The position numbers were made by a program, and so were the translations under genes. Positions 1-37,554 of a stretch of 37,554 nt of DNA are shown in pieces; within the stretch, counting starts at the first letter, position 1; each line of letters opens with the position of its first letter. The DNA is from Propionibacteriaceae bacterium. Its GTDB lineage: Bacteria; Actinomycetota; Actinomycetes; Propionibacteriales; Propionibacteriaceae. The notes beneath the pieces are model-generated. The model saw only the letters and a program-made list of their open reading frames with translations, had not been told where the DNA came from and searched no databases. The stretch lies in contig JAIRYW010000025.1 in the NCBI GenBank assembly GCA_031267645.1, positions 1-37,554 of the forward strand, in the 5' to 3' direction.

Positions 1-157
1 AGGTGGCGTCGACGTCGACGGTCTTGGTGGTGGTCATGGACTGGACCGAGATCGGCGCCGTGCCGCCCACCGGGACCGCGCCGACCGCGATCTGACGCGA
101 CGGCCGGCGGTGGGCCAGAATCGTCGGCCTGTCCGACAAGGCGAGGTTGACAGTCAC
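1..157 (-). CDS. ispG: 4-hydroxy-3-methylbut-2-en-1-yl diphosphate synthase (IspG/GcpE), N-terminal fragment cut by the window edge
   Basis: Only the first 52 codons are present. Reading from GTG at 157, the translation contains [13 protein letters not shown] followed by [18 protein letters not shown], which is the diagnostic N-terminus of IspG: the substrate-binding TIM-barrel start with the near-invariant QSMT(N/T)T motif. The family is a [4Fe-4S] enzyme that converts 2-C-methylerythritol cyclodiphosphate to HMBPP in the MEP isoprenoid pathway; the cluster-binding C-terminus lies outside the window. An AAAGGA ribosome-binding site lies 7 nt before the GTG. The gene sits 25 nt behind rseP and two genes behind dxr, another MEP enzyme, so it is the distal gene of a dxr-rseP-ispG operon. 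The short open frame was read by hand. Confidence 0.93.
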
Positions 158-182
158 AGAGGGTCCTTTCCGAGACGCCCGC

Positions 183-1451
183 TCACAGCAGGCTGACCGG
201 GCTGACGATGTCGGCCACGATCAGAACTAGGAAGACGAGCACCAGCGCGCCTCCCACCACCCAGGCCACCGGCATCAGTTTGGCGGTGTCGGCCGGGCCG
301 GGGTCGGGCCGGCCCCGGAGCTTAGACCAGGCCCGCCGCAAGCCCTCGAAGATCGCGGCCGCGATGTGCCCGCCGTCGAAGGGCAGCAAGGGCACCAGGT
401 TGAAAATGGCCACGAACAGGTTGAGCTGGGCCAACAGATGGAGGTACAGGGCGACCTTCGAGCCAGTCTCCAGGCCCGGCGCCGCCACCACCTGGCCGGC
501 CACGATCGAGGCCCCCACCACGCTGATGGGGCTGTTCTCGTCCCGGGGCGCGCCGGTCACCAGGTCGATCACGGTTTCGACCGTCGAGACCGGCAGGTCG
601 ATCAGGGCCCCGACCGCCAAACGGACCATCTGGCCCATCTCGGACAGCGTCGTCAAAGGGCCCACCGCGACCCGCTCGTAGGTCGGGCTGACGCCCAGGA
701 AGCCGACCGCGACGGTCCGCCCGGGATCTTGGGGGTCGACCGTTTGGCGCAGCTGGCCCGGCACCGTGGGCAATTCGACCAGGCCGCGGCCGGGGCGGTC
801 CACGACCAGGGCGACCGGACCGTCGGCATTGCTCCGGATGGCGTTGGAGAAGTCGTCCCACGAGTCGTGGGCCAGACCGTTGAGACTGATCAGACGGTCG
901 CCCGGGGCCAGGCCGGCGGCTCCGGCCGGGGTGGCCTGGCAGATGGCCGCGGTCGGGTCGAGGCAGGCCTGGACGGTTTGGACGGTCAGCTGGGGCTGGT
1001 ACTGCCCGTAGCCCAAGTTGACGCCGCTGAAGAGCAGGAAGGCCACCAGCAGGTTCATGGCCACGCCGGAGGCCATCACGATCAGGCGCTGCCAGATCGG
1101 ACGTTGGTAGAACAGGCGGCCCGAGGCCACGTCTGCGGGGCTGATCCGCTCCCACTCGGCCGCCCGGGCCGAGTCGGCCAGCCGCTTCAGCCGCGTGTCC
1201 TTACCCGGGCGTTGGGGCGGGTACATGCCGACCAGTTGGACGTAACCGCCCAGCGGGATCAGCTTGACGCCGTACTCGGTCTCGCCCCGGCGGGTCTTCC
1301 ATAGGTTCTTGCCGAAGCCGATGAAGAACTGAGTCACCTTGACCCCGAACAGCTTGCTGGGGATGAAGTGGCCCAGCTCGTGCAGGCCGACCGAGACCAA
1401 GATGAGGGCGAAGAAGATCACCGCCGCCCCGATCTGCCAGACGGTGCTCAT
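183..1451 (-). CDS. rseP: RseP/Rip1-type site-2 intramembrane zinc metalloprotease (M50B)
   Basis: This is a 422-aa membrane protease that cuts anti-sigma factors or other membrane substrates within the bilayer. The zinc-binding HELGH motif is at residues 24-28 inside the first hydrophobic segment. A PDZ-like domain follows near residues 160-240 ([14 protein letters not shown] region). The third metal ligand is in the FDGGH motif (D359) of a C-terminal hydrophobic segment, and a last transmembrane helix ends the protein. Length and domain order fit the family. Its ATG overlaps the dxr stop by 4 bp (ATGA), so it is translationally coupled to dxr, and ispG follows after 25 nt. dxr-rseP-ispG is a standard actinobacterial trio. 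The substrate cannot be read from this sequence. Confidence 0.95.
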
Positions 1452-2665
1452 ACGGTGGCGCCCTTTCCATCGATGAAGTCCTCAGCCGCCGCCCGGGCCC
1501 AGGCGTCGGCCCGCTGGACGGCCTCCAGAGCGAGGTCGGCGTCGGCCACGAAAACGGCCCCGGGGCCGGCCGCCGGAGCGGTGCCGCCCAGGTGCCGGTC
1601 GACCACGGCGGTCAATCGGTCGACGATGTCGAGGAAGCCGATCCGACCCTCGCAGAAGGCGTCCACCAGGACCTCGTTGGCGCCGTTGAAGACCGCCGGA
1701 GCGGTGCCGGAGATCTGGCCCACCCGGCGGGCCAGATCGACGGCGGGGAAGGTGACGGCGTCCAAGGGCTCGAAGGTCCAGCTCTGGGCGCCGGACCAGT
1801 CGAGCGGTGCGATCGCCTGGGGCAAGCGGTCCGGCCAGCTCAAGCCCAAGGCGATGGGCAGGCGCATGTCGGGCGGCGAGCACTGGGCCAGGGTCGAGCC
1901 GTCATAGAACTCGACCATCGAGTGGACGATCGACTGGGGGTGCACGACCACTTCGATTCGGTCCAAGGCGACGTCGAAGAGCCGGGCGGCCTCGATCAAC
2001 TCCAAACCCTTATTGACCATGGTGGCGGAATTGACGGTGATGACCCGGCCCATTCGCCAGGTCGGGTGGGCCAAGGCCTGGGCGGCCGTGACCTGGGCCA
2101 GCTGGACCCGGCTGCGGCCTCGGAAGGGACCGCCCGAGGCGGTCAAGACCAGACGGCGGACCTCTTCGGCCCGGCCGCCGCGCAGGGCTTGGGCCAGGGC
2201 CGAGTGCTCCGAGTCGACGGGGGCGATCTGACCGGGCCGGGCCGCTCGCCGCACCAGGGGGCCGCCCGCCACCAAGGATTCCTTGTTGGCCAGGGCCAGC
2301 CTGGTCCCGGCCGCCAAAGTGGCCAGGGTCGGCTCCAAGCCGGCGAAACCGGGCAGGGCGTTGAGGACGCAGTGACAGGGCGACCCGGCCAATTCGACCA
2401 TCGCCGCGGGCCCGGCCCAGACCCGCCGGTCGCTCAGACCCAGTCGGCCCAATTGGGCCGTCAGACGGTCGGCCGCCGCCGCGTCGGGCACGGCCACCGT
2501 GGTGGCCCCGGTCTGGGCCACCTGCTCGGCCAGGCGCTCGATCTGGGACCCGCCGGCGGCTAGCCCCACCACCCGGAACCAATCTGGATGGCTTCGGACC
2601 AGGTCGACGGCTTGGCCGCCGACCGAACCGGTCGAACCTAGAATGACGATGTCGCGCGCTGGCAC
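1448..2665 (-). CDS. dxr: 1-deoxy-D-xylulose 5-phosphate reductoisomerase
   Basis: This 405-aa cytosolic enzyme converts DXP to MEP with NADPH and a divalent metal, the committed step of the MEP pathway. The N-terminal NADPH fold carries GSTGSVGGQ at residues 10-18. It is followed by ANKESLVAGG, the metal/substrate motif VDSEHSAL, TASGGPFRG and HPTWRMG, then the HPQSIVHSMVEF stretch, and NGANEVLVDAF near the C-terminus. All are hallmark Dxr motifs and the length is normal. The start is GTG, preceded by a G-rich stretch. The gene begins 4 nt after the rlmN stop and overlaps rseP by 4 bp, so rlmN-dxr-rseP-ispG are probably co-transcribed. Nothing looks damaged. Confidence 0.97.
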   Translation of the reverse strand: MPARDIVILGSTGSVGGQAVDLVRSHPDWFRVVGLAAGGSQIERLAEQVAQTGATTVAVPDAAAADRLTAQLGRLGLSDRRVWAGPAAMVELAGSPCHCVLNALPGFAGLEPTLATLAAGTRLALANKESLVAGGPLVRRAARPGQIAPVDSEHSALAQALRGGRAEEVRRLVLTASGGPFRGRSRVQLAQVTAAQALAHPTWRMGRVITVNSATMVNKGLELIEAARLFDVALDRIEVVVHPQSIVHSMVEFYDGSTLAQCSPPDMRLPIALGLSWPDRLPQAIAPLDWSGAQSWTFEPLDAVTFPAVDLARRVGQISGTAPAVFNGANEVLVDAFCEGRIGFLDIVDRLTAVVDRHLGGTAPAAGPGAVFVADADLALEAVQRADAWARAAAEDFIDGKGATV

Positions 2666-2669
2666 CCCC

Positions 2670-3893
2670 CTAGTCTGGCACGGACCCGTCGGGTCGAGGG
2701 TGGTCCGCCTCGGCTGGCCCGGGCCGGTCGGGCTCCGTCTGCCGCCAGTTGGCGGCCAGTTGGCCGCAGGCCCCGTCGATCTCTTGACCGCGGGAGTCGC
2801 GCACCGTGACCGGCACGCCGGTCGCCTCCAGCCGGCGCCGGAAGGCGTCCTGGTCCCGCCGCCGGGAGGCCGTCCAGGGTGAGCCGGGCACCCGGTTGAG
2901 GGGGATCAGATTGACGTGGAACCAGCCCCAGTGGCCGCGCGCCCGCAACAGCTCGGCCAAGTGGTCGGCCCGGGCCGGCTGATCGTTGAGGTCACGCATG
3001 AGGGCGTATTCGATCGAGACCCGCCGGCCGGTGGCCTGGGCGTAACCCCAGGCCGCGTCCAGCAGTCGGGCCACCGGCCAGCGCCGGTTGACCGGCACCA
3101 GACGGTCGCGCAGATCGTCGTCGGGGGCGTGCAGAGAGACCGCCAAGGTGACCGGCAGTCCCTCTTGGGACAGCTTCTCGATGGCCGGGACCAGACCGCA
3201 GGTCGAGACCGTCAAGCCGCGGGCGGACAAGCCGAAACCAGCCGGCGCCGGGGCCGTGGTCTGGCGGATGGCGGCCAGGACGGAGCGGTAGTTGGCCAGT
3301 GGCTCGCCCATGCCCATGAAGACGACGTTGTGCAATCGGCCGGGCCCGCCGGGCAGGGCGCCGTCGGCCAGGCAGCGCGCCCCCAGACGGATCTGCTCGA
3401 CTATCTCGGCGGTGGACAGATTGCGTCTCAAACCCAGTTGGCCGGTGGCGCAGAAGGGACAGGCCATGCCGCAGCCGGCCTGGCTGGAGACGCACAGGGT
3501 GCTACGCAGCCCGCGCGGACCGACCGTCGCCTGTTCGGTCAGGCCGTAACGCATCAGGACGGTCTCGACCAGTTCGCCGTCGAACAGTCGGTAGAGGCTC
3601 TTGACCGTGGCGCCGTCGTCGCACTGCCGGTCGCCCAACCAGTGCAGCAGTTCGGGGAAGAGGTCCGCCACCCGATGGCGGTGGTCGACCGACAGGTCGG
3701 TCCAGTCGGCCGGCTGGCCGGACAGGTGGTGGCAGTAGTGGGCCGCGATCTGCTTGGCCCGGAAGCTGGGCAGACCGGCCCGCGCCACCGCCTCCAAACG
3801 ATCCGGCACGGTCAGGTCGGCCCAATGCCGAGGCGGCTTGCCGCGGGGCGGAGTCGGTGCCATCAGACGCAGGGGCACGGTTGGATCGGACAT
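2670..3893 (-). CDS. rlmN: Dual-specificity 23S rRNA / tRNA adenine-C2 methyltransferase RlmN (radical SAM)
   Basis: This 407-aa radical-SAM enzyme methylates C2 of A2503 in 23S rRNA and A37 in some tRNAs. The [4Fe-4S] ligands form C-x3-C-x2-C at C141, C145 and C148 ([12 protein letters not shown]). C134, in TLCVSSQ, matches the catalytic cysteine seven residues before the cluster in E. coli RlmN. C376, in GACGQLA, matches the methyl-carrying cysteine near the C-terminus. GMGEPLANY is the SAM-binding motif. There is a short acidic, proline-rich C-terminal tail. No strong Shine-Dalgarno is seen; instead TATGCT lies 9 nt before the ATG, suggesting its own promoter with a very short leader. The gene heads the rlmN-dxr-rseP-ispG unit. 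Confidence 0.96.
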
Positions 3894-3902
3894 CTCGGCT
3901 CA

Positions 3903-3908
3903 AGCATA
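3903..3908 (-). promoter_or_regulatory. Putative -10 box (TATGCT) of a near-leaderless rlmN transcript
   Basis: On the minus strand TATGCT fits the actinobacterial TANNNT -10 consensus and ends 9 nt before the rlmN ATG at 3893. A start site 6-7 nt downstream would leave a leader of only about 2-3 nt. No good Shine-Dalgarno precedes the ATG. No convincing -35 box was found. The rest of the 104-nt gap to cdsA shows nothing else. Confidence 0.4.
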
Positions 3909-3997
3909 GGCGGCCAGCCCAACCGGGCGACGCGCCCCCGGGCTGGAATCGACCGTCCGAGCCGGCTGACGGCCGGCTCCCGGCCGCCGAAGCGCCC

Positions 3998-4960
3998 TCA
4001 GCCGACCGGCAGGCAGATCGCCATGGCCAGCCAGGCCACCGGCGCGGCCACCACGTAAGAGTCGATCCGGTCCATGATGCCGCCGTGGCCGGGCAGCAGA
4101 TGGCCCAGATCTTTCAGCCCCAGGTCGCGTTTGACGGCCGACTCCACCAGGTCGCCCAGCACCGAGACGACGGCCACGGCCAGGGCCACGACCAGGGCCC
4201 GCCACCACTCGATCTGACAGAACCAGCCCCAGCCGACGCCGAGCCCTCCGGCCCAGACCAGGCCGCCGATCGTGCCCTCCCAGGTCTTGCCGGGCGAGAT
4301 CCGCGGGGCCATCCGGCGCCGTCCGAACAAGACGCCGGTGACGTAGGCCCCGGTGTCGCAGCCGACCACGCTGACGATGAAGAGGGCGATGCGCTGGGAT
4401 CCGTCCGGCTGGGCCAGGGTCACCATGATGGCGCTGCCCAGCAGGGGCAGGTAGGCCAGGATGAAGAGGCTGGCGGCGATGTCGCGCAGGTAGCCCTCGG
4501 TCCCGCCGGGCAGGCGCCAGACCAAGCAAGCCAGAGTGGTCAGAGCCAGCCCGCCCAGCAGCACGTCGCCGGCCGACCACAGGGCGGCCAGGGCCGGCCA
4601 GCCGCCGCTGGCGGCGTAGACCCCGCCCAGCAGGAGCAGGCCGCCGACCATCAGAGGGGGCAGGGCCGGCCTCAGACCGGCTTGGCGGCGCAGGGCCCGG
4701 TTCAACTCCCAGACGCCGCCCAGCAGAGCCAACCCGACCAACAGGACGAAGCCCCAACGGCACCACAGCAGGGCGGCGCCGGCCACCGCGATGAGCCCGA
4801 TGGCGACCGCCAGGGAAGCCAGCAGATTGCGCCCGGCCCGCTGGTTGATGGCCTCGATGTGGCGGTTGACCGACTCGGCGGCCTGGCCCAGATGGCTCTC
4901 CCGGTTGGGGCCGGTCCGACCGCCGGAGTCGGGGTCGGTGGGAGTGGCGTCGCTCGGCAT
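3998..4960 (-). CDS. cdsA: Phosphatidate cytidylyltransferase (CDP-diacylglycerol synthase)
   Basis: This 320-aa integral membrane enzyme makes CDP-diacylglycerol from phosphatidate and CTP for phospholipid synthesis. After a hydrophilic N-terminus of about 45 residues there are several hydrophobic helices. The CDS family signature is complete near the C-terminus: SAVKRDLGLKDLG followed by LLPGHGGIMDRIDS, with the conserved S, K-R, K-D, H-G-G and D-R-x-D residues. SPGKTWEGTIGG, another family motif, comes earlier. The ATG overlaps the frr stop by one base (TGATG), so it is translationally coupled to frr. It closes the rpsB-tsf-pyrH-frr-cdsA run. Confidence 0.95.
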   Translation of the reverse strand: MPSDATPTDPDSGGRTGPNRESHLGQAAESVNRHIEAINQRAGRNLLASLAVAIGLIAVAGAALLWCRWGFVLLVGLALLGGVWELNRALRRQAGLRPALPPLMVGGLLLLGGVYAASGGWPALAALWSAGDVLLGGLALTTLACLVWRLPGGTEGYLRDIAASLFILAYLPLLGSAIMVTLAQPDGSQRIALFIVSVVGCDTGAYVTGVLFGRRRMAPRISPGKTWEGTIGGLVWAGGLGVGWGWFCQIEWWRALVVALAVAVVSVLGDLVESAVKRDLGLKDLGHLLPGHGGIMDRIDSYVVAAPVAWLAMAICLPVG

Positions 4961-5517
4961 CAGACCTCGCGCAGTTCGGCTTCTTTACGTTTGAGCAGGT
5001 CGTCCACCGCGTCGCTGTGCTTCTTGGTCAAGCCGTCCAGCTGCTTCTCGGCCTTCTTGGCCTCGTCCTCGCCGGATTGGTGGTCCTTGACCAGTTTGTG
5101 CACGGCGTCGTTGGCGTGGCGGCGGACGTTGCGGATGGCGACCCGGCCCTCCTCGGCTTTGGTGCGAGCCAGCTTGACGTACTCCTTGCGCCGCTCCTCG
5201 GTCAGGACCGGCAGCACGACCCGGATGGAATGGCCGTCGTTGGACGGGTTGACGCCTAGGTCGGAGTCACGGATGGCGCGCTCGATCTGGGCCAGGGCGC
5301 CTTGGTCGTAGGGCGTGATGATGATGGTGCGGGCCTCCGGCACCTGGAAGCTGGCCAACTGCTGCAGCGGAGTGGCGGCGCCGTAGTAATCGGCGCTCAG
5401 CTTGGAGAACATGGCTGGATGGGCCCGACCGGTCCGGATGGCGGCGAACTCTTCTTGGGCGAAATCGACGGCGTGGGCCATCTTGGTCTCGGCGCCGGCG
5501 ATGATGTCGGGAATCAC
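4960..5517 (-). CDS. frr: Ribosome recycling factor
   Basis: This protein splits post-termination ribosomes together with EF-G. The open frame extends upstream to 5553, but I choose GTG at 5517. It gives the standard 185-aa protein beginning VIPDIIAGAETKM, and it has a good AGGAAG ribosome-binding site about 8 nt upstream, whereas the extra 12 codons do not resemble the family. Recognisable segments are AIRTGRAHPAMF, the ITPYDQGALAQIERAIRDSDLGVNPSNDG stretch (central domain II) and the LTEERRKEYVKLARTKAEEGRVAIRN helix, with a charged coiled-coil C-terminus. It lies 66 nt downstream of pyrH and overlaps cdsA by one base, the usual order in bacteria. Confidence 0.96.
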   Translation of the reverse strand: MIPDIIAGAETKMAHAVDFAQEEFAAIRTGRAHPAMFSKLSADYYGAATPLQQLASFQVPEARTIIITPYDQGALAQIERAIRDSDLGVNPSNDGHSIRVVLPVLTEERRKEYVKLARTKAEEGRVAIRNVRRHANDAVHKLVKDHQSGEDEAKKAEKQLDGLTKKHSDAVDDLLKRKEAELREV

Positions 5518-5583
5518 GGTGTCACTTCCTCGAATGTGGCGGTTGGCGATCACGTTAGCGGAATCGGACCGAGTTGGGGACGC

Positions 5584-6303
5584 TCAGGGATGGACGGTGG
5601 TGCCGATGGGCTGGCCTTGGATCACCCGGATGATGTTGCCGGGGGTGTCCAAACAGAAGAAGACCATGGGCAGACCGTGCTCGCGCGCCATCGAGATGGC
5701 GGTGGCGTCGGCCACCTTGAGATTGCGGGTCAAGAACTCGTCGTAGCTCAGGTCGTCGAATTTACGGGCCGCCGGGTTGGTCCGGGGATCGTCGTCGTAG
5801 ACCCCGTCGGCGCCCTGCTTGCCCATCAAGATGACTTCACAACCGACTTCCAGCGCCCGTTGGGCGGCCACCGTGTCGGTGGAGAAGAAAGGTTGGCCGG
5901 AGCCGGCCCCGAAGATGACGACCCGGCCCTTCTCGAGGTGCCGGATGGCGCGGCGGGGAATGTACGGTTCGGCCACCTGGCCCATCGTGATGGCGGTTTG
6001 GACCCGGGTGTCGATGCCGGCCTTCTCGCAGAAGTCCTGCAGGGCCAGGCAGTTCATGACCGTGCCCAGCATGCCGATGTAGTCGGCCCGGGCCCGGTCC
6101 ATGCCCCGGTTCTGCAACTCGGCGCCGCGGAAGAAATTGCCGCCGCCGACCACGATGGCGACCTCGACGCCGGACCGGACGACCTGGGCGATCTCATCGG
6201 CCAGACCGGCCACCACGTCGGGGTCGACTCCGATCCGACCGCCCCCGAAAGCCTCGCCGGACAGTTTCAGCATGACCCGCTTGAAAACTGGGGTGTCGGG
6301 CAT
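5584..6303 (-). CDS. pyrH: Uridylate kinase (UMP kinase)
   Basis: This 239-aa cytosolic amino-acid-kinase-fold enzyme phosphorylates UMP to UDP for pyrimidine nucleotide synthesis; bacterial enzymes are hexameric. It shows [11 protein letters not shown] at the N-terminus (phosphate-binding lysine and GE), [27 protein letters not shown], then [13 protein letters not shown] and the C-terminal [13 protein letters not shown] motif that binds the nucleotide. Length is typical. A strong GAGGAGG ribosome-binding site lies 5 nt before the ATG. It follows tsf after 41 nt, in which a perfect inverted repeat overlaps the tsf stop codon. Confidence 0.97.
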
Positions 6304-6332
6304 GATCCTCCTCGCGGTGGGTCCGAATGGCC

Positions 6333-6355
6333 CTGGCGCCTAGATCAGGCGCCAG
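6333..6355 (-). terminator. Perfect 9-bp inverted repeat at the tsf stop codon (possible attenuator between tsf and pyrH)
   Basis: CTGGCGCCT (6333-6341) pairs exactly with AGGCGCCAG (6347-6355) across a 5-nt loop. The right arm lies in the last tsf codons and the TGA stop; the left arm lies in the 41-nt tsf-pyrH gap. No T-run follows on the minus strand, so a simple intrinsic terminator is not proved. A partial terminator or an RNA-processing or stability element is equally possible. Confidence 0.4.
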
Positions 6356-7157
6356 CCGAGAAGCGCACGAAACGCTTGATGGTGACTCCGGCTTGGGCCA
6401 ACAGTTGGCCGACGGTGGAGCCCTCTTGGGCCACCGCGGCCTGATCGTGCAAGCAGACGTCGCGCAGGAAAGCCTGCAGCCGGCCCTGGACGATGCGGTC
6501 GATGGCCTTCTCCGGGGCGCCGTCCTCGCGCGCCTTGGCCTCGGCGATACGCCGCTCGTCGGCCACCACCTGCTCCGGCACGTCGTCCGGCTGGACGTAG
6601 ATCGGGCTCATCGAGGCGATCTGGAGGGCGACCTGGTGGACCACCTTCTCGTCCGAGCCGACGTACTCCACCAACACGCCGACCTGCGGCGGCAGGTCCT
6701 GCGAGCGACGGTGCAGATAGACGTGGGCGTCACCGCTGAAGTGGGCCACCTGGACCAGCTCGATCTTCTCGCCGATCTTGCCCGATAGGGCGGCCACGGC
6801 CTCGGCCACGGTCGGGCCAGCCGGCAGGGCGACGGCGGCGGCGGCCTCGACCGACTCGGCGCCGGCCTGGTCGATCGCCGCCACGATGGTCTCGGCCAGC
6901 TCGACGAACTCCTGGTTCTTGGCCACGAAGTCGGTCTCGGCCCCCAGCTGGATCAGGCTGTGCCCGTAGGCCGCCACGATGCCGTTGGCGGCCTCGCGGT
7001 CGGAGCGCTTGGCCGCTTTGGCCGCGCCGGTGATGCGGAGCAGTTCGGCCGCCTTGATGAAGTCGCCCTCAGCCTCGATCAAAGCCTTCTTGGCGTCCAT
7101 CATCCCGGCGCCGGTGGCGTCGCGGAGCTTCTTGACATCTACGGCGGCGATGGCCAT
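6345..7157 (-). CDS. tsf: Elongation factor Ts
   Basis: This 270-aa guanine-nucleotide exchange factor recycles EF-Tu. The N-terminal UBA-like module reads VKKLRDATGAGMMDAKKALIEAEGD, followed by the core motif AETDFVAKNQEF that contacts EF-Tu (TDFVAKN). Two dimerisation-type subdomains follow, and the length is normal for actinobacteria. The ATG is preceded by a weak GAGACGAGAA-type ribosome-binding site. It is 45 nt downstream of rpsB; rpsB-tsf is an almost universal pair and the two are certainly co-transcribed. The hairpin at its stop codon may lower read-through into pyrH. Confidence 0.97.
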   Translation of the reverse strand: MAIAAVDVKKLRDATGAGMMDAKKALIEAEGDFIKAAELLRITGAAKAAKRSDREAANGIVAAYGHSLIQLGAETDFVAKNQEFVELAETIVAAIDQAGAESVEAAAAVALPAGPTVAEAVAALSGKIGEKIELVQVAHFSGDAHVYLHRRSQDLPPQVGVLVEYVGSDEKVVHQVALQIASMSPIYVQPDDVPEQVVADERRIAEAKAREDGAPEKAIDRIVQGRLQAFLRDVCLHDQAAVAQEGSTVGQLLAQAGVTIKRFVRFSAGA

Positions 7158-7202
7158 GTCGTTCTCGTCTCTATGTCGAAGGTCTGATGTCTTAAGGTCT
7201 GG

Positions 7203-8153
7203 TCAGGCTGACTCGGGGGCGGCCTGCGCCGGCGGTTCCGGCTGGGCGGCCGGCTCGACCGCTGCGACCGGCTCAGCCACCGGTTCGACCGGCACGGCCA
7301 CCGGCACGACCGCTTCGACCGGCTCAGCCACCGGCCCGGCAGCTTCGGTCGGCTCGGCGGCTTCCTCCTGAGGAGCGGCCGGAGCGCCGCTGGCCAGCAG
7401 CTCGCGCTCCCAGTCCGGCATCGGCTCGGCGGCCTCGTCCTGAGGGCTGGCCACGACCTGCTGCGACCGGGCCAACAGGCCGTCGGCGGCGGCGTCGGCG
7501 ATCACCCGCGTCAGCAAGGAGACAGCCCGGATGGCGTCGTCGTTGCCCGGGATGGGGTAGTCGACCTCGTCCGGATCGCAGTTGGTGTCGAGGATGGCGA
7601 TGATCGGGATCTTGAGCTTACGGGCCTCGTCGACCGCCAGGTGTTCTTTCTTGGTGTCGACGATCCAGACCGCCTGGGGCAGACGGGCCATGTCACGGAT
7701 GCCGCCCAGGGACTTGGCCAGCTTGTCGCGCTCGCGGCTCAGGCCGAGCAGCTCCTTCTTGGTCCGGCCGGAACTGGCGACGTTGCCCAGATCCATCGAC
7801 TCCAGCTCTTTGAGGCGCTGGATCCGCTTGACCATGGTCGGGAAGTTGGTCAGCATCCCGCCCAGCCAACGCTGATTGACGTACGGCATGCCGACGCGGG
7901 TGGCCTGCTCGGCCACCGTCTCTTGGGCCTGCTTCTTGGTGCCGACGAAGAGGACTTGGCCGCCCCGGGCGACCGTCTCCTTGACGAAGGCGTAGGCCTG
8001 GTCGATGCAGGTGATCGACTGGTGCAGGTCGATGATGTAGATCGAATTGCGCTCGGTGAAGATGTAGCGCTTCATCTTGGGGTTCCAGCGACGAGTCTGG
8101 TGTCCGAAATGGACCCCGTTCTCCAGCAGCTGACGAGCTGTCACGACGGCCAT
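7203..8153 (-). CDS. rpsB: 30S ribosomal protein S2 with an Ala/Pro/Val/Glu-rich C-terminal extension
   Basis: The 316-aa protein starts at ATG 8153 ([23 protein letters not shown]), chosen because this is the conserved S2 start and AAAGGA lies about 6 nt upstream; the open frame to 8264 is non-coding in character. Core S2 motifs are visible: [43 protein letters not shown] and [19 protein letters not shown]. After about residue 240 the sequence becomes a low-complexity tail of roughly 75 residues rich in A, P, V and E with repeated PVAEPV-like units. A 19-bp DNA direct repeat (7265-7283 and 7316-7334) encodes part of it. Acidic or alanine-rich S2 tails occur in other actinobacteria; the function of this one is unknown. 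Confidence 0.96.
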
Positions 8154-8197
8154 AGCTGTCCTTTCTGTCGGATCGGCGAGGACCCGTTCGAGTTGCC

Positions 8198-8259
8198 TGG
8201 CGCCTGGGCGCCACCTGACGCCGACACCGGCTCTCACCCGTGGGACCCACGAGAGCCGG
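8198..8259 (-). promoter_or_regulatory. Two hairpins in the presumptive rpsB 5' leader
   Basis: Two perfect inverted repeats lie 45-106 nt before the rpsB ATG. The distal one pairs CCGGCTCTC (8227-8235) with GAGAGCCGG (8251-8259), and inside its loop GTGGG and CCCAC (8240-8244 and 8246-8250) can pair alternatively. The proximal one pairs TGGCGC (8198-8203) with GCGCCA (8208-8213) across CTGG. Ribosomal protein S2 is known to autoregulate through rpsB leader RNA in some bacteria. Whether this leader does so here is inference; no alignment was possible. Confidence 0.4.
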
Positions 8260-8360
8260 CCCACCCAACAGCGGTTGGCGGACGATCGACGTGCGATGTG
8301 CCTCCGCCGGGGCGAAGACCGTTGGACATACTACAGGACCGCGCCAAGACCCCCGACCGG

Positions 8361-8405
8361 TCGGTCCGGGCGGTCGATCCGGCCTGGTCCGACCGCCCGG
8401 ACCGA
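8361..8405. terminator. 16-bp perfect inverted repeat between the kinase operon and rpsB
   Basis: TCGGTCCGGGCGGTCG (8361-8376) is exactly complementary to 8390-8405, with a 13-nt loop. It lies about 105-150 nt beyond the kinase stop and upstream of the rpsB leader. A stem this long and GC-rich would be very stable. It has no T-run, like many actinobacterial terminators, so a bidirectional terminator or insulator is the likely role. A mobile palindromic repeat is an alternative. Confidence 0.45.
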
Positions 8406-8475
8406 TTCCGGGCGGGTCGATCCGGCGACCGTCGAGGCGAGGCGGGAGCGCCCCGACGGTCGTCCGGGTCGGCCC

Positions 8476-8497
8476 TCGACCGGCTCGGGCCGGTCGA
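8476..8497 (-). terminator. Hairpin terminator candidate directly after the FGGY kinase
   Basis: TCGACCGGC (8476-8484) pairs perfectly with GCCGGTCGA (8489-8497) around a TCGG tetraloop, 11 nt after the kinase stop codon. Position and stem strength fit termination of the glpA-kinase transcript. There is no T-run, so it would be of the U-less actinobacterial kind. Confidence 0.5.
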
Positions 8498-8508
8498 CGG
8501 CTAACCGA

Positions 8509-10080
8509 TCAGCGGTCGCGGTACTTCTCTTGGAAGGCCGTGACCGAGTCGAAGGCCTCGCCGTGCAGGGCGTCGAACAGACCCTTCCAGGTCTGATAGG
8601 CGTCCTCGTAGCGTTCCACCACGGCCGGGTCGGGCTCGTAGCGGCGCTTGACCTGGACCATGTTCTGGGCCGCCTCGGCGAAGTCTTTGTAGACCCCCAC
8701 GCCGACCGCCGCCACCATGGCGCAACCCAGCGCCGTGGCTTCCTCGCATTCCACCGTCTCACAGGGACGGTTGTAAATGTCGGCCTGCATCTGGCACCAG
8801 AACTCCGAGCGCGAGATGCCGCCGGTCAGGCGGATGACGCTGTAGTCCGGCACATTGGCGTCGACCATCGCCGTCAAGAGGTCCTTGATGTCGAAGCAGA
8901 CGCCCTCCATGGTGGCCCGGACCAGGTCGTTGCGGGTGTGGGCGAAGGTGAAGCCGGTGAAGGTGCCCCGGGCGTTCTCGTCGTAATGCGGCGTGTAGGC
9001 GCCGGACAGATAGGGCAGGAAGAAGACGCCGTTGGCCCCGGGCGGCGACTTCTTGGCCGCCTGGGTCAAGAAGTCATAGACCTCCAGGCCGAGGTAACGG
9101 GCGGTCAACTCCTCGACGTCGCAGAACTCCTGCTTGACCCACTTGAAGGCGCTGCCGGCGGCGTTGGACTGCGACTCCAACTCGTAGATGCCGTCCGGGG
9201 TGCCGACGATGTAGCACTTCCGCTCGGGGTCGCGCAGCAACTTGGCCGACTTACCGGCCGTGATGCCGGCCGTGCCGCCGCAGGCGTAACCCATGCCCTC
9301 GGACACGCAGCCACAGCCCAGGCAGCCGGACTGCTGGTCGCCGGTGCCCATCACCAGCGGGGTGCCGACGGCCAGACCGGTGGCGGCGGCCACCTGGGGG
9401 GTGACCTGCCCGATGATCTGGCCGGACTGGCGCAGGGGGGCCAACTTGTCCATGTCGACGCCGAAGGCGTCGCAGATCTTGGGCGAGTACTGGAAGGTCT
9501 CGTCGTTCAAGGTCAGCCAAGGCGTGTCGTTGAGGTCGTCGTAGTAGTCGTCGGCCCCGTAGGCCCCGGTCAGCAAGCCCATGACGGTGTGGATCCGGGT
9601 GGCCTGGGCGTACAGCTCCGGCTTGTTCTCCATCAGCCAGACCAAACGGGTGCTGGAGGCGACCGTGCCCAGGGGCATGCCGCAGAGGTCGTAGTGGTCG
9701 GCCAGACTCATGCCCTTGGCGGCCAGCTTGTCGGCCATCAGCTGCAGCACCTCGGCCCCGCGCAGGTCCTGCCAGATCATGATCGGGTGGGTGAAGCCGC
9801 CCTCGGCGTCGCGCGTCATCATGGTGCCTCGGAACATGTCGAAGCTGATGCCGGCGATCTCCTCGGGATCGATCTCAGTGGCCTGCAAGGCCCGCCGGGT
9901 CGACTCGTACAAGGTCTCGATCAAGGCCGGGCCGTCGCACTCGACTCGACCCACGCCGGGGTAGGTCAGCGGATTCATGACCTGGCCGTAACCGATCATG
10001 GTCCCTTTGAAATCGAATATCACCGTCCGACTGCTGGTGGTGCCGCAATCGACGCCTACTAAATACTTCTTCTCGGGCAT
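8509..10080 (-). CDS. FGGY-family carbohydrate/polyol kinase, glycerol-kinase related but with an altered substrate motif
   Basis: This 523-aa cytosolic kinase has two actin-like ATPase domains. The N-terminal phosphate loop is GVDCGTTSSRTVIFD (D11). The catalytic aspartate is D248 in GTGDQQSGCLG. The FGGY C-terminal signature is in LTGGISRSEFWCQMQADIYNRP. Overall it aligns with glycerol kinase (for example IWQDLRGAE against VWQCRRTAE). However, the glycerol-binding Arg-Glu pair, NQRET in E. coli GlpK, reads MFRGT here (R84, G85), and the usual Tyr of the PYFSGTK segment is not evident. Glycerol is therefore uncertain; another short polyol or ketose is possible. A strong AAAGGAG ribosome-binding site lies in an AT-rich patch before the ATG. 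It is 58 nt downstream of the GlpA-type gene. The protein is richer in Lys, Tyr and Asn than its neighbours, which may hint at transfer. Confidence 0.85.
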   Translation of the reverse strand: MPEKKYLVGVDCGTTSSRTVIFDFKGTMIGYGQVMNPLTYPGVGRVECDGPALIETLYESTRRALQATEIDPEEIAGISFDMFRGTMMTRDAEGGFTHPIMIWQDLRGAEVLQLMADKLAAKGMSLADHYDLCGMPLGTVASSTRLVWLMENKPELYAQATRIHTVMGLLTGAYGADDYYDDLNDTPWLTLNDETFQYSPKICDAFGVDMDKLAPLRQSGQIIGQVTPQVAAATGLAVGTPLVMGTGDQQSGCLGCGCVSEGMGYACGGTAGITAGKSAKLLRDPERKCYIVGTPDGIYELESQSNAAGSAFKWVKQEFCDVEELTARYLGLEVYDFLTQAAKKSPPGANGVFFLPYLSGAYTPHYDENARGTFTGFTFAHTRNDLVRATMEGVCFDIKDLLTAMVDANVPDYSVIRLTGGISRSEFWCQMQADIYNRPCETVECEEATALGCAMVAAVGVGVYKDFAEAAQNMVQVKRRYEPDPAVVERYEDAYQTWKGLFDALHGEAFDSVTAFQEKYRDR

Positions 10081-10138
10081 ATCATCTCCTTTGCTAATTG
10101 CCCTCTCTCAGTCGCGCCACGACGGGTCTGGGACCGGT

Positions 10139-11710
10139 TCAAAGCACCGTCGGACCGGACTGAGGCAGATGGTCGAGGTCGAGAGTTCCGACCAGGATCC
10201 AATGGTTAAGCGCAGTTTGTTTGAGCTGGTCGCCGTAGAGGACCGGCCACAGCCCGATCCAGCGGTTGGCCAAGAAACGCCTCAGCGCTGCCACCGCCCG
10301 CTCGGGCGTCATGGCCTCGGCCTGGCAGGCCGCCCCGACCGCCCGCCAAGAGCAGAAGCCGCCCTGGCACAGCCCCATGCCCAAGCGGGTCTGCCGGCGC
10401 AGATCGTCCAGCGAGGCGTCCGGGTTCTGGTCCAGGAAGTCGACCACGGTCCGAGCCGAGACCAATTCGCATTCGCAGACGATCTGGTCGGCGTCGCGCC
10501 GCTGGTTGGTCTCGAGGCGGCTGGCCAAGCGATAAGTCCGGCCCGACTCGGATCCCGGCACGGCCTCCTGGTCGGTCCGGCAGTCCCGTTCCTGGCCCAA
10601 CTGGCGACAGACCGCGTCCACCACGTTACGGGCCATCAGCCGGTACGTCGTCAGCTTGCCCCCGCCGATGGTCATGAGACCGGCCACGCCGTCGCGGCTG
10701 CCGTGGTCGATCACCGACATGCCCCGGCTCATGTGCCGGGTGTCGGACTCGGACACCCGCGCGTCCTTGATCAAGGGCCGGGCCCCGGCCCAGGCGTGCA
10801 TGGCCCGGGCCTGACGGAAGCCGGGCACCAACAATTCGGCGCAGTCCAGCATCTTCTGCACCTCGGCCCGGGGGATGGCCAGGTCGTCCGGCTGGTCCAC
10901 CTTGATGTCGGTGGTGCCGATGACGCAGGTGGTGTGGACCGGGATGACGATGTCGCCGTCGGCCGGCTTGACCAAGTGGTTGACCATGCGGTTGACCAGG
11001 CGATGGCCCATCGCCACCATGACGCCCCGGCCGGGCACCACGGCGACGTCGTCGACCCCGGCCAGACGCGCCACCTGGCCGGCCCAGGGGCCGGAGGCGT
11101 TGATCAAGAAGTCGCAGTCGATGACGACTTCCTCGTCCCGGCGACGGTCCAGGCAGCGCACGGCCTGGACTCGGCCGGACACCACCTCGACGCCGGTCAG
11201 GACGGTGTAGGTCAGGACCTGGGCCCCGTGGGCCTGTGCCGACCGGACCGCGCCCCAGCACAGCTTCCAGACGTCGACGGTGGCGTCATGGACCGACATC
11301 ACGCGCTCGGTGCACGGGTTGATCCTGGGCTCCAGGCGCAGCGCCTCGGCCAAGGACAGTTCTTGGCAGGGCATGCCGGCGATCTTGGCCCCGGCCACGA
11401 ATCGGTCGGGGAACTCGGGATCGTCGCCGGCCACCGAGATGAAGAAACCACCGGTGGTCTCGACCGCGTCGGCGTGGATCCGGGTGATGATGGAATTCTC
11501 TTGGACGCATTCGGCGGCCGAGCCGGGGTCGGCCACGACGTAACGGCCGCCCGAGTGGACGGCGCCGTGGAAGCGTCCGGAGGTGCCTTGGGCGATGTCG
11601 CCGCGCTCCACCAAAACGGCTTTGAAACCGCGCATGGCGCAGTCCCGCACGATGCCACAGCCGGTCGCGCCGCCGCCCACCACGACGATCTCAGCGGTCA
11701 ATCTGCGCAA
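10139..11710 (-). CDS. glpA: GlpA-type FAD-dependent (anaerobic) glycerol-3-phosphate dehydrogenase large subunit
   Basis: This 523-aa flavoprotein matches E. coli GlpA end to end. FAD is bound by EIVVVGGGATGCGIVRDCAMRG, with HGAVHSGGRYVV and the GGGKLTTYRLMA motif of the GlpA/GlpD family further on. The C-terminal BFD-like [2Fe-2S] domain has C412-x-C414 (CECEL) and C448-x4-C453 (CQGGFC). I start at TTG 11710: GGGAGG lies 7 nt upstream, and the 52 codons of open frame before it look non-coding. The family oxidises sn-glycerol-3-P to DHAP and passes electrons, via GlpB and GlpC, to menaquinone. Neither partner is adjacent here, which is unusual. With the following kinase it forms a two-gene kinase/dehydrogenase module for glycerol or a related polyol phosphate. 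Confidence 0.88.
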   Translation of the reverse strand: MRRLTAEIVVVGGGATGCGIVRDCAMRGFKAVLVERGDIAQGTSGRFHGAVHSGGRYVVADPGSAAECVQENSIITRIHADAVETTGGFFISVAGDDPEFPDRFVAGAKIAGMPCQELSLAEALRLEPRINPCTERVMSVHDATVDVWKLCWGAVRSAQAHGAQVLTYTVLTGVEVVSGRVQAVRCLDRRRDEEVVIDCDFLINASGPWAGQVARLAGVDDVAVVPGRGVMVAMGHRLVNRMVNHLVKPADGDIVIPVHTTCVIGTTDIKVDQPDDLAIPRAEVQKMLDCAELLVPGFRQARAMHAWAGARPLIKDARVSESDTRHMSRGMSVIDHGSRDGVAGLMTIGGGKLTTYRLMARNVVDAVCRQLGQERDCRTDQEAVPGSESGRTYRLASRLETNQRRDADQIVCECELVSARTVVDFLDQNPDASLDDLRRQTRLGMGLCQGGFCSWRAVGAACQAEAMTPERAVAALRRFLANRWIGLWPVLYGDQLKQTALNHWILVGTLDLDHLPQSGPTVL

Positions 11711-12168
11711 TTCAAAGCCTCCCTTCGGATCCCTCGGACGACCCGGTCGACCTCGACCAGGGGCCGGGCCGGCGAACCAGGCGACCCGACCGGGCGGACC
11801 AAGCGGTCGGAGCCCAGTCCCGCCGGTGGTCGCGCCCCCGCCCGATGAAGGCACGGCCACCGCCATTTGAATTCATGGGCGCGAGGACACCGCGGAATAA
11901 CTGATTGATAAACCAGCTCTCGTCTTCATTGACCGACTTTGGAGGGCATTTTAATCGCCCGCTCTGGAACTCTGTCAATGCTTTCGCTAATCCAACATAA
12001 TGTACGAACGCAATAACATCGCGTCTCGCTCTGGTGGGCGCCCGCGCCGCACTTGGCTTGACCGCCGGGGCGTCGGGGCCGTCCACAGGCCGGGGGGAAC
12101 GCGGTCGGCCCGTCCCCAGGCCGGGCCCAGTCCGACCGCCCGCCGGCCCGGCCGGCCATGGTCTGGGC
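11711..12168. other. 458-nt divergent intergenic region between glpA (-) and the M23 peptidase gene (+)
   Basis: About 130 nt in the middle (11870-12010) are clearly more AT-rich than the rest of the window. They carry the best promoter match toward glpA plus a weak one in the other direction (CTGTCA, 18-nt spacer, CATAAT at 11996-12001). The glpA side is a leader of about 230 nt. The M23 side (12010-12168) is very GC-rich and shows no coding character. No RNA gene or riboswitch was recognised. Confidence 0.55.
11948..11978 (-). promoter_or_regulatory. Promoter for the glpA-kinase operon (TTGACA, 19-nt spacer, TAAAAT)
   Basis: On the minus strand a perfect -35 hexamer TTGACA (11973-11978) is followed after 19 nt by TAAAAT (11948-11953). 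The spacer is longer than the usual 17 nt, which often goes with activator control. The transcript would start near 11941, leaving a leader of about 230 nt before the TTG start of glpA. Confidence 0.5.
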
Positions 12169-13095
12169 GTGAGAAAAGCCATCGTCCTCGTTCTGGCCGT
12201 CGTCTTGGCCGGGGCCGGCCCCGGCCGGGTGGCCCAGGGCGACCCGGGGCCGTCGGCCCAGTCCCCGCTGCCCGGCCCTCTGACCCGTCGCTTCGACCCG
12301 CCGGACCAGCCCTGGGTATCCGGGCACCGGGGCGTCGACCTGGCCGGCGACCCCGGCCAACCGGTTTTGGCGGCTCTGGACGGCGTGGTCCACTTCGCCG
12401 GCCAAGTGGCCGGCCGCGGATTGGTCAGTTTGGACCACGGCGACCTCTCGACCACCTACGAGCCGTTGGAACCGCTGGTCCAGACCGGCCAGACGGTGGC
12501 GGCCGGCGACGTCATCGGCCTGCTCGTCCCGGGCCATCTGGGCTGTTCCGTGCTGGCCTGTCTGCACTTCGGGGCCCGGCGGGGCCAGACCTACATCGAC
12601 CCGCTCAGCCTGCTGCCCGACCGTCAGGTCCGGCTGATCCCGGCCAGCGCCGCCCAGGCCGCGTTTCAGCGCCAGGCCGAGCGGGCCCGACTGTTGGCCT
12701 CCGGCCTGCGGACCCCGGTCCAAGGCCAGGTCAGCTCCCCCTTCGGGCTCCGCCTGCACCCCATCCTGGGGGTTTGGAAATTGCACGACGGGATCGACCT
12801 GGCGGCACCTTGCGGAGCTCCGCTGGCGGCCGCCCAATCCGGCCGAGTGGTCCAGGTCGGCTTCGACTCGGCTTACGGGAACCGCCTTCTGATCGACCAT
12901 GGCCAGGTCCAGGGCCACCATCTGGTGACGGGGTACAACCACGCCCAGGCCTTCGACCTGGCGGTCGGCCAGACGGTGACGGCGGGCCAGACGGTGGGCT
13001 CGGTCGGCAGCACCGGGCTGTCGACCGGCTGCCACCTCCACTTCCAGGTCTGGGTCGACGGTCGACTGGTCGACCCGGCCCAGTTCCTGCCTTGA
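12169..13095 (+). CDS. Secreted protein with two tandem M23 (LytM-type) peptidase domains
   Basis: This 308-aa exported protein probably hydrolyses peptidoglycan peptides. GTG 12169 is chosen because it begins a clean signal peptide (VRKAIVLVLAVVLAGAGPG); earlier codons are low-complexity. The first M23 domain (about 35-150) has HRGVDLA and CLHFGARRG, with Cys where the H-x-H motif has its first His. That form is common in the rpsB-linked actinobacterial M23 family. A linker rich in Ala, Gln and Arg follows. The second domain (about 185-305) has LHDGIDLAAPCG, YGNRLLIDHG and a complete HLHFQV, so it looks catalytically intact. The usual rpsB-linked homologue has only one domain. Convergent with xerC. 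Confidence 0.88.
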   Translation: MRKAIVLVLAVVLAGAGPGRVAQGDPGPSAQSPLPGPLTRRFDPPDQPWVSGHRGVDLAGDPGQPVLAALDGVVHFAGQVAGRGLVSLDHGDLSTTYEPLEPLVQTGQTVAAGDVIGLLVPGHLGCSVLACLHFGARRGQTYIDPLSLLPDRQVRLIPASAAQAAFQRQAERARLLASGLRTPVQGQVSSPFGLRLHPILGVWKLHDGIDLAAPCGAPLAAAQSGRVVQVGFDSAYGNRLLIDHGQVQGHHLVTGYNHAQAFDLAVGQTVTAGQTVGSVGSTGLSTGCHLHFQVWVDGRLVDPAQFLP

Positions 13096-13113
13096 CCTAG
13101 ACCTAAGTTCCCA

Positions 13114-13129
13114 CCGGCCCGGGCGCCGG
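13114..13129. terminator. Short hairpin between the convergent M23 and xerC genes
   Basis: CCGGC (13114-13118) pairs with GCCGG (13125-13129) in the 35-nt gap between the two convergent stop codons. The stem is short and no T-run follows, so this is only a candidate bidirectional terminator. Confidence 0.3.
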
Positions 13130-13130
13130 G

Positions 13131-14051
13131 TCAGGCCCGCGGGTGGGCTTGTTCGAAAACCGCCCGCAGCCGCTCCGAGGTGACGTGGGTGTACAGCTGG
13201 GTGGTGGCGACGGAGGCGTGGCCCAACACCTCTTGGACCGTCCTGAGGTCGGCCCCGCCCTCCAGCAGGTGGGTGGCCATGGCGTGGCGCAAACCGTGCG
13301 GGCCGAGGTCGGGGGCCCCGTCCACCAGGCCCAGGGCGCGGTGGACCAGCCGCCGCACCACCCGCGGGTCGATCCGGGCCCCGGCCCTCAGGCCCAGGAA
13401 GAGGGCCCGGCCGGAGCGGGCCGTGGCCACTTCGGCGCGCCGGCCCAGCCAGGTCTCGACCGCCCGCCAGGCCGGGTCGCCCAACGGGACCGAGCGTTCC
13501 TTGTCGCCCTTGCCTAGGACTCGGGCCAGGCCGCGGGCCCGATCCAGCGAGTCGAGCTCCAGACCGCACAGCTCGGCCACCCGGACGCCGCTGGCGTAGA
13601 GCACTTCCAAGATGGCCAGATCGCGGGCCGCCTCGGCCGTGTCCTCCTCGCCCAGACGGTCCGACAACGCCTCCATCAACCGGCGGGCCTCGGTTTGGCT
13701 CAAGCCGGCCGGCAAGCGGCGGCGGACCTTGATCGAGCCCAGGGCGGCGCTGGGGTCGGCCGAGGCCTGACCGGTCCGGACCGCCCAAGCCCAGAAACCA
13801 CGCAAAGCGGCTTGCCGCCGTTGGCCGGTGCCCCGGCTGAGTCCGCTTTGCAGGCCGTCGGCCAACCAAGCCCGCAGGTCGCGCGGGCCGATCTGGTCCA
13901 ACCGGCTCAGTCCGCGCCCGGCCAGGAAGTCGATCAAGCGGGTCAGGTCGCCGCCGTAGGCCCGCCGCGTGGCGGGCGAGACGTTGCGGTCGGACAGCTG
14001 CTCCAGATAGGCGGGCAGCAAGTCGGCCAGGCGGGCGTCGCTCACCTTCAC
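13131..14051 (-). CDS. xerC: Tyrosine recombinase XerC
   Basis: This 306-aa site-specific recombinase resolves chromosome dimers at dif together with XerD. The N-terminal SAM-like DNA-binding domain (about 10-95) is followed by the catalytic domain with all five key positions visible: Arg in ASGVRVAEL, Lys in [11 protein letters not shown]-x2-R in [15 protein letters not shown], His in [10 protein letters not shown], and the nucleophile Tyr in QLYTHV. The length and the position next to the M23/rpsB block are typical of actinobacterial XerC. It is divergent from def by 62 nt. Nothing suggests a phage integrase: it has a housekeeping location and no attachment-site repeats. Confidence 0.94.
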
Positions 14052-14099
14052 AGCCTGGGCCGACCCACCGGCCGGGGCAAGCGCCGCGCCGACGAATCG

Positions 14100-14105
14100 T
14101 ATAAC
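14100..14105 (+). promoter_or_regulatory. -10 box (TATAAC) of a probably leaderless def transcript
   Basis: TATAAC lies 8 nt before the GTG start of def and is the only AT-rich hexamer in the xerC-def gap. A start site about 7 nt downstream falls at or 2-3 nt before the GTG, with no room for a Shine-Dalgarno. No clear -35 box was seen. Confidence 0.5.
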
Positions 14106-14113
14106 CTGACCGC

Positions 14114-14755
14114 GTGCCAGAGCCGACCTCGACCGAGACCACGCCTTTGGGGAGTCTGCTCCAAGGTGGGCGAGTTCTTCGCATCACCCGCTGGGGCGAG
14201 TCCGTCCTGCACCGGCCCACCCGGCCGGTCGTGAGCTTCGACGCCGCCTTCCATGATCTCTTGCGTGACATGTTCGCCACCATGTCGGCGGCCGACGGGG
14301 TCGGTTTGGCCTCGACCCAGGTCGGCGACGACCGTTCCTTCTTCATCTTCCGCTGCCCCGACGCCGACGGCCGGGTCTTGGTCGGAGCGATCTGCAATCC
14401 GGTGGTGGAGCTGCCGACCGGACGAGACCGCCACCTGGTCAGCGAGGAGGAGGGCTGCCTGTCCTTGCCCGGGGCCTACGCTCCCCTGGCCCGGCCCGAC
14501 TGGGCCGTCTGCCGGGGCCAGGACCAGGACGGCCGGCCGCTCGAGATCGTCGGCAGCGGCCTGCTGGCCCGCTGCCTGCAGCATGAGACCGACCATCTGG
14601 GCGGCACCGTCTTCGGCGACCGGCTCAGCTCCCGGATGCGCGGCCGGCTCCAGACCAGCCACCAAGAGGTGTCCTACCGCTACCCGGCCGATTGGCCGGT
14701 CTCCCCCATCGAGCCCTTCCGCCCGGAGGGCGACCCGGCCGGCCCCAGCGCGTAA
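14114..14755 (+). CDS. def: Peptide deformylase
   Basis: This 213-aa metalloenzyme removes the formyl group from nascent N-terminal methionine. Motif 1 is [11 protein letters not shown] (62-71), motif 2 EEGCLSLP with metal ligand C115, and motif 3 QHETDH with H157, E158 and H161. The active site is complete. In motif 1 the classical GxGLAAxQ has Ser at the second Ala position (GLASTQ), a tolerated variant. The start is GTG, with a TATAAC box 8 nt upstream and no ribosome-binding site. The C-terminal tail of about 25 residues is proline-rich and is encoded by DNA that overlaps, on the opposite strand, the last 76 bp of the neighbouring methyltransferase gene. Confidence 0.94.
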
Positions 14756-15555
14756 CAGGCGATGGCGGCCGCCGTCGCGACGTTGAGGGAGTCGAGGCCG
14801 CGCCACATCGGAATCCGGACCACCTGGTCGGCCGCCGCCAGCCACGACGGGCTCAGCCCCGGCCCCTCCGCCCCCAGTAGCAGGGCCGACCGGCCCTGGA
14901 CCGATTGAGCCGCCGCCTGAGCCAGGTCGACGGCGCCGGCCCCCGGCGACAGGGCGATCAGACTGAAACCGGCCTGGCGTAGACGATCCGGCAGGTCGAC
15001 GCCGGCCGCCGCCCGGGCCCAGGGCAGGACGAAGACCGCTCCCATCGAAGTTTTGACCGCCCGCCGGTAGAGCGGGTCGGCCGAACCGGCCGAGACCACC
15101 AGGCCGTCCCAGCCCAGGCCGGCCGCGCAGCGCACCACGGCGCCCAGGTTGGAGTGGTCGACCAAGTCCTCCACCACCACCAACCGGTCCAGCCCCAGCA
15201 GGTCGTCCAGACTCCAGAGTTGGCGCCGGCGCAAGGCGGCCAGGGCCCCGCGATGGACGTGGAAGCCGGTCAGGCCCTCGATCACGTCTGGCTCGGCCCG
15301 ATAGACCGGCGCCGCGGTGGCCGACCAGACATCGGCCAAGCGTTCCACCCAAGCCGGAGCCAGCAGGAAGGAGATCGGCTCGTACCCGGCCTCGACCGCC
15401 CGGCGCACCACCAACGGACCCTCGGCGATGAAACAGGCCTGACCGTCGGTCGTGCCACGCCGCAGACTGGCCTCACGCAAATCACGGTAATGCGCCAGCC
15501 GAGGATCGGCCGGATCCGTCAGATCGACCACCTGGTCCGGATTCAGACCCTCCAC
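14680..15555 (-). CDS. SPOUT (TrmH/SpoU) family RNA 2'-O-methyltransferase
   Basis: This 291-aa protein probably methylates a ribose in rRNA or tRNA. The N-terminal substrate-binding part (about 10-110) is followed by the knotted SPOUT domain. Motif 1 is VEDLVDHSNLGAVVRCAAGLG (Asn and Arg conserved), motif 2 LLLGAEGPGLS, and motif 3 RIPMWRGLDSLNVATAAAI with the S/N-L-N-V-A core. The start is GTG with an AGAGAGG site 10 nt upstream. It could be an RlmB- or TsnR-like rRNA enzyme; the RNA target cannot be told from sequence alone. Its last roughly 20 residues are outside the fold and overlap def by 76 bp on the opposite strand, which is unusual but leaves both genes open and intact. Confidence 0.87.
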   Translation of the reverse strand: MEGLNPDQVVDLTDPADPRLAHYRDLREASLRRGTTDGQACFIAEGPLVVRRAVEAGYEPISFLLAPAWVERLADVWSATAAPVYRAEPDVIEGLTGFHVHRGALAALRRRQLWSLDDLLGLDRLVVVEDLVDHSNLGAVVRCAAGLGWDGLVVSAGSADPLYRRAVKTSMGAVFVLPWARAAAGVDLPDRLRQAGFSLIALSPGAGAVDLAQAAAQSVQGRSALLLGAEGPGLSPSWLAAADQVVRIPMWRGLDSLNVATAAAIACYALGPAGSPSGRKGSMGETGQSAG

Positions 15556-15682
15556 CGCGGCCCGTCCTCTCTGGCCGATGGTCGCGTCCGGCCCCTCGGA
15601 CCAGGACTGGGCCAGGCCGGGAGCCAGCCCAGCCCATCGTTCCAGTTGACCCGCATCAGTCGGTCCGGCCTCCCTCCAGCTG

Positions 15683-16501
15683 TCAGACGCGGACGTCGGT
15701 CGAACCGGGCCGGGGCCCGGACACGGCCTGGGCCCACCAGCGGCCCTGGCGCCGGCCCAATTCCAGCGGCAGGTCGAAGGTCTGGCTCATCGTGGCGGCG
15801 GTCAAGGCCTCTGCGATCGGCCCGGCCGCCACCACCCGGCCGGCCTTCAGCAGCAGAGCGTGGGTGACGCCGAGCGGGATCTCCTCGACGTGGTGGGTGA
15901 CCAGGATCGAAGCCGGCGAACGGGGGTCCGAGGCCACGTCGGCCAGGGTCTCCAAGAGCAGCTCCCGCCCGGCCAGGTCGAGGCCGGCCGTGGGCTCGTC
16001 CAGGATCAGCAGCTCGGGGTCGGTCATCAAGGCGCGGGCGATCTGGACCCGTTTGCGCTCGCCCTCGGACAGGGTGCCGAAACGACGGGCGGACAGGTGG
16101 TCGACCCGCAGGGCCTCCATCAACAGTTCGGCCCGCCGCCGGTCGACCGCCAGGTAGTCCTCGCGCCAGCGGCCGAAGATGGCATAGGCGGCCGACATGA
16201 CGACGTCGCCGACTGGCTCCTGGGGCGGGATCTGGTCGGTCATGGCGGTCGAGCAGACGCCGATCCGAGGCCTCAACTCGAAGACGTCGACCCGGCCCAG
16301 CTCCTGGTCCAGCAGCCGGACCCGACCGCTGGTGGGGAAGAGGTTGGCTGACACGATCCGCATCAAGGTGGTCTTGCCCGCTCCGTTGGGCCCGATCACG
16401 ACCCAACGATCGGTCTCATCGACGGTCCAGTCGACCCGGTCCAACAGCAGCGACTGGCCCCGTCGGACGGTCACATCCTCCACATCGATGACGGCGTTCA
16501 T
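15683..16501 (-). CDS. ABC transporter ATP-binding protein, YlmA/ModF-like, no partner permease nearby
   Basis: A 272-aa single-domain ATPase. Walker A is GPNGAGKTT (about 38-46), the signature LSEGERKRVQIAR, Walker B LLILDEPTAGLDL, and the switch histidine lies in LVTHHVEEIP. The EIPLGVTHALLLKAGRVVAAG ending is characteristic of the YlmA-like group, whose substrate is not established. The signature has Glu instead of the usual Gly at its third position. I use ATG 16501 because it begins the conserved MNAVIDVEDVTVRRG and has a TAGATT -10-like box 7 nt upstream. It lies 31 nt beyond fabI. No membrane subunit is encoded in the flanks, so its partner or an unrelated role is open. Confidence 0.85.
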   Translation of the reverse strand: MNAVIDVEDVTVRRGQSLLLDRVDWTVDETDRWVVIGPNGAGKTTLMRIVSANLFPTSGRVRLLDQELGRVDVFELRPRIGVCSTAMTDQIPPQEPVGDVVMSAAYAIFGRWREDYLAVDRRRAELLMEALRVDHLSARRFGTLSEGERKRVQIARALMTDPELLILDEPTAGLDLAGRELLLETLADVASDPRSPASILVTHHVEEIPLGVTHALLLKAGRVVAAGPIAEALTAATMSQTFDLPLELGRRQGRWWAQAVSGPRPGSTDVRV

Positions 16502-16508
16502 GAGGGTC

Positions 16509-16514
16509 AATCTA
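16509..16514 (-). promoter_or_regulatory. -10-like box (TAGATT) just before the ABC ATPase gene
   Basis: TAGATT on the minus strand ends 7 nt before the ATG, the same geometry as at def, fabG and cobS. It would give a leaderless transcript independent of fabI. No -35 consensus was seen. Confidence 0.4.
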
Positions 16515-16532
16515 CCGGCCGGACCAGCTGGC

Positions 16533-17303
16533 TCAGGCTCCGGTCGAGTGCAAACCGCCGTCGACGTGCACGATTTCCCCGGTGGTGCTGGGGAACCAGT
16601 CGCTGAGCAGGGCGACCACCGCTTTGGCGGTCGGCTCGGCGTCGTCCGGATCCCAGCCCAGGGGCGCCCGCTGGCCCCAGATCTGGTCCAAGCCCTCGAC
16701 GCCGGGGATGGCCTGTTTGGCGATGCTGTTGATCGGTCCGGCCGAGACGATGTTGCAACGCACACCCTGGGGGCCCAGGTAGCGGGCCAGGTAGCGCGAG
16801 ACCGACTCCAAGGCCGCCTTGGACACTCCCATCCAGTCATAGGCCGGCCAAGACAGGCTGGCGTCGAAGGTCAGCCCGACCACCGAGGCCCCGGGGGCCA
16901 GCAGCGGTTGGCAGACTCGGACCAGCTCGGCCAGGGAGTAGGCCGAGACCCGCAAAGAGGCGGCCACATCCTCCCAGGCGGTGCTGAGGAAGCGCCCGCC
17001 CAAAGCCCGTTCGGGGTTGGCGTAAGCGACCGAATGGACCAATCCGTCCAAGCCGCCCAGCGACTCCTCCAAGCGGGGGACCAAACTGGCCAGATGGTCG
17101 GCGTCGGTGACGTCGAGTTCGATCACCGGCGGCGTCGGGTCGAGCCGTTGGACCACCCGCCGGGTCAGGTTGAGGGCCCGTCCGAAATTGGACACCACCA
17201 CCTGGGCGCCCTCGGCCTGGGCCACCCGCGTCACTTGGTACGCGATCGAACTGGCCATGGTCAGGCCAGTCACCAAGACACGTTTACCTTGCAAAATGCC
17301 CAT
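16533..17303 (-). CDS. fabI: Enoyl-[acyl-carrier-protein] reductase, InhA/FabI type
   Basis: This 256-aa NADH-dependent short-chain dehydrogenase catalyses the last reduction of type II fatty-acid elongation. It opens with GKRVLVTGLTMASSIAYQVTR, the FabI-type divergent nucleotide motif. The catalytic pair is Y155-x6-K162 in PAYDWMGVSKAALES, and it ends with STTGEIVHVDGGLHSTGA, a typical FabI terminus. The sequence WPAYDWMGVSKAAL is close to the mycobacterial InhA active site. A strong AAGGAG ribosome-binding site precedes the ATG. It is 85 nt downstream of fabG, the fabG-inhA arrangement known from mycobacteria and other actinobacteria. Confidence 0.95.
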   Translation of the reverse strand: MGILQGKRVLVTGLTMASSIAYQVTRVAQAEGAQVVVSNFGRALNLTRRVVQRLDPTPPVIELDVTDADHLASLVPRLEESLGGLDGLVHSVAYANPERALGGRFLSTAWEDVAASLRVSAYSLAELVRVCQPLLAPGASVVGLTFDASLSWPAYDWMGVSKAALESVSRYLARYLGPQGVRCNIVSAGPINSIAKQAIPGVEGLDQIWGQRAPLGWDPDDAEPTAKAVVALLSDWFPSTTGEIVHVDGGLHSTGA

Positions 17304-17388
17304 CGCAGTCTCCTTCGGGGGTGTCGGTCAGATCCGGGGCGGACGCCCGGAGCGATCCCGCGGGCCGGGGGCCCGGCGGTCGGTTCGA

Positions 17389-18114
17389 TCAATGTCCCAT
17401 GCCTAGGCCGCCGTCCACCGGCAAGACGGCGCCGGTGACATAGGCGGCTTGGTCCGAGGTCAAGAAGTCGACCGCGCCGGCCACGTCCTCGGCCCGACCC
17501 AGACGGCCCAAGGGGATGCGCTGGGCGTAGGCCTCGATCTGGTCCGGCTCCAACACGGCCGTCATGTCGGTGCTGATGAAACCGGGGGCCACCACGTTGA
17601 CGGTGACGCCCCGCCCGCCCAGCTCACGGGCCAAGGAACGGGCCAGGCCGATCAGGCCGGCCTTGGCGGCGGCGTAGTTGGTCTGCCCGGCCGAGCCCAG
17701 CAGGGCCACCACCGAGGAGATGAAGACGATGCGGCCGAAACGTTGACGGGCCATCGGGCGGGCCAGCCGACGGGCCAGTTTGAAGGGAGCGGTCAGGTCG
17801 ACGTTCAAAACCTCTTCCCAAGCCTGGTCGGCCATCCGGGCGATCAGCCCGTCGCGGGTCACCCCGGCGTTGCAGACCAAGACCTCGATCGGACCCAGGA
17901 CGGCCTCGGCTTGGGCCAGGGCGGCCTCGGTGGCCGCCCAGTCGGCCAGGTCTCCGGTCAGCGGCAGGACGCTGTCGGGGGCGGCGCCGGAACGTGACAG
18001 CCCGGCCACCCGGTCGCCCCGTTGGCTCAGGCGAGTCGCGATGGCCCAGCCGATGCCACGGCTGGCGCCGGTCACCAAGACACTGCGGGAGGCAGTCGAG
18101 TCGATCTTCGTCAC
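17389..18114 (-). CDS. fabG: 3-oxoacyl-[acyl-carrier-protein] reductase (FabG/MabA type)
   Basis: This 241-aa NADPH-dependent short-chain dehydrogenase reduces beta-ketoacyl-ACP in fatty-acid synthesis. The cofactor motif is VLVTGASRGIGWAIA (13-27), then CNAGVTRDGL (NAG motif), catalytic S133/S134 in FISSVVALLG, Y147 and K151 in NYAAAKAG, and a C-terminal PVDGGLGMGH end found in many FabG proteins. The start is GTG 18114, six nt behind a TACGGT box, so the mRNA is probably leaderless. FabI follows on the same strand. Many SDR enzymes share these motifs; the FabG call rests on the GMGH terminus and the fabI neighbour. Confidence 0.93.
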   Translation of the reverse strand: MTKIDSTASRSVLVTGASRGIGWAIATRLSQRGDRVAGLSRSGAAPDSVLPLTGDLADWAATEAALAQAEAVLGPIEVLVCNAGVTRDGLIARMADQAWEEVLNVDLTAPFKLARRLARPMARQRFGRIVFISSVVALLGSAGQTNYAAAKAGLIGLARSLARELGGRGVTVNVVAPGFISTDMTAVLEPDQIEAYAQRIPLGRLGRAEDVAGAVDFLTSDQAAYVTGAVLPVDGGLGMGH

Positions 18115-18120
18115 CTCGCC

Positions 18121-18126
18121 ACCGTA
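18121..18126 (-). promoter_or_regulatory. -10 box (TACGGT) of a probably leaderless fabG-fabI transcript
   Basis: TACGGT (minus strand) fits TANNNT and ends 6 nt before the GTG of fabG. No separate ribosome-binding site exists. The remaining 18127-18353 up to the divergent methyltransferase gene shows a second TACAGT box on the plus strand at 18211 but no gene. Confidence 0.45.
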
Positions 18127-18353
18127 GCGCAGGTCGCCCCTCCAGCGGCCTGCCCGACCGTCCCGCGGCCGGCTCGCGCCGAGTCGCCCCAGAGCCGGCG
18201 GCCCAGCGGTTACAGTGGCCTGGTCCGGTCCTCGACCACAGGGCCGGCCGACTCCACCCGGCGCCGTCCTCAGCTACGGCCGCCTCGCTCAGAAAGGCCC
18301 GCCATGGCGCCGATGGCGACCCCGCCCCGGTCCGCCGCCGATCAGGGGTCCCG

Positions 18354-19244
18354 GTGAGCCTGGCCCTGGCGGCCGGTCGTCTGCTCTGCCCGGTCTGCCG
18401 CTCCGCCCTGGACCTATGGTCGCCGTCCGGCCACCGGATCGACCGACCCGAGCCGGTCCCGGTCGAGCGGGCGGCTTGCGCCCAAGGCCACAGTTTCGAC
18501 CCGGCGGCGTCCGGCTATCTCAACCTGTCGGGCCGCGCCGCCCCGGCCAACGCCGACAGTCCGGCCATGGTCCGGGCCCGTCACCGTTTCTTGGCCAGCG
18601 GGGCCTACGACCGGCTGGCCCAGGCCGTGGCCGACCATCTGACCCAAGCCCTGGCCGAGCCGCCCGACCCGGCCGCCGCCGACCGGCCCGTGCGGGCGCT
18701 GGCCGAGGCCGGCGTCGGCACCGGCCACTACCTCCAGCGCTGTTTGGAGGCCCAGACCGCCCCGACCCTGGCCCTGGCCTGGGACGTCTCCCCGGCGGCC
18801 GCCCGTCAGGCCGCCCGGAACCACCCCGGGATGGCGCTGCTGGTGGCCGACACCTGGCGGCCCTTGCCGCTGCGGCCGGCTCAGTTCGACGGTCTGCTCT
18901 GCCTCTTCGCGCCCCGTCACCTGCTCCAGTTCGCCGACCTGTTGGCGCCCGGCGGCGTCTTGCTGCTGGGGCTGCCCGAACCGGACCACCTGGCCTCGCT
19001 ACGCCGCCGTCTGAATCTGATCGGCCTGCGACCGGACAAGCTGAACCGGCTGTTGGCCCAACTGCCCGACCGCCTGACCGTGGTCGACTCGAGCCGCTTG
19101 GCCTACGATCTGGCGGCCTCGCCCGAACAGGTGTCGGACTTGGTGATGATGGGGCCGAACGCCTTCCACGGGGCCGTCGCGGCGGCCCCGGCGGCCGAGC
19201 TGGAGGTCCGGGTCCGGCTGCTGACGCTACGACGGACCAGCTGA
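18354..19244 (+). CDS. rlmA: RlmA-like 23S rRNA (guanine-N1-)-methyltransferase with N-terminal zinc knuckle
   Basis: A 296-aa SAM-dependent enzyme. The RlmA/TlrB family methylates N1 of G745 or G748 in 23S rRNA; in Gram-positives the G748 enzyme affects tylosin sensitivity. The N-terminal zinc site is C12-x2-C15 and C42-x3-H46 (LLCPVCRS, ACAQGHSFD), followed by the family motif SGYLNLS. The SAM motif is ALAEAGVGTGHYL, a variant of the usual LDxGCGTG with Ala-Gly replacing Asp/Cys positions. It continues with AWDVSPAAARQAAR and VADTWRPLPLRPAQFDGLLCLFAP. GTG 18354 is preferred because it abuts the zinc motif and has AGGGG 5 nt upstream. Which guanine is modified is not certain. Confidence 0.82.
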   Translation: MSLALAAGRLLCPVCRSALDLWSPSGHRIDRPEPVPVERAACAQGHSFDPAASGYLNLSGRAAPANADSPAMVRARHRFLASGAYDRLAQAVADHLTQALAEPPDPAAADRPVRALAEAGVGTGHYLQRCLEAQTAPTLALAWDVSPAAARQAARNHPGMALLVADTWRPLPLRPAQFDGLLCLFAPRHLLQFADLLAPGGVLLLGLPEPDHLASLRRRLNLIGLRPDKLNRLLAQLPDRLTVVDSSRLAYDLAASPEQVSDLVMMGPNAFHGAVAAAPAAELEVRVRLLTLRRTS

Positions 19245-19254
19245 GCCGGCTCGG

Positions 19255-19288
19255 TCGGGCGGACCCCTCCGAAGCGGGCGACGCCCGA
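19255..19288. terminator. Inverted repeat between the convergent rlmA and cobS genes
   Basis: TCGGGCG (19255-19261) pairs with CGCCCGA (19282-19288) in the 52-nt gap between two convergent stop codons. The loop is 20 nt long. A bidirectional terminator is plausible, but the strength is modest. Confidence 0.35.
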
Positions 19289-19296
19289 ACCAACGC

Positions 19297-20148
19297 TCAG
19301 ACGGCCTGGACCGAACAGCCCACCAGCACCAGCAAAACGACCTGCTCGATGATCTGCTGGGCCGCGCCCAAACAGTCGCCGGTGTAACCGCCCAAACGGC
19401 GCCGGAACCACGCCGCCAGCGCCAGACGGACCAGCCAGGCGATCGGGACGGCCAGACCCCACCAGGGCCGCCACCAGGCCAGGCCGACGAAGGGGACTAG
19501 CCAGAGCGTGGCCGCCACCAGGCCGCGGCCGGACAGGCTGCGGCCGATCGGCTTGATCTTGCTGGTCAGATCACGCCGGGCGTAAGTGTCGCGGAAGATG
19601 ATCGTCACGACGCACCAACGGCTGAGCACCTGGGAGAAAAGGATCGCCGCCGCCGCCTGGACCAGGCCGGACTCGACCAAGACGGTCAAAGTGGCGATCT
19701 TGAGGCTGAACAGCAGGACCAAGCCGATGGCGGCGAAGGCCCCGACCCGGGAGTCCTTCATGATGTCGAGGGTCCGCTCGGGGCTGGTCCCGCCGCCGAA
19801 GCCGTCGCAGAGGTCGGCGAAACCGTCCTCGTGGAAGGCCCCGGTCACCAGCACGCCGACCGCCAGCGCCAGCACCACGGCCAGGATCGGAGGCAGGGCC
19901 AGGCCGGCCAGGGCCAGGATCGCCACCAGGACGGCGCCCACGATCCAACCCATGGCCGGGAAATGACGGGTCGAACGGTTGAGCTGGTCCTCGGAGTAGC
20001 CGACCCAGCGGGGGCAGGGGATGCGGGTGTAGAACATGACCGCGGTCAAGAACAAGCGAACTTCCTCGACCACGGGGTTCGAGCGGCGCGGCGGCCCGGC
20101 CGAAGCTTCGACCGTCGGGCGGCCGGGCGGACCATCGTCTGGGGTCAC
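19297..20148 (-). CDS. cobS: Adenosylcobinamide-GDP ribazoletransferase (cobalamin synthase)
   Basis: This 283-aa polytopic membrane enzyme joins adenosylcobinamide-GDP to alpha-ribazole (phosphate), the last assembly step of cobalamin. After a hydrophilic N-terminus of about 25 residues come RLFLTAVMFYTRIPCP, the diagnostic GAFHEDGFADLCDGFGGG (acidic metal motif) and MKDSRVGAFAAIGL, then several hydrophobic helices, and RRLGGYTGDCLGAAQQI near the end. The start is GTG, six nt behind a TAAGGT box with no ribosome-binding site. No other cob gene is near, so the other steps must be encoded elsewhere. The presence of cobS suggests that the organism makes or salvages B12. Confidence 0.95.
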   Translation of the reverse strand: MTPDDGPPGRPTVEASAGPPRRSNPVVEEVRLFLTAVMFYTRIPCPRWVGYSEDQLNRSTRHFPAMGWIVGAVLVAILALAGLALPPILAVVLALAVGVLVTGAFHEDGFADLCDGFGGGTSPERTLDIMKDSRVGAFAAIGLVLLFSLKIATLTVLVESGLVQAAAAILFSQVLSRWCVVTIIFRDTYARRDLTSKIKPIGRSLSGRGLVAATLWLVPFVGLAWWRPWWGLAVPIAWLVRLALAAWFRRRLGGYTGDCLGAAQQIIEQVVLLVLVGCSVQAV

Positions 20149-20154
20149 GGGGCC

Positions 20155-20160
20155 ACCTTA
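20155..20160 (-). promoter_or_regulatory. -10 box (TAAGGT) of a probably leaderless cobS transcript
   Basis: TAAGGT on the minus strand ends 6 nt before the GTG of cobS, in the 41-nt gap after the lipoprotein gene. Geometry is the same as at fabG. There is no sign of a cobalamin riboswitch in so short a gap. Confidence 0.45.
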
Positions 20161-20189
20161 GCGACCGCCGGGCCGGTCCGCCCGCGCCA

Positions 20190-20636
20190 TCAGGCGAAGC
20201 CGTCCAAGATGGCGTTGGCCAAATTGGCCAGCCCGGGCGGGTCGACCTCGCCGCTGCCGACCGCCGTCATCAGGCCGTCCAGCAGCACGCTGACGCAGGC
20301 CGACTGCTGGGCCGAACGGTCGAGCCAACCGCAGCGACTGACGCCGTACCAGACCGCTTCGCTCAACTGCACCTCGGTCTGGTCCAGGTCCGCGCTCAAA
20401 GTCACCACCACCAGGTCGAAGGGGTTGGTGTCCCGGGTGTAGGTGACGCTGTCCTGGGCCGGGCCGGGGGTGGCCCCGAGGGCGCTGAAACCGGCCACTT
20501 TGAGCGGCAGGACGGAGCCGGCCCGCCGATGGCTGGCCTGCCAGCCGGGCCAGGTCGAGGGATCGTCCGGGGTCCCGCTCGAACAACCCGTCACGAGCGT
20601 CAGACCGACCAAGACGGCCGCCGCCAGTCGCTTCAT
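20190..20636 (-). CDS. Small predicted lipoprotein of unknown function
   Basis: A 148-aa protein with a basic N-terminus, a hydrophobic segment and the lipobox LVTGC (Cys at about residue 18), so it is predicted to be lipid-anchored on the outer face of the membrane. The mature part is Ser/Thr/Asp-rich at first (SSGTPDDPSTWPG) and then looks like a compact domain with two further cysteines (SRCGWLD and QSACVSV) that could form a disulphide. I do not recognise the family. GGGGGAGAG lies before the ATG. It sits between the ABC-F gene and cobS on the same strand, with a 104-nt gap upstream that shows nothing clear. Confidence 0.72.
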   Translation of the reverse strand: MKRLAAAVLVGLTLVTGCSSGTPDDPSTWPGWQASHRRAGSVLPLKVAGFSALGATPGPAQDSVTYTRDTNPFDLVVVTLSADLDQTEVQLSEAVWYGVSRCGWLDRSAQQSACVSVLLDGLMTAVGSGEVDPPGLANLANAILDGFA

Positions 20637-20740
20637 CCAGCTCTCCCCCTCCGCGCCCGGGGCCGGCTGGTCCGACTCCCGCCGGGTCCGGCCGGGCGAC
20701 TCGACGGTCGGGACCGGGCCCCGCCGAGCTGGCTCGGGCC

Positions 20741-22345
20741 TCAGGCCAAGGCGATCAGATCGGCGTACTCATGATTCCACAGGTCCTCGGTCCCGTCCGG
20801 CAGGATCAGGACGCGCTCCGGGCGCAGGGCCTCGACCGCGCCCTCGTCGTGGGTGACCAAGACGATGGCTCCCCGATAGGCCCCGATGGCGGCCAGGATC
20901 TCGCTGCGCGAGGCCGGGTCGAGGTTATTGGTGGGCTCGTCCAAGAGCAGGACGTTGGCGGCCGAGACCACCAGTCGGGCCAAGGCCAGCCTGGTCTTCT
21001 CGCCGCCGGACAGCACCCGGGCCGGTTTGTCGACGTCGTCGCCGCTGAACAAGAAGGAGCCCAGCACCTGGCGGGCCTGGGCCTGGCTGAGGTCGTCGGA
21101 GGCCGTCATCATGTTCTCCAGCACGCTGGCCGTGACGTCCAAGGTCTCGTGCTCCTGGGCGTAGTAGCCCAATCGCAGGTTGTGGCCCAGGACGACTTGG
21201 CCGGTGTCGGGGGGCTCCACCCCGGCCAGCAGCCGCAGCAAGGTCGTCTTGCCCGCCCCGTTCAAACCCAGCACCACCACCCGGGCCCCGCGGTCGATCA
21301 CCAGGTCGACCGCGGTGAAGACCTCGAGCGAGCCGTAGGACTTGGACAGGCCCACCCCCGACAGGGGCGTCTTACCGACCGGGGCTGGCGTCGGCAAGGC
21401 GATCTTGGCCACCTTGTCTTGGACCCGCTCGGCCTCCAGGCCGACCAACAGCCGCTCGGCCCGCCGGGCCATGTTCTGGGCCGCCACCGCCTTGGTCGCC
21501 TTGGCCCGCATCTTGTCGGCTTGGGCCAGCAGCTGGGCGGCTTTGCGTTCGGCCGCCGCCCGTTCCCGCTTGCGGCGCTTCTCGTCGGTCTCGCGCTGGA
21601 CCAGGTACTTGGTCCAGCCCATGGCGTACTGGTCCAGCGCCTGACGGTTGGCGTCCAGGTGGAAGACCTTGTTGACGGTCTGGTCGAGCAGTCCGGAGTC
21701 GTGCGAGATCACCACCAAGCCGCCGGCGAAGGACTGCAAGAAGCCGCGCAGCCAGAGCACGGAGTCGGCGTCGAGGTGGTTGGTGGGCTCGTCCAACAGC
21801 ATCAGGTCGGCCCCGCCGAACAGGATGCGGGCCAATTCGACCCGCCGCCGCTGACCGCCCGACAAGGTGCCCAACGGCTGGCCCAAGGAGCGCTCGGACA
21901 AGCCCAGGTTGGTGGCCAGGCGGATGGCCTCGGCCTCGGCGGCGTAACCACCGGCCGCCAGCAGCTCCGTCTCGGCCCGAGCGTACGAAGCCATGGCCCG
22001 CTCCTGTTGGGCGGCCGACCCGGGGCTGGCCATGGCCTGGGAGTGACGCTCCAAACGTTCGAAGACGACGTCCAGGCCGCGGGCCGACAGGACGCGCCGA
22101 CCGGCCGTCTGGTCGAGGTCGCCGGTCCTAGGGTCCTGGGGCAGATAACCGATCGTGCCGCCGCGAGCGACCGAGCCGGCGGCGGCCAAGCCGTGGCCGG
22201 CCAACACCCGCATCAAGGTGGTCTTGCCGGCCCCGTTGCGACCCACCAAGCCGATCTTGTCGCCGGCTTGGACGGTGAAGCTGACCGGTTGGAGCAGGAG
22301 CTGGGCCCCGGCCCGGATCTCGACCTGGTGCGCGGTCAGGCTCAC
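20741..22345 (-). CDS. ABC-F family ATPase (ribosome-associated or antibiotic-protection type)
   Basis: A 534-aa protein with two ABC domains and no membrane segments. Domain 1 has GRNGAGKTT, LSGGQRRRVELAR and LLDEPTNHLD. A highly charged linker (RETDEKRRKRERAAAERKAA region, about residues 245-310) matches the P-site tRNA interaction motif of ABC-F proteins. Domain 2 has GLNGAGKTT, LSGGEKTRLALAR and LLDEPTNNLD. ABC-F proteins act on the ribosome as translation factors or resistance proteins; which one this is cannot be told. The start is GTG 22345, overlapping the sufT stop by 4 bp (GTGA), so it is translationally coupled to the Suf operon. Open frame upstream of it is just the shadow of sufT. 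Confidence 0.9.
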   Translation of the reverse strand: MSLTAHQVEIRAGAQLLLQPVSFTVQAGDKIGLVGRNGAGKTTLMRVLAGHGLAAAGSVARGGTIGYLPQDPRTGDLDQTAGRRVLSARGLDVVFERLERHSQAMASPGSAAQQERAMASYARAETELLAAGGYAAEAEAIRLATNLGLSERSLGQPLGTLSGGQRRRVELARILFGGADLMLLDEPTNHLDADSVLWLRGFLQSFAGGLVVISHDSGLLDQTVNKVFHLDANRQALDQYAMGWTKYLVQRETDEKRRKRERAAAERKAAQLLAQADKMRAKATKAVAAQNMARRAERLLVGLEAERVQDKVAKIALPTPAPVGKTPLSGVGLSKSYGSLEVFTAVDLVIDRGARVVVLGLNGAGKTTLLRLLAGVEPPDTGQVVLGHNLRLGYYAQEHETLDVTASVLENMMTASDDLSQAQARQVLGSFLFSGDDVDKPARVLSGGEKTRLALARLVVSAANVLLLDEPTNNLDPASRSEILAAIGAYRGAIVLVTHDEGAVEALRPERVLILPDGTEDLWNHEYADLIALA

Positions 22346-22728
22346 AGCGAGTAACCGATGGCGCGCAGCTGCTCGCGCCCGTCCTCGGTGATGTTGTCCA
22401 GCGTCCAGGCCGGCAGCCAAACCCAGTTGATGGTGACGCTGGAGGCCAGCTCGCCCAACACCAGGTGGACGTCGTACTCCAACTGCTCGGTCAAGGGACA
22501 CATCGGCGAGGTCAGAGTCATGTCGATGGTGACGGCGCCCGACTGGTCGTCGCGCTCGACGCCGTAGACCAAGCCGAGGTCGACGATGTTGACGCCCAGC
22601 TCGGGGTCGACCACGTCTTTGAGGGCCTCGACCAAGTCGTCCAGACCAGGCGGCACCGAATCTGGCAAATCGTCCTTGACTAGGTCCGAGGGTCGGACCG
22701 GCCCGGTCGGCTCGGGTGTCTCAGTCAT
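22342..22728 (-). CDS. sufT: SufT-like MIP18/DUF59 iron-sulfur assembly protein
   Basis: A 128-aa protein starting at ATG 22728, chosen for its GGAGGG ribosome-binding site and the normal family length. The MIP18 domain covers roughly residues 35-120: DLVEALKDVVDPELGVNIVDLGLVYGV, then MTLTSPMCPLTEQLEYDV with the conserved TSPxCP cysteine, and VWLPAWTLDNITEDGREQL. The family helps mature or deliver Fe-S clusters. It overlaps sufU by 8 bp and the ABC-F gene by 4 bp. The same sufU-sufT order is found in mycobacteria (Rv1465-Rv1466). Confidence 0.93.
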   Translation of the reverse strand: MTETPEPTGPVRPSDLVKDDLPDSVPPGLDDLVEALKDVVDPELGVNIVDLGLVYGVERDDQSGAVTIDMTLTSPMCPLTEQLEYDVHLVLGELASSVTINWVWLPAWTLDNITEDGREQLRAIGYSL

Positions 22729-23182
22729 CGGTCCCTCCTGGGCTGGCCCGCCAAACGGCGTCACGGAATGCGGCCCAGCCCAGCATGGCGCATTTGACCC
22801 GGGCCGGGAATTGGGCCACGCCGCTGAAAGCCACGGCGTCGCCGTAGACCTCCTCGTCCAGCTCGACCCGGCCCTGTCCCTCCAACATGGCTTGGAAGCC
22901 GTCGTGCAGGCCAACTGCCTCATCCAGCCGCCGGCCGATCACCAGGTCGGACATGACCGAGGTCGAGGCCTGCGAGATGGAGCAGCCCTCGGCCAGGTAG
23001 GACAGGTCCTCCACCCGGTCGCCGGCCAGGGCCAGGCGCAAGACCAGCTCGTCGCCACAGGACGGGTTGACGTGGGTGACCTCGACCGAGTACGGCTGCC
23101 GCAGCCCGGCGTGGTGCTTGGCCCGGTAGTGGTCCAGGATGATCTCTTGGTAGAGCGACTCCAAACCCACGGCAGGCCTCAT
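22721..23182 (-). CDS. sufU: SufU-type Fe-S assembly protein (zinc-dependent sulfurtransferase)
   Basis: A 153-aa protein starting at ATG 23182, which overlaps the sufS stop by 4 bp (ATGA). It has the IscU/SufU fold with C42 and D44 in NPSCGDEL, C67 in AEGCSISQAS, and C131 in RVKCAMLGW, plus the SufU-specific insertion between the second and third cysteines. In Gram-positives SufU binds zinc and accepts persulfide sulfur from SufS to activate it; a scaffold role is the older proposal. The position after sufS and before sufT is conserved in actinobacteria. Confidence 0.94.
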   Translation of the reverse strand: MRPAVGLESLYQEIILDHYRAKHHAGLRQPYSVEVTHVNPSCGDELVLRLALAGDRVEDLSYLAEGCSISQASTSVMSDLVIGRRLDEAVGLHDGFQAMLEGQGRVELDEEVYGDAVAFSGVAQFPARVKCAMLGWAAFRDAVWRASPGGTDD

Positions 23183-24432
23183 TTCCGGCCCGGTCGGACC
23201 CGGAAGAATTCTAGAGTGGCGATCAAGGCCTCGATCAGCCGGTCGATCTCCCCGCGGGTGGTGTAGAGATAGCTCGAGACCCGGACCGAGGCGCCCATCT
23301 GGAAACGCCGATGCAGCGGTCGGGCGCAGTGGTGGCCGCCCCGCACGGCCACGCCGTAGGAGTCCAACACCTGCATGACGTCGTGCGGATGCAGGTCGGC
23401 CAGGCCGAAGGCGATGGCGCCGCCGCGGTCGGCCGGGTCGGCCGGACCGAGCAGGCGGACCTCCGGCAATTCGGCCAAACGGTCCAAGGCGTAGGCCGTG
23501 ATGTCGGCCTCGTGGCGGGCGATGGCGTCCATGCCCCAAGCGCTCAGATACTCGACCGCCGCGCCCAGTCCGACGGCCTGGGCGATGGGCGGGGTGCCGG
23601 CCTCGAAACGGTGGGGCGGACGGGCGTAGGTCGATCCCTCCATCCGCACCACTTCGATCATCTCGCCGCCGCCCAGGAAGGGCGGCATGGCCTCCAGCAG
23701 CTCGGAGCGGCCCCACAGCACGCCGATCCCGGTCGGCCCGGCCAGCTTGTGGCCGGTGAAGGCCAGCAGGTCGGCCCCCAACTCGGCCACGTCGCAGGGC
23801 CGGTGCGGCACGCCTTGGGAACCGTCCACCACCAGGCGGGCCCCGACGGCCCGGGCCTGGGCCGCGATCTGGGCCAGGGGGCTGACCGCCCCGGTCACGT
23901 TCGAGACCCAGGTCACAGCCACGATCTTGGTGCGCGGATTGATCAAGTCTTCGGCCGCCGCCCGCTCCAGGTCGAGCCGGCCCTCCTCGGTCAGGTCGAA
24001 CCAGCGCAGTTCGGCCCCGCTGCGCTGGCAGGCCATCTGCCAGGGCACGATGTTGGAGTGGTGCTCGGCCAACGACACCACCACCTGGTCGCCCGGCCCC
24101 AGGCCGGCCCCCAGGCTGTGGGCGGCCAGATTGAGGGCCTCGGTGGCGTTCTTAGTGAAGACGATCTCCTCCGGCCGCGCCCCCACGAAGGCGGCCACCC
24201 GCCCCCGCGCGCCCTCGAAGGCGGCCGTCGCCTCGGCCCCCAGCGTGTGCATGGCGCGCGCCACGTTGGCGTTGTGGCAGCGGTAGTGCTGGGCCTCGGC
24301 CTCGATCACGACGGCCGGCTTGTGGGCGGTGTTGGCCGAGTCCAAGTAGACCAGTTCGGCCGGGCCGATCCGACGGCTCAAGATGGGGAAGTCGCGCCTG
24401 ACCCGTTCGACGTCGATCGGGTCTGACGTCAT
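23179..24432 (-). CDS. sufS: Cysteine desulfurase SufS (group II, PLP-dependent)
   Basis: A 417-aa class V aminotransferase-fold enzyme that takes sulfur from cysteine to form a persulfide for Fe-S cluster assembly. YLDSANTAHKP is at the N-terminus, and LAEHHSNIVPWQ and VDGSQGVPH are in the PLP site. The Schiff-base lysine is K229 in FTGHKLAGPTG, and the catalytic cysteine is C369 in RGGHHCARPLHRRF, on the short loop typical of SufS. It lacks nothing expected. It overlaps sufC upstream and sufU downstream by 4 bp each. Confidence 0.96.
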   Translation of the reverse strand: MTSDPIDVERVRRDFPILSRRIGPAELVYLDSANTAHKPAVVIEAEAQHYRCHNANVARAMHTLGAEATAAFEGARGRVAAFVGARPEEIVFTKNATEALNLAAHSLGAGLGPGDQVVVSLAEHHSNIVPWQMACQRSGAELRWFDLTEEGRLDLERAAAEDLINPRTKIVAVTWVSNVTGAVSPLAQIAAQARAVGARLVVDGSQGVPHRPCDVAELGADLLAFTGHKLAGPTGIGVLWGRSELLEAMPPFLGGGEMIEVVRMEGSTYARPPHRFEAGTPPIAQAVGLGAAVEYLSAWGMDAIARHEADITAYALDRLAELPEVRLLGPADPADRGGAIAFGLADLHPHDVMQVLDSYGVAVRGGHHCARPLHRRFQMGASVRVSSYLYTTRGEIDRLIEALIATLEFFRVRPGRK

Positions 24433-25202
24433 GACGTCACCGTCTGCAGATACCGCTCGTAACCCGACTCCTCCAGTGCCTCGGCCAGATCGGGGCCGCC
24501 CTCCTGGGCGATCCGGCCGTCCACGAAGACGTGCACGAAATCAGGCTTGATGTGGCGCAGGATGCGGGTGTAGTGGGTGATCAGCAGGACCCCCCGGTCG
24601 CCCTGGGCGGCGTAACGGTTGACCCCGTCCGAGACCACCCGCAGGGCGTCGATGTCGAGACCGGAGTCGGTCTCGTCCAAGATGGCGTACTTGGGGTTGA
24701 GGAGGTCGAGCTGGACGATCTCGTGCCGCTTCTTCTCCCCCCCGGAGAAGCCCTCGTTGACGGACCGGCCGGAGAACTCAGAGTCCAACTGCATGCGGCC
24801 CAGAGCCTGGTCGACCTGCTTGACCCAACCGCGCAGGGGCGGAGCCTGGCCGGTCAGAGCGGTGCGGGCGGTGCGCAAGAAGTTCGACACCGACACCCCG
24901 GGCACCTCGACCGGATACTGCATGGCCAGGAAGAGGCCGGCCCGGGCCCGCTGCTCGACGCTCAAGCCGGTCAGCTCGAGGCCGTCCAAACGGACCGAGC
25001 CGGAGGTGATGGTGTACTTCGGGTGCCCGGCCAAGGAGTAAGCCAGGGTCGACTTGCCGGAGCCGTTGGGGCCCATGATGGCGTGGATCCGACCCGGTTC
25101 GAGCACCAGGTCGACGCCCTTGAGGATGGCTTTGGGGCCCTGCTCGGTCTGCACCGAGACGTGCAGGTCGGTGATCTCGAGGCCGCGCGGCTGATCTGTC
25201 AT
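24429..25202 (-). CDS. sufC: Fe-S assembly ATPase SufC
   Basis: A 257-aa ABC-type ATPase of the soluble SufBCD scaffold complex. Walker A is GPNGSGKST, the Q-loop AMQYPVEVPGV, the signature FSGGEKKRHEI, and Walker B AILDETDSGLD with the SufC-specific E-T-D-S-G-L-D. LITHYTRIL holds the switch histidine. ATG 25202 is used because an AAGGAG ribosome-binding site precedes it and MTDQPRGLEITDLHV is a natural start; the upstream open frame is a shadow of sufD. It follows sufD after 29 nt and overlaps sufS by 4 bp. Confidence 0.96.
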   Translation of the reverse strand: MTDQPRGLEITDLHVSVQTEQGPKAILKGVDLVLEPGRIHAIMGPNGSGKSTLAYSLAGHPKYTITSGSVRLDGLELTGLSVEQRARAGLFLAMQYPVEVPGVSVSNFLRTARTALTGQAPPLRGWVKQVDQALGRMQLDSEFSGRSVNEGFSGGEKKRHEIVQLDLLNPKYAILDETDSGLDIDALRVVSDGVNRYAAQGDRGVLLITHYTRILRHIKPDFVHVFVDGRIAQEGGPDLAEALEESGYERYLQTVTS

Positions 25203-25231
25203 GACTGGTTCTCCTTCAGCGTGGTGGGGGT

Positions 25232-26392
25232 CTATAGGGCGGGGCCGGTGGCCAGCTCGCGGTCGATCTTGTCCATCAGGACCTGCTCCACGTCGGGCAC
25301 GCCGATGCGGGCCACCAGTTGGGCGAAGAAGCCGCGCACGACCAAGCGGCGGGCCTCGTCCGGGTCCAATCCGCGCGAACGCAGATAGAACAGTTGCTCG
25401 TCGTCGAAGCGACCGGTCGAAGCCGAGTGGCCGGCCCCCACGATGTCGCCGGTCTCGATCTCCAAGTTGGGCACTGAATCGGCTCGGCAACCATCGGACA
25501 GGACCAGGTTCTTATTCGACTCGTAAGTCTCGATGCCCTGGGCCCGGGATCGGATCAAGACGTCGCCGACCCAGACCGCATGGGCCCGGCGGCCTTGCAG
25601 GGCCCCCCGGTAGTCGGCCAGCGACTTGCCCTTGGGGTGGTTGTGGTCGACGAACAGCCGGTGCTCGATGTGTTGGCCGGCGTCGCAGAAGTAGACGCCC
25701 AAGAGTTCGGCCGCACCGCTCGCCCCGGCGTAGGAGACATTGTTTTGGAGCCGGATCAGGTCGCCGCCCAGGGAGACCGCGATGTGACGGTAGGACGCCT
25801 TCGGATGGACCTTGGCCTCATGCTGGCCCAGATGCGACGAGCCGGGCCGCCAGTCCTGGATCGAGACCACGGTCAGCTGGGCGGACGGTCCGACCACGAT
25901 CTCGACGTTGCCCAGATAACGGCCCTGCCCGCCGTGGCGCAGCAGGACGGTGGCGCTGGAGCCGGCCTCGGCTTCGATCACCAGGTGGTGGGCGGCCAGA
26001 CCGGTCTCCGAATCGACCCGCAAGTCGAGGCGGATCGGCTGGTCGTAGCGGCGGCCGGCCGCCAGTCTCAGGTGGTCGGCTCGCTCGGCCCGGGCGCTGG
26101 CCAGCGCGGCCGCCCGGTCGACCGGGACCAGGACCGAGCCCCGACTGCCCTGGCCCGGACTCAAGGGTTCGGCCCAGCAGCCCTGGTCCGAAGTCCGGGT
26201 CACGGCCACCGCCGCCGCCGCGGGGTCGGCCCAGATCGGCTGGAGCTGGTCCAAGGGCGTGAAACGCCAGATCTCCTCCCGGCCGGTCGGCTCGGGATGG
26301 TCGGCCAAGTCGAACGAGCCGGCCGGATGGAGATGACTGACGGTGCGGGTCTCGAGCGGCCCGGCGGCCAGGGGGGAGTTTCCTTCTGCCAT
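25232..26392 (-). CDS. sufD: Fe-S assembly scaffold protein SufD
   Basis: A 386-aa SufBD-fold protein that partners SufB and SufC in building [4Fe-4S] clusters. The N-terminus has the substrate-like EEIWRFTPLDQLQPIW. The long central beta-helix follows, and the conserved C-terminal block reads GHSASTGRFDDEQLFYLRSRGLDPDEARRLVVRGFF. The histidine of GAGHSAS corresponds to the conserved SufD cluster-site region. The ATG follows the sufB stop with no intervening base, so it depends on terminating ribosomes. Confidence 0.95.
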   Translation of the reverse strand: MAEGNSPLAAGPLETRTVSHLHPAGSFDLADHPEPTGREEIWRFTPLDQLQPIWADPAAAAVAVTRTSDQGCWAEPLSPGQGSRGSVLVPVDRAAALASARAERADHLRLAAGRRYDQPIRLDLRVDSETGLAAHHLVIEAEAGSSATVLLRHGGQGRYLGNVEIVVGPSAQLTVVSIQDWRPGSSHLGQHEAKVHPKASYRHIAVSLGGDLIRLQNNVSYAGASGAAELLGVYFCDAGQHIEHRLFVDHNHPKGKSLADYRGALQGRRAHAVWVGDVLIRSRAQGIETYESNKNLVLSDGCRADSVPNLEIETGDIVGAGHSASTGRFDDEQLFYLRSRGLDPDEARRLVVRGFFAQLVARIGVPDVEQVLMDKIDRELATGPAL

Positions 26393-27832
26393 CTAGCCGA
26401 CCGCGCCTTCCATTTGCAATTCGATCAGTCGATTGAGCTCCAAGGCGTACTCCATCGGCAGCTCGCGGGCGATCGGCTCGACGAAGCCGCGCACGATCAT
26501 GGCCATCGACTCCTCTTCGGTCAAGCCCCGGCTCATGAGATAGAAGAGCTGGTCCTCGCTGACCTTGGAGACGGTCGCCTCGTGCGCCATCGAGACGTCC
26601 TCCTCGCGCACGTCGACGTAAGGGTAGGTGTCGGAGCGCGAGACGGTGTCGACCAGCAGGGCGTCGCAGCGCACCGAGGAGGCCGAGTGATGGGCTCCGG
26701 GGGCGACGTGGACCAGGCCGCGGTACGAGGCCCGCCCGCCGCCCCGGGCGACCGACTTGGAGACGATGGTGGAGGAGGTGTGGGGGGCGGCGTGGACCAT
26801 CTTGGCGCCGGTGTCCTGGTGTTGGCCCGGCCCGGCGAAGGCGATCGACAGGGTCTCCCCCTTGGCCCGGGGCCCGAGCAGCCAGCAGGCCGGGTATTTC
26901 ATGGACGCCTTCGAGCCGATGTTGCCGTCGATCCACTCCATGGTGGCGTCCTCGGCGCAGGTGGTGCGCTTGGTCACCAGGTTGTAGACGTTGTCGGACC
27001 AGTTCTGAATGGTGGTGTACCTGGCCCGGGCGCCCTTGCACAGGATGATCTCGACCACGGCGGAGTGGAGCGAGTCCGTCTTGTAGATCGGGGCGGTGCA
27101 ACCCTCGACGTAATGGACCTGAGCCCCCTCGTCGACGATGATCAAGGTACGTTCGAACTGGCCCATGTTCTCGGTGTTGATGCGGAAGTAGGCCTGCAGC
27201 GGGATCGCCACCTGGACGCCCTTGGGCACGTAGATGAAGGAGCCGCCGGACCAGACGGCCGTGTTGAGGGCGGCGAATTTGTTGTCTCCGGCCGGCACCA
27301 CCGAGCCGAAGTGGCGTTCGAAGATCTCCGGGTGCTGCTTCAGGCCGGTGTCGGTGTCGAGGAAGACGACGCCTTGGCGCTCCAACTCCTGGTTGATCTT
27401 GTGGTAGACCACCTCGGACTCGTACTGGGCCGCCACCCCGGCCACCAGCCGCTTCTTCTCGGCTTCGGGGATGCCCAGCCGGTCGTAGGTGGTCCGGATG
27501 TCGGCCGGCAGATCCTCCCAGTCGGTGGCTTGGCGCTCGGTCGACTTGACGTAGTACTTGATGGTGTCGAAATCGATCCCGCTCAGATCGGCCCCCCAGG
27601 TCGGCATCGGTTTGAGCCAGAACAGCTCCAACGCCTTCAGTCGCCGCTCCAGCATCCAGGCCGGTTCTTGTTTGCGGGCCGAGATGTCGCGCACGACGGC
27701 CTCGTCCAAACCGCGGCGGGCGCTGGCCCCGGCTTGGTCGGAGTCGTGCCATCCGAAACGGTATTTGCCGAGTGCGGCCAGGTGCTCGTCCTGGGTCGCC
27801 CCTAGGCCGGGCGCCGCTGGGGGCGTCGTCAC
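26393..27832 (-). CDS. sufB: Fe-S assembly scaffold protein SufB
   Basis: A 479-aa scaffold protein of the SufBCD complex. Recognisable parts are YRFGWHDSD near the N-terminus, [44 protein letters not shown], a Cys-rich central region ([44 protein letters not shown]) and the C-terminal [24 protein letters not shown]. The start is GTG 27832, with AGGAGG 5 nt upstream, overlapping the sufR stop by 4 bp. There is no intein, unlike mycobacterial SufB. The length is standard. Confidence 0.96.
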
Positions 27833-28548
27833 ATTTCCTCCTGGTCTCCCGCGACCGGACGCGGGATATGGGTGGTGCAGATGCCATCGCCGTGGGCGAT
27901 GGTGGCCAGGCGCTGGACGTGGGAGTCGAGCAGACGGGAGAAAGCCGCCGTCTCGGCCTGGCAGAACTCGGGGAAACGGGCCGCCACCGCCGAATAGGGG
28001 CAGTGGTGCTGACGCAGTTGCTGGCCCGAGGTGATGGGGGCCAGGTCGGCCATGAAGCCGAGGTCGCGCAGGACCTGGGACAGGACTTGGGCCGGGCTCA
28101 GATCGGGCTGGACCGCCCCCAATTCGAGGCAATCGGCCGCCACGGCGTCGAATTTGCGCTGGGCGAAGTCGCGCACGGCCTGTTGGCCGCCCAGTCGACG
28201 CAGATCCTCCAGCACCTCGATGGCCAGTTCGTCGTAAGCGTGGACGAACTGCCGCCGACCTTGTTCGGTCGGCTGCCAGGCCGTGGCCGGGCGGCCCGGC
28301 CCCCGTCTGGGAACGGTCGTGGAGCGTCGCACACCGACCAACCCCTGGGCCTGCAAAGCGGCCAAGTGGCGACGAACGGCCGCCTGGGTCAGACCCAGGA
28401 GGTCGGCCAAGTGCGCGGCCGTGGCATGGCCCTGTTCCATGATCAGGGCCATGATCTGACGTCGAGTCGAGGGCTGCCGGTCAGCCTCCCCCGACTGTGA
28501 AAACCGCTCCGACACTGAGTCCGGTTGGTCGATAGCGGCGAGATTCAC
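27829..28548 (-). CDS. sufR: SufR-type Fe-S-sensing transcriptional repressor of the suf operon
   Basis: A 239-aa regulator with an N-terminal winged helix-turn-helix ([30 protein letters not shown]) and a C-terminal cluster-binding region with cysteines in [14 protein letters not shown] and GICTTHI. SufR proteins carry a [4Fe-4S] cluster and repress suf genes until iron-sulfur stress. The cysteine pattern here fits that, like Rv1460. I start at GTG 28548 because AAGGA lies 7 nt upstream; a TTG at 28584 in the same frame would add 12 residues but has a ribosome-binding site that is too close. It is the first suf gene, 67 nt after ptsI, and overlaps sufB by 4 bp. No clear operator palindrome was identified in the gap. 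Confidence 0.9.
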
Positions 28549-28615
28549 AACGACATCCTTGCGTAATCCGCGCGACTTGGCCAATCCCCCCGGGCCGAGG
28601 CCTCTCAGCTAAGTC

Positions 28616-30250
28616 TCAGGGCTCGGCCAGGTCCAGTTCGCGCACCCGCTGCCGCAACGGCAGGACGACGGTCGGAGCGACCGACAGCTCGTCCACCCCC
28701 AGGCGCAGGAAATGCTCGGTCAAGGACAGGTCGCCGGCCAACTCGCCGCAGATGCCGACCCAGGCCCCGTGCCGATGGCCGTTGTCCACCACCTGTCCGA
28801 TCAGACGCAGGACGGCTTCGTGGCGGGGGTCGCAGAACTCCTCCAGGTCCAGGTTCTGCCGGTCCACCGCCAGGGTGTACTGAGTCAGGTCGTTGGTGCC
28901 GATGGAGAAGAAGTCGACCTCGGGGGCCAACCGGTCGGAGCAGATGGCGGCGGCCGGAGTCTCGACCATGACGCCGAACTCGATCGGCTCGGCCACCGGA
29001 CACCCTTCCGCCAGCAGCTCGGCCTTGATCTGGGCCAGCAGGGCCTTGACCCGTTGGACCTCGCTCAGCGAGGCGATCATCGGGGCCATCAGGGCGACCC
29101 GGCCGAAGGCCGAGGCCCGCAGCAGGGCGCGCAGCTGACGGTGGAAGACGTCCGGCCGGCGCAGACAGAGCCGGACCCCGCGCAGACCCAGAGCCGGGTT
29201 GTCCTCCTGGGGCAGGTCGAGGTAGGCGATCTGTTTGTCCGCCCCGACGTCGAGGGTGCGGAAGACCACCCGTTTCGGGGCCAGCTCCTGAGCCACCTGG
29301 CGGTAGACCTCGAACAACTCATCCTCGCTCGGCTGCTGAGCCGCCTCCATGTAGGCGAACTCGGTCCGGAACAAGCCCACCCCGCCGGCGTCGTTGTCCC
29401 GGACGGCGGCCAGCTCCGAGGTCGAGCCGATGTTGGCGTGGATCTCGATCCGGCGGCCGTCCAAGGTGACGTCGGGCTGTCCGCGCAGCTCTTCCAAAAG
29501 TTGTTTACGCTGTTCGTCGGATTGTTTCTTCTCCAGCAAGCGGCGCAAGGCCGGCTGGTCCGGACGGATCAGGACTTGGCCGGAGAAGCCGTCCACCACG
29601 GCGTACTCGCCGTCCCAGTCCGGATCGAGCGGACCGACCCCGACCACGGCCGGGATGCCCAGGCTGCGGGCCAAGATGGCCGAGTGCGAATTGGTCGAGC
29701 CGCCCGCCGTGACGAAGGCCAGCACCTTCGACTTGTCCAATTGGACCGTCTCGGACGGGCTGAGGTCGTCGGCCACCACGATGACCGGCTCGTCCGCCCC
29801 CAGGCCGACCCCGGCCCGCCCGGTCAGACAGCGGATGACCCGCTCCGAGACGTCGTTGACGTCGGCCGCCCGCTCCCGCAGGTAAGGGTCGTCCAACTCG
29901 GACAGCTGGGCGGCGAAGTTGGCCCCCGTGACCGAGACGGCGAATTCGGCGTTGACCCTCTGCGAGGCCAGCACCGAGCGCACGTTGTCGCAGTAGTCCT
30001 CGTCCCGCAGCATCATCTGGTGGACTTCGAAGACGGCGGCGGACTGCTCCCCGGCCTCGGCCAGAGCCTTGGCCTGGAGCTGGCCCAATTCGGCCACGGC
30101 CTGGTCGCGGGCGGCCTGGAAACGCTCGTACTCGGCCTCGCAATCCTCCACCTGGCGGCGCACGACCGGGCCCAGATCACGCTTGACGAAGCGCAGGTCG
30201 CCGACCGCGACGGCCCCGTAGACTCCTTTGCCGGTCAGCTGGATCATCAT
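28616..30250 (-). CDS. ptsI: PTS phosphoenolpyruvate-protein phosphotransferase (Enzyme I)
   Basis: This 544-aa cytosolic protein takes phosphate from PEP and passes it to HPr. The phosphorylated histidine is H189 in GGSTNSHSAILAR, with one residue more than the usual GGRTSH form. The PEP-binding domain has GVGLFRTEFAYM, APMIASLSEV, GVMVETPAA, FFSIGTNDLTQYTLAVDR and the acid-base cysteine C501 in GICGELAGD. The start ATG 30250 overlaps the preceding dehydrogenase stop by 4 bp (ATGA); a second ATG follows at once. It is the last gene of the PTS operon. About 25 residues shorter than many EI proteins, but all key sites are present. Confidence 0.96.
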   Translation of the reverse strand: MMIQLTGKGVYGAVAVGDLRFVKRDLGPVVRRQVEDCEAEYERFQAARDQAVAELGQLQAKALAEAGEQSAAVFEVHQMMLRDEDYCDNVRSVLASQRVNAEFAVSVTGANFAAQLSELDDPYLRERAADVNDVSERVIRCLTGRAGVGLGADEPVIVVADDLSPSETVQLDKSKVLAFVTAGGSTNSHSAILARSLGIPAVVGVGPLDPDWDGEYAVVDGFSGQVLIRPDQPALRRLLEKKQSDEQRKQLLEELRGQPDVTLDGRRIEIHANIGSTSELAAVRDNDAGGVGLFRTEFAYMEAAQQPSEDELFEVYRQVAQELAPKRVVFRTLDVGADKQIAYLDLPQEDNPALGLRGVRLCLRRPDVFHRQLRALLRASAFGRVALMAPMIASLSEVQRVKALLAQIKAELLAEGCPVAEPIEFGVMVETPAAAICSDRLAPEVDFFSIGTNDLTQYTLAVDRQNLDLEEFCDPRHEAVLRLIGQVVDNGHRHGAWVGICGELAGDLSLTEHFLRLGVDELSVAPTVVLPLRQRVRELDLAEP

Positions 30251-31512
30251 GGCCGACCGCCCCGGGCGGCCAGCAGGATGGTCTCGGCCTCGGCGTTCCA
30301 CAGGCCCTGGTGACGGTCGCAGGCGGCGGCCAGTTGGGCGAAGAGCGGGTCCGAGCGGCCCAACTCGGCGAAGTCGTCGATCGCCGTCAGGGGCAGTTCG
30401 ACGCCCGGATAGGTCAATTTCTTGCCCCCCGGCAATCGCGGCAGTTCGGTCACGGTCGGGATGATCGCATCGATGCCGCCGATGTGACTGACCATGACGG
30501 CGGGACGGATCTGGCCGGCGGCGGCCAGGGCCAGCCCCTCTTTCAAGTCGTCGGTGCTGCCGCCCGTGGTGCCGATCAGATGGGTCGAGCCGTAGTGGGT
30601 GTTGTAGAGGTTGATCTCGGCCTTGAAGTCGGCCTGGGCCGGGCCGGCGAAGAAGTTGAGACAGCCGTCGAAGGCCAGCAGGCGGTCGCCCAGTTCGACC
30701 AGCGGCCGGATCGGGGCGAAGACGAAGACGTCGTCGTAACCCCGGCCGTCGGTCAGCCCGCGCAGACCGGCTTCGGCCTGGTCGAAGTCGTCCGGGTTGA
30801 CGAAGCGAAGGTCGACGCCCCGGCCGCCGGCCAGTTCCGGCGGCGTCAATCGGCTGGCCCGGGCCAAGCGGGCCGGGTCGACGTCCGTCACCACCACCAG
30901 ACCGGGCCGCTCGACGGCGGCCAGAGCGTATTCGACGGCGGCCTGGCCCATCGGTCCGGCCCCGCCCAGGATCAGGACGGCGCCGCCGGGCTTGACCCCC
31001 ATGACGTGCCCGGGGCTGTGGCTGTCAGTGTGGTAGCAGGCCCGGTAGCCGCCGATGACGCAGGAGATGGGCTCGCCCAGCGAAGCCGAGAAGTAGCTGT
31101 CGCCGTCGTAAGGCAGCAGGCAGCCCAGTTCCATGACCTCGGGCGGGATGACGCAATAGGTGCAGGAGCCGCCGAAGAATTGGTACGAGTAGCCCGGCGA
31201 GTCGAGCCGGCCCTGCCAGTTGAGGGCGGGCTGTTGGGCGAATCTTTGGCCGGCCGCGAACTGGTCGCGCCAGCGCGCCCCCACTTCGACGATGTCGCCG
31301 GCGAACTCGTGGCCGATGATGACGGGATGGCGGTCGACGTCCTGGGGACAGCGTTTGTGCTGTTTGCCCTGGATCAGGAGCTTGTGGGTCGACATGCAGA
31401 TGGAGTCGGAGACGATCCGGACCAGGATCTCGTCTTCCCGTAGCGGTGGCAGTTCGAACTCCTCCAGGCGCAGGTCGTTGGCGCCGTAGAGGCGGACGGC
31501 TCGGGTTCTCAT
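30247..31512 (-). CDS. L-sorbose-1-phosphate reductase (SorE)-like zinc-dependent medium-chain dehydrogenase
   Basis: A 421-aa MDR-superfamily oxidoreductase. Catalytic zinc ligands are Cys in DSICMSTHK, His-Glu in VIIGHEFAG, and Glu in LGEPISCVIG; the four-cysteine structural zinc lobe is absent. The cofactor fold is LILGGAGPMGQ (about residue 180). The blocks GCLNFFAGPAQADF, THLIGTTGGSTDDLKEG and ELPRLPGGKKLTYPG are what I recognise as SorE-specific. SorE reduces L-sorbose-1-P at C2 to D-glucitol-6-P. It sits between a FruK-like kinase and ptsI, in an operon with a mannitol-type PTS and no MtlD. I infer that the real substrate is mannitol-1-P, oxidised at C2 to fructose-1-P. A GAGGAG site precedes the ATG. 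Confidence 0.85.
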   Translation of the reverse strand: MRTRAVRLYGANDLRLEEFELPPLREDEILVRIVSDSICMSTHKLLIQGKQHKRCPQDVDRHPVIIGHEFAGDIVEVGARWRDQFAAGQRFAQQPALNWQGRLDSPGYSYQFFGGSCTYCVIPPEVMELGCLLPYDGDSYFSASLGEPISCVIGGYRACYHTDSHSPGHVMGVKPGGAVLILGGAGPMGQAAVEYALAAVERPGLVVVTDVDPARLARASRLTPPELAGGRGVDLRFVNPDDFDQAEAGLRGLTDGRGYDDVFVFAPIRPLVELGDRLLAFDGCLNFFAGPAQADFKAEINLYNTHYGSTHLIGTTGGSTDDLKEGLALAAAGQIRPAVMVSHIGGIDAIIPTVTELPRLPGGKKLTYPGVELPLTAIDDFAELGRSDPLFAQLAAACDRHQGLWNAEAETILLAARGGRP

Positions 31513-31529
31513 GCTTCAGTCTCCTCGCT

Positions 31530-32459
31530 TCAGATGGCTTCCAGCCGCACCAGCGGCAATAGTTGTTCGATCAAAGGGCGGTCCGGCGGCTTGGTCCCCT
31601 CGGTGGTGACTGCCCCGGCCGAGCCGGCCATGGCCCAAGCGGCCGCCTGGGCCCAGTCCAGACCCCGTTCGGCGGCCAGGGCCAGGGCCGCCACCATGGC
31701 GTCGCCCGCCCCCACCGTGGAACGCACCGGCACCGCCAGGGGGCCGGACCGCCAGACTTGGTCGGCGGTCACGAAGATCGCGCCCTGGTCGCCCAGCGAG
31801 ACCACCAGCCGAGGCAGGCCAGCCGCCACCTGGGCCCGGGCCACGGCGACCACTCGGTCGCAGTCGAGGTCGTCCGGCAGCCCGGCCAACTGGGCCAGTT
31901 CGTGGCGATTGGGTTTGATCAGATCGGGCCGCTCGGCCAGGGCGGCGGCCAGGGCCGGCCCGTCGGCGTCCAGGTAGGCCAGGCCGCCGGCGGCGTGGAT
32001 GGAGCGGATCAGACGGGCGTAGAAGTCGTCCGGCAGCCCCCGGCACAGGCTGCCGGACAACACCACCACGGCTCCCCCGGCCGCCGCGGCCACCTTGCGC
32101 TCCAAAGCGGCCGCCTCGGCGGCGTCGACCTCGACCCCCGGCTCGTTCAGCTCGGTCAAGCCGAAGTCGCGGTCGATCACTTTAAGGTTGGTCCTGGTCT
32201 GGCCGGCCACGACCACGAAGTCGCTCCGAATGGCCGGGTCGCCCGCCAGCCGACGTACGATGTCGTCGCCCACCGGGCCGCCCACGAAGCCGGTGGCGAC
32301 CGATCGGCCGCCCCAGGCGGCGATGGCCCGAGAGACGTTGACGCCCTTGCCGCCGGCGTCGCTGACGGCCGGGCCGACTCGGTTGAGCCGCCCTGGCCGC
32401 AGGCGGTCGATCTGGACCGTCCGGTCCAGGGCCGGGTTGACGGTGACGGTGACGATCAT
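31530..32459 (-). CDS. fruK: 1-phosphofructokinase-type PfkB-family sugar-phosphate kinase
   Basis: A 309-aa ribokinase-fold enzyme. The N-terminal TVTVNPALDRTVQIDRL and DAGGKGVNVSRAIAAWGG are the FruK/LacC pattern. LNEPG is also typical of this subgroup, as is SGSLCRGLPDDFYARLI. The catalytic motif is STVGAGDAMVAALALA, with the base Asp in GAGD. FruK converts fructose-1-P to fructose-1,6-bisphosphate; LacC uses tagatose-6-P and PfkB fructose-6-P. FruK activity is favoured because the next gene encodes a dehydrogenase likely to make fructose-1-P. The gene lies 6 nt after the EIIA stop and 17 nt before the SorE-like gene, so it is tightly linked in the PTS operon. Confidence 0.86.
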   Translation of the reverse strand: MIVTVTVNPALDRTVQIDRLRPGRLNRVGPAVSDAGGKGVNVSRAIAAWGGRSVATGFVGGPVGDDIVRRLAGDPAIRSDFVVVAGQTRTNLKVIDRDFGLTELNEPGVEVDAAEAAALERKVAAAAGGAVVVLSGSLCRGLPDDFYARLIRSIHAAGGLAYLDADGPALAAALAERPDLIKPNRHELAQLAGLPDDLDCDRVVAVARAQVAAGLPRLVVSLGDQGAIFVTADQVWRSGPLAVPVRSTVGAGDAMVAALALAAERGLDWAQAAAWAMAGSAGAVTTEGTKPPDRPLIEQLLPLVRLEAI

Positions 32460-32465
32460 GTCGCC

Positions 32466-32909
32466 TCAGACGCTGAGCAGGTCGTAGAAGAGGTCGGCGT
32501 CGCCGCTGGCCACGGCCTGGAGCACCTTGTCCTCCTGGTCGAAGGCGTCGGCGATCCGGGCCAAGACCTCCAGATGCTCCTCGCCTTGGGCGGCGATGCC
32601 GATGACCAGCCGGACGTCGACGCCGTGCCAGTCGATCCCGTCCGGGTAGGTCAGCACCGTCAGGCCGGTCCGACGGATGGCGGCCTTGCCTTCGACCTCG
32701 CCGTGCGGGATGGCGATGGCGTTGCCGATGGCGACGGAGAACTTGGCGTCCCGGGCCAACATCGAGTCGATGTAGGCCGGCTCGACGTGGCCTCCGGCCA
32801 GCAGCCACTGGCCGCAACGGCGGATGGCCGCCTCGGGCGGCTCGCTGGCCAGGCCGGTGTGGATCAGGGCCCGGTCCAGGATCGGGGGCACGGCGGCGTC
32901 GGTGGGCAT
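32466..32909 (-). CDS. mtlF: PTS mannitol/fructose-family EIIA component (MtlF-like)
   Basis: A 147-aa cytosolic phosphocarrier. The active-site histidine is H69 in NAIAIPHGEVEG, with the partner histidine in GEEHLEVLARIADAF. Both are standard for the Fru/Mtl EIIA fold. Length fits a free-standing MtlF rather than a fused domain, matching the EIICB protein in the same operon, which lacks an A domain. It would accept phosphate from HPr H15 and give it to the EIIB cysteine. It is 6 nt downstream of the regulator gene and 6 nt upstream of the kinase gene. Confidence 0.92.
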   Translation of the reverse strand: MPTDAAVPPILDRALIHTGLASEPPEAAIRRCGQWLLAGGHVEPAYIDSMLARDAKFSVAIGNAIAIPHGEVEGKAAIRRTGLTVLTYPDGIDWHGVDVRLVIGIAAQGEEHLEVLARIADAFDQEDKVLQAVASGDADLFYDLLSV

Positions 32910-32915
32910 GTTCGG

Positions 32916-34880
32916 TCAACCTTTCAAGGAGTTTTCGAAGTCACGGATGAGGAATTGGCGCAGGAGGCCCTGCAGTCGGGCCAGGACCCGATCGTGGCGG
33001 TGGCGCAGAATGTCGTCCAGGAAGCCCTCGGCCTCGACCAGGGCGCCCGACAGATGTCCCATCAACTCGGTCCGACCGGGTCGGTCGGCAGCCGGGACCA
33101 ACATCACGACGCCGGCTCGGACCGACCGCAGGGCGCCCCGACGGAAGGAACCGCCGACCGGGCTCAGGAGGGCGAAGACGGGGGCCTCCACCCCAGCCGT
33201 GCGACAGTGCAGCAAGACCAGGCCGAGCTCCGGCACGACTTGGCTGGCGACCCTCTCCCGCTCCATCAGGTCGTTGAAGATGAACTTGCCCGACTCGGCC
33301 TCGCCGCCGAAACGGTAGCCGACCAGACGGGCCAACCGTTCCAGGCTGGAGTCAGCCGCCACGTCCAAGCTGACGAAGCCAGTCGTCAAGGCGACGATGT
33401 CGGCGCTCAAGCGCCCCAGACGGGAGCAGAGTTGGACCAAGTCGGTGCTCCCGACCGGATCGGACCGGCTGCGCCGGGGCGACTGGGTCGAAGCGGCCAG
33501 GGCCAGCTTGACGCGCTGGGCGGCGGCTCGGTCCAAGACCGGCGGCGTCTCCACCACCGGGACCGGGCAATCCGGCAGAGGCACGGTCGAGACCACCAGA
33601 TCGAGGTCGTCCCAGCCGGATTCCAGACTGGAGACCTCGAAGCGGGCCCGAGCCCCGAAGGCTTGGCGCAGCTGAGCGGCCAAGAGGTACGAGCTGCCGA
33701 TGCCGTGCAGGCAGACCACTGCCACCTGAGGGCGGCGACGCCAGGCCCCGCGTTCCTCCAAACGGTGCAGGGCGGCTCCGAAGTGGGCGGCCAGGAAACC
33801 GACCTCGCTGTCCGGGACCGGCCGGCCGCCGGCCAAACGGTCGGCCGCCCGGGTCGCCTGGTCGACCACGTCGGGGTAGCGGACGGCCAGCTGTTCGGTC
33901 AGGGAGCCGCCCAGGTCGATGCCTTGGTCGAGCCGCACCAGGGCCGACTCCAAGTGGGCCGAGAGACCTTCGACCAAGTCCCGGTCCAATTTCAGCAACG
34001 GGGCCAGACGGGGGTCGAAGGCCTCGATCAAACGGAAGACCAAGCGCTGGCGGTCGTAGTCAGGAGCGGCTTCGAGCGGCTGGTTGGGCCGGCAGGCCGC
34101 CAACATGACGGACAGGGCGTCCGTCTCGACCGGCGGCCACGGATCCGGGACCTGATCGACCAGGCAATCGGCCAGACGCCGGGCCAGGTCGAGTTGGCCC
34201 GGGTTGGCCGGGGCCGGATCGGCGTTGTGGCCCTGTCGCAGCCGGACTATGACGGCGGCCAGATAGGAGCGCAGGGCCGTCACCGACTCGGCGGTCATCC
34301 AACTGGTCATCTGTGCCATCGGCTGGGTCCAGATCGGCGCGACCTCCCCGACCGGTTGGCCCAAGCCGGCCAACTCGCCCCAAGCCCAGACCATGGCCCG
34401 GCGGGCGGCCTGTTCGCCGCCTTCGCTGTAGACGCCACGCCCTTGCCGCCGGATGACGCGCCAGCCGACCGGATCGACCGCCTTCTCCAAACGAGCCAGG
34501 TCGACGCTGAGAGTGGCTTCCGAGACCCCCAGCTGGCTGGCGTACCAACTCAGCTTGACCGGACCCGGCCCGCTTTCGATCAGCAGCAAGGCCAAACGGG
34601 GCAGCCGCTCGTGCCGGTCGGGCGGATCCGGACTGGTCCGCTCCAGGTCCTCCAACAGCCGGCTCCGAGCCGCCTCGGGGCCGACCAGGGTCAGGCCCCG
34701 ACCGGTTGCGGAGGTCAAGCTGAGACCGTAGCCGGCCAGGCTCTGATCGGCCCACTCCAATTCGCGGAAGACGGTCCGGCGCGACACCCGCAAGCGCTCG
34801 GCCAGCTGGCTGACCGGCAAGGGATCCGGTTCCAGCGCCAGCCAGCGCAAGATCTGGCTGGCTCTCGCCGATGGGGCCAT
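32916..34880 (-). CDS. mtlR: MtlR/BglG-family PTS-regulated transcriptional activator
   Basis: This 654-aa regulator starts at ATG 34880, chosen for its GAGGAAG site and because the first HTH begins at once (ASQILRWLALEPDPLPVSQLAERLRVSRRTVFRELEWA). A second HTH (LSWYASQLGVSEATLSVDLARLEKA) follows, then two PRD modules (second with EVGFLAAHFGAALHRL), a GatB-like EIIB domain with its cysteine in VVCLHGIGSSYLLAAQL, and a C-terminal EIIA-like domain with His in LVLLHCRTAGV. This is the MtlR architecture: phosphorylation by EI/HPr and EIIA/EIIB tunes activity. Its place inside the operon, between HPr and EIIA, implies it controls this operon. It is an activator binding DNA rather than an RNA antiterminator, by family analogy. 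Confidence 0.9.
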   Translation of the reverse strand: MAPSARASQILRWLALEPDPLPVSQLAERLRVSRRTVFRELEWADQSLAGYGLSLTSATGRGLTLVGPEAARSRLLEDLERTSPDPPDRHERLPRLALLLIESGPGPVKLSWYASQLGVSEATLSVDLARLEKAVDPVGWRVIRRQGRGVYSEGGEQAARRAMVWAWGELAGLGQPVGEVAPIWTQPMAQMTSWMTAESVTALRSYLAAVIVRLRQGHNADPAPANPGQLDLARRLADCLVDQVPDPWPPVETDALSVMLAACRPNQPLEAAPDYDRQRLVFRLIEAFDPRLAPLLKLDRDLVEGLSAHLESALVRLDQGIDLGGSLTEQLAVRYPDVVDQATRAADRLAGGRPVPDSEVGFLAAHFGAALHRLEERGAWRRRPQVAVVCLHGIGSSYLLAAQLRQAFGARARFEVSSLESGWDDLDLVVSTVPLPDCPVPVVETPPVLDRAAAQRVKLALAASTQSPRRSRSDPVGSTDLVQLCSRLGRLSADIVALTTGFVSLDVAADSSLERLARLVGYRFGGEAESGKFIFNDLMERERVASQVVPELGLVLLHCRTAGVEAPVFALLSPVGGSFRRGALRSVRAGVVMLVPAADRPGRTELMGHLSGALVEAEGFLDDILRHRHDRVLARLQGLLRQFLIRDFENSLKG

Positions 34881-34936
34881 GGCCCACTTCCTCTCGTCGC
34901 TAGACCCAGCCCCGGCGGCGGCCGGCTGGGCGCTGG

Positions 34937-35008
34937 CCGGACCGCTCAGCGGTCGGTCCGGCGGGGGCGGTCGGTCACAGCCACTGGCCCGGACCGCGCC
35001 GACCGCCC
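34937..35008 (-). promoter_or_regulatory. Intercistronic hairpins between the HPr and regulator genes
   Basis: The 134-nt gap holds several inverted repeats. A 10-bp perfect stem pairs 34965-34974 (GGGCGGTCGG) with 34999-35008 over a 24-nt loop, starting 6 nt after the HPr stop. Next to it GACCGC (34940-34945) can pair with GCGGTC (34949-34954), or alternatively CCGGACC (34937-34943) with GGTCCGG (34955-34961); these two pairings exclude each other. Such structure could reduce mtlR expression relative to HPr or stabilise the upstream mRNA; this is inference. Confidence 0.4.
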
Positions 35009-35014
35009 GGGACA

Positions 35015-35275
35015 CTAAATCCCTTCCGTGGCCAGGACCTGCCGCAGAGCCTCGGCCGCGGCGGCCTCGTCCGGACCGTCGCAGCTGAATTGGACCAGAT
35101 CGCCGCCCTTGACGGCCAAGCTCATGACGGCGAACAACTTCTTGGCGCTGACCGTGCGGTCGGCCCGGGTCAGTTGGATCTGGCTGGCATGGGCTTGGGC
35201 CTGCTGGACCAGGCGGCCGGCCGGGCGGGCGTGCAAACCGGCCGGATCGGTGATGGTGTGGTCGAAGACGATCAT
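35015..35275 (-). CDS. ptsH: PTS phosphocarrier protein HPr
   Basis: An 86-aa protein starting at ATG 35275 behind a strong AGGAGGAG site; earlier codons of the frame are not HPr-like. The phosphorylated histidine is exactly H15 in AGLHARPAG. Position 46, Ser in Gram-positive HPr regulated by HPr kinase, is Lys (SAKKLFAVMS), so HPrK-type control is not expected, as is usual in actinobacteria. VMSLAVKGGDLV matches the following helix. It passes phosphate from EI to EIIA and probably to MtlR. It lies 22 nt after the EIICB gene. Confidence 0.95.
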   Translation of the reverse strand: MIVFDHTITDPAGLHARPAGRLVQQAQAHASQIQLTRADRTVSAKKLFAVMSLAVKGGDLVQFSCDGPDEAAAAEALRQVLATEGI

Positions 35276-35297
35276 CGTTGACTCCTCCTGGGGCGCT

Positions 35298-36680
35298 TCA
35301 GACCGAGGACCTGTCAGCGGCCAACTCCGCGACCAGGCTGTCATATTCCGGGGCGCCCATGAAGTTGGTGATCAGAACCAGTCGGGCGGTCGGATTGGCT
35401 TGGGCGGCCCGTTCCGCCAACTCGTGGTGGGTGACCACGATCTGGGCGTCGGGCGGGATGTCCGAGACCGCCGCGTGGACCACTTCCAATCCGGTCAGCC
35501 CGGCTTGGGCCAACTTCTTGCGCAGCATGGTCGCGCCCATGGCCGACGAACCCATGCCGGCGTCGCAAGCGAAGACGATCCGGCTGACGGTCGCGGCCGG
35601 CGCGGCGACGGCCCCACCCTTGGACTCCGCCTTTAGGTCGGCCGTCTGACGTTGGGCCAAGGACAGATCGCCGTCTTTGCCGAACAAGCGCAGGAGCAGG
35701 CAGGAGACGGCGAAGGAGACGGCGGCGGCGATCGCGATGGCCAGGATGTTGGCGATGAAGCCCCCCTTCGGGGTCATGGCCAACTCGGCGAAGATGGAGC
35801 CCGGCGAGGCCGCCGCCACCAGTCCGCCGTTCATGACCTGGAGCGTGAAGATGGCGCAGACATTGCCCGCGATCGGACCCAAGATGACGATCGGGTTCAT
35901 CAGCACGTAGGGGAAATAGATCTCATGGATGCCGCCCAGGAACTGAATGATGATGGCCCCGGGGGCGGAGGCTTTGGCCGCGCCCCGGCCCAGCAGGGCG
36001 TAGGCCAACAGCAGACCCAGGCCCGGACCGGGGTTGGACTCGATCATGAAGAAGATCGACTTGCCCACTTCGGCCGCCTGCTCGACGCCCAAGGGCGTGA
36101 AGACACCGTGGTTGATGGCGTTGTTGAGGAAGAGGACCTTGGCCGGCTCGACCAGGATGGCGGTCAGAGGCAGGATCGAATGGTCGACCAGGAATTGGAC
36201 GCCGGCGCCCAACCAACCGGTCAGAGCGACGCAGAGCGGATTGATGCCGAGCAGGCCGATGACGGCCAGACAGCCGCCGATGATACCGGCCGAGAAATTG
36301 TTCACCAGCATCTCGAAGCCGGGTTTGATCCGACCGGCGACCAGCCGGTCGAAGCCCTTGATGGCCAGGCCGCCCAGGGGGCCGGCCATCATGGCTCCCA
36401 GGATCATCGGGACGTCGGCGCCGATGATGACGCCGAAGCCGGCGATGGCGCCGACCACGGCGCCGCGCTGTTTGGCCACGACATGGCCGCCGGTGTAGGC
36501 GATCAGCAGCGGGATGAGGTACTTCAGCATCGGGTCGACCAATTGGGCCAGGGCCGAGTTCGGCGTCCAGCCGTCGGGAATGAACAAGGCCGTGATCAAA
36601 CCCCAGGCGATGAAGGCGCCGATGTTGGGCATGACCATGCTGGACAAGAATCGTCCCGCTCGCTGTATGGACTGCTTCAT
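35298..36680 (-). CDS. mtlA: PTS mannitol-specific EIICB permease (MtlA type)
   Basis: This 460-aa membrane permease imports and phosphorylates mannitol (or a close hexitol). ATG 36680 is chosen for its AAAGGAG site and because MKQSIQRAGRFLSSMVMPNIGAFIAWG is the typical MtlA start. The EIIC domain (about 1-340) has multiple hydrophobic helices and the substrate loop GGIHEIYFPYVLMNP with the key Glu. A linker rich in Ala leads to the EIIB domain with the phosphocysteine C372 in FACDAGMGSSAMGA. There is no EIIA domain; mtlF supplies it. Mannitol is the best guess; glucitol-type PTS permeases belong to another family. Confidence 0.94.
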   Translation of the reverse strand: MKQSIQRAGRFLSSMVMPNIGAFIAWGLITALFIPDGWTPNSALAQLVDPMLKYLIPLLIAYTGGHVVAKQRGAVVGAIAGFGVIIGADVPMILGAMMAGPLGGLAIKGFDRLVAGRIKPGFEMLVNNFSAGIIGGCLAVIGLLGINPLCVALTGWLGAGVQFLVDHSILPLTAILVEPAKVLFLNNAINHGVFTPLGVEQAAEVGKSIFFMIESNPGPGLGLLLAYALLGRGAAKASAPGAIIIQFLGGIHEIYFPYVLMNPIVILGPIAGNVCAIFTLQVMNGGLVAAASPGSIFAELAMTPKGGFIANILAIAIAAAVSFAVSCLLLRLFGKDGDLSLAQRQTADLKAESKGGAVAAPAATVSRIVFACDAGMGSSAMGATMLRKKLAQAGLTGLEVVHAAVSDIPPDAQIVVTHHELAERAAQANPTARLVLITNFMGAPEYDSLVAELAADRSSV

Positions 36681-37027
36681 ATGAACAAGCTCCTTTGCTG
36701 TGTTCGACCTTCTTTGGCTGACGGATGGCTGGCTCGCGACCGGAGCCGCCAGCCACCTGACGGACATTCAAGACCGGAGCGGGCCCGGGAGGCGAGAAAA
36801 TCAGCTCTGCCCGGCCCGAGATGTGCCAGCGGTTCGGTTATGGCGCCGCCACCGGCCCGGCCCGAGGCCGGCCGAACCCGGATGTCCGGCAATTCGTTGT
36901 CAACTCGTTATATAGGCGAATGCCGTAGCCAATTAGGAATTTGAGGATGTCATCCGCTAGTCTCTGGGACAACACATCTAGCCCGGACTGGCAGATCCGG
37001 CTCAACATCGTGGTCGAGGAGATGTCG
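36681..37027. other. 347-nt divergent intergenic region between mtlA (-) and the pyrophosphatase gene (+)
   Basis: The mtlA-proximal 200 nt are GC-rich. The part from about 36885 to 36970 is AT-richer and holds a perfect palindrome GTTGTCAAC (36896-36904; reads TTGACA on the minus strand), a TATATA six nt further on (36909-36914) and GGATGTCATCC (36945-36955). These may be operator or promoter parts for mtlA. No complete -35/-10 pair could be found in either direction. No RNA gene is seen. Confidence 0.45.
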
Positions 37028-37554
37028 ATGACCCCAGAACGTGCCCGCCGTCGTTCAATCAGGCCCCTCGGCCTGCTCCTGAGCGCCGCCTTGGTCCTGC
37101 TGACGGCCGGCTGCGCCGTGACCGACCAGACCGACCGACCGAGTCCGGGCGGCGGTGAGGCCAACCTGGTGCTGCCCGACCTCAGCCAAGTCAAGATCTT
37201 GGGCTACGACGCCCGCTGGTGTCTGGCCCTGGGGTTGCTCATATGCCTGGCCGGTTTGTTCTTCGGGGCGATCACATATAGTCGTCTGAAACAGTTGCCG
37301 GTGCACCAATCTATGCGCCAAGTCTCCGAGTTGATCTACTCCACTTGCAAGGCTTACCTAGTCAAGCAGGGCAAGTTCCTGCTCCTGCTGTGGGTCTTCA
37401 TCGCCGCCGTCATCGTGGTCTACTACGCCGTCTTCGTCGGTCTGCCGCTGTGGAAGGTGGCCGTCATCATCGCCTTCTCGCTGGTCGGCATGGCCGGCTC
37501 CTTCGGCATCGCCTGGTTCGGCATCCGAGTCAACACCTTCGCCAACTCGCGCAC
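37028..37554 (+). CDS. hppA: Membrane-bound ion-translocating pyrophosphatase (HppA), N-terminal part cut by the window edge
   Basis: The first 175 codons of a membrane pyrophosphatase that couples PPi hydrolysis to H+ or Na+ export. The stretch LPVHQSMRQVSELIYSTCKAYLVKQGKFLLLL and the end GIAWFGIRVNTFANSR are hallmark N-terminal HppA sequences. Three hydrophobic segments are visible after the signal-like start. ATG 37028 is chosen because GGAG lies 6 nt before it; ATGs at 37022 and 36947 are in frame but worse placed. Unusually the N-terminus looks like a lipoprotein signal (LLLSAALVLLTAGC). Catalytic DxxxD motifs and the residue that sets K+ dependence lie beyond the window. Confidence 0.92.
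   Translation, partial: MTPERARRRSIRPLGLLLSAALVLLTAGCAVTDQTDRPSPGGGEANLVLPDLSQVKILGYDARWCLALGLLICLAGLFFGAITYSRLKQLPVHQSMRQVSELIYSTCKAYLVKQGKFLLLLWVFIAAVIVVYYAVFVGLPLWKVAVIIAFSLVGMAGSFGIAWFGIRVNTFANSR

Follow-up and report, generated by a model that had tools for sequence, protein, structure and literature searches.

A seven-gene mannitol-type phosphotransferase operon with a predicted route through fructose-1-phosphate

The window, a stretch of 37,554 nucleotides from a Propionibacteriaceae bacterium, carries a real and complete seven-gene operon on its minus strand. As read from sequence, the operon probably (roughly 0.7) encodes a self-contained mannitol phosphotransferase system (PTS) pathway leading from mannitol via mannitol-1-phosphate and fructose-1-phosphate to fructose-1,6-bisphosphate. 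In the proposed mechanism, phosphate would be relayed from PEP through Enzyme I, HPr and EIIA to EIICB, which would import mannitol as mannitol-1-phosphate. A SorE-like zinc dehydrogenase would oxidise this compound at C2, adjoining the phosphorylated carbon, to D-fructose-1-phosphate, and FruK would phosphorylate the latter at C6; glycolysis would thus be entered as fructose-1,6-bisphosphate, bypassing fructose-6-phosphate.

If this is true, departures from the textbook PTS mannitol route via MtlD and fructose-6-phosphate are common in anaerobes and others, mannitol use predicted from MtlD would overlook these organisms, and a gene family would be assigned to an unnamed enzyme activity. The uncharacterised pair yggP and yggC of Escherichia coli would be open to direct testing. 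No description of the oxidation of mannitol-1-phosphate to fructose-1-phosphate was found in the titles and abstract openings of the open-access literature searched.

Gene content of the operon and the genome

The operon comprises the following genes:

35298..36680, minus strand: EIICB of a mannitol-type PTS (MtlA; TIGR00851, NF011663), predicted mannitol transport and C1 phosphorylation
35015..35275, minus strand: HPr phosphocarrier (PF00381, TIGR01003), GLHARPAG motif, ATG at 35275
32916..34880, minus strand: MtlR-like transcription regulator with HTH_11 and PRD domains, ATG at 34880
32466..32909, minus strand: EIIA of the mannitol type (MtlF-like; PF00359), active-site AIPHG
31530..32459, minus strand: FruK-type 1-phosphofructokinase of the PfkB family (TIGR03828), predicted conversion of fructose-1-phosphate to fructose-1,6-bisphosphate
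30247..31512, minus strand: SorE-like zinc MDR dehydrogenase, proposed mannitol-1-phosphate 2-dehydrogenase
28616..30250, minus strand: Enzyme I (PtsI; TIGR01417), GGSTNSHSAILAR histidine motif

The EIICB, EIIA, dehydrogenase and kinase named in the original prediction are all present on the minus strand where it had placed them; HPr, Enzyme I and the MtlR-like regulator also belong to the operon but were omitted from its title and reasoning. The identical seven-gene order was found in seven further loci, from metagenome-assembled genomes labelled Treponema/Spirochaetes (five), Planctomycetota (one) and Propionibacteriaceae (one), and the gene grouping is therefore not due to chance.

Assignment of EIICB to MtlA follows from scores above the curated mannitol PTS cut-offs (492 vs. 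468 bits for TIGR00851 and 657 vs. 589 bits for NF011663) and from the intact GGIHE and IIB cysteine (ACDAGMGSSAMG) motifs; identity to E. coli MtlA is 59.4% over 463 amino acids. Among NCBIfam models, EIIA best matches mannitol IICBA, in its IIA part, with a score under that model's whole-protein cut-off. Enzyme I scored 531 bits with TIGR01417 (cut-off 342), and its ATG start codon, at 30250, shares bases with the 3' end of the dehydrogenase gene. The HPr start is preceded by an AGGAGG-like site. For the MtlR-like gene, homologues of which are present in corresponding operons elsewhere, a start at the alternative in-frame GTG (35015) would bring it into overlap with the HPr stop.

Profile and similarity searches revealed no MtlD, the mannitol-1-phosphate 5-dehydrogenase of canonical mtlARFD systems, either in the operon or in the window genome, which is 98.6% complete. 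The absence of MtlD, claimed earlier for the operon, thus extends to the genome as far as searched. Mannitol_dh_C matched only once, on a different contig; the ORF concerned follows what looks like UxaC and reaches 41 bits against E. coli MtlD. Neither a second FruK (TIGR03828, E ≤ 1e-40) nor a second PTS_EIIC (PF02378) nor a sorbose-type EII (EII-Sor) was found in the window genome, which leaves FruK without a second supplier among PTSs of these types; the four other PfkB matches reach at most 63 bits.

The dehydrogenase and its place among SorE relatives

The window dehydrogenase is a zinc MDR for which no NCBIfam model reaches its curated cut-off (IolM scores best, with 68 vs. 450 bits), and its structure model supports the zinc MDR fold only. 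Its identity is 45–47% to annotated enterobacterial SorE and 51–52% to E. coli YggP and unannotated E. coli copies. Across 97 relatives, among them SorE, the zinc-site residues and H52, K53 and K364 are each conserved in 98% or more. For these last three residues, with their putative role in the pocket, this suggests an arrangement as expected with the phosphate held in the same place as in SorE. Gene content, catalytic motifs, family assignments, the genomic absences and the gene pairing across lineages are direct results of the searches; from them we infer the substrate, C2 regiochemistry and direction of the dehydrogenase reaction.

The dehydrogenase is a relative of SorE, the label "SorE-like" denoting homology rather than identity as SorE. 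In the best tree, SorE grouped with loci devoid of MtlA (98 SH-aLRT) and the window dehydrogenase fell into a 44-row MtlA-linked clade (98*); constrained trees in which SorE joins this clade (p-AU 0.52), or joins the window, L020 and L021 (p-AU 0.187), were not rejected. The window operon differs from SorE-type operons, which combine a SorD-type SDR with a mannose-type sorbose EII.

A computed check of ten hexitols bore out the stereochemical argument of the original prediction: D-mannitol and D-glucitol are the only two that fit the stereochemistry of SorE, and of these mannitol alone would yield FruK's substrate. Stereochemistry would therefore also permit uptake of sorbitol by the EII, with SorE chemistry in reverse converting glucitol-6-phosphate to L-sorbose-1-phosphate. 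We regard this as highly improbable, since FruK would be left without its substrate, the EIICB is MtlA-like and the operon has no SorD-like gene. The earlier claim that a glucitol-6-phosphate dehydrogenase is lacking also agrees with the genome: the four SDRs matching SorD at E ≤ 1e-20 (at most 97 bits) have FabG or glucose dehydrogenase as best models, and the sorbitol-6-phosphate dehydrogenase model is absent from their best 25. SDR partners resembling that enzyme do occur beside relatives of the dehydrogenase that lack MtlA. Other polyols with the same C2–C4 configuration, reasoned from Fischer projections, would be D-arabitol (giving D-xylulose-1-phosphate) or a heptitol such as volemitol (giving sedoheptulose-1-phosphate). 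The related E. coli cmt-yggP locus, which adjoins transketolase and carries GlpX, lends this some weight, but the closeness to E. coli MtlA and the FruK-type kinases favour a hexitol and fructose-1-phosphate, and such a substrate appears quite improbable.

It is likewise unlikely, though less so, that the dehydrogenase acts at C5 of mannitol-1-phosphate like MtlD, yielding fructose-6-phosphate, with the FruK-like protein being a 6-phosphofructokinase. This would be in line with the window kinase exceeding the TIGR03828 1-phosphofructokinase cut-off by only 2 bits (294 vs. 292), and with relatives in which a different, SDH-like MDR occupies MtlD's position beside a closely related MtlA, implying that an MDR can form part of a mannitol pathway. 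However, among 48 operon kinases 43 score at about the FruK equivalog cut-off or higher and five fall short of it, and all stay under the cut-offs for LacC and Pfk-2, which the window kinase misses by far. The controls gave 337 bits for E. coli FruK, 261 for E. coli Pfk-2 and 275 for Lactococcus lactis LacC, the latter two being 31 and 17 bits under the cut-off. By this equivalog cut-off the window kinase is a FruK, with the activity predicted. The kinase of a genome of the same genus (G213), at 272 bits, does not exceed the LacC control; this genome has kept FruK and the dehydrogenase, and an MtlA-type EIICB was not found in it. Moreover, a route to fructose-6-phosphate can do without a kinase of its own; E. 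coli mtlADR has none annotated, and none was detected adjoining the EIICB-MtlD-EIIA set of Eubacterium barkeri.

The origin of the kinases also bears on this point. Operon FruKs as a single clade were rejected (p-AU 0.0027), and a clade with support 99* unites nine operon kinases with six FruKs from elsewhere in carrier genomes. Five of these six adjoin a strong FruA match (189–279 bits; 69 bits for the sixth), and some operon FruKs thus resemble those of ordinary fructose operons; one of the nine, in L063, is probably part of a neighbouring fructose operon. Several FruK lineages, some of them fructose-operon-like, are what a dehydrogenase producing fructose-1-phosphate predicts, and they would be the wrong enzyme for fructose-6-phosphate.

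Related loci in other genomes

The survey covered 97 loci with a SorE-like dehydrogenase, with neighbours counted by tblastn. An MtlA-type EII adjoins in 67 of them, accompanied by FruK (46), YggC (11), both (0) or neither (10); the 30 loci without MtlA have FruK in three cases and an SDR matching SorD in 15. The set is redundant, containing two E. coli loci and near-copies (L067/L068/L074/L077 and L101/L106), and a count collapsed at 80% identity gave 30 MtlA clusters (FruK 21, YggC 7, neither 2) and 22 MtlA-less clusters (FruK 2, SDR 10, none 10). Three of the 15 SDRs are close to SorD (314–551 bits) and 12 are weak matches (62–124 bits, 23–32% identity); for all six weak ones scanned, the best NCBIfam model was sorbitol-6-phosphate dehydrogenase, above cut-off in one. 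An additional SDR match of 82 bits was seen on the opposite strand of one MtlA locus (L066).

A ketose-1-phosphate kinase beside MtlA and the dehydrogenase in most loci is in keeping with the reason originally given for the pairing of kinase and dehydrogenase. Together with the stereochemistry, the SDRs at MtlA-less loci and the multiple FruK lineages, it argues for the mannitol-1-phosphate to fructose-1-phosphate reading that the original prediction had put forward. The association of MtlA, dehydrogenase and FruK, suggested there for a survey, recurred, but the lack of MtlD was not general: 8 of 56 carrier genomes encode an MtlD-like protein (at least 170 bits), about 4 kb from the dehydrogenase in L031 and L041. 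These genomes count against the reading, as do the 10 MtlA-linked loci with neither kinase nearby, the kinases close to or under the FruK cut-off, the G213 genome, and Roseburia porci, which has MtlA and the dehydrogenase, with no TIGR03828 match at E ≤ 1e-40. Another carrier, Ruminiclostridium cellobioparum subsp. termitidis CT1112, has one FruK, one PF02378 EIIC and no MtlD above 170 bits.

Among 245 genomes surveyed at the order level, an MtlA-type EIICB was found in 79, a SorE-like dehydrogenase in 11 and MtlD (>250 bits) in five. Twenty MtlA regions read from the 79 genomes contained an MDR of 79–92 bits to the window's (15, SDH-like where read), an MDR of 153–155 bits (three, also covered by the SDH-like label used above) or MtlD (two). 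MtlA without MtlD is thus common in the order and by itself no evidence for the C2 route. Mannitol growth of named carriers was considered as a test; the sole readable value, positive for E. barkeri (PMC12029686), is uninformative because its genome also holds the MtlD set.

The gene system, its proposed route described originally as possibly new, is not special to the window: related gene sets, as recognised by homology, are present in several bacterial phyla, and E. coli cmtBA-yggP falls in the same superfamily. We tentatively suggest, with the odds somewhat against it, a second, widespread bacterial mannitol pathway via fructose-1-phosphate that came together on more than one occasion, each time with a dehydrogenase of a single SorE-related family at its core, the E. 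coli cmtBA-yggP-glpX-yggC locus being a version with YggC as a non-homologous fructose-1-phosphate kinase.

Comparison with known systems

The window shares its EII and EIIA families with the MtlA/MtlF/MtlR/MtlD mannitol PTS of E. coli, Thermoanaerobacter kivui and others, in which mannitol enters as mannitol-1-phosphate and MtlD yields fructose-6-phosphate (PMC7522397). In contrast, the window operon has a zinc MDR and FruK instead of MtlD, and includes HPr and Enzyme I. With the L-sorbose operon sorCDFBAME it has the homologous dehydrogenase in common; there, SorE, which reduces sorbose-1-phosphate to sorbitol-6-phosphate (PMC12817954), is accompanied by the SDR SorD and a mannose-type EII, and no FruK was seen.

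The E. coli locus cmtB-cmtA-yggP-glpX-fumE-yggC, next to tkt, resembles the window in its MtlA-type EII, EIIA, dehydrogenase of the same family (51% identity) and kinase, but has YggC, of a nucleoside/nucleotide kinase family without a stated sugar substrate, in place of FruK, and GlpX in addition. It goes by the name "cryptic mannitol PTS", and no function for cmtB-cmtA-yggP-yggC was found in the open-access literature searched.

The mannitol pathway of Haloarcula hispanica likewise ends with fructose-1-phosphate and its conversion by fructose-1-phosphate kinase to fructose-1,6-bisphosphate (PMC11519228); unlike the proposed route, it proceeds by ABC uptake, oxidation of free mannitol to free fructose and ketohexokinase, with no phosphorylated polyol. 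Fructose PTS operons (DeoR-type regulator, FruK, FruA) have fructose-1-phosphate and the FruK step in common with the proposed route, and two of the related operons, L041 (by Pfam) and L040 (by sequence inspection), have the order DeoR-FruK-MtlA-dehydrogenase, in which the mannitol EII and the dehydrogenase stand in for the fructose EII.

The mannitol-type operon and its genome

The reading best supported by the analysis, with a probability of roughly 0.7, is a predicted activity in which mannitol-1-P is oxidised to fructose-1-P by the SorE-like dehydrogenase and then passed to FruK. The gene set would be a polyol operon of the PTS kind whose predicted dehydrogenase chemistry departs from the known one. 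The operon which the original prediction had described, with mannitol-type EIICB and EIIA, a SorE-like MDR dehydrogenase and a FruK-like kinase, was confirmed in the window:

36680 to 28616, minus strand: EIICB, HPr, MtlR-like regulator, EIIA, FruK-type kinase, zinc MDR dehydrogenase and Enzyme I, seven genes in this order

An AGGAGG-like site lies ahead of the ATG of the HPr gene, and the Enzyme I gene begins inside the end of the dehydrogenase gene. The EIICB passed the curated mannitol cut-offs and showed 59.4% identity over 463 residues to E. coli MtlA, which is higher than the 52.7% of E. coli's own CmtA. EIIB, EIIA, HPr and EI all retain intact motifs for PTS phosphorylation. From ORF reading, 22342-28584 appears to be a suf iron-sulfur cluster gene set. 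Its member next to the PTS operon is a SufR-like regulator at 27829-28584, which scored 87 bits with a SufR model whose cut-off is 179.

In the genome of the window (2.85 Mb, 98.6% complete), the single Mannitol_dh_C match was found on a different contig, in an ORF that follows what looks from the sequence like UxaC, and scored 41 bits against E. coli MtlD. As far as searched, the absence of MtlD thus holds for the genome as well as for the operon. The operon FruK was the single TIGR03828 kinase at E <= 1e-40; four further PfkB-type matches were all at or below 63 bits. Since the operon EIICB was the single PF02378 EIIC and a sorbose-type EII (PF03609) was not found in the genome, no other PTS of these two families feeds fructose-1-P to this FruK. 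Four SDRs matched Klebsiella SorD at E <= 1e-20 (at most 97 bits), their best models being FabG or glucose dehydrogenase.

Stereochemistry and dehydrogenase neighbourhoods

Counted from the phosphate end, C2-C5 are L,L,R,L in glucitol-6-P and L,L,R,R in mannitol-1-P. With configurations taken from general knowledge, mannitol and glucitol were the only two of all ten hexitols to fit the L,L,R of SorE, so that the stereochemical claim held. Oxidation at C2 converts glucitol-6-P to L-sorbose-1-P and mannitol-1-P to D-fructose-1-P, of which D-fructose-1-P alone is the FruK substrate.

After scanning 84,980 species' genomes for the dehydrogenase, 97 loci (L-numbers) were compared, namely the 80 best among the 569 stretches that were confirmed, 10 from the window's order, the window and six from annotated plasmid records. 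In this set, including the best 80 of 569, an MtlA-type EII was located within 5 kb of the dehydrogenase in 67 loci, with FruK in 46, YggC in 11, neither in 10 and both together in none; MtlD was present in two and an opposite-strand SDR match in one. Among the 30 loci without MtlA, 15 had an SDR matching SorD (three of them with a sorbose EII), three had FruK (two at contig ends), none had YggC and 12 had none of the three. Clustering the same set at 80% identity left 30 clusters with MtlA (FruK 21, YggC 7, neither 2) and 22 without (FruK 2, SDR 10, none 10).

Three of the 15 SDRs were close to SorD (314-551 bits) and 12 weak (62-124 bits). Sorbitol-6-phosphate dehydrogenase was the best NCBIfam model for all six weak SDRs scanned, its cut-off of 307 being exceeded by that of L069 (353) and missed by the other five (217-235). 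L067, L069, L081, L091, L103 and L105 combine a SorE-like dehydrogenase with an SDR closest to this enzyme. They lack MtlA, and a sorbose EII was not detected at any of the six; they may represent a sorbose/sorbitol phosphate pathway using a different uptake system. A GlmS-like (glucosamine-fructose-6-phosphate aminotransferase) gene adjoins the MtlA-dehydrogenase pair in L040, L041 and L052 (domains confirmed in L041, the others judged by sequence look); in L041 these are followed by a PGI gene and MtlD.

The dehydrogenase tree mirrored the neighbourhood split: loci with MtlA and YggC formed a clade including YggP (support 100), SorE and the loci without MtlA another (98; the placement of SorE itself is not secure), and the window fell inside a 44-row MtlA-linked clade (98).

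Probable kinase recruitment, possible module transfer and counter-evidence

In a 70-row kinase tree, a single clade of all 48 operon kinases was rejected (p-AU 0.0027), and 38 of them may form one clade (p 0.60). Nine grouped with six FruKs located elsewhere in carrier genomes (99), five of these six being adjoined by a strong FruA match, and the Anaerospora kinase clustered with FruK of E. coli, Xanthomonas and Deinococcus (97). The L063 FruK, one of the nine, is probably part of the adjoining fructose operon, and the order DeoR-FruK-MtlA-dehydrogenase in L040 and L041 resembles a fructose operon with its EII exchanged. The FruK cut-off was about reached by 43 of the 48 operon kinases; five were below it, as were the two controls, Pfk-2 of E. 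coli at 261 bits and LacC of L. lactis at 275. We take the convergent pairing to reflect recruitment on several occasions; no other observation argues more strongly for fructose-1-phosphate as the predicted product of the dehydrogenase.

The seven-gene order of the window was identical in L030, L037, L038, L039, L042, L044 and L046, which, by deposited labels, comprise five MAGs of Treponema or Spirochaetes, one of Planctomycetota and one of Propionibacteriaceae. Because these loci also cluster in both the dehydrogenase (85) and the kinase tree (95), transfer of a whole self-sufficient mannitol PTS module between phyla is suggested.

Several findings count against the fructose-1-P route. Of 56 carrier genomes, 8 encode an MtlD-like protein of at least 170 bits; the top three, at 49% identity, belong to the genomes of L031, L040 and L041, with the gene 4.5 kb from the dehydrogenase in L031 and 3.8 kb in L041. 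FruK was not found in the Roseburia porci genome, and the window kinase exceeds the FruK cut-off by 2 bits. G213, a genome of the window's genus, keeps FruK (272 bits, one of the five below the cut-off) and dehydrogenase (L021 7210-9729); an MtlA-type EIICB was not found in this genome.

Other MtlA-type systems

Among 245 genomes of the order, 79 had an MtlA-type EIICB and five an MtlD above 250 bits. Reading 20 MtlA regions (L147-L166) revealed an MDR at 79-92 bits to that of the window in 15 (SDH-like where read), an MDR of 153-155 bits in three and MtlD in two; a FruK-like kinase was also present in four of the 15 (L154, L155, L159, L165). The 153-155-bit type occurs in L156, L157 and L158 (2092-3828); in L158 it is a frame of 578 aa flanked by EI and MtlA/EIIA. 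In the EIICB tree, where the SDH-like label also covers these three loci, MtlD-linked and SDH-like-linked EIIs were nearest neighbours twice (L150/L148 and L166/L165; both 100), which implies that the transporter stays and the dehydrogenase changes.

In E. coli, cmtB-cmtA-yggP-glpX-fumE-yggC adjoins tkt (L110 6127-11481). The 'nucleoside/nucleotide kinase family' to which YggC is assigned has no stated substrate. If YggP likewise yields fructose-1-P, we conjecture that YggC would be its kinase and that GlpX would give back fructose-6-P. The E. coli locus shares the dehydrogenase family of the window, but has YggC where the window has FruK.
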